A stretch of DNA of 42,303 nucleotides from Planctomycetaceae bacterium. GTDB taxonomy: Bacteria > Planctomycetota > Planctomycetia > Pirellulales > PALSA-1355. Of this stretch, positions 1 through 42,303 are shown one piece after another. The stretch spans positions 1 through 42,303 of the forward strand of contig PLYM01000107.1 of NCBI GenBank assembly GCA_003153375.1, read 5' to 3'. The notes under the pieces are model-generated. The model did not search any database and was not told the DNA's origin. It worked only from the letters and a program-made list of their open reading frames with translations. Made by a program: the position numbers and the translations under genes. Numbering within the stretch: position 1 is the stretch's first letter; every line of letters starts with the position of its first letter.

Positions 1-95
1 GTTAAATGTTGGGATTGGTATAAGGTGTTCTAGGTTTTCCTCTCGAGTAGCTTGGGCTGGTCCCATCTCGGGGTTATATAATTCGGACATACTTT

Positions 96-114
96 GGGCG
101 TTTCGCCCTTTTTT
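96..114 (+). terminator. Intrinsic terminator for a transcript entering from the left
   Basis: A 5-bp GC-rich stem (GGGCG at 96-100, CGCCC at 104-108) with a 3-nt loop is followed directly by six T at 109-114. Read on the minus strand it is not followed by T, so it serves the plus strand. No gene is recognised in 1-245. A plus-strand frame from base 2 stays open to about 156, but it runs through this hairpin and resembles nothing known. The transcript that ends here must start left of the window. Confidence 0.5.
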
Positions 115-245
115 CGCAGCAGCAATTCGTGCCTGCAACGACAGCGGCCCCCTCTAGTGGCCCATTGCCAATTTCAGGCTGTTTACTCCTCACCTGAGGC
201 GCAAATGGGATTGCCGAGCATCGCAACTCGCACGGCTCCCCCTGC

Positions 246-845
246 TCATTCCCCCTCTCGCCCCCGGTGTATCGCCAGCGCCGCGGCCAGGATTTGTTCG
301 AGCTTGTCGAAACCGATGGCCAGTGAATTTGCGGAGATGACGATGGGGCTGCCCGTGAGGCGCGTGTTCATGGAGTCGAGCCATTGGCGCCCGCGCCACC
401 CGCGGGCCTGGTACTTCCGTGGGTCGACAACGTCGATGACCAGCATGCGTTGGCGGTGCGTCGACCAGGCGCGATAGCCCGTGATCTCATCCCAGGGGAT
501 GCGCCCGGCGGCCACGGCGCTGGAGTTGTCGATCAGTCCTTGGCGGTCGATGATCAGCCCGGGCTTGCGGTCGAACAACTTGACCGCGCCATAAACGGCG
601 CACAGGCCGAAAAAGCTGGCCCCGATGACGGCCACGAAGCGCAATCGCCCGCCAACGATCCAGCCCAGCCAGCCGGGGCCCTCGCCGGCGATCCACAGCA
701 CAATCGACAGCCCGACAAACAAGACTGCGCCGACCAGCCCGAGAACAAGCTTGGTCCTGCTCAGCGGAATGCAAATCCGGTCCGCCGCGTCATGAGGCGC
801 CTTGTCATCGGTCGTCGCGTCGCCGGTCGTCGGCTCATCGTCCAT
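246..845 (-). CDS. STM3941-like small membrane protein (199 aa)
   Basis: Resembles the STM3941 family: a short acidic N-terminus, two membrane segments (about residues 31-53 and 69-90), then a cytosolic PH-like beta domain opening with PGLIIDRQGL and containing IPWDEI, the pattern of bacterial membrane-anchored PH-like proteins. Molecular role is unknown in the family. The frame is open much further upstream (to 1565), but that part lies antisense-in-frame over the deacetylase gene and is not real. The ATG at 845 lies 8 nt after the deacetylase stop and gives a normal family length. It is probably the last gene of the 4945-to-246 minus-strand unit. Family assignment is by pattern recognition only. 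Confidence 0.75.
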   Translation of the reverse strand: MDDEPTTGDATTDDKAPHDAADRICIPLSRTKLVLGLVGAVLFVGLSIVLWIAGEGPGWLGWIVGGRLRFVAVIGASFFGLCAVYGAVKLFDRKPGLIIDRQGLIDNSSAVAAGRIPWDEITGYRAWSTHRQRMLVIDVVDPRKYQARGWRGRQWLDSMNTRLTGSPIVISANSLAIGFDKLEQILAAALAIHRGREGE

Positions 846-853
846 CGCTGTGC

Positions 854-1843
854 TCAGCCCTTTGCTCGCTTCGCCAACGTATTCAGATCGACCAACTCCG
901 CCCGGTCGCCGGCTTGGTTGACCAGGTCGCAAATCAACTCGATGGCCTGGAACTTTGGATCGGTGACGTACAGGCACGAGGGGTGGGCCAGAAAATCGTA
1001 GGCGGCGCCGTGCTCGATCGACCAGGTGACGCCGCGGCGGATGGCTTCGAGAAACGAATCGAGCTGCCAGCGGCCGTTGCGAAAGGCGCCGACGTCGCTG
1101 ATCGGGCTCATCGGCACTTCGACCAGCCCGCTCGGATAGACGAACGGCTGGCTCGCGGCCTGCGCCGCCACGATCGCATCCAGCGCCGCGTCGCTGGCCT
1201 GCTTCATCGGCTCGCCCATCGCGTGCGGCGGATACAGGCTGCTGACCCAGGTGAAGCCCAGGTCCAGCAGCATCTGCTGCACGTCGGGCCGATCGCTCAA
1301 GCCCGTGGCAAAACCGCCCGGCGTGCGAAAGCCGGCCGGATCGACGCCCAGGCGTGTTTTGAGCGCCACGCTGGCCAGCCGGATGTTCTCGCGAATCACC
1401 TCGGCCGGCGGGCGCCCCTCGATCAGCCACGGCGAACGGCGGAAGCGAAACTGAATGTCCTCGCCGCGCGTGGCCAGCACGTTCACGTGGTCGTAGGTGT
1501 GATTGCCCACCGGGTGGCCGGCCTGCACGATCTGCTTCAACCAGTCGAGGTTCTCCTGCTCGCACACCCGGGCGACCGAAAAGCAGTGCAGCACCCCGCC
1601 CTGCGCCTTGACCCGGCGGCAGGCCTCGACCGTATAGCGCTTCGTCTCCTCGTTCAGGTTCCCCTTCTCATAGTCCCAGCGCATCTCTTCCCACACCGGA
1701 AAGTTGCGGCTCATCTCCAGGTCGAGCGTGATCGCGATCTGCGCCTTCGGCGGCGCGTCGGCGCCTCGCAGCCGCGCGGCGCCCAGGGCCGTCGCGCCGG
1801 CCGCACTGGCGATCAGAAACTGTCGACGTGAGAACGGTTTCAT
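854..1843 (-). CDS. Polysaccharide deacetylase (NodB-like), Tat-exported
   Basis: Predicted carbohydrate esterase family 4-type deacetylase, removing acyl groups from a polysaccharide or peptidoglycan-like substrate outside the cytoplasm. The N-terminus has a twin-arginine signal (SRRQFL at residues 5-10, then an Ala-rich segment). NodB motifs are visible: IAITLDLE with Asp41 (in place of the classical TFDDG), HTYDH with the metal pair His115/His119, and FRTPGG with Arg173. A late AHPS motif supplies a candidate catalytic His near residue 295. The missing second Asp of motif 1 is common in divergent members but makes the substrate uncertain. It lies 21 nt after the CxxCH protein gene and 8 nt before the STM3941-like gene, so probably cotranscribed with both. 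Confidence 0.85.
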   Translation of the reverse strand: MKPFSRRQFLIASAAGATALGAARLRGADAPPKAQIAITLDLEMSRNFPVWEEMRWDYEKGNLNEETKRYTVEACRRVKAQGGVLHCFSVARVCEQENLDWLKQIVQAGHPVGNHTYDHVNVLATRGEDIQFRFRRSPWLIEGRPPAEVIRENIRLASVALKTRLGVDPAGFRTPGGFATGLSDRPDVQQMLLDLGFTWVSSLYPPHAMGEPMKQASDAALDAIVAAQAASQPFVYPSGLVEVPMSPISDVGAFRNGRWQLDSFLEAIRRGVTWSIEHGAAYDFLAHPSCLYVTDPKFQAIELICDLVNQAGDRAELVDLNTLAKRAKG

Positions 1844-1864
1844 GATGTCTGCTTTCGAAGCTGG

Positions 1865-4800
1865 TTATTTCGTGGGCCGCTGGCCAACCACGGCCGGCTC
1901 GCTTTGCAAATAGGCGAACAAATCGCGCAGCTCCTGCGGCTTCAGCGGGCTGAGCAAATTCTCGGGCATCAGCGACGTCGGCGATTCGTTGATCGAATCA
2001 ATCTGGTCGCGCTCGATCGTGGTCCGCTCGTTCTTGGCCCCCAACAGCGTCACGCGGCTGGGCGTTTGCTCGACGATCAAGCCCGTCAACACCCGGCCGT
2101 CGGTCGTCTGCACCAGAAAGCTCAAGAACTCCTTGCGGATGACGGCGCTGGGGCTGACGATGGTCGACAGCAGCTCGTCGAGGTTCTTGCGATTGGCGTG
2201 CGTCAACTCGGGACCGATGGGCGTGCCCTCGCCGAACAGTTGATGGCAGGTGCCGCAATGCTTGGTGAACAGCACCTTGCCCGCCGCCGGATCGCCACGG
2301 CTGGCCCGCAGGTCGTTGTTGATTCGCCGCATCTCGGCCAGTCGCTCCTCGGGCGTTCCTCCCTGGATGCTGCCCCAATGCTTTTTCACCAGCGCGTCCA
2401 GCCGCGCGTCATGGTGCAAGGCCACGGTGCGCAGCGAGTCGACCGCGATCGAAGTCGGTGCGATCCGCCCCGCGTCCACCGCGTCGAGCAGCCGCCCGGC
2501 CGAGCCCTTGCGACCTAATAGCACGTCGACCGCTCGATCGCGCAGGCGCGTGTCCAGAGTCGGCAGCCGTTCGACGAGCGTGGTGGCAAGCGCACCGTCG
2601 TCGAACTTGCGCAAGGCGTCGAGCGCGGCCAATTGAATCGTTTGCGGCTGCGTGTCGGAGAGTAATGCCAGGATCGGCTCGGCCTGCGCTGTGGTTGCCG
2701 CCTCGCCCAAGAGTTGCAGGGCGACGATCCGCTCGGCGTTGTCCAGGCTGCCGTTGGTCGCCAACGCCAACGCCCGTGCCAGGGCCGGCGGTTGTCCCAA
2801 GTGCGCGGCGAGCCGGATCAAGGTCATGTCCGACGTGTCATCGCGCCACAGCCGGTCGATCTGATCGGTGAGCTGCGAGGGCAACTGCACGGGTGTTGCC
2901 GGCGGCGCCGCCGCGTCGGGGCTCGCGCTGGCATTTGCCACGGCCAAGTTGGCGAACAACGTGCCCGCGCTGCTGCCGCGCGCCGTGTTGCGATCTCGCA
3001 ATCCCTCGTCGAGCGCGGCCAGCATCTTGCCGCGTTCGGCGTCCCCTTCGGCCGCCGCCAACAGCGCGGCGCAGGCCCGATAGCCCGGCTCGCTGGCCTC
3101 GGCCGCATAGCGCCGCATCAGCCGCTCGAGGGTCCAATCGCGCACCAGCGGCAGCTTGCGCACTTCGGATCGGCTGAACAGGGGCACGAATTGTTCGCGG
3201 GCCGCGACGGCATGTTGCTCCACGGCCCACCATACCAACAGCGGCTGGAACGGATCGCTCTGGTCCTCATCGTGAGCCAGCAGCGCTGCGATGATGGGTA
3301 CCGCGTCACCCGCCGGCAAGCGTTTGGCGGTGCAAGCAAGCTGAACCCGGACCGCGATCGCCGGGTCGCTCTTGGCCATTTCGGCAAACTGACGCGCGAT
3401 GTCCGGCGCAACGCGTCCCTCGTCGCCCAACAGCCGCACCGTCCACCAGCGCACGTCGGGGTTGGCATGCTGGAGCGCCTTCGCGGCGAATTCGTCGGAT
3501 AACCCCCCGCTGACATACAACGCCCACAGCGCTTCGAGCGCCCCGTGCGCGCTATCGCCCTCCAACACCGTGGTGCGCAGCGGCAGGATCGTCTCGGGAT
3601 CGCGCCGATCGGCCAGCACCCGCCGTGCTTTGCGCACGTACCAGTCGTTCGTGTCGTCCAGCCGCGCCACCAGTTTGCTGCTCGGCAGCGTGGCCAGGTT
3701 TTCGGTTGGTTGCGGCACAAACTTTTCCGGCCGGATGCGATAAATGCGTCCGTTCGTGCGGTCCCAGTCGGCATCGGGATCGGGATGCGCCATCCGCGCG
3801 TCGTGCCAGTCGGCGACATACACCGCGCCGTCGGGTCCAACCGTGACATCGCTCGGCGCGAACCAGGTGTCGTTGGCCAGCAGCAAGTCGCCCGCCAGGC
3901 TGGCCGAGAAGGTCGAGCCGCGGGGCTCGAAATCGTGCCAGTAGACGGCATGGCCCAGCAGGTCGGCCGCGATGTACCGGCCGCGGAGCTGCTTGGGCAG
4001 CGCGTCGCCTTGATAGACGATGCCGCCCACCGTCACGTGGCCGCCGTGCAGCTTGGTGTGTGGCACGTGGTCGAAGTAGCCATAGGCATACGGATTGTGC
4101 AGCGCGCCGTGCTTGCCGAACTGTTTCCAGTAATAGCCCCCCTGCACGCCGTGCAGCATGGCGAAGCCGCCAAAGTTGGTCGAATAGAACAGGTTGCCAT
4201 GCTCGTCGAAATCCAGCCCCCACGAGTTGCCGCCCCCTTCGCAAAACAATTCGAAGCGTCGCGAAAGCGGGTGATAGCGCCATACGCCCTGCTGAAACTC
4301 GATGCCGCGAATGTTCGACGTCACCGTGCTGCCCTGGCAGCCATAGAGCCAGCCGTCGGGTCCCCAGGTGAGCGAGTTGGCCACTGAATGGGCGTCGTCC
4401 ATGCCAAAGCCGGTCAGCAGCACGTCCGGATCGCCATCGGGCACGTCGTCGCCATCGCGGTCCGCATAGAACAGCAGATAGGGAACCTGCAACACGAACA
4501 CGCCGCCGTGGCCGAATGCCAATCCGCTGGTCAGGTTCAAGCCGCTGACAAAATCCTTCGCCCGGTCGGCCCGGCCGTCGCCGTCGGTGTCTTCCAGAAT
4601 CGTGATCCGGTCAGCGCCTGCGGGCCCGCGCGGCGGCGGAGCGGGAACCTTGTCGTACGTGGTGCGTGAGTAGCGGTCGACCTTGGCCCGCTTCAGCCCG
4701 GCTGGATTGGGATATTGCAGATACTGAATCACCCACAGCCGCCCGCGATCGTCAAACTCGATCGCCACGGTCTGCCGCACCATGGGCTCGCCGGCCAACA

Positions 4801-4945
4801 GCTCGACCGAGAGCTTGAGCTTCGCCGGCAGCGTCATCTTTCCCGCCGCTTCGGCCAGCGAATAGCCCTGGCCCCAGGCCGTGTTCGAAACACCGCCCAG
4901 CCCCACGGCCGCACACGCCAGAATTGCCAGCCAGCGAAACTTCAT
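1865..4945 (-). CDS. PVC-type heme-binding CxxCH protein with propeller and HEAT repeats (1026 aa)
   Basis: Large exported protein of the planctomycete/verrucomicrobial family defined by TIGR02604 (N-terminal 'membrane-bound dehydrogenase' propeller) and TIGR02603 (C-terminal heme domain). Residues 1-26 are a Sec signal ending AWGQ. Residues about 30-410 form a beta-propeller with Asp-rich DTDGDG and DRDGDD loops that look calcium-binding. Residues about 430-870 are HEAT-like helical repeats. The c-type heme motif is Cys897-GT-Cys900-His901, followed by GPELT and a C-terminal SLMPENLL segment that may give the axial Met. The family is thought to oxidise carbohydrates or alcohols in the periplasm, but no member I know has a proven substrate. 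It is the first gene of a minus-strand unit with a deacetylase, which fits polysaccharide processing. Confidence 0.9.
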   Translation of the reverse strand: MKFRWLAILACAAVGLGGVSNTAWGQGYSLAEAAGKMTLPAKLKLSVELLAGEPMVRQTVAIEFDDRGRLWVIQYLQYPNPAGLKRAKVDRYSRTTYDKVPAPPPRGPAGADRITILEDTDGDGRADRAKDFVSGLNLTSGLAFGHGGVFVLQVPYLLFYADRDGDDVPDGDPDVLLTGFGMDDAHSVANSLTWGPDGWLYGCQGSTVTSNIRGIEFQQGVWRYHPLSRRFELFCEGGGNSWGLDFDEHGNLFYSTNFGGFAMLHGVQGGYYWKQFGKHGALHNPYAYGYFDHVPHTKLHGGHVTVGGIVYQGDALPKQLRGRYIAADLLGHAVYWHDFEPRGSTFSASLAGDLLLANDTWFAPSDVTVGPDGAVYVADWHDARMAHPDPDADWDRTNGRIYRIRPEKFVPQPTENLATLPSSKLVARLDDTNDWYVRKARRVLADRRDPETILPLRTTVLEGDSAHGALEALWALYVSGGLSDEFAAKALQHANPDVRWWTVRLLGDEGRVAPDIARQFAEMAKSDPAIAVRVQLACTAKRLPAGDAVPIIAALLAHDEDQSDPFQPLLVWWAVEQHAVAAREQFVPLFSRSEVRKLPLVRDWTLERLMRRYAAEASEPGYRACAALLAAAEGDAERGKMLAALDEGLRDRNTARGSSAGTLFANLAVANASASPDAAAPPATPVQLPSQLTDQIDRLWRDDTSDMTLIRLAAHLGQPPALARALALATNGSLDNAERIVALQLLGEAATTAQAEPILALLSDTQPQTIQLAALDALRKFDDGALATTLVERLPTLDTRLRDRAVDVLLGRKGSAGRLLDAVDAGRIAPTSIAVDSLRTVALHHDARLDALVKKHWGSIQGGTPEERLAEMRRINNDLRASRGDPAAGKVLFTKHCGTCHQLFGEGTPIGPELTHANRKNLDELLSTIVSPSAVIRKEFLSFLVQTTDGRVLTGLIVEQTPSRVTLLGAKNERTTIERDQIDSINESPTSLMPENLLSPLKPQELRDLFAYLQSEPAVVGQRPTK

Positions 4946-5112
4946 AGCGCCCCATTGCGATACATTCGACAGGCATCAAAGTTGCCTCAAACCTAATCGC
5001 TGTCCCAGGCTGGGTAAATAGTTGCCGCCGCCGGCTGCCGCCGGATTCCATTGTGCCAGTCGTCACCCGCGCCCTCGTGCGTGGGGGCTCCACCCCTACT
5101 GGCCGAGCCGCG

Positions 5113-5118
5113 TATGAT
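5113..5118 (+). promoter_or_regulatory. -10-like TATGAT placed for a leaderless lhr transcript
   Basis: TATGAT ends 6 nt before the ATG at 5125, so transcription would start at or next to the A of the start codon. No convincing -35 is seen. The same arrangement occurs at four other genes in the window. It supports ATG 5125 over the upstream in-frame GTG at 5053. Confidence 0.45.
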
Positions 5119-5124
5119 ACAGGG

Positions 5125-8100
5125 ATGCTCTTTGCCGACTTTCATCCCGTCGTGGCTCGCTGGTTCGCCGAACGCTTTGGCGAGCCGACCGCGCCACAGC
5201 AACGCGGCTGGCCCGAAATCGAGGCCGGCCGGCACACCTTGATTGCCGCTCCGACCGGCTCGGGCAAGACGTTGGCCGCCTTTCTGGTCTGTCTCGATCG
5301 CCTGGTACGCCGCTGGCTCGATGGCGCGCTCGAGGAGCAGACCTATGTGGTCTACGTCTCGCCGCTCAAGGCCCTGGGCAACGACATCCACCGCAACCTC
5401 GAAGAACCGCTGGCCGAACTAGCCGAGCGATTCGAGGCCGCCGGTTATGGCAAGTTGCCGATTCGCGCCATGGTTCGCACCGGCGACACGCCAACCGCCG
5501 AGCGGCAGGCGATGCTGCGTCATCCGCCGCACATTCTGGTCACCACGCCCGAATCGTTCTATCTGATGCTCACCGCCGGCAAGAGCCGCGAGCTGTTGCG
5601 CTCGGTCGAGACGGTGATCGTCGACGAAATTCACGCCTTGGTGCGCGACAAGCGCGGCAGCCATCTGGCGCTGTCGCTCGAACGACTCGAAGCGCTCTGC
5701 CAGCGCCCGCCGCTGCGCATCGGCCTGTCGGCCACCCAGCGGCCGATCGAAGGGATCGCCCGTTTTCTGGTCGGCAGTCAGCGTGTCGACGACCAACGCC
5801 ATCCGAATTGCAGCATCATCGACGAAGGGCATGCGCGCGAGCTCGACCTGGGCATCGAAGTGCCTCCGAGCGAGCTATCGGCCGTCTGTTCGAACGACCA
5901 ATGGGCCGAAGTCTACACCCGGCTGACCGAGCTGATCGCCCAGCATCGCAGCACGTTGGTGTTCGTCAACACCCGGCGGCTGGCCGAGCGCGTGGCGCAT
6001 CACCTGCGCGAACTGTTGGGCGAAGAAGCCGTGGCCAGCCACCACGGCAGCCTGTCGCGGCAGATTCGCCAGTCGGCCGAGCAGCGGCTCAAGGCGGGCG
6101 AGCTCAAGGCGATCGTCGCCACCGCTTCGCTCGAGATGGGAATCGACATCGGCTACATCGACCTGGTTTGCCAGATCGGCTCGCCCGGCGCGATCGCCAC
6201 CTTCCTGCAACGCGTCGGCCGTGCGGGCCATTCGCTGGGCAAGATTCCCAAGGGCCGGCTGTTTCCTCTCTCGCGCGACGAATTGCTCGAATCGCTGGCC
6301 CTGGTGCGGGCCGTGCGCGGGGGGCAGCTGGACGCCATCCAAATACCCGAGCAGCCGCTCGACATCCTGGCCCAGCAGATCGTGGCCAGCGTGGCCTGCG
6401 AGGAATGGGACGAAAGCGAACTGTTCGAGCTCTGCCGCCGGGCCTGGCCCTATCGCAACCTGAGCCGCGAAGACTTTGACGCAATCATCGAGCTGACCAG
6501 CGAAGGCGTTTCGCCCAAGCTCCGCCGCGGGGCTCACCTGCACCGCGATCGTATCAACGGCCGCGTTCGCGCGCGGCGCTCGGCCCGGCTTGCGGCCATC
6601 ACCTCGGGCGGAGCGATTCCCGATACGGCCTTGTATCGCGTGGTCTCCGAGCCCGAAGGAACCTTTGTCGGCACGGTCGACGAGGACTTTGCGGTCGAGA
6701 GCATGGCCGGCGACGTCTTTTTGCTGGGCAACACCTCGTGGCGCGTGATCCACGTCCGCGGCGGCGAGGTGCTGGTGCGCGATGCCGAAGGGGCCCCGCC
6801 GAGCATCCCGTTCTGGCTGGGCGAACGACCGGGTCGCACGCCCGAGCTGTCGGCAGGGCTGTCGCAATTGCGAAAGGACCTGGCCGCCGCGGCGCCGCGA
6901 TTGGCGGTCGATCCGCAAGGCGCGGTCGACTGGCTGATAACCGAGTGCGGGGCCACGCCCTGGGCCGCCGAGCAGGCGCTGCGCTACGTTGAAACCCAGC
7001 TGGCCGCGCTGGCGGTCGTGCCCACGCAGGAAGAAGTCGTCTTCGAGCGGTTCTTCGACGAGTCGGGCGGCATGCAGTTGGTCATTCACGCACCGTTCGG
7101 CGCGCGCATTAATCGGGCCTGGGGCCTCTCGCTGCGCAAGCGGTTCTGTCGCAGCTTCGATTTCGAATTGCAAGCCAGCGCCGACGATGACGGCATCGTC
7201 CTCTCGCTCGGACCGCAGCACAGCGTGCCGATCGAGGGCCTGTTCAAGATGCTCAACGCCGACAATGTGGCCACGCTGCTGGAGCAGGCCGTGCTGGCGG
7301 TGCCAATGTTCCAGGTCCGCTGGCGTTGGAACCTGACGCGGGCGCTGGTCGTGCTGCGGCAACAGAATGGCAAGCGAGTGCCGCCTCACATGTTGCGCTT
7401 TCGCTGCGACGACTTGATGGCCGCCGTGTTTCCCGAAACCGTCGGCTGTCTGGAGAATCACTCGGGCGACATTGTCGTGCCCGATCACCCGCTGGTGCGG
7501 CAGACGATGCACGACTGCCTGCACGAAGCGATGGACATCGACGGCCTGGTGGCGCTGCTCGGCCGCGTCGGCGACGGCACGATTCGTTTCGTGGGCCGCG
7601 ACACGCGCGAGCCATCGCCGTTTAGTTACGAACTGCTCAACGCGAATCCCTATGCGTTTCTCGACGGTGCCCCTCTGGAAGAGCGCCGCGTGCGGGCCGT
7701 GGCCACGCGCCGCGTGCTGTCGACCGATGAGCTGCGCGACCTGGCCCGGCTCGATCCCGAAGCCGTCGCCCAGGTCCGCGCCGAAGCCTGGCCGCTGGTG
7801 CGCAATGCCGACGAGTTGCACGACGCGCTGTTGAACCTGGTGACGATTGACGGCTTGGAAGCCGGTTCCTGGTCCCACTGGCTGGCCGAGCTGGTCGCGG
7901 CTGGTCGCGCTGCCCGGATTGCGCTCTCCAGCGGGCGCGAGTTGTGGTTTGCCGCCGAGAAGTGGCCCATCGTCCACGCGGCCTATCCCGCCGCCGCGCC
8001 CGAGCCGCCGATCGCGCTGCCCGAGCACTTGCAGCAGGAAGTCTCCGCGAGCGAAGCCTGGACGGCGCTGGCGCGGGGGCGCGTCGAGCACTCCGGTCCG

Positions 8101-9477
8101 ACGACCGCCGCGGCCTTGGCCGATTTTCTGGAGCTCGATGTGGGCGCCGTCGGTGCGGCGCTCGAAGCACTCGAAGGTCAGGGACTGGTGCTGCGCGGCC
8201 GATTCACGACCGATGCTCAGCAACAGCTCGACCGGCCAGCCGATGAGTGGTGCGACCGTCGCTTGCTGGCGCGTATTCATCGACTCACGCTGGCCGGCTT
8301 GCGGCGGCAGATTCAGCCGGTCGAGCCACGCGACTTCCTGCACTTCCTGGCCGGCCATCACCACCTGCTCGATGGCAGCCGCTGGAGCGGCCCGGTCGGC
8401 GCCCGCGAGGCGATTGCCCAACTCCAAGGTTTCGAGTTGCCGGCCGGGGCTTGGGAGCAGCGCGTGCTGGGAGCCCGCGTGGCTGAGTACGATCCGGCCT
8501 GGCTCGACAATCTATTCATGGCCGGCGAAGTCGTGTGGGGACGACTGAATCCGCCGCGCCGCGACGAGGACGAGCGGCCCAGCATGGCCACCCTTTCGCG
8601 CGTCGTGCCGATCTCACTGTTGTTGCGCGAAGAATTGCCCAACTTGCTGTCGCCCGAGCGCGAGATTCCCAGCGGCGCCCTGCGCTCCGGCGCGCGGGCC
8701 GTGCTCGAGGCGCTCACGGCGCGGGGAGCACTGTTCTTTGGCGAGCTCAAGACCGCCACGCAAATGCTGCCGACGCATTTGGAAGAAGCCCTGCGAGAAC
8801 TGGCCGCGGCCGGCCTGGTCACTTCCGACGCGTTCGCGGCCGTGCGAAAAATCGTCGAAGGCGATCGTCCGCGCGGCTCGCGACGGCGCACGAAGACCAA
8901 AGTCCATTCGGTTGCGGCGCCGATTGGCCGCTGGTCGCTGTTTCCCGGCCCGGTTGCGGTCCCCTCGCGCGAACAATATCTCGACGCCTGGTGCCGGCAG
9001 TTGCTGCGCCGCTGGGGCGTGCTGTTTCGCGACCTGTTGGTGCGCGAGACCTCGGCCCCCTCGTGGCAGGAGTTGATCGGCCCGTTGCGGCGCCTGGAGC
9101 TGCGCGGCGACGTGCGTGGCGGGCGATTCGTGGCCCAAGTTGCCGGCGAACAATATGCACTGCCCGCGGCGGTCGATCGACTGCGCGAAGCCCGACAACA
9201 AGTTGCCGCGGCCGAGCCCCAGCCCTGGATCGTCCTCTCGGCGGCCGATCCCTTGAACCTGTTCGGCGTCGTCACACCCGGCGACCGCGTTCCGGCCACG
9301 CATCGCAACGCCCTGATCGTCGAGCGCGGCCGGCTCATCGCCTCACGCCAAGCCGGTCACGTGGAGTTCCACGAAACCGTCGCCGCGGTCGCCCAATGGG
9401 AAATGCGCCGCGCGATGACCCTCGGCCGCCGCCCCGAAGCCGCCGAAGACACGCAGCCGGCTACGATCGTACGCTAA
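5125..9477 (+). CDS. lhr: Lhr-family ATP-dependent DNA helicase (1450 aa)
   Basis: Superfamily 2 helicase of the Lhr (large helicase-related) type, a 3'-5' translocase implicated in DNA repair. Motifs: Walker A APTGSGKT (42-49), DEIH (167-170), SAT (202-204), and the motif VI arginine-finger region QRVGRAGH (362-369). After the two RecA domains come the winged-helix and beta-barrel parts of the Lhr core, then about 600 further residues of Lhr C-terminal extension, so this is the full-length form rather than the short Lhr-Core. Start: an in-frame GTG at 5053 would add 24 residues, but family members begin close to the F-P-V-WF-FG-PT-Q pattern found at residue 3, and TATGAT sits 6 nt before ATG 5125. 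It ends 20 nt from the convergent gene at 9498. No nuclease or ligase partner is beside it. Confidence 0.93.
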   Translation: MLFADFHPVVARWFAERFGEPTAPQQRGWPEIEAGRHTLIAAPTGSGKTLAAFLVCLDRLVRRWLDGALEEQTYVVYVSPLKALGNDIHRNLEEPLAELAERFEAAGYGKLPIRAMVRTGDTPTAERQAMLRHPPHILVTTPESFYLMLTAGKSRELLRSVETVIVDEIHALVRDKRGSHLALSLERLEALCQRPPLRIGLSATQRPIEGIARFLVGSQRVDDQRHPNCSIIDEGHARELDLGIEVPPSELSAVCSNDQWAEVYTRLTELIAQHRSTLVFVNTRRLAERVAHHLRELLGEEAVASHHGSLSRQIRQSAEQRLKAGELKAIVATASLEMGIDIGYIDLVCQIGSPGAIATFLQRVGRAGHSLGKIPKGRLFPLSRDELLESLALVRAVRGGQLDAIQIPEQPLDILAQQIVASVACEEWDESELFELCRRAWPYRNLSREDFDAIIELTSEGVSPKLRRGAHLHRDRINGRVRARRSARLAAITSGGAIPDTALYRVVSEPEGTFVGTVDEDFAVESMAGDVFLLGNTSWRVIHVRGGEVLVRDAEGAPPSIPFWLGERPGRTPELSAGLSQLRKDLAAAAPRLAVDPQGAVDWLITECGATPWAAEQALRYVETQLAALAVVPTQEEVVFERFFDESGGMQLVIHAPFGARINRAWGLSLRKRFCRSFDFELQASADDDGIVLSLGPQHSVPIEGLFKMLNADNVATLLEQAVLAVPMFQVRWRWNLTRALVVLRQQNGKRVPPHMLRFRCDDLMAAVFPETVGCLENHSGDIVVPDHPLVRQTMHDCLHEAMDIDGLVALLGRVGDGTIRFVGRDTREPSPFSYELLNANPYAFLDGAPLEERRVRAVATRRVLSTDELRDLARLDPEAVAQVRAEAWPLVRNADELHDALLNLVTIDGLEAGSWSHWLAELVAAGRAARIALSSGRELWFAAEKWPIVHAAYPAAAPEPPIALPEHLQQEVSASEAWTALARGRVEHSGPTTAAALADFLELDVGAVGAALEALEGQGLVLRGRFTTDAQQQLDRPADEWCDRRLLARIHRLTLAGLRRQIQPVEPRDFLHFLAGHHHLLDGSRWSGPVGAREAIAQLQGFELPAGAWEQRVLGARVAEYDPAWLDNLFMAGEVVWGRLNPPRRDEDERPSMATLSRVVPISLLLREELPNLLSPEREIPSGALRSGARAVLEALTARGALFFGELKTATQMLPTHLEEALRELAAAGLVTSDAFAAVRKIVEGDRPRGSRRRTKTKVHSVAAPIGRWSLFPGPVAVPSREQYLDAWCRQLLRRWGVLFRDLLVRETSAPSWQELIGPLRRLELRGDVRGGRFVAQVAGEQYALPAAVDRLREARQQVAAAEPQPWIVLSAADPLNLFGVVTPGDRVPATHRNALIVERGRLIASRQAGHVEFHETVAAVAQWEMRRAMTLGRRPEAAEDTQPATIVR

Positions 9478-9497
9478 GGCCGAGTCATGGCTTGGCG

Positions 9498-10520
9498 TCA
9501 GCTTTTCTCTGCCATCAGCGATAGCCCGGCCAGCGCCCAACTGGTCGCCGGCGTGCTGATGAATTGATTCTTGCCGTGCGGGTCGCCATTGTCGAACAGC
9601 ACTTGCACGGGCTTGGCGCGCGTGGCCACAAACCACGAGCCGTCGTCCTGCTGCGTCTTGAGCAAAAACTCGGCTGCGCGCTGGCAAGCCGATTCGGCGG
9701 CACTCAGTCCGCTGGCCCGCAACACGACGAGTGCCTGGCCGGTGCTGTAGGCGTCACTTTCCATCTCGGCCATCTGCGACCAGCCGCCGTCGGGGCGTTG
9801 CGCGCTCAACATCGCTGAGCGGGACGCATTGAACTCCTCGCTGCCCGGTATCAGTTGGTGCATTCCCCACAGCCGGGCCGCTCGGTCTTCCTGGTTTTCT
9901 GGCACGCGGTTGACCAGCCAGACTTTGGCCTTGCCGATCGCCGCCTCGATCGAAGGCTTCTGCTCGTCTGTCGCGAACCGCCGCAGGCCGCCGACGGCCA
10001 GCACCGTACACGTCGCGTACGATTCTTCCATGGGCGGCCGCAGCGCTTGCCCCTCCCAGTGCCCGTCGTCCTTTTGAGTTTTCAGCAGATACTCGACCAT
10101 CGCCGTGGTCGTCTCGTCGGCCGGCCGGTTAGCGAGAGCCAACGTCCATAGGCCATAGCTCACGGTCAATGCGCGCCCGCCGATGCCGCGACCGGCGCGC
10201 AGGTCTTCGATCTCGCCAGCAAACGACGCCAGCGTGAACTCCGCCTGGCTGGTCAACAGTGCCTCGTTGCCGCCCAAGCCGGCTTGGCGAGCGCAGACCA
10301 TGGCCAGCATGGGCAACGTTTGATGATGGCAGGAGAAGCACTTGCGATGCGTCGGATAGTTCTCGGCTGCCTTTTCGACCAGTGGCAGCCCGCGCTTCAC
10401 GGCCGCGGCGATCCGCTGGCCCAGCGGCTCCTCGGCCACGAGTGCTGACGACGCCAGCAGCACGATCGACGCGACGGTCAACGCCTGGCAGATTGTTGCA
10501 CGTGTCGTTCGACCGATCAT
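9498..10520 (-). CDS. Terpene-cyclase-like alpha/alpha-toroid protein with CxxCH motif, exported
   Basis: Contains repeated helical units with the QW-like signatures DGHWEG, DGGWSQ and DGSWFV, the hallmark of the squalene-hopene cyclase/prenyltransferase toroid fold. The catalytic DxDD motif of true cyclases is not seen, so it is probably not a triterpene cyclase. A Sec signal covers about residues 1-29. Near the mature N-terminus lies Cys61-FS-Cys64-His65-His66, a possible c-type heme site. Start: the frame is open to 10568, but ATG 10520 has a strong AGGGGAGGG ribosome site about 8 nt upstream and follows the DJ-1 gene stop by one base; the longer version would overlap that gene. It is cotranscribed with the DJ-1 gene. 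The function is not known; a periplasmic redox or binding role is inference. Confidence 0.8.
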   Translation of the reverse strand: MIGRTTRATICQALTVASIVLLASSALVAEEPLGQRIAAAVKRGLPLVEKAAENYPTHRKCFSCHHQTLPMLAMVCARQAGLGGNEALLTSQAEFTLASFAGEIEDLRAGRGIGGRALTVSYGLWTLALANRPADETTTAMVEYLLKTQKDDGHWEGQALRPPMEESYATCTVLAVGGLRRFATDEQKPSIEAAIGKAKVWLVNRVPENQEDRAARLWGMHQLIPGSEEFNASRSAMLSAQRPDGGWSQMAEMESDAYSTGQALVVLRASGLSAAESACQRAAEFLLKTQQDDGSWFVATRAKPVQVLFDNGDPHGKNQFISTPATSWALAGLSLMAEKS

Positions 10521-10521
10521 G

Positions 10522-11097
10522 TCAGCGCCCTCCCCTTGCCTGGACACGCGCCTTGAGCAGCAGCTCAATCCACGGCCGGATGTAGTGACCGTGGTCGTGA
10601 TAGGTGCGACCGCTGACCAGATTGCCGTCGATCACGCAGGGCGCGTCGACAAACGTGCCGCCGCAGACCTCGAGGTCGAACTTGCACTTGGGCACCGTGG
10701 CCATCCGCCGCCCTCTGACGCAGCCCGCCCGGGCCGGAATCTCGACGCCGTGGCAAACGCTGGCGATCGGCTTGGCGGCCTCGAAAAAGTGCCGCGTGAT
10801 GCGCAGCAGGTCTTCGTTCTCGCGAATGTATTCCGGCGCTCGCCCGCCGCTGAAGAAGATGCCCAAATAATCGTGTGGGTCGACGTCGGCAAAAGCCACG
10901 TCGGCCTCAATCGTGTAGCCTTCCCATTCCTTGGTGATTGTCCAGCCGGGCTTCACTTCGTGCAACACCATCTGAAAGCGTCGCCGCTCGGGACCGGCCA
11001 CCACCGGCACGAAGCCGTCCTCTTGCAGGCGATAGAACGGATAGAGCGTGTCCATCGTTTCCGAGGCATCGCCCACGATAATCAGAACCTTGTCCAT
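10522..11097 (-). CDS. DJ-1/PfpI family protein
   Basis: Class I glutamine-amidotransferase-like fold of the DJ-1/PfpI superfamily. The nucleophile elbow is visible as ASVCHGV with Cys115-His116, the conserved acidic partner is Glu13 in the first loop, and FSGGRAPEY (about 82-90) matches the PGGRAPEY loop typical of PfpI/YhbO/YajL proteins. Known members act as peptidases, glyoxalases or protein deglycases; which activity applies cannot be told from sequence. Start: a TTG at 11106 is in frame, but ATG 11097 has TAGATT 7 nt upstream, as in other candidate leaderless genes here. One base separates its stop from the downstream toroid-protein start, so the two form an operon. Confidence 0.9.
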   Translation of the reverse strand: MDKVLIIVGDASETMDTLYPFYRLQEDGFVPVVAGPERRRFQMVLHEVKPGWTITKEWEGYTIEADVAFADVDPHDYLGIFFSGGRAPEYIRENEDLLRITRHFFEAAKPIASVCHGVEIPARAGCVRGRRMATVPKCKFDLEVCGGTFVDAPCVIDGNLVSGRTYHDHGHYIRPWIELLLKARVQARGGR

Positions 11098-11104
11098 GGG
11101 CGCC

Positions 11105-11110
11105 AATCTA
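11105..11110 (-). promoter_or_regulatory. -10-like TAGATT before the DJ-1/PfpI gene
   Basis: On the minus strand TAGATT ends 7 nt before ATG 11097, which would give a leaderless transcript. The alternative TTG start at 11106 lies inside this hexamer. No clear -35. Confidence 0.35.
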
Positions 11111-11164
11111 ACCCAGCGACGGTCGCGGTTCCACTGTCTCTGGAAAGCAGCCGCCGCGACGGGC

Positions 11165-11170
11165 TACAAT
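11165..11170 (+). promoter_or_regulatory. -10-like TACAAT upstream of the DUF1501 gene
   Basis: TACAAT lies about 55 nt before the Tat-signal ATG at 11226, giving a start near 11177 and a leader of about 50 nt. It overlaps the earliest in-frame ATG (11169), which argues against that start. No clear -35 is present. Confidence 0.35.
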
Positions 11171-11225
11171 GGGGCTCGCACGGTTCGACTTTGTCGCGTT
11201 CGACCCAGCCGCGAGTGTTCACACG

Positions 11226-12641
11226 ATGCCTTTTCCGCGCCGCGGACATTTCCCGATCGATCGCCGGCAGTTTCTGGCTGCCGGGGCGCTGGGGTTCTTT
11301 GGTGCCAACCTGGCCGTGGCCGCCGACAGCCCGCGCAGCTCGACGCGGCGCGTGGCCAAAAGCGCGATCATGATCTGGCTCAGCGGTGGGGCCTCGCACA
11401 TCGATACCTGGGACATGAAGCCGCTGGCGCCCGAGCAGTATCGCGGGCCGTTCCGGCAGGTGCCAACCAGCGCGCCAGGCGTCGAACTGTGCGAGCACCT
11501 GCCCTACCTGGCCAAGGTGGCCCATCATCTGGCGATCGTGCGCTCGGTGGGTGATTTCGGCCGCGGCACCGGCGACCACCATGCGGGCTACTACTACAAT
11601 CTCACCGGCCACGCGCCCGATCCCTCGTTCCCCCGATTGCTCAACGCTCGCGTACCCGAGCCGACCGACTGGCCGTCGATGGCTTCGGTCGTGGCTTTCA
11701 AACGGCCGCCCCACCCGAGTCTGCCCTCGGCGATCACGCTGCCGCACAAGGAAGGCGCGCCCGAATATACGCGGCCGGGCCAGTTCGCGGCCCGACTGGG
11801 GTTGGAATACGATCCGCTGTTCGTCGACGGCTCGCGAGCTGCCCCGCTCGAGTTCTCGGTGCCAGCCCTCAAGCTCACCGGCGACATGACGGTCAAGCGG
11901 CTGCTCGAAAAGCAATCGCTGCTGACCGCGATCGACAGCGCCCAGCGACGGTTCGACAACAGCCATGCGGTCGATGACTATCGCTTGCAACAGCGCAAGG
12001 CGGTGGCGCTATTGACTTCGCGCAACACGAAGAACGCTTTCGACCTGTCGGCCGAGCCGCTGGCGGTGCGCGACAAGTATGGCTCCGGCATCAACGCGAT
12101 GTCGATGCTGCTGGCCCGCCGGCTGGTCGAGGCCGAGGTGCCGTTCGTCACCGTGTTTTGGAAGGGGGACAAGGAACTCGACACGCTCTGCAAGAGCGGC
12201 GGCGGCTGGGACACGCACGGCAACAACTTCAACTGCCTCAAGGATCGCCTGCTGCCCGAGTTCGATCGGCCGTTTGCCGCCTTGCTGTCGGATCTGGCCG
12301 AGCGTGGGTTGCTGGACGAAACGCTGGTGCTGGTCAGCAGCGAGATGGGACGCAAGCCCAAGATCGGCGATCCGCGCTCCGGCGGCGCGGGCGGAGCCGG
12401 CCGCGATCACTGGACCAGTTGCATGTCGATCCTGATGGCCGGTGGCGGCGTCCGCGGCGGCCAGGTCTATGGCTCGAGCGATCGCCGCGCGGAGTTTCCG
12501 GCCAACAAGCCAGTCGCGCCCGAGGACATTGCCAAGACCGTCTTCCACGCGATGGGCATCGACGACCTGAGCGCCACCGATCGCCAGGGCCGCCCCTTCA
12601 ACCTGATGGACGAAGGCCGGCCGATCGCGGAGTTGTTCTGA
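11226..12641 (+). CDS. DUF1501 domain protein, Tat-exported (471 aa)
   Basis: DUF1501 proteins are abundant secreted planctomycete proteins of the alkaline-phosphatase/sulfatase-like superfamily; no enzymatic role is established. The Tat signal is DRRQFLAAGALGFF (12-25). The family's opening signature follows as IMIWLSGGASHIDTWDMKP (48-66), then HHAGYYYNLTG, a WDTHGNNF segment and a late SSEMGRKPKIG region, all typical for the family. Start: the frame opens at 11169, but ATG 11226 places the Tat motif correctly and the earlier ATG overlaps a -10-like TACAAT. DUF1501 genes are usually next to a DUF1549/DUF1553 cytochrome gene; here no such partner is adjacent, so this copy is an orphan. Confidence 0.92.
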   Translation: MPFPRRGHFPIDRRQFLAAGALGFFGANLAVAADSPRSSTRRVAKSAIMIWLSGGASHIDTWDMKPLAPEQYRGPFRQVPTSAPGVELCEHLPYLAKVAHHLAIVRSVGDFGRGTGDHHAGYYYNLTGHAPDPSFPRLLNARVPEPTDWPSMASVVAFKRPPHPSLPSAITLPHKEGAPEYTRPGQFAARLGLEYDPLFVDGSRAAPLEFSVPALKLTGDMTVKRLLEKQSLLTAIDSAQRRFDNSHAVDDYRLQQRKAVALLTSRNTKNAFDLSAEPLAVRDKYGSGINAMSMLLARRLVEAEVPFVTVFWKGDKELDTLCKSGGGWDTHGNNFNCLKDRLLPEFDRPFAALLSDLAERGLLDETLVLVSSEMGRKPKIGDPRSGGAGGAGRDHWTSCMSILMAGGGVRGGQVYGSSDRRAEFPANKPVAPEDIAKTVFHAMGIDDLSATDRQGRPFNLMDEGRPIAELF

Positions 12642-12681
12642 CGAGCCTAATTCTCGCAGCGGAGACAACCGATGCGCCGCG

Positions 12682-12759
12682 GGTGCCATGCTTGCGCCCC
12701 GCAAGCATGCGTCTCGAGCAGCGATTCGGAACATGCTTGCGAAGCGCAAGCATGGCACC
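12682..12759. repeat. Nested inverted repeat (two identical palindromes inside a larger one)
   Basis: Two copies of a 10-bp palindrome arm pair, CATGCTTGCG...CGCAAGCATG, lie at 12687-12709 and 12732-12754, each with a 3-nt loop. The outer arms also match: GGTGCCATGCTTGCG (12682-12696) is the exact reverse complement of 12745-12759. The DNA or RNA can thus fold as two small hairpins or one large one. It lies between the DUF1501 stop and the end of the 67-aa gene and has no T-run. It looks like a REP-type intergenic repeat unit; no other copy is in the window. Confidence 0.75.
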
Positions 12760-12777
12760 GGAAACTTTGAGTGTGCT

Positions 12778-12981
12778 CTATTTCTCGCGGCGCACCCGGC
12801 GCGCCAGCAGGGCCAAGGTCGCAGCGAAGACGACCACCCCGGCCAGCACGATCGCCACGGGCCCGAGTGTGGGAAACGCCGCGAAGCCCACGCCCATCAC
12901 GGCCACCGCCGCAACACTCGGCACGATCGTGAGCACTACCGGCGGCAAGGGAATTCGTTCTGGCTCGTGGGGTTCGTTCAT
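12778..12981 (-). CDS. Small two-pass membrane protein (67 aa), hypothetical
   Basis: Not recognised as a named family. A charged, proline-rich N-terminus (MNEPHEPERIPLPP) is followed by two hydrophobic segments (about 14-36 and 41-59) and a basic C-terminus RRVRREK, the positive-inside pattern expected if both ends are cytoplasmic. An antisense frame on the plus strand exists but has no membrane-protein or domain character. TAGAAT sits 6 nt before the ATG, giving a leaderless-type start. It stands alone between the DUF1501 gene and the sugar dehydrogenase fusion. Function unknown. Confidence 0.6.
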   Translation of the reverse strand: MNEPHEPERIPLPPVVLTIVPSVAAVAVMGVGFAAFPTLGPVAIVLAGVVVFAATLALLARRVRREK

Positions 12982-12987
12982 ATCTTA

Positions 12988-12993
12988 ATTCTA
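12988..12993 (-). promoter_or_regulatory. -10-like TAGAAT before the 67-aa membrane protein
   Basis: On the minus strand TAGAAT ends 6 nt before ATG 12981, the distance expected if transcription begins at the start codon. No clear -35. Confidence 0.45.
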
Positions 12994-13064
12994 GCACGTT
13001 AAACCCCCGCCTCGAAACCAGACGCGTTCCCGCCAGTAAAGCGTCCTATGAAATGGCAGGCGGT

Positions 13065-13094
13065 TTGCATTCCGCACGGGCCGGTACGTATCAT
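13065..13094 (+). promoter_or_regulatory. Sigma70-like promoter for the hydrolase/sugar dehydrogenase fusion gene
   Basis: TTGCAT (13065-13070) and TATCAT (13089-13094) are separated by 18 nt, giving a start near 13101 and a leader of about 56 nt before ATG 13157. Two hexamer mismatches to consensus in each half are plausible for this genome but unproven. Confidence 0.4.
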
Positions 13095-13156
13095 GACGCT
13101 CTGGCTGGCCGCCGCTGGTCCTTTTGGGTCTTGAATCTTCACCAGGAATTTACACG

Positions 13157-15325
13157 ATGAAATCGTCTGCCGCGCGCCTTGGACTGTTGGCTCTGCTGTT
13201 GCTTGTCGCCACCGGGGCGTCGCTGCGAGGACAAACCGTTTTCCCGGACAAAGAGTGGCAAGAGTCGAAGCCCGAGACGCAGTCGATGTCGTCGGCGGGG
13301 CTCGACAAGGTGCGCGACTGGCTGAAAGACAACGGCAGCAAGACGGGCATGGTCGTGCGGCACGGACAGATCGTCGGCCAGTGGTACTTCGACGACGCCA
13401 AGCCGGACAGCAAGTACCTGGTCTATTCCACCAGCAAGTCGTTTGCCAGCACGGCGGCCGGCCTGGCGATCGCCTCGGGCAAGCTCAAGCTCACCAGCAA
13501 GGTCGGCGATTTCTTTCCCGACGCCAACCCGCCGTCGAAGCGCGACATCACGGTGCGGCAGTTACTCTCGATGACCTCGGGCGCGCACAACGACAACGCG
13601 ATTCTGACCCGCAAGGATCTGTTTTCCTACGTGCTCAACGAATTGCCGATGGATGCCGTGCCGGGCGAGAAGTGGGACTACAACAATTCGGGTTTGTCGC
13701 TCTTGAGCCCCGTGGTTCACAAGGCGACCGGCCAGAACATCGATCAACTGCTGGACGAGAACATCTTCCAGAAGATCGGCATCGCCCGCGACGAATGGAC
13801 CTGGGAAGATCGCGACGGCATGCCCATTCCCTACTCGGGCCTGCACATCACGGCCCGCGGCCTGGCTCGCTTTGGCCTGCTGTTCCTGAACAAGGGAAGC
13901 TGGCGCGACAAGAAGCTGCTCTCGCCCGACTGGGTGAAGCTGGCGACGCACACGTCGCAGGATCTCAATAAGCGCTATGGCTTCCTGTGGTGGAACAATA
14001 GCACCGACGTTTATCCCGGCGTGCCCTCCGATGCGTTTTCGGCGATGGGCAAATTCGACAACGACATGCTGATCGTGCCCAGCCTCGACTTGATCGTGAT
14101 TCGCCAGGTGGGCGACGACTCGGCCGCCAAACGCCAACTGAAAATTGGTGAGCTGTTCGCGCTGGCCGTCTCGGCCGTGACCGACGCCAGCCCGTCACTC
14201 AAGGTGCGCGAAACCGCCACCAATGTCGAAGTCACGCGGGCGTTTCCGAACCTGCGCATCAATCGGGCCATCCTGCTCACGCACGCCGGCGACGGCAGCA
14301 ACCGGGTGTTCATTCCCTCGCAATTGGGCACGATCAGCGTCCTGCCCAACGATCCGGCCGTCGAAGAGCCGAAGGAATTCCTCAACATCGAGTCGCGCGT
14401 CGTCTATGAGGACAAGGAAAACGAAAAGGGCCTGCTGGGCATGGCTTTCCATCCCAAGTATCGCGAGAACGGCCAGTTCTTCCTCTATTACACGCCCACC
14501 AACACCAGCAAGCCCCACACGGTCGTCCTGTCGCGGTTCCACGTTTCGAAGGACGACCCGAACAAGGCCGATCCCAACTCCGAGGAAGTCTTGCTAGAGG
14601 TCGAGCATCCCTTCTGGAATCACAAGGGAGGCACGATCGTCTTCGGACCCGACGGCTATCTCTACCTGGCGATCGGCGACGGCGGAAAGGCCAACGATCC
14701 CTATGGCAACGGCCAGAGCCTGACAACGCTCTTGGGCAAGATCCTGCGGATCGACGTCGACCACCACGACGCGGGCAAGAAGTATGCCATCCCCAAAGAC
14801 AATCCCTTTGTTGGCCAAGGTGGTAAAGCGCTGGGTGAGATCTGGTCCTATGGCATGCGCAATCCCTGGCGTATCGCCTTCGATCGGCAAACCGGGCTGT
14901 TATGGTGTGCTGACGTCGGCCAGGATTTTTGGGAAGAGATCGATTTGATTGCCAAGGGCGGCAACTACGGCTGGAACCTCCGCGAGGGTTTTCATAAGTT
15001 TGGCGCCGCCGGATCGCCGGCCCGTGCCGATCTGGTGGAGCCCATCTGGGAATATCACCACGAGACCGGCAAGTCGATCACCGGCGGGTTCGTCTATCAC
15101 GGCAAGAAGGTGCCCGAGCTGAACGGCAGCTATTTGTATGCCGACTACATCACCGGCCAGGTCTACGCGTTGAAATACGACGAGCGGAGCAAGACGGTCA
15201 CCGCCAACAGCACGATTCGCGGCAACATCATGCCCGTCATGTCGTTTGGTGAGGACGAACAGGGCGAGGCCTATTACATGACCGACGGCGGCCAGTTCTA
15301 CACCTTCCAGCCGATCGCCAAATAG
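13157..15325 (+). CDS. Fusion of class C beta-lactamase-type serine hydrolase and PQQ-dependent sugar dehydrogenase
   Basis: Exported two-domain protein of 722 aa with a Sec signal (about 1-26). Domain 1 (about 40-340) is a beta-lactamase/penicillin-binding-protein-like serine hydrolase: nucleophile motif S91-TS-K94 and the tyrosine motif Y175-N-N177. Domain 2 (about 362-722) is a soluble glucose/aldose dehydrogenase six-bladed propeller of the YliI/GdhB type, with GLLGMAFHPKY, IGDGG and MRNPWRIAFD segments, which uses PQQ to oxidise sugars. The join near 345-360 has no stop or frameshift. The usual start at ATG 13157 is chosen because it begins the signal peptide; the frame opens 11 codons earlier. 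Each domain is confident; the joint role is inference (perhaps releasing and then oxidising a sugar or ester). Confidence 0.9.
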   Translation: MKSSAARLGLLALLLLVATGASLRGQTVFPDKEWQESKPETQSMSSAGLDKVRDWLKDNGSKTGMVVRHGQIVGQWYFDDAKPDSKYLVYSTSKSFASTAAGLAIASGKLKLTSKVGDFFPDANPPSKRDITVRQLLSMTSGAHNDNAILTRKDLFSYVLNELPMDAVPGEKWDYNNSGLSLLSPVVHKATGQNIDQLLDENIFQKIGIARDEWTWEDRDGMPIPYSGLHITARGLARFGLLFLNKGSWRDKKLLSPDWVKLATHTSQDLNKRYGFLWWNNSTDVYPGVPSDAFSAMGKFDNDMLIVPSLDLIVIRQVGDDSAAKRQLKIGELFALAVSAVTDASPSLKVRETATNVEVTRAFPNLRINRAILLTHAGDGSNRVFIPSQLGTISVLPNDPAVEEPKEFLNIESRVVYEDKENEKGLLGMAFHPKYRENGQFFLYYTPTNTSKPHTVVLSRFHVSKDDPNKADPNSEEVLLEVEHPFWNHKGGTIVFGPDGYLYLAIGDGGKANDPYGNGQSLTTLLGKILRIDVDHHDAGKKYAIPKDNPFVGQGGKALGEIWSYGMRNPWRIAFDRQTGLLWCADVGQDFWEEIDLIAKGGNYGWNLREGFHKFGAAGSPARADLVEPIWEYHHETGKSITGGFVYHGKKVPELNGSYLYADYITGQVYALKYDERSKTVTANSTIRGNIMPVMSFGEDEQGEAYYMTDGGQFYTFQPIAK

Positions 15326-15329
15326 TCGG

Positions 15330-15345
15330 GTCCGCCCGGGCGGAC
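15330..15345. repeat. Perfect 16-bp GC palindrome
   Basis: GTCCGCCCGGGCGGAC is a perfect palindrome starting 4 nt after the stop of the fusion gene and 44 nt before rlmN. It could fold as a short hairpin that marks the transcript end, but no T-run follows, so it is not called a terminator. Confidence 0.5.
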
Positions 15346-15388
15346 GTCTGTCGAGCAAGTGGCGCGTGAACAAGCGCGGAAGTTGGAC

Positions 15389-16483
15389 ATGCCAAGCATT
15401 CACGACCTGGCCGCGATCGAGCTAGTGCGCCGCCGGCTGAAATTCGACCGCTATCGCCTGCGACAAGTCCGCAATGCTTTCTACAAGAAGTACCTGCCGG
15501 CCGCCGTGGCGCTTGAAGAAATCGCCGAACCCCACCGCACGGCGCTAGCCGCCGAGGTCGAGTTTCACGCCCTGACACTCGAAAGCCGGCACGATTCGCG
15601 GATCGACGGGGCCACGAAGCTCATTTTTCGCACCTCGGCCGGCCTGCTGATCGAAAGCGTCATCCTGCGTCTGACCACGGGACGCACGACGCTCTGCGTT
15701 TCGACCCAAGTGGGCTGCGCCGCCCATTGCGATTTCTGCGCGACCGGCAAGATGGGCATCGCCCGCAACCTGTCGGCGGCCGAAATTGTCGATCAACTCG
15801 TGCAGGCCAATCAACTGCTGGCCGCCGAGAGTCGCTCGGTGCGCAATCTGGTCTTCATGGGCATGGGGGAGCCCTTCCACAACGAGGAGCAGCTCGAGGC
15901 GTCCATTCAACTCCTCATCGATCCCGCCTGCTTCCACCTCAACCCACGGCGGCTGTTGATTTCCACCGTGGGCATTCCAGAGGCCATGACCCGCATGGCC
16001 CAGCGCCATCCCCAGGTGCGCCTGGCGCTCAGCCTGCACAGCGCCCGGCAGGACGTGCGGCGGCAGATCATGCCCATCGCCGAACGCTATCCGCTCGAAG
16101 TGCTGCGGCAAGCGCTCGTCGAAGTGTTCGCCCTGCAGGGCCATGAGGTGATGATCGAATACCTGCTGCTGGCCGATGTCAACGATCAGTCAGACGATGC
16201 CGCGGCCTTGATCGACTATGTGCGCGACATCCCGGTACACATCAACCTGATTCCCTATAACCCGATCGCCGAAGCGCCGCACCTGAGGGGCAGCGATCGC
16301 CCGCGGCGCGAGGCGTTCTCCGCCCAGCTCAAGGCCGCCGGGCTGGCCGTGACGACGCGCTACTCGCTGGGCGCCGACATCGCGGCGGCTTGCGGCCAAC
16401 TGGTGCGCCAGGAACATCGCAAAAATGCCGGCGCGGCGCGCGTCGTGACTCTCAAATCAAACCCCCCTGCCAACGTCTCGTGA
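15389..16483 (+). CDS. rlmN: RlmN/Cfr-family 23S rRNA (adenine-2503) methyltransferase, radical SAM
   Basis: Radical SAM enzyme that methylates A2503 of 23S rRNA (and in RlmN also tRNA A37). The 4Fe-4S cluster motif is Cys110-AAH-Cys114-DF-Cys117. Both catalytic cysteines are present: Cys103 in TLCVSTQVG (equivalent of E. coli Cys118) and Cys335 in AAACGQL (equivalent of Cys355, the methyl carrier). The SAM-binding GMGEP segment is at 158-162, SLHSA at 215-219 and NLIPYNP at 286-292. Length 364 fits RlmN. Start: a GTG at 15359 is possible, but ATG 15389 places the usual N-terminal helical domain right at the start. C2 (RlmN) versus C8 (Cfr) specificity cannot be decided here. modA follows after 14 nt. 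Confidence 0.88.
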   Translation: MPSIHDLAAIELVRRRLKFDRYRLRQVRNAFYKKYLPAAVALEEIAEPHRTALAAEVEFHALTLESRHDSRIDGATKLIFRTSAGLLIESVILRLTTGRTTLCVSTQVGCAAHCDFCATGKMGIARNLSAAEIVDQLVQANQLLAAESRSVRNLVFMGMGEPFHNEEQLEASIQLLIDPACFHLNPRRLLISTVGIPEAMTRMAQRHPQVRLALSLHSARQDVRRQIMPIAERYPLEVLRQALVEVFALQGHEVMIEYLLLADVNDQSDDAAALIDYVRDIPVHINLIPYNPIAEAPHLRGSDRPRREAFSAQLKAAGLAVTTRYSLGADIAAACGQLVRQEHRKNAGAARVVTLKSNPPANVS

Positions 16484-16497
16484 CCAGGGAGACCACC

Positions 16498-17301
16498 ATG
16501 CTGCAAACAATCCGCGCTTCGATTGTACTTTCGGCCGTGCTGTCGCCGCTCGCCTGCCGGACTGTCGCGGCGGCCGATGAGTCGAAGCTGAGCGGCAAGT
16601 TGCTCGTTGCCGCGGCGGCCAGCACCACCGATGCGATCGAGCGCATTCGCGCCGATTTCGCAAGGCTGCATCCGGGCGTCACGGTCCGCGTCAGTTATGC
16701 TTCGAGCTCCACCCTGGCACAGCAGATCAGTGCCGGCGCCGAGGTCGACTTATTTCTGTCGGCTAGCAGCGAGTGGGCCAATGTTCTCAGCGACAAGCAG
16801 CTTGTGGAGCGGCGCCGCGACCTGTTGAGCAACGAGCTGGTGATCGTCGTGCCGGCCGATTCGAAGCTCCAGGTCAAAAGCCCCGCCGATCTCGTCCAAG
16901 CCGGCATTCGGCGACTGGCCCTGGCCGATCCGCGCTCGGTTCCGGCGGGCGTGTATGCTCGGCAGGCTTTGGAGAAATTGAAACTGTGGAGCAAGGTCGA
17001 AGCCAAAGTCACCGGCGCGGCCGACGTGCGGCAAGCGCTCCACTTTGTCGACACCGGCGCGGCCGAGGCGGGCATCGTCTATGCCACCGACGTGAAGGAC
17101 GACAAGGCGGTGCGCATCGCCGCGCGAATCGATGCCAAGCTGACGGATCCCATTCGCTATCCCCTGGTGCTGCTCAAGCGTGGCACGGACAATCGAGCTG
17201 CCGTCGCGTTCTACGATTATCTCGCTTCGCCGCCGGCGAGCGCCGTGTTTCGCGAGTTGGGCTTCGTCGTGCTACCCGCTTCCGAGAAAGACAAGCCTTA
17301 G
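16498..17301 (+). CDS. modA: Molybdate ABC transporter substrate-binding protein ModA
   Basis: Periplasmic oxyanion-binding protein (267 aa) that delivers molybdate, possibly tungstate, to ModBC. A Sec signal (1 to about 26, ending VAAA) is followed by KLLVAAAASTTDAI (34-47), where the Ser/Thr pair contacts the oxyanion, and by YASSSTLAQQI (67-77), the second binding loop. GAEVDLFLSAS and the late TGAAEAGIVYATD segment also match ModA. Start ATG 16498 has an AGGGAG ribosome site about 8 nt upstream; longer in-frame starts overlap rlmN. modB follows 25 nt downstream and modC overlaps modB, so the three genes form one operon. Confidence 0.93.
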   Translation: MLQTIRASIVLSAVLSPLACRTVAAADESKLSGKLLVAAAASTTDAIERIRADFARLHPGVTVRVSYASSSTLAQQISAGAEVDLFLSASSEWANVLSDKQLVERRRDLLSNELVIVVPADSKLQVKSPADLVQAGIRRLALADPRSVPAGVYARQALEKLKLWSKVEAKVTGAADVRQALHFVDTGAAEAGIVYATDVKDDKAVRIAARIDAKLTDPIRYPLVLLKRGTDNRAAVAFYDYLASPPASAVFRELGFVVLPASEKDKP

Positions 17302-17326
17302 GTCGCCCCCAGTTGGATTGCCCCGC

Positions 17327-18028
17327 ATGGATTGGTTAACCGACGAAGAATGGGTGGCCTTGCGGCTGAGCTTTCAGGTCGGCTTGTGCGCCGTCGCGGG
17401 CAGCCTGGTGCCGGCCGTGGCCGTGGGCTATGTCTTGGCCCGCTGGCAATCGCGCTGGAAGTGGCTGCTGGAGCTGGTCGTCAATCTGCCGCTAGTGATG
17501 CCGCCGGTGGTGACCGGTTATCTGCTGTTGGTGTGCTTCGCTCCGCGCGGGCCCCTGGGCAGCTTGCTCGAACGTTGGCTCGGCCTGCGAATCGTCTTGA
17601 CCTGGTGGGGCGCGGCGTTGGCGGCGGCCGTGGTCAGCTTTCCGCTGATGGTCCGCGCCATCCGCCTGGCGTTTCAGGCGGTCGATCCGCGGTTGGAGTT
17701 GGCCGCGCGCAGCTTGGGAGCGCGGCGGTTCGATGCCTTCTGGAGCGTGACGCTGCCCTTGGCCCGTCGGGGCGTGCTGGCCGGCTGCGTGTTGGGGTTT
17801 GCACGCAGCCTGGGCGAGTTCGGGGCCACGATCGTCGTGGCCGGCAACATCATCGGCGAGACGCAGACGATTCCGCTGGCCATCTTCAGCTATTTTGCCG
17901 CCGCCAACCGCCCGGGCTCCGACGCGCAGATCTGGCGGCTGGTCGGCATTTCGATCGCGCTGGCCGCCGGCGCCCTGTTGGCCAGCGAATGGTTGGAGCG
18001 AAGGCAGGCATCGCGTGAATCGACTTAG
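17327..18028 (+). CDS. modB: Molybdate ABC transporter permease ModB
   Basis: Inner-membrane permease (233 aa) of the molybdate importer. About five hydrophobic segments are seen, starting at LRLSFQVGLCAVAGSLVPAV. The EAA loop that docks the ATPase is ELAARSLGARRFDAFWSVTL (about 125-144). LVMPPVVTGYLL and RSLGEFGATIVVAGN are classical ModB signatures. ATG 17327 gives the usual ModB length; the frame remains open upstream into modA but without coding sense. It overlaps the modC start by 14 nt, which suggests translational coupling. Confidence 0.93.
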   Translation: MDWLTDEEWVALRLSFQVGLCAVAGSLVPAVAVGYVLARWQSRWKWLLELVVNLPLVMPPVVTGYLLLVCFAPRGPLGSLLERWLGLRIVLTWWGAALAAAVVSFPLMVRAIRLAFQAVDPRLELAARSLGARRFDAFWSVTLPLARRGVLAGCVLGFARSLGEFGATIVVAGNIIGETQTIPLAIFSYFAAANRPGSDAQIWRLVGISIALAAGALLASEWLERRQASREST

Positions 18029-18698
18029 CTTTCACTGCACGCACCAGTTCGCCGGCTCGCTGGCGCTCGACGTGGCCTTCGACACCTCGGCGCAGGTGAC
18101 CGCGCTGTTCGGCCACTCGGGCTCGGGCAAGACCAGCGTGCTCTACATGATCGCCGGACTGCTGCGTCCGCATGCCGGCTCCATTCATTTCGAGGACCAA
18201 ACCTGGCTCGATACGCGCCGTGGAATCAACGTTGGGGCCGCCGACCGCCGCGTCGGCTTCGTGTTTCAAGACCATTTGCTGTTTCCCCACCTGAGCGTCG
18301 AGCGCAATCTGATGTACGGCCGCCGCCGGCGCAGCTCGGCCATCGAGCCGCGTCGTGTGATCGAGGTGCTCGAACTCGGCGATTTGCTCGCCCGCTATCC
18401 ACGCAATCTCTCGGGCGGCGAAAAGCAGCGCGTGGCGCTGGGCCGCAGCCTGCTCAGCGGCCCGCAGTTGCTGCTTCTGGACGAGCCTTTGGCGGCGCTC
18501 GACGAAGCCCTGAAGGACCGCATTCTCACTTACTTTCAGCGGGTCGTGGCCGAGTGGCACGTGCCGACGATTTATGTGAGCCACAGTCCGGCCGAAGTGT
18601 GCCGCGTGGCCGATCACGTGATCGTGCTCGAACAAGGACGCGTCGGCCAGGTCGGACGCCCCGCCGATGTGCTCTTGCCCAATCAATCGTCCTGGTGA
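18015..18698 (+). CDS. modC: Molybdate ABC transporter ATP-binding protein ModC, short form without TOBE domain
   Basis: ATPase of the molybdate importer. Walker A GHSGSGKT (33-40), Q-loop Gln85, signature LSGGEKQR (132-139), Walker B LLLLDEP (152-158), D-loop ALDE, and H-loop His190 in YVSHS. Translation most likely starts at GTG 18015, preceded by GCGAAGGCAGG and overlapping the end of modB. At 227 aa it ends after the nucleotide-binding domain and lacks the C-terminal molybdate-binding TOBE (MOP) domain that takes classical ModC to about 350 aa, so feedback inhibition by bound molybdate is probably absent. Its last 16 bases overlap the convergent gene at 18683. Confidence 0.92.
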   Translation: MNRLSFHCTHQFAGSLALDVAFDTSAQVTALFGHSGSGKTSVLYMIAGLLRPHAGSIHFEDQTWLDTRRGINVGAADRRVGFVFQDHLLFPHLSVERNLMYGRRRRSSAIEPRRVIEVLELGDLLARYPRNLSGGEKQRVALGRSLLSGPQLLLLDEPLAALDEALKDRILTYFQRVVAEWHVPTIYVSHSPAEVCRVADHVIVLEQGRVGQVGRPADVLLPNQSSW

Positions 18699-20383
18699 GC
18701 CGCGGGCTCGCCCGGTTTTCCTGGTTTGAGGGGAACGGCCCCTGGAGCGGGGTCCGCCGGCTTGTCGTCAGCCGCCTTCGCGGGCGGAGCGGGCGTCAGG
18801 GCTTCGGGACCGATGAGTCCCTTCTTCACATATTCTTCCACGCCCAACAGCTTGGGATCGCGAGAGTTCTCGCCTTCGATGATCGGCATGGGACGATGGT
18901 CGAACCATTCGTTGAAGGGAATCGTTCCCATTTCCACGGGCGGGGCTACCGCGGGATTTCCGAAGGAGCCCATCCACAGATCCGAGTCGTCATCCAGCCT
19001 GCCATCTTTGATCGCCAGGTCATAGCGAATGCCAAATTGCGCGTCGCCGTGCACCAGCCCGTCGTTGATTTGCCCGATATAGAGATAAATCAGTCCCTTC
19101 AGCCGCTCTTTCGCGTCGGCCGCCGAAGGCAAGGGAAAATAGACCGCCCATCGCCAACCTTCTTCGACCGTTTCGAGCTTCAGGAGGTCGTCCGTGGCGT
19201 CCCGCTTTTCATTGCTATAGAACGTTTCACTGAAGAACACCGAGCCCATCATCTGCTCCGAAAACAAGTCGGCGGTCGTGCCCGGTGCGCGCTCGATCTC
19301 CAACCGCACGCACACTCCCTCGGCCGGCCACGGATCGCCGACTTCCAGCGGGTGGTGCCGCGCATCGCACAGGCTCAAATGAAACGACGCCGTTCGATAA
19401 TTGCCGTTGTTGAACAGTTCCGCATTGCGCTCACAATTGCCCCGATAGTACCAGCCGCTGATTCGCTTTGGATGATCGGGTCGAACGGGCGTGGGGGGAT
19501 ATCCAAATACCGACTTGGCCCACACGTTGTCGACACGGGACCGGGCAGCCTCGGCGGCGGCCAGGTCGCGTGCCAGTCGCTGCTCATGACTCCAGAGCAC
19601 GATAAAACTCAACCCCAGTAGTGACAGTAGCCAGGTCAGCCCCAACTCCTTGGACGTGATTCGGCTGCACCACTGGGCAATGCGTTGCCCGCGCCAGTTG
19701 TTCTCGGCGCCTCGCCGGACAAAGGTCCTCTTGCCGCGCGCCACCAGCAACAGCAGGATTTGAATGACGAGGAACGCGACCGCAAAGGGCAGCGCGAAAG
19801 CGTACTCGAACTCGTAACGCTCCGTCCAACTACTGGCTTTCAGCAGCCAGCGTTCATAAAAGGGTCGGCGCTGAATCGATGCCCCAGAATCATTGGTCGG
19901 CCAGGGCGTTTTCTGTTCGACCCAACGGCGGATCCGATCGATTTCGTCGGCCGACAGCGGCCCCGCGTTTTTCGGCATGCGAAACGTTCGGTCGTCCGAA
20001 GCGACATGACGATAGATCTCGTTGGTCTCCAGCGTGCCGCCCAGGATGGGCCCGCCCGAATGGCCGCCCGCCATGGCCCCCTCCGGCGAATCGAGCCGTA
20101 GGCCGCTGCTCTGCCGATCCGGTCCATGGCACATCAGGCAATGCGCGGCCAGAATCGGCTGAATGTCACGAGCGAACTCGATCGGAGCCGCTGAAACCCC
20201 AGCCGGCCGAGGCGAATCGTCTTTCGAAGTCGCGGGAGCCTCGATCGGGGTCGTTTCTTCGGCCGTGGGCTCGTCCGTCCGCGCGCTGCACGGCGCGACG
20301 AACCGGGTCGTCAGCAGCGCGGCTAGCGCCAGCGCGCACCACGGGGCGGCGCCACGACGAGACGGATTGTCGAAATGGTGCAT
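18683..20383 (-). CDS. Planctomycete-type cytochrome c protein with two membrane segments and large C-terminal domain
   Basis: 566 aa. After a signal/anchor (about 12-34) comes a planctomycete cytochrome c domain: ARDIQPILAAHCLMCHG with Cys82-LM-Cys85-His86, LRLDSPEGAMAGG, and MPKNAGPLSADEI with Met136 as likely axial ligand. Two membrane segments follow (about 195-215 and 248-265). The C-terminal 300 residues are not recognised; they include four cysteines, a WRWAVYFPLPSA strand and a Pro/Ala/Lys-rich tail. Canonical planctomycete proteins with this heme domain continue into DUF1549/DUF1553, so this architecture is different. Start ATG 20383 is chosen because the signal begins there; the frame is open to 20536. 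It converges on and overlaps modC by 16 nt. It may be an inner-membrane electron-transfer protein. Confidence 0.85.
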   Translation of the reverse strand: MHHFDNPSRRGAAPWCALALAALLTTRFVAPCSARTDEPTAEETTPIEAPATSKDDSPRPAGVSAAPIEFARDIQPILAAHCLMCHGPDRQSSGLRLDSPEGAMAGGHSGGPILGGTLETNEIYRHVASDDRTFRMPKNAGPLSADEIDRIRRWVEQKTPWPTNDSGASIQRRPFYERWLLKASSWTERYEFEYAFALPFAVAFLVIQILLLLVARGKRTFVRRGAENNWRGQRIAQWCSRITSKELGLTWLLSLLGLSFIVLWSHEQRLARDLAAAEAARSRVDNVWAKSVFGYPPTPVRPDHPKRISGWYYRGNCERNAELFNNGNYRTASFHLSLCDARHHPLEVGDPWPAEGVCVRLEIERAPGTTADLFSEQMMGSVFFSETFYSNEKRDATDDLLKLETVEEGWRWAVYFPLPSAADAKERLKGLIYLYIGQINDGLVHGDAQFGIRYDLAIKDGRLDDDSDLWMGSFGNPAVAPPVEMGTIPFNEWFDHRPMPIIEGENSRDPKLLGVEEYVKKGLIGPEALTPAPPAKAADDKPADPAPGAVPLKPGKPGEPAAHQDD

Positions 20384-20464
20384 TGCCGGCTCGTTCCACC
20401 GAAGGCTGGGCTGAATGCCGCCGGCTGCTGCTCCGCCGCGCCAGCCCGTTAAGATCTTACTTTC

Positions 20465-20470
20465 AATATA
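20465..20470 (-). promoter_or_regulatory. -10-like TATATT for the planctomycete cytochrome gene
   Basis: In an AT-rich pocket of the divergent intergenic region, TATATT on the minus strand would give a start near 20458 and a leader of about 75 nt before ATG 20383. No convincing -35, so low confidence. Confidence 0.25.
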
Positions 20471-20496
20471 GTTCCGATCGACCAGCTTGTCGCGGC

Positions 20497-20526
20497 TTGG
20501 CACCTTGAGCGACAGCGGCTTATACT
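20497..20526 (+). promoter_or_regulatory. Sigma70-like promoter for the TIGR03067 gene
   Basis: TTGGCA (20497-20502) and TATACT (20521-20526) are separated by 18 nt. Transcription would start near 20533, 36 nt before GTG 20569. Confidence 0.5.
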
Positions 20527-20568
20527 GGCCCGGCAATTTCTCGCCTGCTTTCCCCGAAGGATTCCCCC

Positions 20569-21009
20569 GTGCTACACATTCTGGCTTTGCTGCCTCTGAC
20601 TTTCAGTCTGGCGGGCGCTGACGCGGCGTCCGAGGCGGCCAAGAAACTGGATTTGGAGAACTTTCAGGGCACCTGGACCGTGGTCTCGATGGAATTGGAT
20701 GGCAAGCCGCTGCCCGAAGAGCAACGCCGCAAGACCCGGCTGACCATTAAGGGCGAGAACTTCAAGTTCAACAACGGCGGCGGCGACGAGCCGGGTCTTT
20801 ATAAGATCGATCCCACTAAGAATCCCAAGGAATTGAACATCGTGATCACCGAGGGCGCGGACAAAGGCAAGGTCTATCTGGTGATCTACAAATTCGCCGA
20901 CGGCAAGATGATCCAGTGCATGGAGCTGGAGAAAAAGCAGCGCCCCCGCGAGTTCACCGGCAAAGCCGGCAGCGGCTGCGCGCTGGAAGTCTGGCAGCGA
21001 GAAAAGTAG
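20569..21009 (+). CDS. TIGR03067 domain protein, exported
   Basis: Small (146 aa) protein of the TIGR03067 family, a planctomycete-expanded domain of unknown function with a lipocalin-like strand pattern. A short Sec signal (LALLPLTFSLAGADA) is followed by the family opening LENFQGTWTVVSMELDGKPLPEE, LTIKGENFKF, and GLYKIDPTKNPKELNI; the last matches the family's Y-x-ID-P-K-x-P-x-x-x-D/N-I block. Start is GTG 20569; a sigma70-like promoter lies 43 nt upstream. It stands alone ahead of the MFS gene, 66 nt away. Function unknown. Confidence 0.88.
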   Translation: MLHILALLPLTFSLAGADAASEAAKKLDLENFQGTWTVVSMELDGKPLPEEQRRKTRLTIKGENFKFNNGGGDEPGLYKIDPTKNPKELNIVITEGADKGKVYLVIYKFADGKMIQCMELEKKQRPREFTGKAGSGCALEVWQREK

Positions 21010-21062
21010 CGCTCCGCCCAATCGGCGGGAAAACCAGCCTTTAGCGCCGCCGCCGTTCGGGC

Positions 21063-21068
21063 GATAAT
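21063..21068 (+). promoter_or_regulatory. -10-like GATAAT before the MFS gene
   Basis: GATAAT ends 7 nt before ATG 21076, placing transcription start at the start codon. A poor -35-like TTTAGC lies 17 nt upstream (21040-21045). Confidence 0.4.
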
Positions 21069-21075
21069 CCCCGGC

Positions 21076-22305
21076 ATGTCTCCGGAACTCCCCATCGCGC
21101 CAGCCGCCGCTGAATCGGCCCCTGCCACCCTGCCGCGCAACGTGCGCTTGCTGGGGCTGTCGAGTCTGCTCAACGACATTGCCGGCGAGATGATCTTTCC
21201 GCTCATCCCGGCATTCCTCATCCACGTGCTGGGCGCGAGCACGGCCGCGCTGGGCGCCGTCGAAGGCGTGGCCGACACCACGGCGGCTCTGGTCAAGCTG
21301 TGGTCCGGTGCGCTGTCGGACAAAGCCGGCAAGCGCAAGGTCTTCGTCATCGCCGGCTATGCGCTGGCCGCGCTGTCGCGGCCATTGATTGGCCTTGCGA
21401 CCCGGCCCTGGCAGGTCTTGCTCGTTCGCAGCAGCGATCGTTTTGGCAAGGGCATTCGCTCGGCTCCGCGCGACGCGCTGGTGGCCGACTCGACTCACCC
21501 GGCCGCGCGGGGCCGCGCGTTCGGCTTTACCCGATCGATGGATCACCTGGGCGCGGCGATCGGTCCGGCCCTGGCGTTTGCCTTCCTGTCGGTTTGGCCC
21601 GATCAGTTGCGAACGCTCTTCTTGTTGACCGCGATTCCTGGCCTGCTGGTCGTGCTGCTCGTGGTGTGGGGCCTGCGCGAGCAACCGATCGCCAGCCGCG
21701 CGGCGGCCGATTTTCGGCTCACGCTGGCCCCCTTCGACCGCGACTTTCGCATCCTGCTCTTGGCCTTGGTCGTGTTCACGCTGGGCAACTCGAGCGACGT
21801 GTTTCTGCTGGTGCGGGCCGGCGAGCTGGGCGTCTCGGAACGCATGCTACCGCTATTGTGGGGCGCGTTCCACATCGTCAAAAGCGCCGGCAGTCTGCTG
21901 GCCGGACGGGCTGTCGATCGGTTCGGTCCCCGGCCATTGATCTTCGCCGGCTGGACGATCTACGCCCTGATCTATCTGGCCTTCTCGCAAGCCACGACTA
22001 TGGCCGAGGGCTGGGGCTTCTTTTTGATCTACGGACTGTTCTATGCCCTGACCGAGCCGGCCGAGCGCACGCTCGTGGCCAATCTGGTCGGAGCCGAGCG
22101 CAAAGGTCTGGCGTTCGGCTGGTTCAACTTTGCGATCGGCATCGCGGCCCTGCCGTCGAACCTGCTCTTCGGTTGGCTCTACGAAGAGTACGGCGGCACG
22201 GTCGCTTTTGCCTCGAGCGCCGCGTTGGCCCTGGCCGCCGTGTGCATCCTGGCCGCCGTGGGTCGCAGAACCCCCCGGCCCGAGGGCGCGACCACCGTCG
22301 CTTAA
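21076..22305 (+). CDS. MFS transporter (409 aa, 12 TM)
   Basis: Major facilitator superfamily carrier in the inner membrane. About twelve hydrophobic segments are visible in two halves. The loop between TM2 and TM3 carries the MFS signature as GALSDKAGKRK, and SSDRFGKGIRSAPRDALVADS follows the fourth segment, a pattern shared by a family of putative drug or metabolite exporters common in proteobacteria and planctomycetes. The second-half copy AGRAVDRFGPRP is also present. Substrate unknown. The ATG at 21076 is preceded by GATAAT at leaderless spacing and no ribosome site. It is followed by the structured RNA region rather than another gene. Confidence 0.88.
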   Translation: MSPELPIAPAAAESAPATLPRNVRLLGLSSLLNDIAGEMIFPLIPAFLIHVLGASTAALGAVEGVADTTAALVKLWSGALSDKAGKRKVFVIAGYALAALSRPLIGLATRPWQVLLVRSSDRFGKGIRSAPRDALVADSTHPAARGRAFGFTRSMDHLGAAIGPALAFAFLSVWPDQLRTLFLLTAIPGLLVVLLVVWGLREQPIASRAAADFRLTLAPFDRDFRILLLALVVFTLGNSSDVFLLVRAGELGVSERMLPLLWGAFHIVKSAGSLLAGRAVDRFGPRPLIFAGWTIYALIYLAFSQATTMAEGWGFFLIYGLFYALTEPAERTLVANLVGAERKGLAFGWFNFAIGIAALPSNLLFGWLYEEYGGTVAFASSAALALAAVCILAAVGRRTPRPEGATTVA

Positions 22306-22383
22306 GACGGCGAATGCCGGCGATCTGACAAAGTTTGCACGGCTGGCCGGGCGACCTCCAGGCACAGCGGCCTCATCGTAAGT

Positions 22384-22608
22384 CCTTGCGACCGTGGGAA
22401 GAACGTGCGAATTGCAGAATGTTTGTAGTTACATGCCCCCCGAGCCGATTAAAAGTCCTGGTATTCGCACGTTCTTGTCTGCTTCAGAACGTGTCGCCAA
22501 GGCAGTGACAGCACGCCTGGCCGCGACCCTTAAATCCGACAAAATCGGGCGCTTCGGCGCCATCGGACCGCACAGCGCCGCTGCCCCGCGCCTGTGCGGT
22601 TCTTTTTT
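22384..22608 (+). ncRNA. Candidate structured RNA with competing stems and its own terminator
   Basis: The 368-nt gap 22306-22673 has no convincing ORF but dense RNA structure. AAGAACGTGCGAAT (22399-22412) pairs perfectly over 14 bp with 22463-22476. An outer helix can form between CCTTGCGAC (22384-22392) and GTCGCCAAGG (22493-22502) with one bulge. The 22468-22475 strand CACGTTCT can alternatively pair with AGAACGTG at 22486-22493 (8 bp, 10-nt loop), which excludes the long stem and part of the outer helix. Downstream are a GGCGC-TTCG-GCGCC tetraloop hairpin (22548-22561) and a strong terminator. The long imperfect rod with an internal bubble recalls 6S RNA, but no conserved 6S, RNase P, SRP or tmRNA core is recognised. 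The 5' end is uncertain. Confidence 0.5.
22568..22608 (+). terminator. Intrinsic terminator of the structured RNA
   Basis: CCGCACAG (22568-22575) pairs perfectly with CTGTGCGG (22592-22599), extended inside by CGC/GCG, and is followed by TTCTTTTTT at 22600-22608. On the minus strand no T-run follows, so it acts on plus-strand transcripts (the RNA, and read-through from the MFS gene). Confidence 0.8.
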
Positions 22609-22673
22609 GCGCATTCGGGCATCTTTGACGCGCCCTTGGCTGCGGTCCATGTAAGCCAGCCTCGGCGGCTCGC

Positions 22674-23957
22674 TCACGAACGAGCGGCCTCGCTCCGTGC
22701 GAGTCGGCCGGCCTTGACGATGCCACCCTGCAGGACGGCAATCAAGCGCCCGCGATCTTCGAGCACCGAAATATCGGCCAGCACGTCGCCGTCGACCACC
22801 AGCACGTCGGCCAGTTTGCCGCGCTCGAGCGTGCCGAATTCGGCCTGCCGGCCCATGATCTCCGCGCCGGTTTGCGTGGCCGCGCGGATCGTCTCGAGCG
22901 GGCTGAAGCCGACGTGCCTGACGAAGAACGTCAGTTCCTTGGCATAGGTGCCGTGCGGGTTCCAGGCGAAGCCATAGTCGCCTCCCATGCCCAAGCGTCC
23001 GCCGGCCTGCAAGATCATCCGCGCGCTCTCGGCGCCGGCGTCGAGCGTCTCTTGATGCCCGTCGATCACCTTCTGCGGCATGTTGAACTCGGGGCCGTGG
23101 ACGATGCTGGCATATTCGAATTGCAGTGCCGGCACCACCGGCGTGTTGCGAGCCAGCAGCAGGTCGAGCGCTTCGGCGTCCATGAACGTGCCGTGCTCCA
23201 GCGTGTCATAGCCGGCCCGCAGCGCGTTCTTGATTCCCTCGTTGGCCCGGCAGTGCCCCGTCACTTTCAGCTTGTGATTGTGCGCTTCGGCCACCACGGC
23301 GTGCATCTCCTCGAAAGTCATGCACAGCGTGTGGTGATCGTTCGTGTCGGGCGCGGCCGCGTCGCCGGTCGGATAGGTCTTGACCCACTCGACGCCGTCC
23401 TTGACCAGCTTGCGCACCGCGCGGCGTCCTTCGTCGGGCCCGTTGATCAATAGCACCAGACCTTCCATGCCGAGCTTGCGGAAGTCGGGGTTCCAATCCA
23501 TCAGGCCGCCGACGCCGCAGATCTCGCGTCCGCTGGCGGCCATCCGCGGGCCGGGCAGCAAGTCTTCCTCGATCGCCTTCTTCAACCAGAAGTCGATGTT
23601 GAACAAGCTGCCGCCGCTGCGCGCGGCCGTATAGCCGCACTCCAGCGCCAGCGCCGCGTTGGTGCCCGCCAGCAGCGTGACGTATTCAACCGGATACTTG
23701 ATGTCCAGATCTTCCAGGTTCGCCACGTCGAAATACGTGGGATGGAAGTGCGCCTCGACCAGCCCCGGCATGATCGTGCCGCCGCGGGCGTCGATGCGCT
23801 TCGCGTCGGGCTCCACGCGTGGCGCGCCGGCCGCTGGGCCGGCATACTCGATGCGCCCGTCGCGTGCCGCGACCACTCCGTCGCGCACCGCCGCGGCGCC
23901 CGTGCCGTCGATGAGCTGGCCGTGCGAGATGATCGTCGTGCCCGTGGCTGTTTTCAT
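22674..23957 (-). CDS. Metal-dependent amidohydrolase (imidazolonepropionase/Xaa-Pro dipeptidase-like)
   Basis: Amidohydrolase-superfamily enzyme (427 aa) hydrolysing an amide or cyclic amide bond. Metal ligands are all visible: His70-F-His72 (strand 1), Lys193 in WVKTY (likely carboxylated bridging lysine), His235 in VTGHCR, His255 in LEHGT, and Asp327 in MGGDYG. The flanking small beta domain starts with DGRIEYAG and ends with GKLADVLVVDGD. This subgroup includes imidazolonepropionase-like, prolidase-like and mycotoxin/organophosphate hydrolases; substrate cannot be set by sequence. No signal peptide, so cytoplasmic. The 56-aa gene lies 18 nt upstream on the same strand, and the divergent 24289 cluster also encodes amide hydrolases. 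Confidence 0.92.
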   Translation of the reverse strand: MKTATGTTIISHGQLIDGTGAAAVRDGVVAARDGRIEYAGPAAGAPRVEPDAKRIDARGGTIMPGLVEAHFHPTYFDVANLEDLDIKYPVEYVTLLAGTNAALALECGYTAARSGGSLFNIDFWLKKAIEEDLLPGPRMAASGREICGVGGLMDWNPDFRKLGMEGLVLLINGPDEGRRAVRKLVKDGVEWVKTYPTGDAAAPDTNDHHTLCMTFEEMHAVVAEAHNHKLKVTGHCRANEGIKNALRAGYDTLEHGTFMDAEALDLLLARNTPVVPALQFEYASIVHGPEFNMPQKVIDGHQETLDAGAESARMILQAGGRLGMGGDYGFAWNPHGTYAKELTFFVRHVGFSPLETIRAATQTGAEIMGRQAEFGTLERGKLADVLVVDGDVLADISVLEDRGRLIAVLQGGIVKAGRLARSEAARS

Positions 23958-23975
23958 GGTCCGCCAGTCCGCCTG

Positions 23976-24146
23976 CTAGACGTCGTCCTTGAGCTGTCGC
24001 TCGAGCGCGGCCCGCTCGCGGTACAGGTCGACCCACTCAGGCGCGATCGTCGAGCTCAGCGTCGGCTGCATTTCGGCCATGCGAGCCACGACTTCGGCCA
24101 GCCGCCGCTCGGTCGCTGCGCGTTCTTCAGGAGATAGTTTGCCCAT
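23976..24146 (-). CDS. Small charged helical protein (56 aa), hypothetical
   Basis: Starts MGKLSPEERAATERRLAEV and ends in RERAALERQLKDDV; two Glu/Arg-rich helices with heptad-like leucines around a Pro/Trp linker (IAPEWVDLY) suggest a coiled-coil hairpin. No known family recognised. ATG 24146 is preceded by TAGAAT at 7 nt; longer in-frame starts would overlap that hexamer or lie in non-coding-looking sequence. The amidohydrolase gene starts 18 nt downstream, so the two are probably cotranscribed. Confidence 0.6.
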   Translation of the reverse strand: MGKLSPEERAATERRLAEVVARMAEMQPTLSSTIAPEWVDLYRERAALERQLKDDV

Positions 24147-24153
24147 GGCCGGC

Positions 24154-24159
24154 ATTCTA
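24154..24159 (-). promoter_or_regulatory. -10-like TAGAAT before the 56-aa gene/amidohydrolase unit
   Basis: On the minus strand TAGAAT ends 7 nt before ATG 24146, the leaderless arrangement seen at four other genes. No clear -35. Confidence 0.45.
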
Positions 24160-24288
24160 TCACAAAGTTTTTCCGCGAGACCACCAGGGGCCGCACCTTG
24201 CTGGAAATCGCCGGCGCGGTGTGGTAGAACCGACCCGGTCATTTTTCAGATCGTGTCAGCCCGCGGCGAATGGTCTGCCCGCTCCAGC

Positions 24289-25320
24289 ATGTCCGCCACC
24301 CAAATCCATTCGACGGTCGATTTCGCTCGCCCCGGCAAACAGCAGGGCACGCTTTGCATTCCCTATTCGTACAACCTCGGCGGCTGGGCCAATTTGCTGG
24401 TGCCGATTGCGGTGGTGAACAATGGGCCCGGCCCGACGGCCCTGGTGATGGCCGGCAACCACGGTGACGAATATCCCGGCCAGGTCGCCACGTTGCGGCT
24501 GATGCGCGAGCTGGATGCCCGGCCCGAGCAGGTGCGCGGCCGCCTGATTCTGATTCCGGCGCTCAACATGCCCGCGGCCAAGGCGGCCACGCGACTCTCG
24601 CCGTTGGATGGCCGAAATCTCAACCGCTCGTTCCCCGGCCGGGCCGACGGCTCGCCCACCGAGATGATCGCCCACTATCTGACCACGGTCCTGTTTCCGC
24701 TGGCCGACATCGTCATCGACATGCACACCGGCGGGCGCAGCGTCGACTTCTACCCTTGTGCCCACATGCACCTGGTCGAAGACCGCCAGCAGCGCCGCCA
24801 GATGGTCGCCGGCACGCTGGCCTGGAACAGCGACTTCGCCTTTCTCTATGCCGACATCGCCGGCACCGGCTTGCTGCCGGTCGAAGCCGAGCGGCAGGGC
24901 AAGATCGTGATCACTACCGAGATGGGCGGCGGCGAGCCGGTTTCGGCCGCCGTGCATCGCTTGACGCAAACGGGCCTGCGCAACGTGCTCGTTCACTTCG
25001 GCCTGCTCGAGGGCAAGAAGGTCACGCGGGCCGAACTGAACCTGCCGCCCACGCGCTGGGTGCAATCGCTCGATCGCGAGGACTATCGCTTTGCGCCCGA
25101 GTCGGGCATCTATGAGACCTTGCTGCCGCTGGGCAACGAAGTCGAGCGCGGGCAGCCGGTGGGCTTGATCCATTTTCTCGAACGGCCCGATCGCGAACCG
25201 ACCCCGGTCGTGGCCAACACCGCCGGCGTGCTATTGGCCACGCGCGGGCCGTCGCTAGTGGCGCAAGGCGATTGCGTGGCCTGCATCGCACACGACGTCG
25301 ATCCGGCCATTTTGGAATAA
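24289..25320 (+). CDS. Succinylglutamate desuccinylase/aspartoacylase-family zinc hydrolase
   Basis: Zinc-dependent deacylase (343 aa) of the M14 AstE/AspA clan, which cleaves N-acyl amino acids or related amides. Zinc ligands: NHGDE with His58 and Glu61, and DMHTGG with His146. DGRNLNRSFPG (107-117) is the substrate-binding arginine/asparagine loop of the clan. TEMGGGEP (near 206-213) probably supplies the catalytic glutamate. The C-terminal 100 residues form the beta domain of ectoine-type deacetylases (DoeB-like), for example the GNEVERGQPVGLIH segment. A GTG at 24253 could add 12 residues. It is the first gene of a plus-strand run with the DMFase-like and MFS genes, 38 nt upstream of the former. 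Confidence 0.88.
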   Translation: MSATQIHSTVDFARPGKQQGTLCIPYSYNLGGWANLLVPIAVVNNGPGPTALVMAGNHGDEYPGQVATLRLMRELDARPEQVRGRLILIPALNMPAAKAATRLSPLDGRNLNRSFPGRADGSPTEMIAHYLTTVLFPLADIVIDMHTGGRSVDFYPCAHMHLVEDRQQRRQMVAGTLAWNSDFAFLYADIAGTGLLPVEAERQGKIVITTEMGGGEPVSAAVHRLTQTGLRNVLVHFGLLEGKKVTRAELNLPPTRWVQSLDREDYRFAPESGIYETLLPLGNEVERGQPVGLIHFLERPDREPTPVVANTAGVLLATRGPSLVAQGDCVACIAHDVDPAILE

Positions 25321-25358
25321 CCGACCCGCGGGTCACGGCCCCTCGAGGACTCGCAACG

Positions 25359-26942
25359 ATGTTGGTGGGTTATGTCAGCGACGAGCGGTACGTGGCGCTG
25401 GCCGACGTGCTGTTGGAATTCGAAGGCCCGGCCGGCTCGATCGAAGCCCGTTCGCGGGCCAGCGGCGCCGTCCATGCCGAGCTTCCGCCCGGCACGTATC
25501 GCGTCACGCTGCAAAAGCCCGGCTATGGCGCCAAGCGCGTGCAGATCGAGTTGCCGGCCCCCGCGCCCCATCACTTTCGCTTGCTCGCCGACGGGCTGCT
25601 GGGCTATGCCTGGCCCAAGTGGGTGCGAGCGGGCGAGCGCGCCGAGTTTCGCATCCACTCGGTCGAGCCCTACAAGATCGATCTCTGGCGCTATGGCTGG
25701 CGCAAGGAACTGGCCGCCAAGATTGGATGGTTCGATGAGCACGGACCGCTGGCCACGATGCAGATCACGCCCGATGGCGACTACACCCAAACCGGCGTCG
25801 CGTGGAACAAGCACGGCTACGGCAGTTGGCAACACGCGCAGCGCGTCGCCGCGCCCGAGCGCTCGGGCCTGTACTACTTTCACGCCCGAACCGACAGCGG
25901 CCGATTCTTTGCCTTTCCTTGGATCGTCGCGCCCGCCGCGCCGACGGCGCCCATCGCCGTACTGGCCTCGAACATCACCTGGAACGCCTACAACAACTTC
26001 GGCGGACGCAGCAACTACATCCATGCCGATCGTCTGCCGCCGACCCCTACGGTCAACGCCCGGCTCGAGCTGGCTCGCTACAACGATCCCGAGTTCGGCA
26101 CCTGGAACGCCGAGGAATACGCCCCGCTGTCGTTCGACCGTCCCGAACCGATCAATCACATTCCCGAGCAAACGCAAATCACCGACCCGATCGAGGGCCG
26201 CGCCGCCTGTCACGTCGCGCCCACCGAATGGCGGTTGCTGGGCTGGATGGAGCGCGAGCGGTTGGCCTACGATCTTTATGCCGAAACCCAACTGCACGCC
26301 GGGCAACTCGATCTGGATGCCTACCGCGTGCTGGTGATCAGTACGCACCCGGAGTATTGGTCGCGCGAAATGTATCAGGCCGTCAAGCGCTGGGTGTTCG
26401 AGCGCGGCGGGCGGCTGGTCTATCTGGGCGGCAACGGAGTGAACTGCGAAGTCTCGCTGCCTGATGCCGGCACGATGATCGTCCACAACGGCGACAGCCG
26501 CAAGTTGCGAGCCAACCCGCGCTACGAAAGTCGATTGGGCATGCGGCTGGAGTCGGAAGCGAACCTGCTGGGCGTCGTCTACACCGAGACCGGTGTCATG
26601 ACCGCCGCGCCCTACCGCGTGCTCAACGCCGAGCACTGGGCCTTTGCCGGCACCGGGCTGGCCAACGGCGACGAGTTCGGCGCCGCCAGCCTGCACGAGC
26701 GAATCCCCGGCGGAGCCTCGGGCCACGAGACCGACAAGATCTCGCCCAGTTCGCCCGCGGGCGTGCAGCACCTGGCCAAGGGTCTCAACCCCGACGACGG
26801 CGGCGCGGATCTGATCACCTTCGAAACCCCGCGCGGCGGCGCGGTGTTTTCCGTTGGCTCGATCTGCTGGCCCAGTTCCCTGTTGGTCGACGAAAGCGTT
26901 TCGAAAATCACGGCCAACGTGCTGCGGAGATTCGCTCGCTAG
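25359..26942 (+). CDS. N,N-dimethylformamidase beta-subunit-like protein
   Basis: 527 aa. The C-terminal two thirds match the large (beta) subunit of N,N-dimethylformamidase, an iron enzyme that hydrolyses the amide bond of dimethylformamide: LASNITWNAYNNFGGRSNY (about 207-225), STHPEYWSREMY (about 328-339) and GGRLVYLGGNG (about 349-359) are family signatures, with Tyr and Glu residues available as iron ligands. The first 80 residues form a carboxypeptidase-regulatory-like beta sandwich (LADVLLEFEG, AELPPGTYRVTLQKPGY). No small alpha subunit gene is present in this window, so the natural substrate may differ from dimethylformamide. No signal peptide. Start ATG 25359 has GAGG about 12 nt upstream. 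The MFS gene begins within 45 nt of its stop. Confidence 0.85.
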   Translation: MLVGYVSDERYVALADVLLEFEGPAGSIEARSRASGAVHAELPPGTYRVTLQKPGYGAKRVQIELPAPAPHHFRLLADGLLGYAWPKWVRAGERAEFRIHSVEPYKIDLWRYGWRKELAAKIGWFDEHGPLATMQITPDGDYTQTGVAWNKHGYGSWQHAQRVAAPERSGLYYFHARTDSGRFFAFPWIVAPAAPTAPIAVLASNITWNAYNNFGGRSNYIHADRLPPTPTVNARLELARYNDPEFGTWNAEEYAPLSFDRPEPINHIPEQTQITDPIEGRAACHVAPTEWRLLGWMERERLAYDLYAETQLHAGQLDLDAYRVLVISTHPEYWSREMYQAVKRWVFERGGRLVYLGGNGVNCEVSLPDAGTMIVHNGDSRKLRANPRYESRLGMRLESEANLLGVVYTETGVMTAAPYRVLNAEHWAFAGTGLANGDEFGAASLHERIPGGASGHETDKISPSSPAGVQHLAKGLNPDDGGADLITFETPRGGAVFSVGSICWPSSLLVDESVSKITANVLRRFAR

Positions 26943-26984
26943 CCTTTGTCCGGCGAAGGCCCCAAAAACGTTCGAGATCCCTGC

Positions 26985-28334
26985 GTGACTTCCTTGCGCG
27001 AAACCGCCGCCGAACCCCTTGCGTCGCCTGCCGATGGGCCCGCGACGCACGCCCGCTTTGGCGTGCTGGGCTTGCTCTGTTCGCTGGCATTCATTCTCTA
27101 TCTCGATCGCGTCTGCATCGGCAAGGCCGTGGTGGCGATCGAAACGGATCTGAATCTGAGCGATACCGAGATGGGCTGGGTGCTCGGCGCGTTCACGATT
27201 GCCTATGGACTCTTCGAAGTGCCGACGGGCCGCTGGGGCGATCGGTTTGGCTCGCGCGGCGTGCTGGCGCGGATCGTCCTCTGGTGGTCGGCGTTTACGG
27301 CCCTCACCGGCGCGGCCAACGGGCTGACCATGCTGCTGGCCGTCCGCTTCCTGTTCGGGGCCGGCGAGGCCGGCGCTTATCCGAACGCGGCCCGCGTCAT
27401 CGCCCGCTGGTTTCCGCTCGAGGAGCGCGGCCGCGTGCAGGGCCTGATGCTCACCGCCGCGCAACTGGGCGGCACCGTCGCGCCGGCGCTGGCGGCCTAT
27501 CTGATTGTCGCCGTCGGCTGGCGCTGGACCTTCGTCGTCTTCAGCGCGCTGGGCCTCGTTTGGGCGGCGGCCTTCTACTGGTGGTTCCGCGACGATCCGG
27601 CCACGCACCCGGCCACCAACACCGCCGAGCGAGCCCTGATCGCCGCCGGCTCAACCTCGGCGCAAACCGAACACGAGCTGCCCATCCCCTGGCGGGCGAT
27701 CCTCTCCAGCAGCAATGTCTGGCTGCTGGGTTGCCTGCAAAGTTGCTCTTCGTTTTTCTCCTACATGATCATGAGCTGGTATCCGACCTACCTGGAGAAA
27801 GGCCGCCACGTCGACCCGATCGAGGCGGGCTGGCTGTCGTCCCTGGTGTTGGCCGGCGCGGCCGTGGGCTGCCTGTCGAGCGGATTTGTCACCGATTGGC
27901 TGGCCCGCGTGACGCACCGTCATCCGGCCCGTCATCGCTACTATGGTTTCGCCGGCACCGCGCTGGCCGCGCTCGCCCTCTGGGCGGGCATCGAGTGCGA
28001 ATCGCCCCTGGCCACCAGCCTGTGGGCCGCGCTGGCCTTCATGGCCGCCATCTCGCAGCAAGCGACCTTCTGGACCGTGACGATGGAGATCAGCGGCCCG
28101 CACCTGGGCACTGTGTTCGGCCTGATGAACTCGATGGGCGTGCCCGGCGCCTTTGTCTCGACGGTCTTTCTCGGCCGGTTCGTCGACTGGATGGCCGCTC
28201 ACGGCTATGCCGGCCGCGCACAGTGGGATCCGGCCTTCTACATCTACGCCGGCGTGCTGGTGATCGGCGCCTGCTGCTGGTTGGCCGTTGATGCCAGCCA
28301 GAAAATCCCCGACAGCGAGCCAGCGGCGGACTGA
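26985..28334 (+). CDS. MFS transporter, anion:cation symporter (ACS) type
   Basis: Inner-membrane carrier with twelve hydrophobic segments, first one at LGLLCSLAFILYLDRVCIG, typical of the ACS family that imports hexuronates, glucarate, phthalate and other organic anions. VPTGRWGDRFGSRG is the signature loop after TM2. FLFGAGEAGAYPNAARVIARWF is a diagnostic ACS segment around TM4. It is last in a run with an aspartoacylase-like and a DMFase-like hydrolase and probably imports their substrate. Start is uncertain: TTG 26946, four bases after the previous stop, gives 13 more residues, GTG 26985 is chosen; neither has a good ribosome site at normal spacing. Confidence 0.9.
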   Translation: MTSLRETAAEPLASPADGPATHARFGVLGLLCSLAFILYLDRVCIGKAVVAIETDLNLSDTEMGWVLGAFTIAYGLFEVPTGRWGDRFGSRGVLARIVLWWSAFTALTGAANGLTMLLAVRFLFGAGEAGAYPNAARVIARWFPLEERGRVQGLMLTAAQLGGTVAPALAAYLIVAVGWRWTFVVFSALGLVWAAAFYWWFRDDPATHPATNTAERALIAAGSTSAQTEHELPIPWRAILSSSNVWLLGCLQSCSSFFSYMIMSWYPTYLEKGRHVDPIEAGWLSSLVLAGAAVGCLSSGFVTDWLARVTHRHPARHRYYGFAGTALAALALWAGIECESPLATSLWAALAFMAAISQQATFWTVTMEISGPHLGTVFGLMNSMGVPGAFVSTVFLGRFVDWMAAHGYAGRAQWDPAFYIYAGVLVIGACCWLAVDASQKIPDSEPAAD

Positions 28335-28341
28335 CGCGCTG

Positions 28342-28866
28342 CTACTTTTTCGGCACGCCCAGCTCTTCCAGCTTCTTGGCGATGTCCTGGCCGGCCTGCT
28401 TGGTGTTGATCATCTTGTCGACGGCTTTCACCTTGCCGTCGCTGCCGATGTAGAACGTCCACCGTTCGGCCACCGCGCGGGCGGGATGCACCACGCCATA
28501 GGCTTCGGCCGTCCTTTTGCTTGGATCGCTGAGGATCGGGAAGTCGAGGTCGAGCGATTTGGCAAAGTCGGCGTTCTTCTGCGGTTCATCGACGCTGGCG
28601 GTGAAATAGGCGACGTCGAAACCGTGCAGCGCCGCGCTGCTGGCTTTCATGTCCTTGCACTCAGCGGTGCAGCCGGGCGTGAACGCCTTGGGGAACCAGG
28701 CCACGACGACCATTTTCTTGCCGGCAAAATCGGCCAGCGCATATTCCTTGCCGTCCGATCCTTGCAGTTTGAAATCCGGAGCCTTCTCGCCCACGTTCGG
28801 CGCGTCGGCCCAAGCGGATAGCGGCACGAGGGCGACGAGCGCGGCGGCGATGGCAAAGCATTTCAT
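28342..28866 (-). CDS. Peroxiredoxin (AhpC/TSA, PrxQ-like), exported
   Basis: Thiol peroxidase (174 aa) reducing hydrogen peroxide or organic peroxides. A Sec signal (1 to about 21, ending AWADA) puts it in the periplasm. The thioredoxin-fold core has VGEKAPDFKLQGSDGKEY, and the peroxidatic motif is PKAFTPGCTAEC with Cys66, Thr63 and Pro59. A second cysteine, Cys70, three residues further on, is the likely resolving residue; classical BCP/PrxQ has four residues between them, while the shorter spacing is seen in other bacterial members. ATG 28866 has AGGAGA about 9 nt upstream. It ends 7 nt from the convergent MFS gene and follows the paralogue pair by 12 nt on the same strand. Confidence 0.92.
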   Translation of the reverse strand: MKCFAIAAALVALVPLSAWADAPNVGEKAPDFKLQGSDGKEYALADFAGKKMVVVAWFPKAFTPGCTAECKDMKASSAALHGFDVAYFTASVDEPQKNADFAKSLDLDFPILSDPSKRTAEAYGVVHPARAVAERWTFYIGSDGKVKAVDKMINTKQAGQDIAKKLEELGVPKK

Positions 28867-28878
28867 GGTGTGATTCTC

Positions 28879-30093
28879 CTAGGCGGTTGCAGTCGGGGCG
28901 CCGGCGAATTGCGAGGCCCGCGAGGGACGATATCGAACGGCCAACTGCGGCGTGTCGAGCCGCTGGTGGCCGCGCACTTTCGAATCGAGACACAGATCCA
29001 GAATGCCGCAGACGAGCTGCGTCCGTTCGGCCGGATAGGGCGCCTGGCCGGTGGCGAACATTTCTTGGGCCTTGTGCATCAGGCTGGCCGAGTAGACCAC
29101 GTTCGGCGTCGGCGGCAGTTGGAACAACGTCGAAATGTATTGCGATTGCCCCCGCAGCCGGCAGGCGAACGTGTAGTCGGTGACGGCGCCGTTGAGCATC
29201 AGCAACGTGGCCCGCAAGCCGTCGGTGTACTCGATAAAATACGCGGCCGGCTGCTTGACCAGTTGCTCGAGCTCGCCGCTGTGCGTCAAGTCCTGCGTGC
29301 GGCCGTCCTCCAGCGCGATACCGGTGCGCGATTGTGATCGCGACAGCGCGGCTTCGAGCAGGCGGCGCGACCAGCGACCATCTTTGGCGGCCTGCCACAC
29401 GGCGGGGCCTTCGATCATCTGCACGGCTTTGACGCCCGTCTCGCCGTTGCGGCGCCGTTCGAGCATGCACTGCATGGCTTCCAAGGCGTGAAAGTCCATC
29501 GCGTCCGAACCGCCGACGCCGACCATCAACGCCTCGTCGATCTGGCAGTCCAGCGGCAGCTCGATGTTCGGCAACCGCCAGGTCACGGGCAGGCTCGAAC
29601 CGGCCAGCAACGGAAAACCCAGCCGCTTCGATGCCGCCACCATCTTGCTGGCCTTGTCGAAGCTGTACGACAAGTGTTTGTCGTTGAACACCGGCACCGC
29701 ACGGCCGTCCTTGTCGAACACCACCACGATCTGTTCGAAGAACTCGTAGCGCGGATAGAGAATCTGTCCCTTTTCGTTGCTCGGATACTCGCCGTGCTCG
29801 CCGATCACCAGCACCGCGTCGACCGCCAGTTTCTCGCCGCCGCACCGCAGGGCCTCGGCGATCGTGGGATAGACGGTGAAGCCAAACTCCTGGGCTCGAG
29901 AGGCGCTTTGATCGCCGGCCGGCTTCTGGTCAACGTAGAGCGAAACCACGTCCATCTCGGGCCGGTGCCAGCGGCCGTTCCACGGATAGCCGACCAGAAA
30001 GCGATCGCCCATGTGCTGCGCGTGCGACTGATAAGTCCACACCGTGGTGACGATCGCCAGCCGCTTGCGAGGTTTCTTGTCTGCGTCGCTCAT
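28879..30093 (-). CDS. Planctomycete conserved protein, paralogue of the upstream gene (404 aa)
   Basis: Not assigned to a named family. It shares clear blocks with the adjacent 438-aa protein: VSLYVDQ, YPTIAEAL-x-x-GG-x-KLAVD, VLIGEHG-x-Y, NEKGQ-x-LYPRYEFF, VPVFNDKHLS, FHALE and YP-x-ERT. The first 130 residues (RLAIVTTV then AVLVIGEHGEY) have the beta-alpha rhythm of a Rossmann-like fold, reminiscent of but not clearly Gfo/Idh/MocA. No Tat or Sec signal is present, unlike the paralogue, so this copy is probably cytoplasmic. A basic start MSDADKKPRKR is present. It is 6 nt downstream of the paralogue, so cotranscribed. Function unknown; it may act as a partner or as an isoform in another compartment. 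Confidence 0.8.
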   Translation of the reverse strand: MSDADKKPRKRLAIVTTVWTYQSHAQHMGDRFLVGYPWNGRWHRPEMDVVSLYVDQKPAGDQSASRAQEFGFTVYPTIAEALRCGGEKLAVDAVLVIGEHGEYPSNEKGQILYPRYEFFEQIVVVFDKDGRAVPVFNDKHLSYSFDKASKMVAASKRLGFPLLAGSSLPVTWRLPNIELPLDCQIDEALMVGVGGSDAMDFHALEAMQCMLERRRNGETGVKAVQMIEGPAVWQAAKDGRWSRRLLEAALSRSQSRTGIALEDGRTQDLTHSGELEQLVKQPAAYFIEYTDGLRATLLMLNGAVTDYTFACRLRGQSQYISTLFQLPPTPNVVYSASLMHKAQEMFATGQAPYPAERTQLVCGILDLCLDSKVRGHQRLDTPQLAVRYRPSRASQFAGAPTATA

Positions 30094-30099
30094 CGTGCT

Positions 30100-31416
30100 T
30101 TAGGTCCTGCGAAACGTCGAGTTGGGATTCGGCTGATAGCGGATCGCCAGATGGGGCGTCTGCTGCACGGCCCCTTTTTGCCACAACGATTCCACGCCGG
30201 CCGCCACCAGGCCCGTGGCCAGCAGCGTGCGTTCGACCGGATAGGGCGATTGGCCGGTCTTGATGAATTGTTCGATGTGCCAGACTAGCGAGTCGAAGTT
30301 GTGCGGCTGCGTGCCGTGATCGGGACCCAGCAACATCAGCGACGACAGCGGCTCGGCCTGTCCCTTCAGCCGGGCGGCAAACGTGATGTCGTTCACCACG
30401 CCGTTGAATAGCAGCATCGTGGCCTTGACGCCGTCGGCATACTCGAAGCGATAGGCCACCGGATCTTTCACCATCCGCCGCATGTCGGCCGCCGTGGGAT
30501 AGCTGTGTCCAAAGCCCTCGCGCGCGGGCACCAATTGCTGACTGCGGCACAGGCAGGCTTCCAGCAATGCCGGATCCCATCCGCCGCTGGCCCACGATCC
30601 GGCTTCCAGGGCCTTCCACACCGCGTCGCCGCTGAGGGCCTGCAACCGCACCACGCCCTGCTCGCCGCCGCGGCGCCGTTCCACAAACGCTTGAATCGTT
30701 TCCAGCGCGTGAAAGTCATAGCTGTCGACGCCGCCGTTGCCCACGGCCATCACTTCCTCGACGTCGGCATCCAGCGGCATTTCCACTTGCGGCACGCGCC
30801 AGGTGATCGGCACGCTCGATCCGGCCATGAACGGGATCTTCATGCTCCGCGCCGTGTCGACCATTTCCTTCGCCCGGTCCCAGTTCCACGACAGGTGCTT
30901 GTCGTTGAACACAGGCACGCTCCGCCCGCTGTTACGAAACACGTCCACGGTTTGCTTGAAGAACTCGTAGCGCGGATAGAGATACTGTCCTTTTTCGTTC
31001 TGGCCGTAGTTGCCGTGCTCGCCGATGAGCACCACGCCATCGACCGCCAGCTTGTCGCCGCCCAGCGTCAGCGCCTCGGCGATCGTGGGATAGATCTTCA
31101 GATCTTTGAAGCGGCTGGCCCGTTCGCGGCTCAAGTCGCCCGGGGGAAACTGATCGACGTACAGCGAAACCAGGTCAACTTCGGGGCGATGGTGTTCGCT
31201 CTCCCAGCCGTAACCCTCGAGCAGCCGATCGATGATCACCTCACCGTGCGAGAGCTTGCGCACCTCGGTCACCAGCGCCGCGATCCGCGGCCGCCCAGCC
31301 GGCTCGGCCGCCGGCGCAACATACGGCTTCCCCAGCGTCAACAACGCCGAAGCGCCCGCACCGGCCAGCACCGTCCGCCGCGAAACCCTCAACCGCTCAT
31401 CTCGTGCGTCGCTCAT
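30100..31416 (-). CDS. Planctomycete conserved protein with Tat signal, paralogue of the downstream gene (438 aa)
   Basis: Same unrecognised family as the gene at 28879. The N-terminus MSDARDERLRVSRRTVLAGA is a twin-arginine signal (SRRTVL) followed by a hydrophobic Ala/Leu stretch, so this copy is exported folded, which suggests a bound cofactor or a complex. Shared blocks include VDLVSLYVDQ, LIGEHGNY, NEKGQYLYPRYEFF, VPVFNDKHLSW and AYRFEYADGVKATMLLFNGVVND. Conserved polar residues cluster in EHG-x-Y and FNDKHLS, plausible active-site loops. Start ATG 31416 places the Tat motif properly; the frame is open to 31500 without coding sense. It lies 128 nt after the creatininase-family gene on the same strand. 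Confidence 0.82.
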   Translation of the reverse strand: MSDARDERLRVSRRTVLAGAGASALLTLGKPYVAPAAEPAGRPRIAALVTEVRKLSHGEVIIDRLLEGYGWESEHHRPEVDLVSLYVDQFPPGDLSRERASRFKDLKIYPTIAEALTLGGDKLAVDGVVLIGEHGNYGQNEKGQYLYPRYEFFKQTVDVFRNSGRSVPVFNDKHLSWNWDRAKEMVDTARSMKIPFMAGSSVPITWRVPQVEMPLDADVEEVMAVGNGGVDSYDFHALETIQAFVERRRGGEQGVVRLQALSGDAVWKALEAGSWASGGWDPALLEACLCRSQQLVPAREGFGHSYPTAADMRRMVKDPVAYRFEYADGVKATMLLFNGVVNDITFAARLKGQAEPLSSLMLLGPDHGTQPHNFDSLVWHIEQFIKTGQSPYPVERTLLATGLVAAGVESLWQKGAVQQTPHLAIRYQPNPNSTFRRT

Positions 31417-31544
31417 CGTCCGCTCATTCTGCAAGGGACCCTGATTCGTCGTGCCGCGACTGCCCTCTAGCGTAACCAAATTCACCGCCCAATCCAGCAT
31501 CCGCCTCGTCTGTCCTATCTACAGCCTACGGCCTCCTCCCCTCC

Positions 31545-32297
31545 TCACCACGTCCGCCCATTCCAATCGAGCATCCGTTCCAGCAGCGTGACCACGTCGG
31601 CCGTAAAGATTTTCAGCAACGCCTCGCCCTTGGCGGCGCTGGCGGCGCTGGGTTTGCCGATGTGGCCGATCGCGCTGCGGTCCTTGGTGGTCCAGCCACG
31701 ATACACCGGATCGAACGTCCCGCTCGGGTCGACCGTCGTGGCGTTCTGGTAGTCGCCCACCAGGTGCGGCGCGAGCGACAGAATCATCGACGTCTCCCAT
31801 TCGCAGGCGTGGCCCATCGCGTGTTGCACGAGCGACGGATCGGATTCGTGCGGCTGCGAGCCCAAGGCCCAGTAACAGGCAAACAACAGCAGCAGATCCT
31901 CGCGCTGCCGATGGCGCTGCCGCACTTCGAACACGGCCTGCTGCCCCGGCACGTTGTTGCCGCCATGGCCGTTGACGAGCACGATGCGTTTGAAGCCGTG
32001 CGTGATGAAGTTCTCGATCATGTCGACCAGCAGATCGAGATAGCCGCGGGGCGAGGCCGATATCGTGCCCGGAAAATCCAAGTGGTGCTCCGAATTGCCC
32101 AGCCACATCACCGGCGCGAACAGCACCCGGTCGTGCAACTGGCGCTCGGCACGCCGCGTGATCTCGCCCACCAGCATGCTGTCGGTGAACACGGGCAGAT
32201 GATGGCCGTGTTGCTCGAGCGCCGCGATGGGAATCGCCACGGGCGTATCCTTCGACAGCGCGGCCACGGCGGGCCAGGTCATTTCGACAAGTTGCAC
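31545..32297 (-). CDS. Creatininase-family amidohydrolase
   Basis: Metal-dependent cyclic-amide hydrolase (250 aa) of the creatininase/MftE/ArfB group. Signature residues: EQHGHHLPVFTDS with Glu28, His30 and Asp39 as metal ligands, NGHGGN (near 119-124) with a ligand His, and ACEWETSMIL (near 167-176) with the second ligand Glu. Members act on creatinine, formamide-type intermediates or, as MftE, process a mycofactocin precursor; no mycofactocin genes are here, so the substrate is open. Start is a GTG at 32297 with GGGAG 8-9 nt upstream. It lies 21 nt after the phosphoesterase gene, likely cotranscribed. Confidence 0.9.
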   Translation of the reverse strand: MQLVEMTWPAVAALSKDTPVAIPIAALEQHGHHLPVFTDSMLVGEITRRAERQLHDRVLFAPVMWLGNSEHHLDFPGTISASPRGYLDLLVDMIENFITHGFKRIVLVNGHGGNNVPGQQAVFEVRQRHRQREDLLLLFACYWALGSQPHESDPSLVQHAMGHACEWETSMILSLAPHLVGDYQNATTVDPSGTFDPVYRGWTTKDRSAIGHIGKPSAASAAKGEALLKIFTADVVTLLERMLDWNGRTW

Positions 32298-32318
32298 GGC
32301 TCGATTCTCCCGAGGACG

Positions 32319-35060
32319 TTATTCGTCGTCGTCATCATCATCGTCAAAGCCGGCTCGCATGTCGTCCGGATCGTCCATCTTCGGCGACTTCAGCAGGCTG
32401 TTCCAATCGAATCCATGATCGAACGGCTTGAGCGCCTTGGCCGGATCGAACAGCCGCTCGTCAACCCGCACCAGGTCATAGGGTGTCAGGTCCGGCTGAT
32501 CGGCAAAAAAGTCGCGCGGCAGCGAGGCCCCGGCGTCGAACTGGTTCAAGTAAGGCAAATCCAACACCGTGAAGATCATCTTCAGCACCGAGCCAAAATT
32601 CATCAATTGGCTCGACACGAAATGCCGCTTCACGTGTGGGCTGATGAGCAGCAACAGCGATCGATGTGCGTCGACGTGGTCGCGGCCCCCTTGCGGATCG
32701 TCCTCGGTGACGACGATCAACAGGTCTTTCCAGAACGGCGACCGCGACAGCGTTTGCACCAGCCGGCCCAAGGCCAGATCGTTGTCGGCCATGTACGACT
32801 CGCCGAACGGATAGCCCGCCTCGGGCCGCTCGCCCGACAGGTGATCGTTCGGCAACACCATCGTCACCAGCTGGGGAAACGGTTCCTTTCCGCTGGCCCA
32901 GCGGTCGCGAAATTCCTTCTCGAACACGTCGATCCGATACTGATCGGGAATGCTCATGTTGAAGGTTGGATAGGTGCGCGAGGTGTGATCGAACAGCGGC
33001 TTGGGCAGCGGGAAACTGACGCTCATCTGCACGCCGGTGTGCTTGTGAATCTGCTCCTCGAGCGACATCGGCATTTCGGTGCCGAAGCCAAAATTGAAAA
33101 ACGGAATCCCCTTGCGGTCCAGATGCTCCCACAGCGCCCCGGCTTCGTTGTAGTCCTCGGGCAGCACCGTGGCGCTCGAGCCGTTCACATAGCGCCGGCC
33201 CGGCGCCTTGCTGAACGGTCGGGCTTCGATTCGCGATCGGGCGTTGACCTCGACCCATTCGTTGGGATACACCCCCACCACCCAGCGATGGCCCGTGTTC
33301 GACTGGTCGGCATCGCAATAGAAGTTGTCGCTGATCGCGAACCGGTCGGCCAACGCCTGATGATTCGGCGCCACGTTGACGTCGGCATAGGTCTCCAACC
33401 GCTTGTTCACCACCGTGGCCGACCGGCCAAGGTGCGCGAGCGTCGGATCGCCCGCCACGTCGGGGCGTTCGCCATAAACCTGGTCGAACGTGCGGTTCTC
33501 TTTGACCACGAACACGACGTGCTTGATCGGGCTGGCGCGCAGGCCCGAGGCCGGGGGCAGCGGATTGCGGCCGTCGTCGGCCACTTCGCGGCGGCGATAG
33601 GTATTGTCGACGACCTGCTGCGTGAAGCCCTTCAGTTCTTCCGCATTGGGCACCGCCACGCGTTGAAACAGCCCCTGCATGATGTCGCCGGGATGCGACC
33701 CGCGCTCCGGCGGCACGAAGCCGCGTCCGCCGTTGGGCCCCGAGCCAAATCCCTTGGCGCTCGACACGAACAACTCGCGCCCATCGCGCGAAATCTCCAC
33801 GAGGGCACAGAACCAGCCCGCGGGAATGTAACCCTCGAGCTTGCGCGCCGCCGTGTCGACCACGGCCACGGCATTCAAACCCGCGCAGGCCACGTAGAGT
33901 TTCACCTCGTCGGGGCTCAGCGCCAGCCCAAACGGCAGCACGCCGCGCAGATCTTCCAGCCCCGGCACGTTCAGCTCGACCTGGGCGACGATCTCGTTCT
34001 TCGCAATGTCGATGATCGAGATCGTATCGTTCGTGGCGTTCGACACGTAAGCAAACTGTCTGTCCACGGCCACCGTGCTGGGACTGGCGCCGCCGACGGT
34101 GTTGATGTTCTTGCGTCGCGCGCCAACCAGGTAACCCGTCTTGAGCCGCGCTTCGACGCGGCCATCGGCCAGGTTCACCTTGAACACCGACATCGCGTCG
34201 GGGTGATTCGGAGAGCCCAAGCCGGGAATGAAGACCCCCGCGACGACCACGCCCTCCTCCGCTTCCTTCGAGGGAACGCCATAGGCCGGAAACGCCAGCC
34301 CGGCCGTGGCCCGTGTCGTGGGCGTGACGCCCGGCAGCAGCGGATACTCGAACATGCCGACGTTCGACACCCAGGCAAACTTTTCGTCGGGCGACAAGCA
34401 GACGCCGAACGGATTGCGGCCCACGCGCACCGATTGCGAGACCTTGCCGCCTTCGAGATCGACGGTCACCAGCCGATAATTGTGCTGATCGACGGCGACG
34501 ATTCGCCGGCCGTCAGCGGTGACGACGAAATCGCCGACAAAGCTGTCTTCGTATCCGTCGCCATCCAGCGGAATCGACGCCATCTCCTGCCGCGTGGCCA
34601 CGTCAAAGCTCAGGATCAACCCCCGGTTCGCGCTGCCCACATACAGCTTCGAACCGTCGGGCGAAAAGGCGGCGCCCATGTACATGCCGTCGGCCCCTTT
34701 GCGCTTCGGCTGATTGGGCTGGTCGCCCGCGGGCACGGTCCGCTCGCGCACTTCCAACGGATCGAGCCCGATCCACTGAATGGCCCCGGCCGAGATCAGC
34801 GCGGCCGTGCGCTGGTCGGGACTGACCGCCAGGCCCCAGCTATACGATTGCGTGCGCACGTGCTTGCCGGCCGGCGTCAGATGCCGGCCATTGATCAGCA
34901 CCGCGTGCTCGGCATCGATCGACGGTCGCGACATCGCGCCCGGTGGCTCGAGCACCGTCACCATCCGCGGGCCCTCGCCCCGCGCGCTGCCCGCCAGCAT
35001 CGCCCACGCTGGGCCGACCCACGTCAGCCAGAGCCACGTCGCTCGTCCGAAACGCTTCAT
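32319..35060 (-). CDS. Bifunctional YncE-type beta-propeller/phosphoesterase (alkaline phosphatase-like), exported
   Basis: 913 aa. A Sec signal (1 to about 28) precedes a seven-bladed YncE-like propeller (about 40-490; repeats such as AFSPDGSKLYVGSANRG and VVDTAARKLEGYIPAGW). Residues about 510-900 are a phosphoesterase of the acid phosphatase/phospholipase C family: VVKENRTFDQVYG with Glu521-Asn522, then DADQSNTGHRWVVG and VTEDDPQGGRDHVDAHRS, which carry the metal-binding Asp/His residues. The protein ends in a run of acidic residues. This fused architecture is known in other bacteria, so the fusion itself is not new. The natural phosphoester is unknown. It lies between the PQQ-like propeller gene (30 nt) and the creatininase gene. 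Confidence 0.9.
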   Translation of the reverse strand: MKRFGRATWLWLTWVGPAWAMLAGSARGEGPRMVTVLEPPGAMSRPSIDAEHAVLINGRHLTPAGKHVRTQSYSWGLAVSPDQRTAALISAGAIQWIGLDPLEVRERTVPAGDQPNQPKRKGADGMYMGAAFSPDGSKLYVGSANRGLILSFDVATRQEMASIPLDGDGYEDSFVGDFVVTADGRRIVAVDQHNYRLVTVDLEGGKVSQSVRVGRNPFGVCLSPDEKFAWVSNVGMFEYPLLPGVTPTTRATAGLAFPAYGVPSKEAEEGVVVAGVFIPGLGSPNHPDAMSVFKVNLADGRVEARLKTGYLVGARRKNINTVGGASPSTVAVDRQFAYVSNATNDTISIIDIAKNEIVAQVELNVPGLEDLRGVLPFGLALSPDEVKLYVACAGLNAVAVVDTAARKLEGYIPAGWFCALVEISRDGRELFVSSAKGFGSGPNGGRGFVPPERGSHPGDIMQGLFQRVAVPNAEELKGFTQQVVDNTYRRREVADDGRNPLPPASGLRASPIKHVVFVVKENRTFDQVYGERPDVAGDPTLAHLGRSATVVNKRLETYADVNVAPNHQALADRFAISDNFYCDADQSNTGHRWVVGVYPNEWVEVNARSRIEARPFSKAPGRRYVNGSSATVLPEDYNEAGALWEHLDRKGIPFFNFGFGTEMPMSLEEQIHKHTGVQMSVSFPLPKPLFDHTSRTYPTFNMSIPDQYRIDVFEKEFRDRWASGKEPFPQLVTMVLPNDHLSGERPEAGYPFGESYMADNDLALGRLVQTLSRSPFWKDLLIVVTEDDPQGGRDHVDAHRSLLLLISPHVKRHFVSSQLMNFGSVLKMIFTVLDLPYLNQFDAGASLPRDFFADQPDLTPYDLVRVDERLFDPAKALKPFDHGFDWNSLLKSPKMDDPDDMRAGFDDDDDDDE

Positions 35061-35090
35061 CCTGTCGCCTGCTTCCGTTCCCGGTGCTCG

Positions 35091-36452
35091 CTACTCGGCT
35101 GAAATGCAATACAAGTACTGGTTGCCGCGCAGGAAGATCTGCTTGCCCACGATCGCGGCCGAGGCGTCGAAGCGGTCGTCCAGTTTGTTCGTGGCCAGAA
35201 TCTCCAACTCGCCGCCGCGCTTGATGACGACTGTCGTTCCCTCGCGGCCGGTGATGTAAACCTTGTCGGCGGCTCCGACCGGCGAGGCATAAATGTTCTC
35301 GATGCCCTCGACGCGCGTGCGGTCGAACACTGGCTCGCCCGTCTTGGCGTTCAGGCACGATAGCATCCCTCGATTGCTCGACAGAAAATAGAGCAGGTCG
35401 CCCCACAGCAGCGCCGAGGGCACATAGGGCGTGCCCGGCTTGCGGCGCCGCCAGGCCAGTTTGTCGTCGGCGCCCGTGATGTCGCCCGTTGAGTCGAGCG
35501 GAATCGCAAAGCAGGCATTGCCCATATAGCCGGTCATCAGAAAGGCCAGACTGCCATCGCTCACCGGGCAGGGAATGCAGGCCATCGCTTGCCCGCCACA
35601 GGCCCAAATCACGTCGCCTGTTTTCAGGTCATAGCTCCGCACGCGCTTGGTGCCGTGAACGATCACCTGCGTGCGTCCGCCGTGATCGATCACCAGCGGC
35701 GTGGCCCAACTGGTGTTCTCGTCGCGATCGACCTTCCACCGCGTTTCGCCGGTGGCGGCATCGAGGCAGATGATGAACGACCCGCCCTGGTGGTCCCAGT
35801 TCAACACCACGGCGTCGCCGTGGACGACCGGCGAACAGCCTTCGCCAAACGTGTTGTAGATCAACATCCGGCCGAAGTCGCGACCCCACAGCTGTTTGCC
35901 AGCGAGATCATAGGCATACACGCCGCGCGAGCCGAACGAGACATACAGCCGCTTGCCCTCGGTCGTGGGCGAGGCCGAGGCAAAGCTGGCGTCGGGATGA
36001 TGCCCTTCGTGCGGCACCTCTTCCTTGGCCATCTGCTGCCAGCGCACCTTGCCCGTTGGGCGGTCCAAACTCATCACGACGAACTGATAGACGTTTTCCG
36101 GCCGCTTGATGTTGAAGGGGTTCTTCTTGCCGTCCGCTTCGCTCGGTTCCAGCTCGACCTTGCGGTCCGTCTTGATCGCCGTGACCAGAAACACCTGGTC
36201 CTCCCACACGATCGGCGTCGCCGTGCTCGCGCCGGGCGTCTCGACTTTCCACTTGATGTTCTTCGTCTCGCTCCACTCGCTCGGCGGATCGCCCAACGGC
36301 GCCACGCCGGTAGCCAACGGCCCCCGCCACTGCGCCCAATTGTTCAATTCAGCCGGCGTCGGCTCGCCCTCTGCAGCGCGAGCCGTCGAACCGGCAAAGG
36401 GAGCAAGGGCCCAGCCGGCCAGCATGCCGAGAGCCAGAAGAGTTTTTGTCAT
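35091..36452 (-). CDS. PQQ-binding-like beta-propeller protein, exported
   Basis: 453 aa eight-bladed propeller of the PQQ/BamB-like class common in planctomycetes, headed by NWAQWRGPLATGVAPLGDPP, the standard opening of these proteins. Repeats such as GKVRWQQ, GKQLWGRDFG, GETRWKVDR and GDVIWACGG give the tryptophan-docking motifs. No catalytic Cys-Cys pair or heme site of true quinoprotein dehydrogenases is seen, so it may be a structural or binding propeller. Signal peptide 1 to about 27. ATG 36452 chosen because it begins the signal and has CAGGA upstream; the frame opens at 36497. It leads the minus-strand run that continues through the phosphoesterase and creatininase genes. Confidence 0.88.
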   Translation of the reverse strand: MTKTLLALGMLAGWALAPFAGSTARAAEGEPTPAELNNWAQWRGPLATGVAPLGDPPSEWSETKNIKWKVETPGASTATPIVWEDQVFLVTAIKTDRKVELEPSEADGKKNPFNIKRPENVYQFVVMSLDRPTGKVRWQQMAKEEVPHEGHHPDASFASASPTTEGKRLYVSFGSRGVYAYDLAGKQLWGRDFGRMLIYNTFGEGCSPVVHGDAVVLNWDHQGGSFIICLDAATGETRWKVDRDENTSWATPLVIDHGGRTQVIVHGTKRVRSYDLKTGDVIWACGGQAMACIPCPVSDGSLAFLMTGYMGNACFAIPLDSTGDITGADDKLAWRRRKPGTPYVPSALLWGDLLYFLSSNRGMLSCLNAKTGEPVFDRTRVEGIENIYASPVGAADKVYITGREGTTVVIKRGGELEILATNKLDDRFDASAAIVGKQIFLRGNQYLYCISAE

Positions 36453-36611
36453 GGGGGTGTATCCTGAGGGGGGGTGGGATGTCGTTGGAGGGCGCACTCA
36501 TCGAGCGAGTAACAACGTACCATGCCGGGCTCCGCGCTGCACGTTTGCGGCGTTTTTCGCTGCGGCAAAGGGTCAGGCGGAAATCAGATTTTCGGAAAAG
36601 GCGGCCCGCGA

Positions 36612-36809
36612 CTAGAGTAGCCCCGCGCGATAAGCCATGAAAAAGCCTGCCGCATAAATACCGGCGATACCCACAATAGATCCCGCGCCGTCCCACCATG
36701 TGCCCTTCAGGAGCAGTGCTAAGGTTACGCATGCCGCCCCCCATGCAACTGCCAGCACAATGAGGAGTGGCCGACAGCGTTTCGCAGAGTTGTATGGGCC
36801 ATCAGACAT
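36612..36809 (-). CDS. Small two-pass membrane protein (65 aa), hypothetical
   Basis: Begins MSDGPYNSAKRCRP and then has two hydrophobic segments (about 15-33 and 41-60) separated by GTWWDGAG. No family recognised. ATG 36809 lies 14 nt after the stop of the 45-aa gene upstream, so both are probably translated from one transcript. A longer frame to 36923 only shadows that gene. The 159 nt between this gene and 36452 hold the putative leader of the propeller gene; nothing else is seen there. Confidence 0.55.
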   Translation of the reverse strand: MSDGPYNSAKRCRPLLIVLAVAWGAACVTLALLLKGTWWDGAGSIVGIAGIYAAGFFMAYRAGLL

Positions 36810-36823
36810 GGGGCCTGTATCCG

Positions 36824-36961
36824 TCAATCCTGTCGTCGTCGCCAAAACTCCCGCACCATCAGGACCGCAGCCGCCAACAGGCTGACCAAGACCGTGATCG
36901 CGATCCAGTCTGGAATCTCCCAATACTCAACTTCAATGACTTCGAATTTCGCTTCAGGCAT
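36824..36961 (-). CDS. Single-pass micro-protein (45 aa), hypothetical
   Basis: Read directly from the minus strand: an acidic amphipathic start (MPEAKFEVIEVEYWEIPDW), one hydrophobic segment (about 20-36, IAITVLVSLLAAAVLMV) and a basic end REFWRRRQD before TGA. This is a clean bitopic topology with the C-terminus inside. GGGA is 8 nt before the ATG. It is 37 nt downstream of the CxxCH/PA14 protein gene and 14 nt upstream of the 65-aa membrane protein, so all three may be cotranscribed. No known family; such pieces often act as subunits or stabilisers of membrane or periplasmic enzymes, which is inference only. Confidence 0.55.
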   Translation of the reverse strand: MPEAKFEVIEVEYWEIPDWIAITVLVSLLAAAVLMVREFWRRRQD

Positions 36962-36998
36962 TGAGTTGTCCCAGCGCTCGCGGAGTGACGAAAGCCGC

Positions 36999-39900
36999 CT
37001 ACCGCAGCGATTGCAAAAACGCGATCAGGTCGGCCAGGTCTTGGCGGCTGAGCTGGGCGTCCATGCCCTCGGGCATGATCGAGACTTTGCTCTGCGTGAT
37101 TGATTCGATCGCCGTGCGGGGGACGCGGGTCTCGACGCGCGAGTTGTTGACGATGTGAATCGCTTCGGCCGTTTCGCGGGCGATGATGCCCGAGAGCACC
37201 TGGCCGTCGTCGGTCACCACGGCGAACGACTCGAACCCGCGGGCGAAGCTGGCGCTGGGAAAGACGATTGCCTCGAGCAGATCGCGCGGGGCGCGGATGG
37301 CGCCGATCTTGGTCAGGTCGGGCCCGATGCGGCCCCCCTGCCCTTGCACCGAGTGGCAGGTGGCGCAAATCGCCTTCTTGTTGGCAAAGAACAAATCGCG
37401 CCCGCGCTGAATCTCGCCGCCGGCCAGCACATCCTGCAACTCCGCCAGCCGAGCCTGTTGCTTGGCGCCATCGACCTTCAACTGCTCCAACAGCGGCCCC
37501 GCCGCCTGGCGAACCGAATCGGGATAGCCGCGCAGCACCGCCGTCAACGATTCGACTTGCAAGCTCTTCAGCCCCGGCGAATGCCCCAGCGCCGCGAGCA
37601 ACGCCTGGCCCACCGCGGCGTCGGCCGAACGCTCGAACGCCGGCAGCAGCTTGGGAACTTCCAACACGCCGGCCGAGGCCAGCGTGCCGCACAATGTCTT
37701 GAGCTGCGCCGCGTCGAGCTGCGACTTGCCCAACGCTTCGGCCGCGTCGAGTCGCACCAGCGGCGGCCGGTCGGCGGCCACGCTGGCGCGCAGCAAATCG
37801 AACAGCCCCGGTTCCACACTCGCCAGTCGCGTGGTCACCGCGGCGCCGGCCTGCACGCGCACGTCAAGCGGCACGCTCGGGTCGTTCGCCAGTCGCAACA
37901 GCGGGGCGTCAAACTCGCTGGAGTCGACATCCGGAAACGTCTCGACCGCGCCGCCCAGTTCATAGAACTCCGCGATCAACCCTTTCTTGAGCGCCGCCGG
38001 CTCGCCGGGCCGGGCCGTGCGGGGACGATGAAACAATACCTCGGCCGGAATGATCTGCTTGTCGTGATCCGGAAACTGCCACGACATTTTGCAGCCGGCT
38101 TCCCCCTCGTCCTGAATGAAATCGAGTCGCAGCGCGTGCTCGCCGGCTGCCAATTGCACGCGTCCCTCGCGCTCGCGCATGCCGTGCAGGCCGCCGTTGT
38201 CGACGACCAGCTTGCCGTCGATGAACAGTTGCGAGCCGTCGTCTGAGTCGGTGAAGAACGTATAGGTCGCCTCCCGTGGGCAGCGGATCACGCCCGACCA
38301 GCGAACGCAAAAATTCTCTGACAGTCGCGTGCCGGCAAAACGCTTTTCGGTCTCGGGGAAATTCACCTGGGCGTCGACCCTCAGAATCAGCGGACGTTTA
38401 TCCAGTGGCATGGCCCGTAGCGTCGCCACGGTCTGCCGCACCACACGCTCATCGGCATCGGCGATCGACGCTTGCAGCGGCGCCATCCACGCTCGCGGCA
38501 GCTTGCCCAGCGGGGCCTGCGCCATGACTTCCAACAGCGCCAATCGCGTAGCCACCGGCGTGCGGCCGTCGGCCACGGCCGTGCCAATCAACGCCTGCAC
38601 GTCCTGGTCGCCGGTGAAGGCCAGCAGTTGCCGCTTGAGCTCCTCGCGCCGCGCGTCGTCCAGATCTTTTTGTCCGATCCATTGGCGAAAAAACTCGACC
38701 ATCGCGCTGCCCCAGTCGCCGTGATGGCCGATGACCCACAGCGCCGTCTGCTCCATCAGCGGATCGCCGGGCGCCAGGTACGGCGTCACGGTCTCGGGCG
38801 TCAATTGCCCGCCGTCCATCTGGTCCAGCGCGATCAGCGCCCCGCGTTTGACCGGCGAACTGGCGATCTCCAAACCGCGCAGCGTGTTGGGCTGATCGCC
38901 GATGCGAATCAGCGCGAAGATCAGGGCATGCTCCAAAAACCGATCGCCCGCAAAATTCAAACCCGTGAACAGCGCCGGCAGGGCCTCGCGGTCGCCGAGT
39001 CGTCCCAGCGCCGTGGCCGCTTCGCGCTGCACGGCCGGCTCGCCCGCGTCCGTCAGGTCCATCAACGTGTGTAGTGCCTTGCTGTCGCGGTGCAGCCCGG
39101 CCGATCGCGCCGCGGCCTGGCGCACGCCCGCGCTGGAGTCTTCCAACGCTCGCCGCACCGCCGTCCGCGCCGGCTCGCCGTCGATGCGAGTCAACGCCCA
39201 CACCGCCGCGCACTTTGTCTCGGCGGCCGCATCGCCGTTGAGCACCCCGAGCAGCGGTGCCACGGCCGGCGCGCCCTGTTTGGCCAGTTGGGCCACGGCC
39301 CGATCGCGCACCGCGAACCGGGAATCGGCCAGCAGTTTGGTCAACTCCGCGGGCGACTGCGCACTCCAGGCAATCTTCGCTCCCCAGGCGTCGGCAACCG
39401 CCGGCGCGGCCGTCTTGCGCACGCGATAGATGCCGCCCAGCACGTCGGGCTTGGCAATCTGCGAGGTTGGGCAGCCGATGCGAAACCAGGCACCGGTGTC
39501 GATCACCAGCAAGCTGCCGTCGGCGTCCTCCATAACGTCGGTCGGGTGAAAATCGGCCTGGCTCGAAACCAGAAAATCCTCGTTGCGGCACGTGAACGAA
39601 GCGCCCGAGCGTTCGATCTTGTGCCGCACGATCTTGTGCATATTGAACAGGGCCGAATAGAGATTGCCGCGAAACTCCTGGCCCCAGGCGTCGCCGCGAT
39701 AGATCGTCAGGTCGGAGGCGGCCGCTACGCCCAGATGCGTCAGCGGCGGCAGCAGGTCGCCGGTCCGCTTGTGTTCGTGCAACACCCGATCGCGCACCGG
39801 ATACTCGCCGCCGTCGACGCAGTGAATCAACGCGTCGCGCAGTCCCGCGCCCATCGAGTTGGGAGCCAGGAACGTGCCGCTGGCGAACATGTCCCCCTCG

Positions 39901-40586
39901 CAGGTGAAGGCCACGCCGACGGCATTGCCCTGCGATCCGCACACCACTTCCAGATCCGAACCGTTGGGCCGGCAGCGCAGCACCAGCGGCGCGGTGCCCT
40001 CGTGAATGACCGGCCCGTCCGGCCGTTGGATCTTGTGTGGAAAGCGGCCCGCGCACCAATAGATCCGACCATCGGGCCCCAGGCTGCCGCCGTGCATGTC
40101 GTCGGCCACGCCCGTGTTGGCAAACCCGGTCACCAACTCTTCGCGCTTGTCGGCCACGCCGTCGCCATCGGTGTCCTCGAGCCGCCAGAAGCTGGGCGGC
40201 GACGAACAGTAAACCGCGCCGTCGTGCCACACCACGCCCTGCGGAAACACCAGCTTGTCGGCGAACACCGTGCTCTTGTCAAAGCGGCCGTCGCCGTCGG
40301 TGTCCTCGATCATCCGAATCACGTGCGGCGGGTTCTTGGCCAATTCGGCCCCCCGCAAATTCACACCCGCCGAGTCCGCCACATACAGCCGCCCCCGATC
40401 ATCAAAACTCGCCAACATCGGCCGCTCAACCAACGGCGCCCCCGCCGCCAGTTCCACCGTAAAACCCTTCGGCAACCGAATCGCCTCCACCCCCGACTTC
40501 TCATCGGCAGCGCGCGCTGCGGCGAAGGACAATAGCGAAAATAAGATAAGTGCGCTGACGATACGCGTTGAAAAATGACACAGCAT
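36999..40586 (-). CDS. PVC-type heme-binding CxxCH protein with PA14 domain (1195 aa)
   Basis: Second member in the window of the TIGR02604/TIGR02603 family. Sec signal 1 to about 27. N-terminal propeller about 30-400 (RGRLYVADS, DTDGDG loops, ADDMHGGSLGPDGRIYW). HEAT-like repeats about 410-720. A PA14 carbohydrate-binding domain about 737-860 (YTFFTDSDDGSQLFIDGKLVVDN). More helical repeats, then the c-type heme domain with Cys1074-AT-Cys1077-His1078 and GPDLTKIG; Met near VSIMPEGM may be the axial ligand. PA14 is absent from the 1026-aa relative at 1865 and suggests binding of a glycan. A purine-rich AAGGAG lies 13 nt before ATG 40586, rather far. It precedes two small membrane-protein genes. 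Confidence 0.9.
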   Translation of the reverse strand: MLCHFSTRIVSALILFSLLSFAAARAADEKSGVEAIRLPKGFTVELAAGAPLVERPMLASFDDRGRLYVADSAGVNLRGAELAKNPPHVIRMIEDTDGDGRFDKSTVFADKLVFPQGVVWHDGAVYCSSPPSFWRLEDTDGDGVADKREELVTGFANTGVADDMHGGSLGPDGRIYWCAGRFPHKIQRPDGPVIHEGTAPLVLRCRPNGSDLEVVCGSQGNAVGVAFTCEGDMFASGTFLAPNSMGAGLRDALIHCVDGGEYPVRDRVLHEHKRTGDLLPPLTHLGVAAASDLTIYRGDAWGQEFRGNLYSALFNMHKIVRHKIERSGASFTCRNEDFLVSSQADFHPTDVMEDADGSLLVIDTGAWFRIGCPTSQIAKPDVLGGIYRVRKTAAPAVADAWGAKIAWSAQSPAELTKLLADSRFAVRDRAVAQLAKQGAPAVAPLLGVLNGDAAAETKCAAVWALTRIDGEPARTAVRRALEDSSAGVRQAAARSAGLHRDSKALHTLMDLTDAGEPAVQREAATALGRLGDREALPALFTGLNFAGDRFLEHALIFALIRIGDQPNTLRGLEIASSPVKRGALIALDQMDGGQLTPETVTPYLAPGDPLMEQTALWVIGHHGDWGSAMVEFFRQWIGQKDLDDARREELKRQLLAFTGDQDVQALIGTAVADGRTPVATRLALLEVMAQAPLGKLPRAWMAPLQASIADADERVVRQTVATLRAMPLDKRPLILRVDAQVNFPETEKRFAGTRLSENFCVRWSGVIRCPREATYTFFTDSDDGSQLFIDGKLVVDNGGLHGMREREGRVQLAAGEHALRLDFIQDEGEAGCKMSWQFPDHDKQIIPAEVLFHRPRTARPGEPAALKKGLIAEFYELGGAVETFPDVDSSEFDAPLLRLANDPSVPLDVRVQAGAAVTTRLASVEPGLFDLLRASVAADRPPLVRLDAAEALGKSQLDAAQLKTLCGTLASAGVLEVPKLLPAFERSADAAVGQALLAALGHSPGLKSLQVESLTAVLRGYPDSVRQAAGPLLEQLKVDGAKQQARLAELQDVLAGGEIQRGRDLFFANKKAICATCHSVQGQGGRIGPDLTKIGAIRAPRDLLEAIVFPSASFARGFESFAVVTDDGQVLSGIIARETAEAIHIVNNSRVETRVPRTAIESITQSKVSIMPEGMDAQLSRQDLADLIAFLQSLR

Positions 40587-40674
40587 GGATAATTTCGCAC
40601 TCCTTGTCAGAGAAGCATTTCAATGCAGATTCAAATTCGAGTGAAACGATCTATTCGAATTGTGCGCCATTCCA

Positions 40675-42303
40675 CTACGGCTCCCGAATGATCTCGGTGA
40701 TAATCGTCCTCGCGAACGAAGATGTGTGACGCGCTTCAATCAACATTTCGTCGAGCATCGCTCTGTGAGGGCGAAGATCTTGCTGACCAAGACGTCTTAG
40801 AAATTTGGTTATATCCCCAGTAATGCCAGCGTAGAATAGCGCGACCTGTCGCCACCAAGGATCAAAGACGTTCTTGACCAACAGCCCAATATGCTGGCCC
40901 AGCGCGACACCATTTGCCGCAAGATATTCTTGATATGACAAATGGCCAAGCGAATAACGGTCCCGAGATTCGTGAAAGATCACGTTGTCGACGGAACGCA
41001 ATTCTGAGAGTAACTCTTGCACAGAAACGTCCGGATACGTCCTGGAGAGGCCCTCGCGCCAAATCTTGTCTGCGTCCGCCAACCCAAACTCACGGCGATG
41101 CCCTTTTTGTAGCAGCAGTGCCATTCGAACAAGGAATGTCATCTTATCACCCGGCATCAATCTCGCCCGCAGGACAACTTTTCTGATCGGATCCCATCGC
41201 TCCAGGAGTAGGGCGAATCGTGTTCGATAAATGTCAGTCCGTGATTGGGGCAGCGGCAGTTCCTTTTCGTGAATTGCGGCAACAATTGTGGCAGTCATAG
41301 GTGTCCGGCAGATTTCCCGTACACGCGGATTTGCTTCGAGAAATGAGATCACCTCTTCACTCTTGCGGCTTGCCCCACGGAACCATCGCTCAAAAAATTG
41401 GACAAGTTGCTCGTCATTAAATGGCAGTACGCGCAGGCTTCCGAATGTCCGAGGGAGTTCAAGAGGTTCGGCCTCTCTGCTAGTCACAATGATCCGCGGG
41501 CTCGCGTTGGCAACCTGCAGTTGAAGTCGTTCAAACGCCTTTTCCCACGGCGTCCCACGATTCGCGCGAATTACGCGGCGCCAGTCCGAGCTGTTGATTG
41601 GATCGGAGATTTCGAGGGTAGCCGTGCGATTTCTCTTCGTTAAGGTCACAGTAAACGCGTCAATCAAGTCATCGGGAATCCAGTAGTTCGCACTTATCGG
41701 AAACGGCAGTGTGACGGAACTGTTGGAGAAACTTAGGGCCAGTAGATCGCTTGCGAGACGCGTACGATATGTGGCGGCTTCATCACAGCCATCTAAAATG
41801 ATCAGGTCGGCATTTCTTTTGATTGTTGCGAACGACGTGCCGGGTTCGAGTGCATTTATCGACGACAAGAAGTCAACGATTGCAATATCTAGCGGCGTCT
41901 CGCTATCTTGGATTCGCGAGCAAGGGAAGTAGACACATTTTGCCTCGGTGCCGAGTGATACTTCCGCTAACACGCGAGCAATACACGTTTTGCCTGCGCC
42001 AGCGTCGCCCAAAAGACAGATGTTGTCCGGCATCTTGAGGATTGATGCAGGCTCGACGTGCTCGAGTCGCATGTCCGTTGGGGGCGCCCCGCTCCCTCGT
42101 TCGATCAGGTCCGCACGAAAGTGAGAATATAATGCGTCGGCAAGTCGCCCGGCGGTCGCAACGACGTCAACGATCTCGGATAGAAGTTCGATTCGTCTGT
42201 TTGGGTCTTTCAGTCGAGCCAGTTGCCTTTTAGCACCTTTGACATATGCAAACACCGATCTGCAAAACTCTTTAAAGCGGGGTCTATAGCGGAATCTGTG
42301 GGT
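40675..42303 (-). CDS. NACHT-type STAND NTPase, 5' end outside the window
   Basis: Signal-transduction NTPase of the NACHT class. Numbering from the first in-window GTG (42255): Walker A GDAGAGKT (83-90), Walker B LIILDGCDE (151-159), sensor RIIVTSRE (254-261) and a winged-helix end motif LGHLSYQEYLAANG (436-449), characteristic of NACHT proteins. The frame stays open for all 16 codons from 42255 to the window edge, so that GTG is probably internal and the N-terminal effector is not seen. About 95 residues lie between Walker B and the sensor, longer than usual. Only about 77 residues follow the winged helix, as in short-tailed bacterial NACHT proteins. GC is about 50% in a sampled line, well below the neighbours. 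Bacterial NACHT proteins are often antiphage; here that is inference. Confidence 0.85.
   Translation of the reverse strand, partial: THRFRYRPRFKEFCRSVFAYVKGAKRQLARLKDPNRRIELLSEIVDVVATAGRLADALYSHFRADLIERGSGAPPTDMRLEHVEPASILKMPDNICLLGDAGAGKTCIARVLAEVSLGTEAKCVYFPCSRIQDSETPLDIAIVDFLSSINALEPGTSFATIKRNADLIILDGCDEAATYRTRLASDLLALSFSNSSVTLPFPISANYWIPDDLIDAFTVTLTKRNRTATLEISDPINSSDWRRVIRANRGTPWEKAFERLQLQVANASPRIIVTSREAEPLELPRTFGSLRVLPFNDEQLVQFFERWFRGASRKSEEVISFLEANPRVREICRTPMTATIVAAIHEKELPLPQSRTDIYRTRFALLLERWDPIRKVVLRARLMPGDKMTFLVRMALLLQKGHRREFGLADADKIWREGLSRTYPDVSVQELLSELRSVDNVIFHESRDRYSLGHLSYQEYLAANGVALGQHIGLLVKNVFDPWWRQVALFYAGITGDITKFLRRLGQQDLRPHRAMLDEMLIEARHTSSFARTIITEIIREP

Follow-up and report, generated by a model that had tools for sequence, protein, structure and literature searches.

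An intergenic element of a Planctomycetaceae contig belongs to a Pirellulales family of predicted stand-alone small-RNA genes with a CUGCCCC terminator loop

Our analysis showed that an intergenic element in the window (the whole stretch of DNA analysed, 42,303 nt from a Planctomycetaceae bacterium) is a member of a family of predicted stand-alone small-RNA genes in the order Pirellulales. The family has a conserved loop on a covarying stem, a stand-alone position, a distribution restricted to the order, and copies in tandem arrays. In the window, the terminator hairpin with its CUGCCCC loop and covarying stem is followed by a U-tract and TGCGC, and a further hairpin (hairpin 1) lies directly upstream of it (Table 1). 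Since the stem changes fast while the letters CUGCCCC are kept, the loop is judged from sequence to be the probable functional site of a regulator.

Table 1. Positions of the features at the locus within the window.
Feature	Position	Strand	Remark
MFS gene	21076-22305	+	PF07690
14-bp inverted repeat of the original prediction	22399..22476	.	not conserved
GCCGAT	22444..22449	+	only 6-mer common upstream to all five family copies; comparably spaced in the four syntenic ones
Possible promoter (GTGACA, 19 nt, TTAAAT)	22505..22535	+	weak; read from the sequence
66-nt conserved block at the 3′ end of the predicted sRNA gene (both hairpins, U-tract and TGCGC)	22547..22612	+	4/4 family genomes
Hairpin 1 (GGCGC-UUCG-GCGCC)	22548..22561	+	directly upstream of the terminator hairpin
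Terminator hairpin	22565..22602	+	stem covaries across the order; compensatory changes at 6 pairs in 5 family sequences
Loop core CUGCCCC	22581..22587	+	98/98 copies of the rescored set, stems variable; probable, putative seed or protein-binding site
U-tract of intrinsic terminator	22600..22608	+	from sequence
TGCGC directly 3′ of the U-tract	22608..22612	+	invariant in the four syntenic copies
Amidohydrolase gene	22674-23957	-	PF01979

Between the stop of the MFS gene (22305) and the opposite-strand gene, which ends at 22674, lie 368 nt, the length given in the original prediction, and the helices described there could all be recovered. The 14-bp inverted repeat pairs perfectly (22399-22412, AAGAACGTGCGAAT, with 22463-22476), as does the alternative 8-bp helix (22468-22475, CACGTTCT, with 22486-22493, AGAACGTG); the outer helix (22384-22392 with 22493-22502) pairs with one base bulged. 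The sequence likewise contains the TTCG hairpin and a terminator followed by a T-run; these two items, placed last in that prediction, make up the conserved part. Compared with shuffles, folding was better by only some 2 sd for the 231-nt stretch and by 3.1 sd for the 71-nt 3′ part (22536-22606). Perfect inverted repeats of 14 bp with a spacer of at most 100 nt are expected 0.03 times per shuffled window of the same size, and two were observed. The second one, at 12682-12759, comprises several copies of CATGCTTGC/GCAAGCATG and looks like a dispersed palindromic repeat.

When 22310-22620 was used as a BLAST query against 57 relatives, only the 3′ end was matched, in the other three genomes of the window's family, apart from one spurious match. 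One of the three (G001) is of the same genus as the window and two (G002 and G003) are of other genera. Identity across the family is 86-91% in the conserved block and 68-77% at the nucleotide level in the flanking genes. The stem and UUCG loop of hairpin 1 are invariant in the four syntenic copies except for the outermost pair. In G003 the MFS gene is gone from beside the block, which is retained about 310 nt after a TIGR03067 gene; the block is therefore not simply the terminator of the MFS gene. In G001 the U-tract is degraded, and both hairpins, the loop and TGCGC are intact. The G001 locus (L018) also has an extra intrinsic terminator (GCCTCCATGGCTATGGGGGC TTTTTTT) between the MFS gene and the block. 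A short protein was ruled out, as an indel among the relatives shifts the reading frame, and so was a repeat or mobile element, as the block is single-copy in its own genome.

Upstream of the block, the sequence is unconserved in the relatives and GCCGAT is its sole trace. A common upstream 6-mer of any kind was found in 8/500 shuffles of the five-copy family. Order-wide, GCCGAT was found upstream of 13/98 copies, including the entire family of the window (permutation mean 3.1), and it is possibly a regulator site. It recurs upstream of L105, L029, L198, L200, and L206.

A covariance model of the conserved block (R1) revealed a second locus in G003 (C9:37083-37155). In this paralogue the terminator stem has been rebuilt, with CCCGCTCG/CGAGCGGG in place of CCGCACAG/CTGTGCGG through five double-compensatory changes, and the loop is identical over 16 nt (CGTTGCTGCCCCGCGC); a different 7-bp hairpin occupies the hairpin 1 position. 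Taking the five family sequences together, six stem pairs have double changes and every cell pairs. Exact matches to the loop in five unrelated bacteria and 33 viral contigs were attributed to chance, because no stem (at most three pairs) accompanied them where checked. Such exact loops without a stem, arising by chance in unrelated coding DNA, served as a negative control.

With a model restricted to the terminator (R2), hairpins with the loop core CTGCCCC were detected in other Pirellulales families. This search rewards the loop, and the distance to the nearest upstream gene was therefore taken as an independent test: the CTGCCCC copies were all stand-alone (19/19), and most of the ordinary terminators that R2 returned followed a same-strand gene at 15-90 nt. 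A jackknife covariance model with the window's family left out of training (R3) recovered every locus of that family, the window copy scoring 34.2 bits. Matches at E≤0.001 were found in 192/396 Pirellulales genomes and, counted from the matches listed, those of at least 41 bits in about 93/396, with hundreds of strong matches in the order. In a draw of 392 genomes from the phylum, R3 matches outside the order occurred in only 15 genomes, none above 34.4 bits. Several copies per genome are common, and some are in tandem, 180-450 nt apart. Arrays of 2-4 copies were seen at L204 (G013), L203 (G023), L205 (G061), and L225 (G048).

Sixty further loci were rescored with the others, which gave 98 matches at E≤1e-4. 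CTGCCCC was present in 98/98 of these copies, an invariance partly favoured by the model that found them, usually with U(U/C/A)C before it and G or A after it. At least one match above 41 bits has a different loop (G052:C133, L111), and in five copies a second CTGCCCC is located in the loop of hairpin 1. Covariation extends to all 11 stem pairs, with 98.2% of cells paired. There were 225 compensatory cells versus 54 in shuffles, none of 500 shuffles reached as high a count, and sliding the stem partner by one to three columns destroyed the signal. TGCGC follows the U-tract in 81/98 copies across the order (the model favours TGCGC) versus 5/29 ordinary terminators in G163. Eight copies from five families (L135, L161, L171, L223, L227, L257, L260, and L262) have a divergent TraB-like gene as their neighbour, one of these genes scoring just below the Pfam cut-off, so that the synteny appears to be ancient. 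Downstream of L135, L161, L227, and L262, and also of L160 and L261, there is a large gene to which neither Pfam nor NCBIfam gives a name; these large genes are related. Together with the TraB-like neighbourhood, this points to an ancient locus.

The upstream neighbour of the 98 copies is divergent in 41 cases and in 29 lies on the same strand at a distance above 150 nt; no neighbour was present in the flank in 24, and in the other four it lies at 90-142 nt. The window copy lies 243 nt beyond the MFS gene. A sigma70-like promoter is found directly upstream in most families, such as TTGACA, 18 nt, CAAAAT at L157 and TTGACG, 17 nt, CATATT at L113. Promoter scores of at least 10 were obtained for 42% of copies versus 3% of shuffles. 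The −10 elements are mostly 25-34 nt before the terminator, and hairpin 1 fits between. Copies that are far from upstream genes and usually behind a sigma70-like promoter thus indicate a family of stand-alone RNA genes, whose transcripts, from the placement of promoter and terminator, would be roughly 70-90 nt long. In the window's own family the promoter scores are no better than those of shuffles, so the 5′ end is uncertain there, and transcription could start close to GCCGAT, some 100 nt farther in the 5′ direction.

We consider it reasonably probable that the window element is a stand-alone trans-acting sRNA with a C-rich CUGCCCC seed loop, of the Pirellulales-wide family. By analogy, a base-pairing sRNA acting in trans is most likely and is the reading we favour, since a C-rich loop is kept while the stems drift, as in the 6C/B11 and alpha-r14 sRNAs. 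The sRNA gene would be transcribed and its transcript would end at its own terminator. The conserved part spans about 65-75 nt, with hairpin 1 at the 5′ side, a short linker, the terminator hairpin, and the U-tract, and the terminator loop is of the 11-nt type UNC-CUGCCCC-R. The hairpins would supply stability and termination, and the exposed C-rich CUGCCCC loop would be the active site, which may act on specific mRNAs in trans by base-pairing with their G-rich stretches, thereby altering the translation or stability of these mRNAs. In a sample of low power, 0.8 Mb of one genome, the complement GGGGCAG was found at −40..+20 of 0/444 predicted gene starts. As it is not enriched there, an anti-Shine-Dalgarno role, unlikely on a global scale, was rejected. 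A cis target in neighbouring genes was also rejected, since no consistent conserved complementary site was found beside the syntenic neighbours.

The main rival to base-pairing is a protein partner. Here the loop would be a protein-binding site, and the RNA a decoy or scaffold that titrates a Pirellulales RNA-binding protein in the manner of CsrB/RsmZ. It is typical of decoys that a short loop stays invariant on stems that vary and that tandem arrays and copies with two loops occur, and the complement of the loop is not enriched at gene starts; however, most copies have one or two sites only, which is few for a decoy, and no candidate protein was found, so we regard this explanation as rather unlikely. 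A hairpin with a U-tract is also what an intrinsic terminator looks like, and the copies might be ordinary terminators with loops alike by descent and no RNA function past termination. But the copies stand alone and have promoters, the loop is conserved while the stem changes, the block survives the loss of its neighbouring gene in G003, the loop is intact in G001 where the U-tract is degraded, and a CUGCCCC loop was present in 0/29 ordinary terminators (0.8 Mb). This explanation is already disfavoured, and we give it very little weight. An element acting at the DNA level, for example a recombinase or DNA-binding protein site on the hairpin, would account for the palindromic sequence and for the conservation of TGCGC, which reaches beyond the expected RNA end. 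It would not account for a constant orientation with the U-tract always 3′, or for sigma70-like promoters at a fixed distance, and the window's genome, with its single copy, bears no signs of mobility; such an element seems still more improbable.

The original prediction took the 14-bp repeat, the outer helix, and the alternative helix for a conformational switch. The helices are present in the window and the 14-bp repeat is above chance, but all three are absent from the three relatives, one of them of the same genus, and the longest perfect inverted repeat at the locus in the relatives is 6-8 bp, as in shuffles. The switch is thus left without comparative support for its helices (22384-22502). 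Its 14-bp arms have no other occurrence in the genome, as a dispersed repeat would, and the repeat is probably outside the functional core. A BLAST match of a 14-bp arm in G015 lies within a 712-aa frame and was set aside as coding or chance. We therefore place the switch, already disfavoured, last among the alternatives, at a bare minimum of probability. The claim that the RNA stands alone and is no riboswitch for the gene at 22674 gained support, the next gene being on the opposite strand. A riboswitch would have a conserved aptamer ahead of a co-directional gene, and here the upstream part is unconserved and without an Rfam match.

The absence of any known RNA class was borne out by covariance search. 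At gathering thresholds and at E≤10, Rfam gave only a chance match in the window (Scr3202, 19.4 bits), and 30 member loci searched with Rfam 15 at E≤1 gave no match except neighbouring tRNA and tmRNA genes. Like 6S RNA, the element is a stand-alone structured bacterial RNA. However, the suggestion of a divergent 6S is unsupported, because the genome's 6S candidate is on another contig (L023, G000:C274:21572-21772, minus strand; full-length RF00013 match of 40 bits, gathering score 46.4). The window has no match to RF00013, whose RNA is a rod with a central bubble, and the upstream body is unconserved. What stood of the original prediction is a structured stand-alone RNA of no Rfam class, and what fell is the switch and the divergent 6S.

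Two known kinds of sRNA are close in design. The mycobacterial 6C/B11 RNA is likewise a short stand-alone sRNA with hairpins exposing C-rich loops, either of which, in B11, can repress a target via G-rich 5′ UTR sequence (PMC10470900); some Pirellulales copies also have two C-rich loops. It differs in its phylum and in having a run of six C in the loop rather than CUGCCCC, whereas the Pirellulales family usually has one loop, located in the terminator. An Rfam match to 6C/B11, an RNA with two hairpins that each have a run of C in the loop, was found neither in the window nor, at E≤1, in 30 member loci. The alpha-r14/cuckoo sRNAs of alphaproteobacteria (NfeR1 and others) have an ultraconserved short loop motif on highly different stems (PMC10746234) and are also multicopy. 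Their motif, however, is CCUCCUCCC, an anti-Shine-Dalgarno sequence, in the loops of three hairpins, and this arrangement was found neither in the window nor in the copies. Weinberg et al. 2010 (PMC2864571) give the Rhodopirellula-1 motif as a candidate RNA of Planctomycetes and Proteobacteria, listed as cis-regulatory and there without an Rfam accession; the Pirellulales family, stand-alone and Pirellulales-limited, is set apart from it by description only. In the open-access literature searched, no paper mentions Pirellulales together with sRNA, and a search for CUGCCCC with sRNA returned nothing relevant. We class the CUGCCCC-loop RNAs as a presumably new Pirellulales family, which belongs to neither 6C/B11 nor alpha-r14. 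The kind of molecule is known, and the placement of the invariant loop is unusual.

Annotated sRNA families are few in the Planctomycetes-Verrucomicrobia-Chlamydiae group, with eight distinct ones in a 2022 survey (PMC9029176). We tentatively propose, as a possibility just short of an even chance, that this family gives Planctomycetota their first regulatory sRNA system of order-wide extent. Via one RNA or protein partner common to all Pirellulales, the invariant 7-nt terminator loop, carried on interchangeable stems, would control a conserved regulon. The family shows a putative seed retained in the loop of a terminator whose stem can vary freely. Being order-wide, with an invariant 7-nt loop, strong covariation, and tandem arrays, it offers a testable entry to post-transcriptional regulation in Pirellulales.

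Follow-up and report, generated by a model that had tools for sequence, protein, structure and literature searches.

A paralogous gene pair with a predicted variant Gfo/Idh/MocA fold, probably forming a heteromer exported on a single Tat leader

Some Gfo/Idh/MocA oxidoreductases, in the GFOR and GH109 groups, carry export signals. The Gfo/Idh/MocA oxidoreductases use a catalytic Lys, Asp, and His, with EKP as a conserved motif, and the structures reported are homodimers or homotetramers (PMC5969746). In Tat hitchhiking, the twin-arginine signal of one subunit serves the whole folded complex, e.g., in hydrogenases and formate dehydrogenases (PMC10924467; PMC4273604). Here, we describe two adjacent genes, A and B, in a 42,303-nucleotide stretch of DNA from a Planctomycetaceae bacterium (the window). 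Their products are probably the subunits of one enzyme-like heteromer with the Gfo/Idh/MocA fold, exported in this organism by the Tat leader of A with B hitchhiking (Table 1). A small search of the open-access literature found no description of the pair.

Consistent with an earlier note on this DNA, A and B are tandem paralogs, for which the coordinates, the strand, and the 6-nt distance had been given correctly; BLASTP aligned them with 189 of 401 residues (47%) identical at an E value of 5e-129, far beyond chance. The spacing and an AGGA located 11 nt ahead of the ATG of B, within the 3′ end of A, suggest the two genes form an operon. Three of the sequence blocks that the note had listed as shared (SLYVDQ, LYPRYEFF, and VPVFNDKHLS) are common to A and B, whereas the fourth, LIGEHG-x-Y, is exact in A only and reads VIGEHG-x-Y in B. 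A twin-arginine signal was likewise found on the upstream copy only, as claimed. The N-terminus of A, MSDARDERLRVSRRTVLAGAGASALLTLGKPYVAPAAE, is a twin-arginine leader of the classical type (RVSRRTVLAGAGASALLTL), with a canonical SRRTVL and then a hydrophobic stretch, and the N-terminus of B, MSDADKKPRKRLAIVTT, has no such leader. The genome encodes TatC (PF00902, E value of 3e-50) and has four copies of the family, namely, the pair and one copy each on contig 46 (58% to A) and contig 162 (44%), both with a Tat leader.

Table 1. The pair and its surroundings in the window
Feature	Position	Strand	Description	Evidence
MFS transporter	26946..28334	(+)	Other side of the pair, convergent	Pfam/NCBIfam
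Peroxiredoxin-like protein	28342..28866	(-)	Downstream of B	AhpC-TSA, E 5.7e-31
B	28879-30093	(-)	404 aa; leaderless paralog of A, predicted to have the same fold family	ORF; 47% identity; fold of the B half of fusion L064
Spacer, A stop to B ATG	30094..30099	(-)	6 nt; A and B in the same frame	Sequence
A	30100-31416	(-)	438 aa; Tat leader and predicted Gfo/Idh/MocA-fold body	ORF, sequence, AlphaFold2 model, PDB fold matches
Twin-arginine leader of A, SRRTVLAGAGASALLTL	31297..31416	(-)	About the first 40 aa	Sequence; TatC in the genome
Creatininase-family amidohydrolase	31545..32297	(-)	Directly upstream of A	PF02633, E 7.6e-64

To survey the family, we scanned a genome collection with a 23-row alignment and obtained at least 577 confirmed loci, the best 80 of which were retained after ranking by similarity to A of the window, a ranking by which unpaired B genes would be missed. 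The best 80 loci carry 11 phylum labels, taken from the titles of MAG records and possibly wrong in single cases: Acidobacteriota (28), Poribacteria (16), Planctomycetota (15), Verrucomicrobiota (5), Latescibacterota (4), Gemmatimonadota (4), Chloroflexota (3), Actinomycetota (2), and Armatimonadota, Handelsmaniibacteriota, and Pseudomonadota (1 each). This range rules out a family confined to planctomycetes, and the description of the proteins as a planctomycete family was too narrow. No relative was confirmed in viral contigs. Within the order of the window, 18 of 38 relatives (own genome left out) had a family match. An adjacent pair was present in 3 of the 18, each from the taxonomic family of the window, and the others were single-copy. 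When B was used as the query against a sample drawn across the phylum, 6 of 118 genomes (own genome left out) matched at an E value of 1e-30, and the sole close match, in genome G099, had a gene that is A-type by its best BLAST matches 0.87 kb upstream.

In a tree of 162 rows, the A proteins formed a clade of 70 rows (local SH-like support 81) and the B proteins one of 66 rows (support 99), beside a clade C made up of single genes (16 rows, support 92) and 10 further rows. The loci L033 to L035, which duplicate L005 to L007, were left out of the tree with their A and B named by position, and an alignment in which every single subunit was matched to the B half of the fusions was set aside. A recent local duplication is ruled out, as A and B split deep in the tree. 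Of 15 single genes from the same order placed on the tree, 5 fell into clade C and 10 elsewhere outside A and B. The clade C loci in the scan were all single, and all had a Tat leader (11/11).

A and B shared one locus in 66 of the 69 A-bearing loci within the best 80 of at least 577; this number comprises 64 loci with both members on the tree and two (L044 and L106) in which the contig ends inside the second member, which is off the tree. A occurred without B in the available stretch of L037 and L112, which belong to one MAG, and of L101. The gap between A and B was 140 nt or less in 60 of the 64 pair loci, with a maximum of 2177 nt (L074), and three loci (L056, L064, and L111) had a natural A-B fusion in a single ORF of 810 to 817 residues from the likely start. 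The mirror-tree correlation of A with B was 0.76, a value that includes shared species history. These patterns suggest A and B are two old clades that arose from an old duplication and have been together since, and the two lineages appear to stay together as far as an A-ranked scan can show. As to whether the pair always occurs together, a survey proposed in the earlier note, this was the case for the A and B clades at the frequency given above, but other branches are single-copy, as in 15 of the 18 matching same-order relatives, and for these branches the single unpaired copies that the note had named as a refuting result were indeed found.

Neither A nor B of the window matched any Pfam or NCBIfam model above cut-off. 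The best E values for 71 aligned members were 0.0097 in Pfam and 0.0052 in NCBIfam, none of them for a Gfo/Idh model; the Pfam outcome was the same for a nearer set of 23 members, and PF01408 was not listed for any of the 71 or 23 members at E values up to 1. AlphaFold2 modeled mature A from 71 rows with a pLDDT of 95.9 and a pTM of 0.94, and the top PDB match of this model in Foldseek and VIA-align 2 was 6nor_C (GenD2; Z 25.5, rmsd 3.5, 282 residues). Other matches were myo-inositol dehydrogenase (4mie_D, Z 24.3), KanD2, scyllo-inositol dehydrogenase, NAD-dependent sulfoquinovosidases, DgpA, GFOR, and GH109. The 50 matches listed had Z values of 21.7 to 25.5 over 258 to 298 residues, and Z was at least 8 for 762 of the 1000 PDB chains compared. 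The predicted fold of A is that of Gfo/Idh/MocA, with a Rossmann N-terminal domain and an alpha/beta C-terminal domain. A profile-profile comparison by hhalign, using the canonical PF01408 proteins at 28 of 30 places in the own genome, gave a match in the N-terminal domain (E value of 4e-6, probability 87) that sets the NDKH of the family onto the canonical EKP, and a profile search of PDB sequences found three chains, all Gfo/Idh, at E values of 0.36 to 0.38.

The same was seen with the fusion in L064, for which AlphaFold2 predicted the Gfo/Idh/MocA fold in both halves (pLDDT 86.0, pTM 0.86 over 810 residues; 15 rows, 12 of which run across the stop that separates A from B). If two domains were placed at random, the pTM would be expected to be below 0.86; the value obtained suggests a defined arrangement of the two halves. 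A confident hit to a characterized enzyme family, which the earlier note had named as a refuting result, was thus obtained by half: the predicted fold is that of the characterized Gfo/Idh/MocA enzymes, but no sequence family claims these proteins. The pair is best regarded as a putative variant of Gfo/Idh/MocA and not as a member, having the predicted fold of the family but neither a match to its profile nor a glycine loop where this usually lies.

The pocket of the predicted structure differs from that of canonical enzymes at several positions (residue numbers are those of mature A). No GxGxxG was found within the first 24 residues, i.e., after strand 1, in any of the 168 family rows (six of which are duplicates). 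Counted anywhere, GxGxxG was present in 26 of the 28 canonical proteins encoded by the own genome, a count not usable for comparison, as the loose pattern hits 102 of the 168 family rows and the strict one hits 19 of the 168 versus 12 of the 28 canonical proteins. A GYGWxG-like string is present at residues 25 to 30 in 69 of the 70 A rows, but in 0 of the 66 B rows and 0 of the 16 C rows, which read GYP. The profile alignment places the canonical GxGxxG on this string and not on T-x5-S-H; however, we did not read the string as the nucleotide loop because it is predicted to be a hairpin behind the first helix in the A model.

Behind strand 1 stands T-x5-S-H, with Thr7, Ser13, and His14 kept in 64, 61, and 69 of 71 rows, respectively. 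Near-fixed residues are Glu90 and His91 (69/71 each), Asp129 (70/71), Lys130 (69/71), and His131 (67/71), along with Gly156 and Ser157 (71/71 each), Ser158 (70/71), and Arg164 (71/71). Asp188 (70/71) and His193 (69/71) are, by sequence context, candidate counterparts of the known catalytic Asp and His. An insertion, EHGxYPxNEKGQxLYPR, follows strand 4. The motif [FY]xDKH, in which the Lys is kept and DKH stands in the place of EKP, was found in 162 of the 168 family rows and in 0 of the 28 canonical proteins; of the six rows without it, two have DKN, two are without the stretch, and two have lost the Lys (B of L076 and L091). By the secondary structure of the model, most near-fixed residues come after the strands of the Rossmann sheet, which would place them at the sheet edge where relatives hold NAD. 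NAD may be bound in another way, or by A alone, or another center may be used. A more radical reading is that this branch gave up classical dinucleotide binding for a new center at the same sheet edge (His14/His17, Glu90/His91, and Asp129/Lys130/His131, where a metal or buried cofactor might sit). It would have become an obligate heteromer, with one partner possibly a mere Tat escort and the signal free to move. We consider this reading conceivable but unlikely, and the GxGxxG-like string that A has elsewhere makes it less likely.

The Tat leaders were called by a simple rule that was loosened once and then given six corrections by eye. Three leaders located upstream of the likely start were dropped (L109-A, L097-B, and L053-A), two were added (L082-B and L083-B), and that of L044-A, a locus outside the 64, was judged spurious; the weak leader of L036-B was retained. 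With these corrections, the 61 separate pairs had the leader on A only in 12 cases, on B only in 15, on both in 10, and on neither in 24 (uncorrected: 14, 14, 10, and 23, plus 3 fused), and the three fusions had no leader. On a pair tree of 65 rows (64 pairs and the window), with the fusions scored as leaderless, the presence of any leader changed 2 times, the A leader 4 times, the B leader 5 times, and the four-way state 7 times. Simulated independent evolution of the A and B leaders gave 2 or fewer changes of any leader in 21 of 1500 cases (P = 0.014, with few leader-change events underlying it).

Two sister groups of Acidobacteriota (support 85) differ in the placement of the leader. One has 9 loci, 8 with the leader on A only and one (L087) with leaders on both, and the other has 14 loci with the leader on B only, a distribution suggesting the leader was swapped between them. 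L076 has a leader only on B, with an A that is intact and leaderless. In the alignment, this B is without His14, EHG, DKH, and His193, all of which are kept by its A, and it is possibly a dead escort subunit. B of L091 is degenerate too, in a pair with leaders on both proteins. Leader swapping and a degenerate but leadered B in L076 would be expected if the folded complex is exported and one signal is enough.

Alternatively, both proteins may be cytoplasmic, with weak or vestigial leaders and export of no consequence. The absence of leaders from 24 of the 61 separate pairs and from each of the three fusions would agree with this, but TatC was found in all of the 12 other genomes chosen (as a fragment only in G171), including the five leaderless ones. 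Moreover, the leader in the window is canonical, and 2 changes of any leader on the tree point to leaders that are kept and do not decay at random, making this alternative rather improbable. A two-sided process, which the earlier note had also suggested, would have a homo-oligomer of A outside and one of B inside, e.g., handling one substrate prior to its uptake and again afterward. In its favor are the restriction of the leader to A in the window, as in 12 of 61 separate pairs, the MFS importer near the pair, and the single Tat-leadered genes of clade C, which show the fold can do without a partner. However, it is disfavored because neither partner keeps to one compartment across the loci, and we regard it as quite improbable: the pairs with leaders on B only, on neither, or on both tie no compartment to a partner, sister groups swap the leader, and the natural fusions put both partners in one compartment. 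The note's other suggestion, a heteromer on one Tat signal, is supported by the fusions, by the presence of B in nearly all A-bearing loci, and by the leader swapping, and a shared signal is the better reading of the two.

The genes around the pair were then compared among the loci. The top NCBIfam model for the MFS transporter is a D-galactonate transporter, with a score under its cut-off, and the creatininase-family neighbor has likeness to the models of MftE, creatininase, and IolN, with the cut-off reached for none. The peroxiredoxin-like gene is kept beside the pair in L033 to L035, three relatives from the window's family. A creatininase-family relative was located 3 kb or less from the pair in 11 of the best 80 of at least 577 loci, under three phylum labels, i.e., 3 Planctomycetota (the window's family), 5 Acidobacteriota, and 3 Gemmatimonadota. 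By tblastn of the same best 80 loci, 6 had an MFS relative near the pair, 5 of them also with the creatininase-family gene. The creatininase-family gene adjoining the pair is the sole one found in two Acidobacteriota genomes (G161 and G162), one of two in G167 and G168, and one of three in G166, with the positions tied to the loci by arithmetic on contig ranges. Adjacency by chance is unlikely in these five Acidobacteriota, as there are only 1 to 3 such genes per genome, but could explain the Gemmatimonadota, for which the two genomes searched had 10 and 12 creatininase matches.

Other neighbors vary and include M19 dipeptidases, amidohydrolases, DUF362, class V aminotransferase-like proteins, and PhyH. 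No constant partner emerged from a Pfam tally covering 101 of 157 neighbor ORFs, which were chosen by length and are in part not genes; M19 was counted 7 times, creatininase 4 times, and the remaining families 3 times or fewer each among the 25 listed of 81 families. By our reading, the two largest clusters of neighbor ORFs are other-frame ORFs of the pair itself. The pair appears to sit in a catabolic setting, and any assignment of a substrate is of low confidence.

We propose that an old duplication gave rise to A and B as two subunits of one heteromer, which would be assembled in the cytoplasm and exported in the folded state through Tat by the leader of A alone, with B hitchhiking. In its pocket, T-x5-S-H would have replaced the dinucleotide loop after strand 1 and EHG-x-YPxN would have been inserted after strand 4, with the Lys and His of the Gfo/Idh type remaining. 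Such a pocket may support chemistry of the sugar, polyol, or hydroxy-acid type with the cofactor arranged differently, and the pair, the creatininase-family hydrolase, and the MFS importer may constitute a catabolic cassette. Our data show the pairing, the fusions, the predicted fold, the conservation of residues, and the leader swapping, and from these we infer complex formation in the cell, co-export, cofactor, substrate, and reaction. That the pair is a non-enzymatic sensor of a ligand or nucleotide, comparable with yeast Gal80p, is very improbable. Foldseek and VIA-align did match Gal80p chains, and the NAD loop is changed, but the Lys, His, EHG-x-Y, GSSxP, and R164 are present in almost all 71 rows, a secreted regulator would be unusual, and the neighbors include hydrolases.

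Hypothetical proteins under 11 phylum labels thereby become one testable object, an uncharacterized branch, probably of heteromers, within a large fold of sugar enzymes. Its leader states (A only, B only, both, none, and fused) offer a natural series on the evolution of Tat hitchhiking, and the altered NAD loop raises a question of chemistry.

Compared with known systems, the creatininase-family hydrolases (creatininase, MftE, and IolN) are represented by the neighbor in PF02633, but it reaches none of the model cut-offs. The pair is like the Gfo/Idh/MocA oxidoreductases in its predicted two-domain fold, and in the profile alignment the EKP Lys falls under its DKH. It differs from them in having no PF01408 match, no early GxGxxG, DKH for EKP, and the EHGxYPxNEKGQxLYPR insertion. 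It also consists of lasting paralogs, whereas the structures reported for those enzymes are homodimers or homotetramers (PMC5969746). With the Tat hitchhikers, i.e., Ni-Fe hydrogenases, formate dehydrogenases, and PaoABC, the pair shares a leader on one subunit and a TatC in the genome; it differs from them in that its subunits are paralogs of one predicted fold, between which the leader appears to have moved.

The A lineage, to which the Tat-leader gene of the pair belongs, is cleanly marked, judging by sequence, by a GYGWxG-like string, as against the GYP of both B, the lineage of the leaderless paralogue, and C, a clade of single genes. The string was found at residues 25-30 of mature A (numbered without the leader) in 69 of 70 A rows, and GYP stood at its place in all B and C rows (66/66 and 16/16, respectively).

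Further pairs and arrangements were noted in loci of relatives. At L076 (9366-10517) and L091 (5314-6453), the B gene appears from the alignment to be without the conserved pocket residues and its partner A to retain them; at L076, the sole Tat leader of the pair, as called by rule, is on the degenerate B. In locus L077 (7977-11814), three genes stand together, an A gene first and then two of the B clade, with Tat leaders on 3/3 by a simple leader rule. At L143 (genome G099, contig 130), both genes of the pair are leaderless and lie 0.87 kb apart, and a canonical Gfo/Idh/MocA gene (7198-8217; PF01408, E 8.1e-19) is directly behind them.

The DoeB-like and DMFA2_C genes of the window are predicted to encode additional amide-type hydrolases close to the A-B pair. 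Among the best 80 of at least 577 loci, a DMFA2 match was found at one (L034) and a DoeB match at none. Elsewhere in the window, one of the two DUF7133-HEAT-cytochrome c proteins has a PA14 domain, and the NACHT-domain NTPase gene is possibly a defence gene.

Other genes of the window and their features
Feature	Position	Strand	Remarks
DUF7133-HEAT-cytochrome c proteins (two, large)	1865-4945 and 36999-40586	-	domain matches
Beta-lactamase-type domain + glucose/sorbosone dehydrogenase domain, single open frame	13124-15325	+	domain matches
DoeB-like deacylase + N,N-dimethylformamidase-like (DMFA2_C) genes	23989-26942	+	adjoin MFS gene
Beta-propeller + phosphoesterase protein	32319-35060	-	acidic run DDDDDDDE at its end
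NACHT-domain NTPase	40675-42255	-	PF05729, E 4.6e-9; close to window edge
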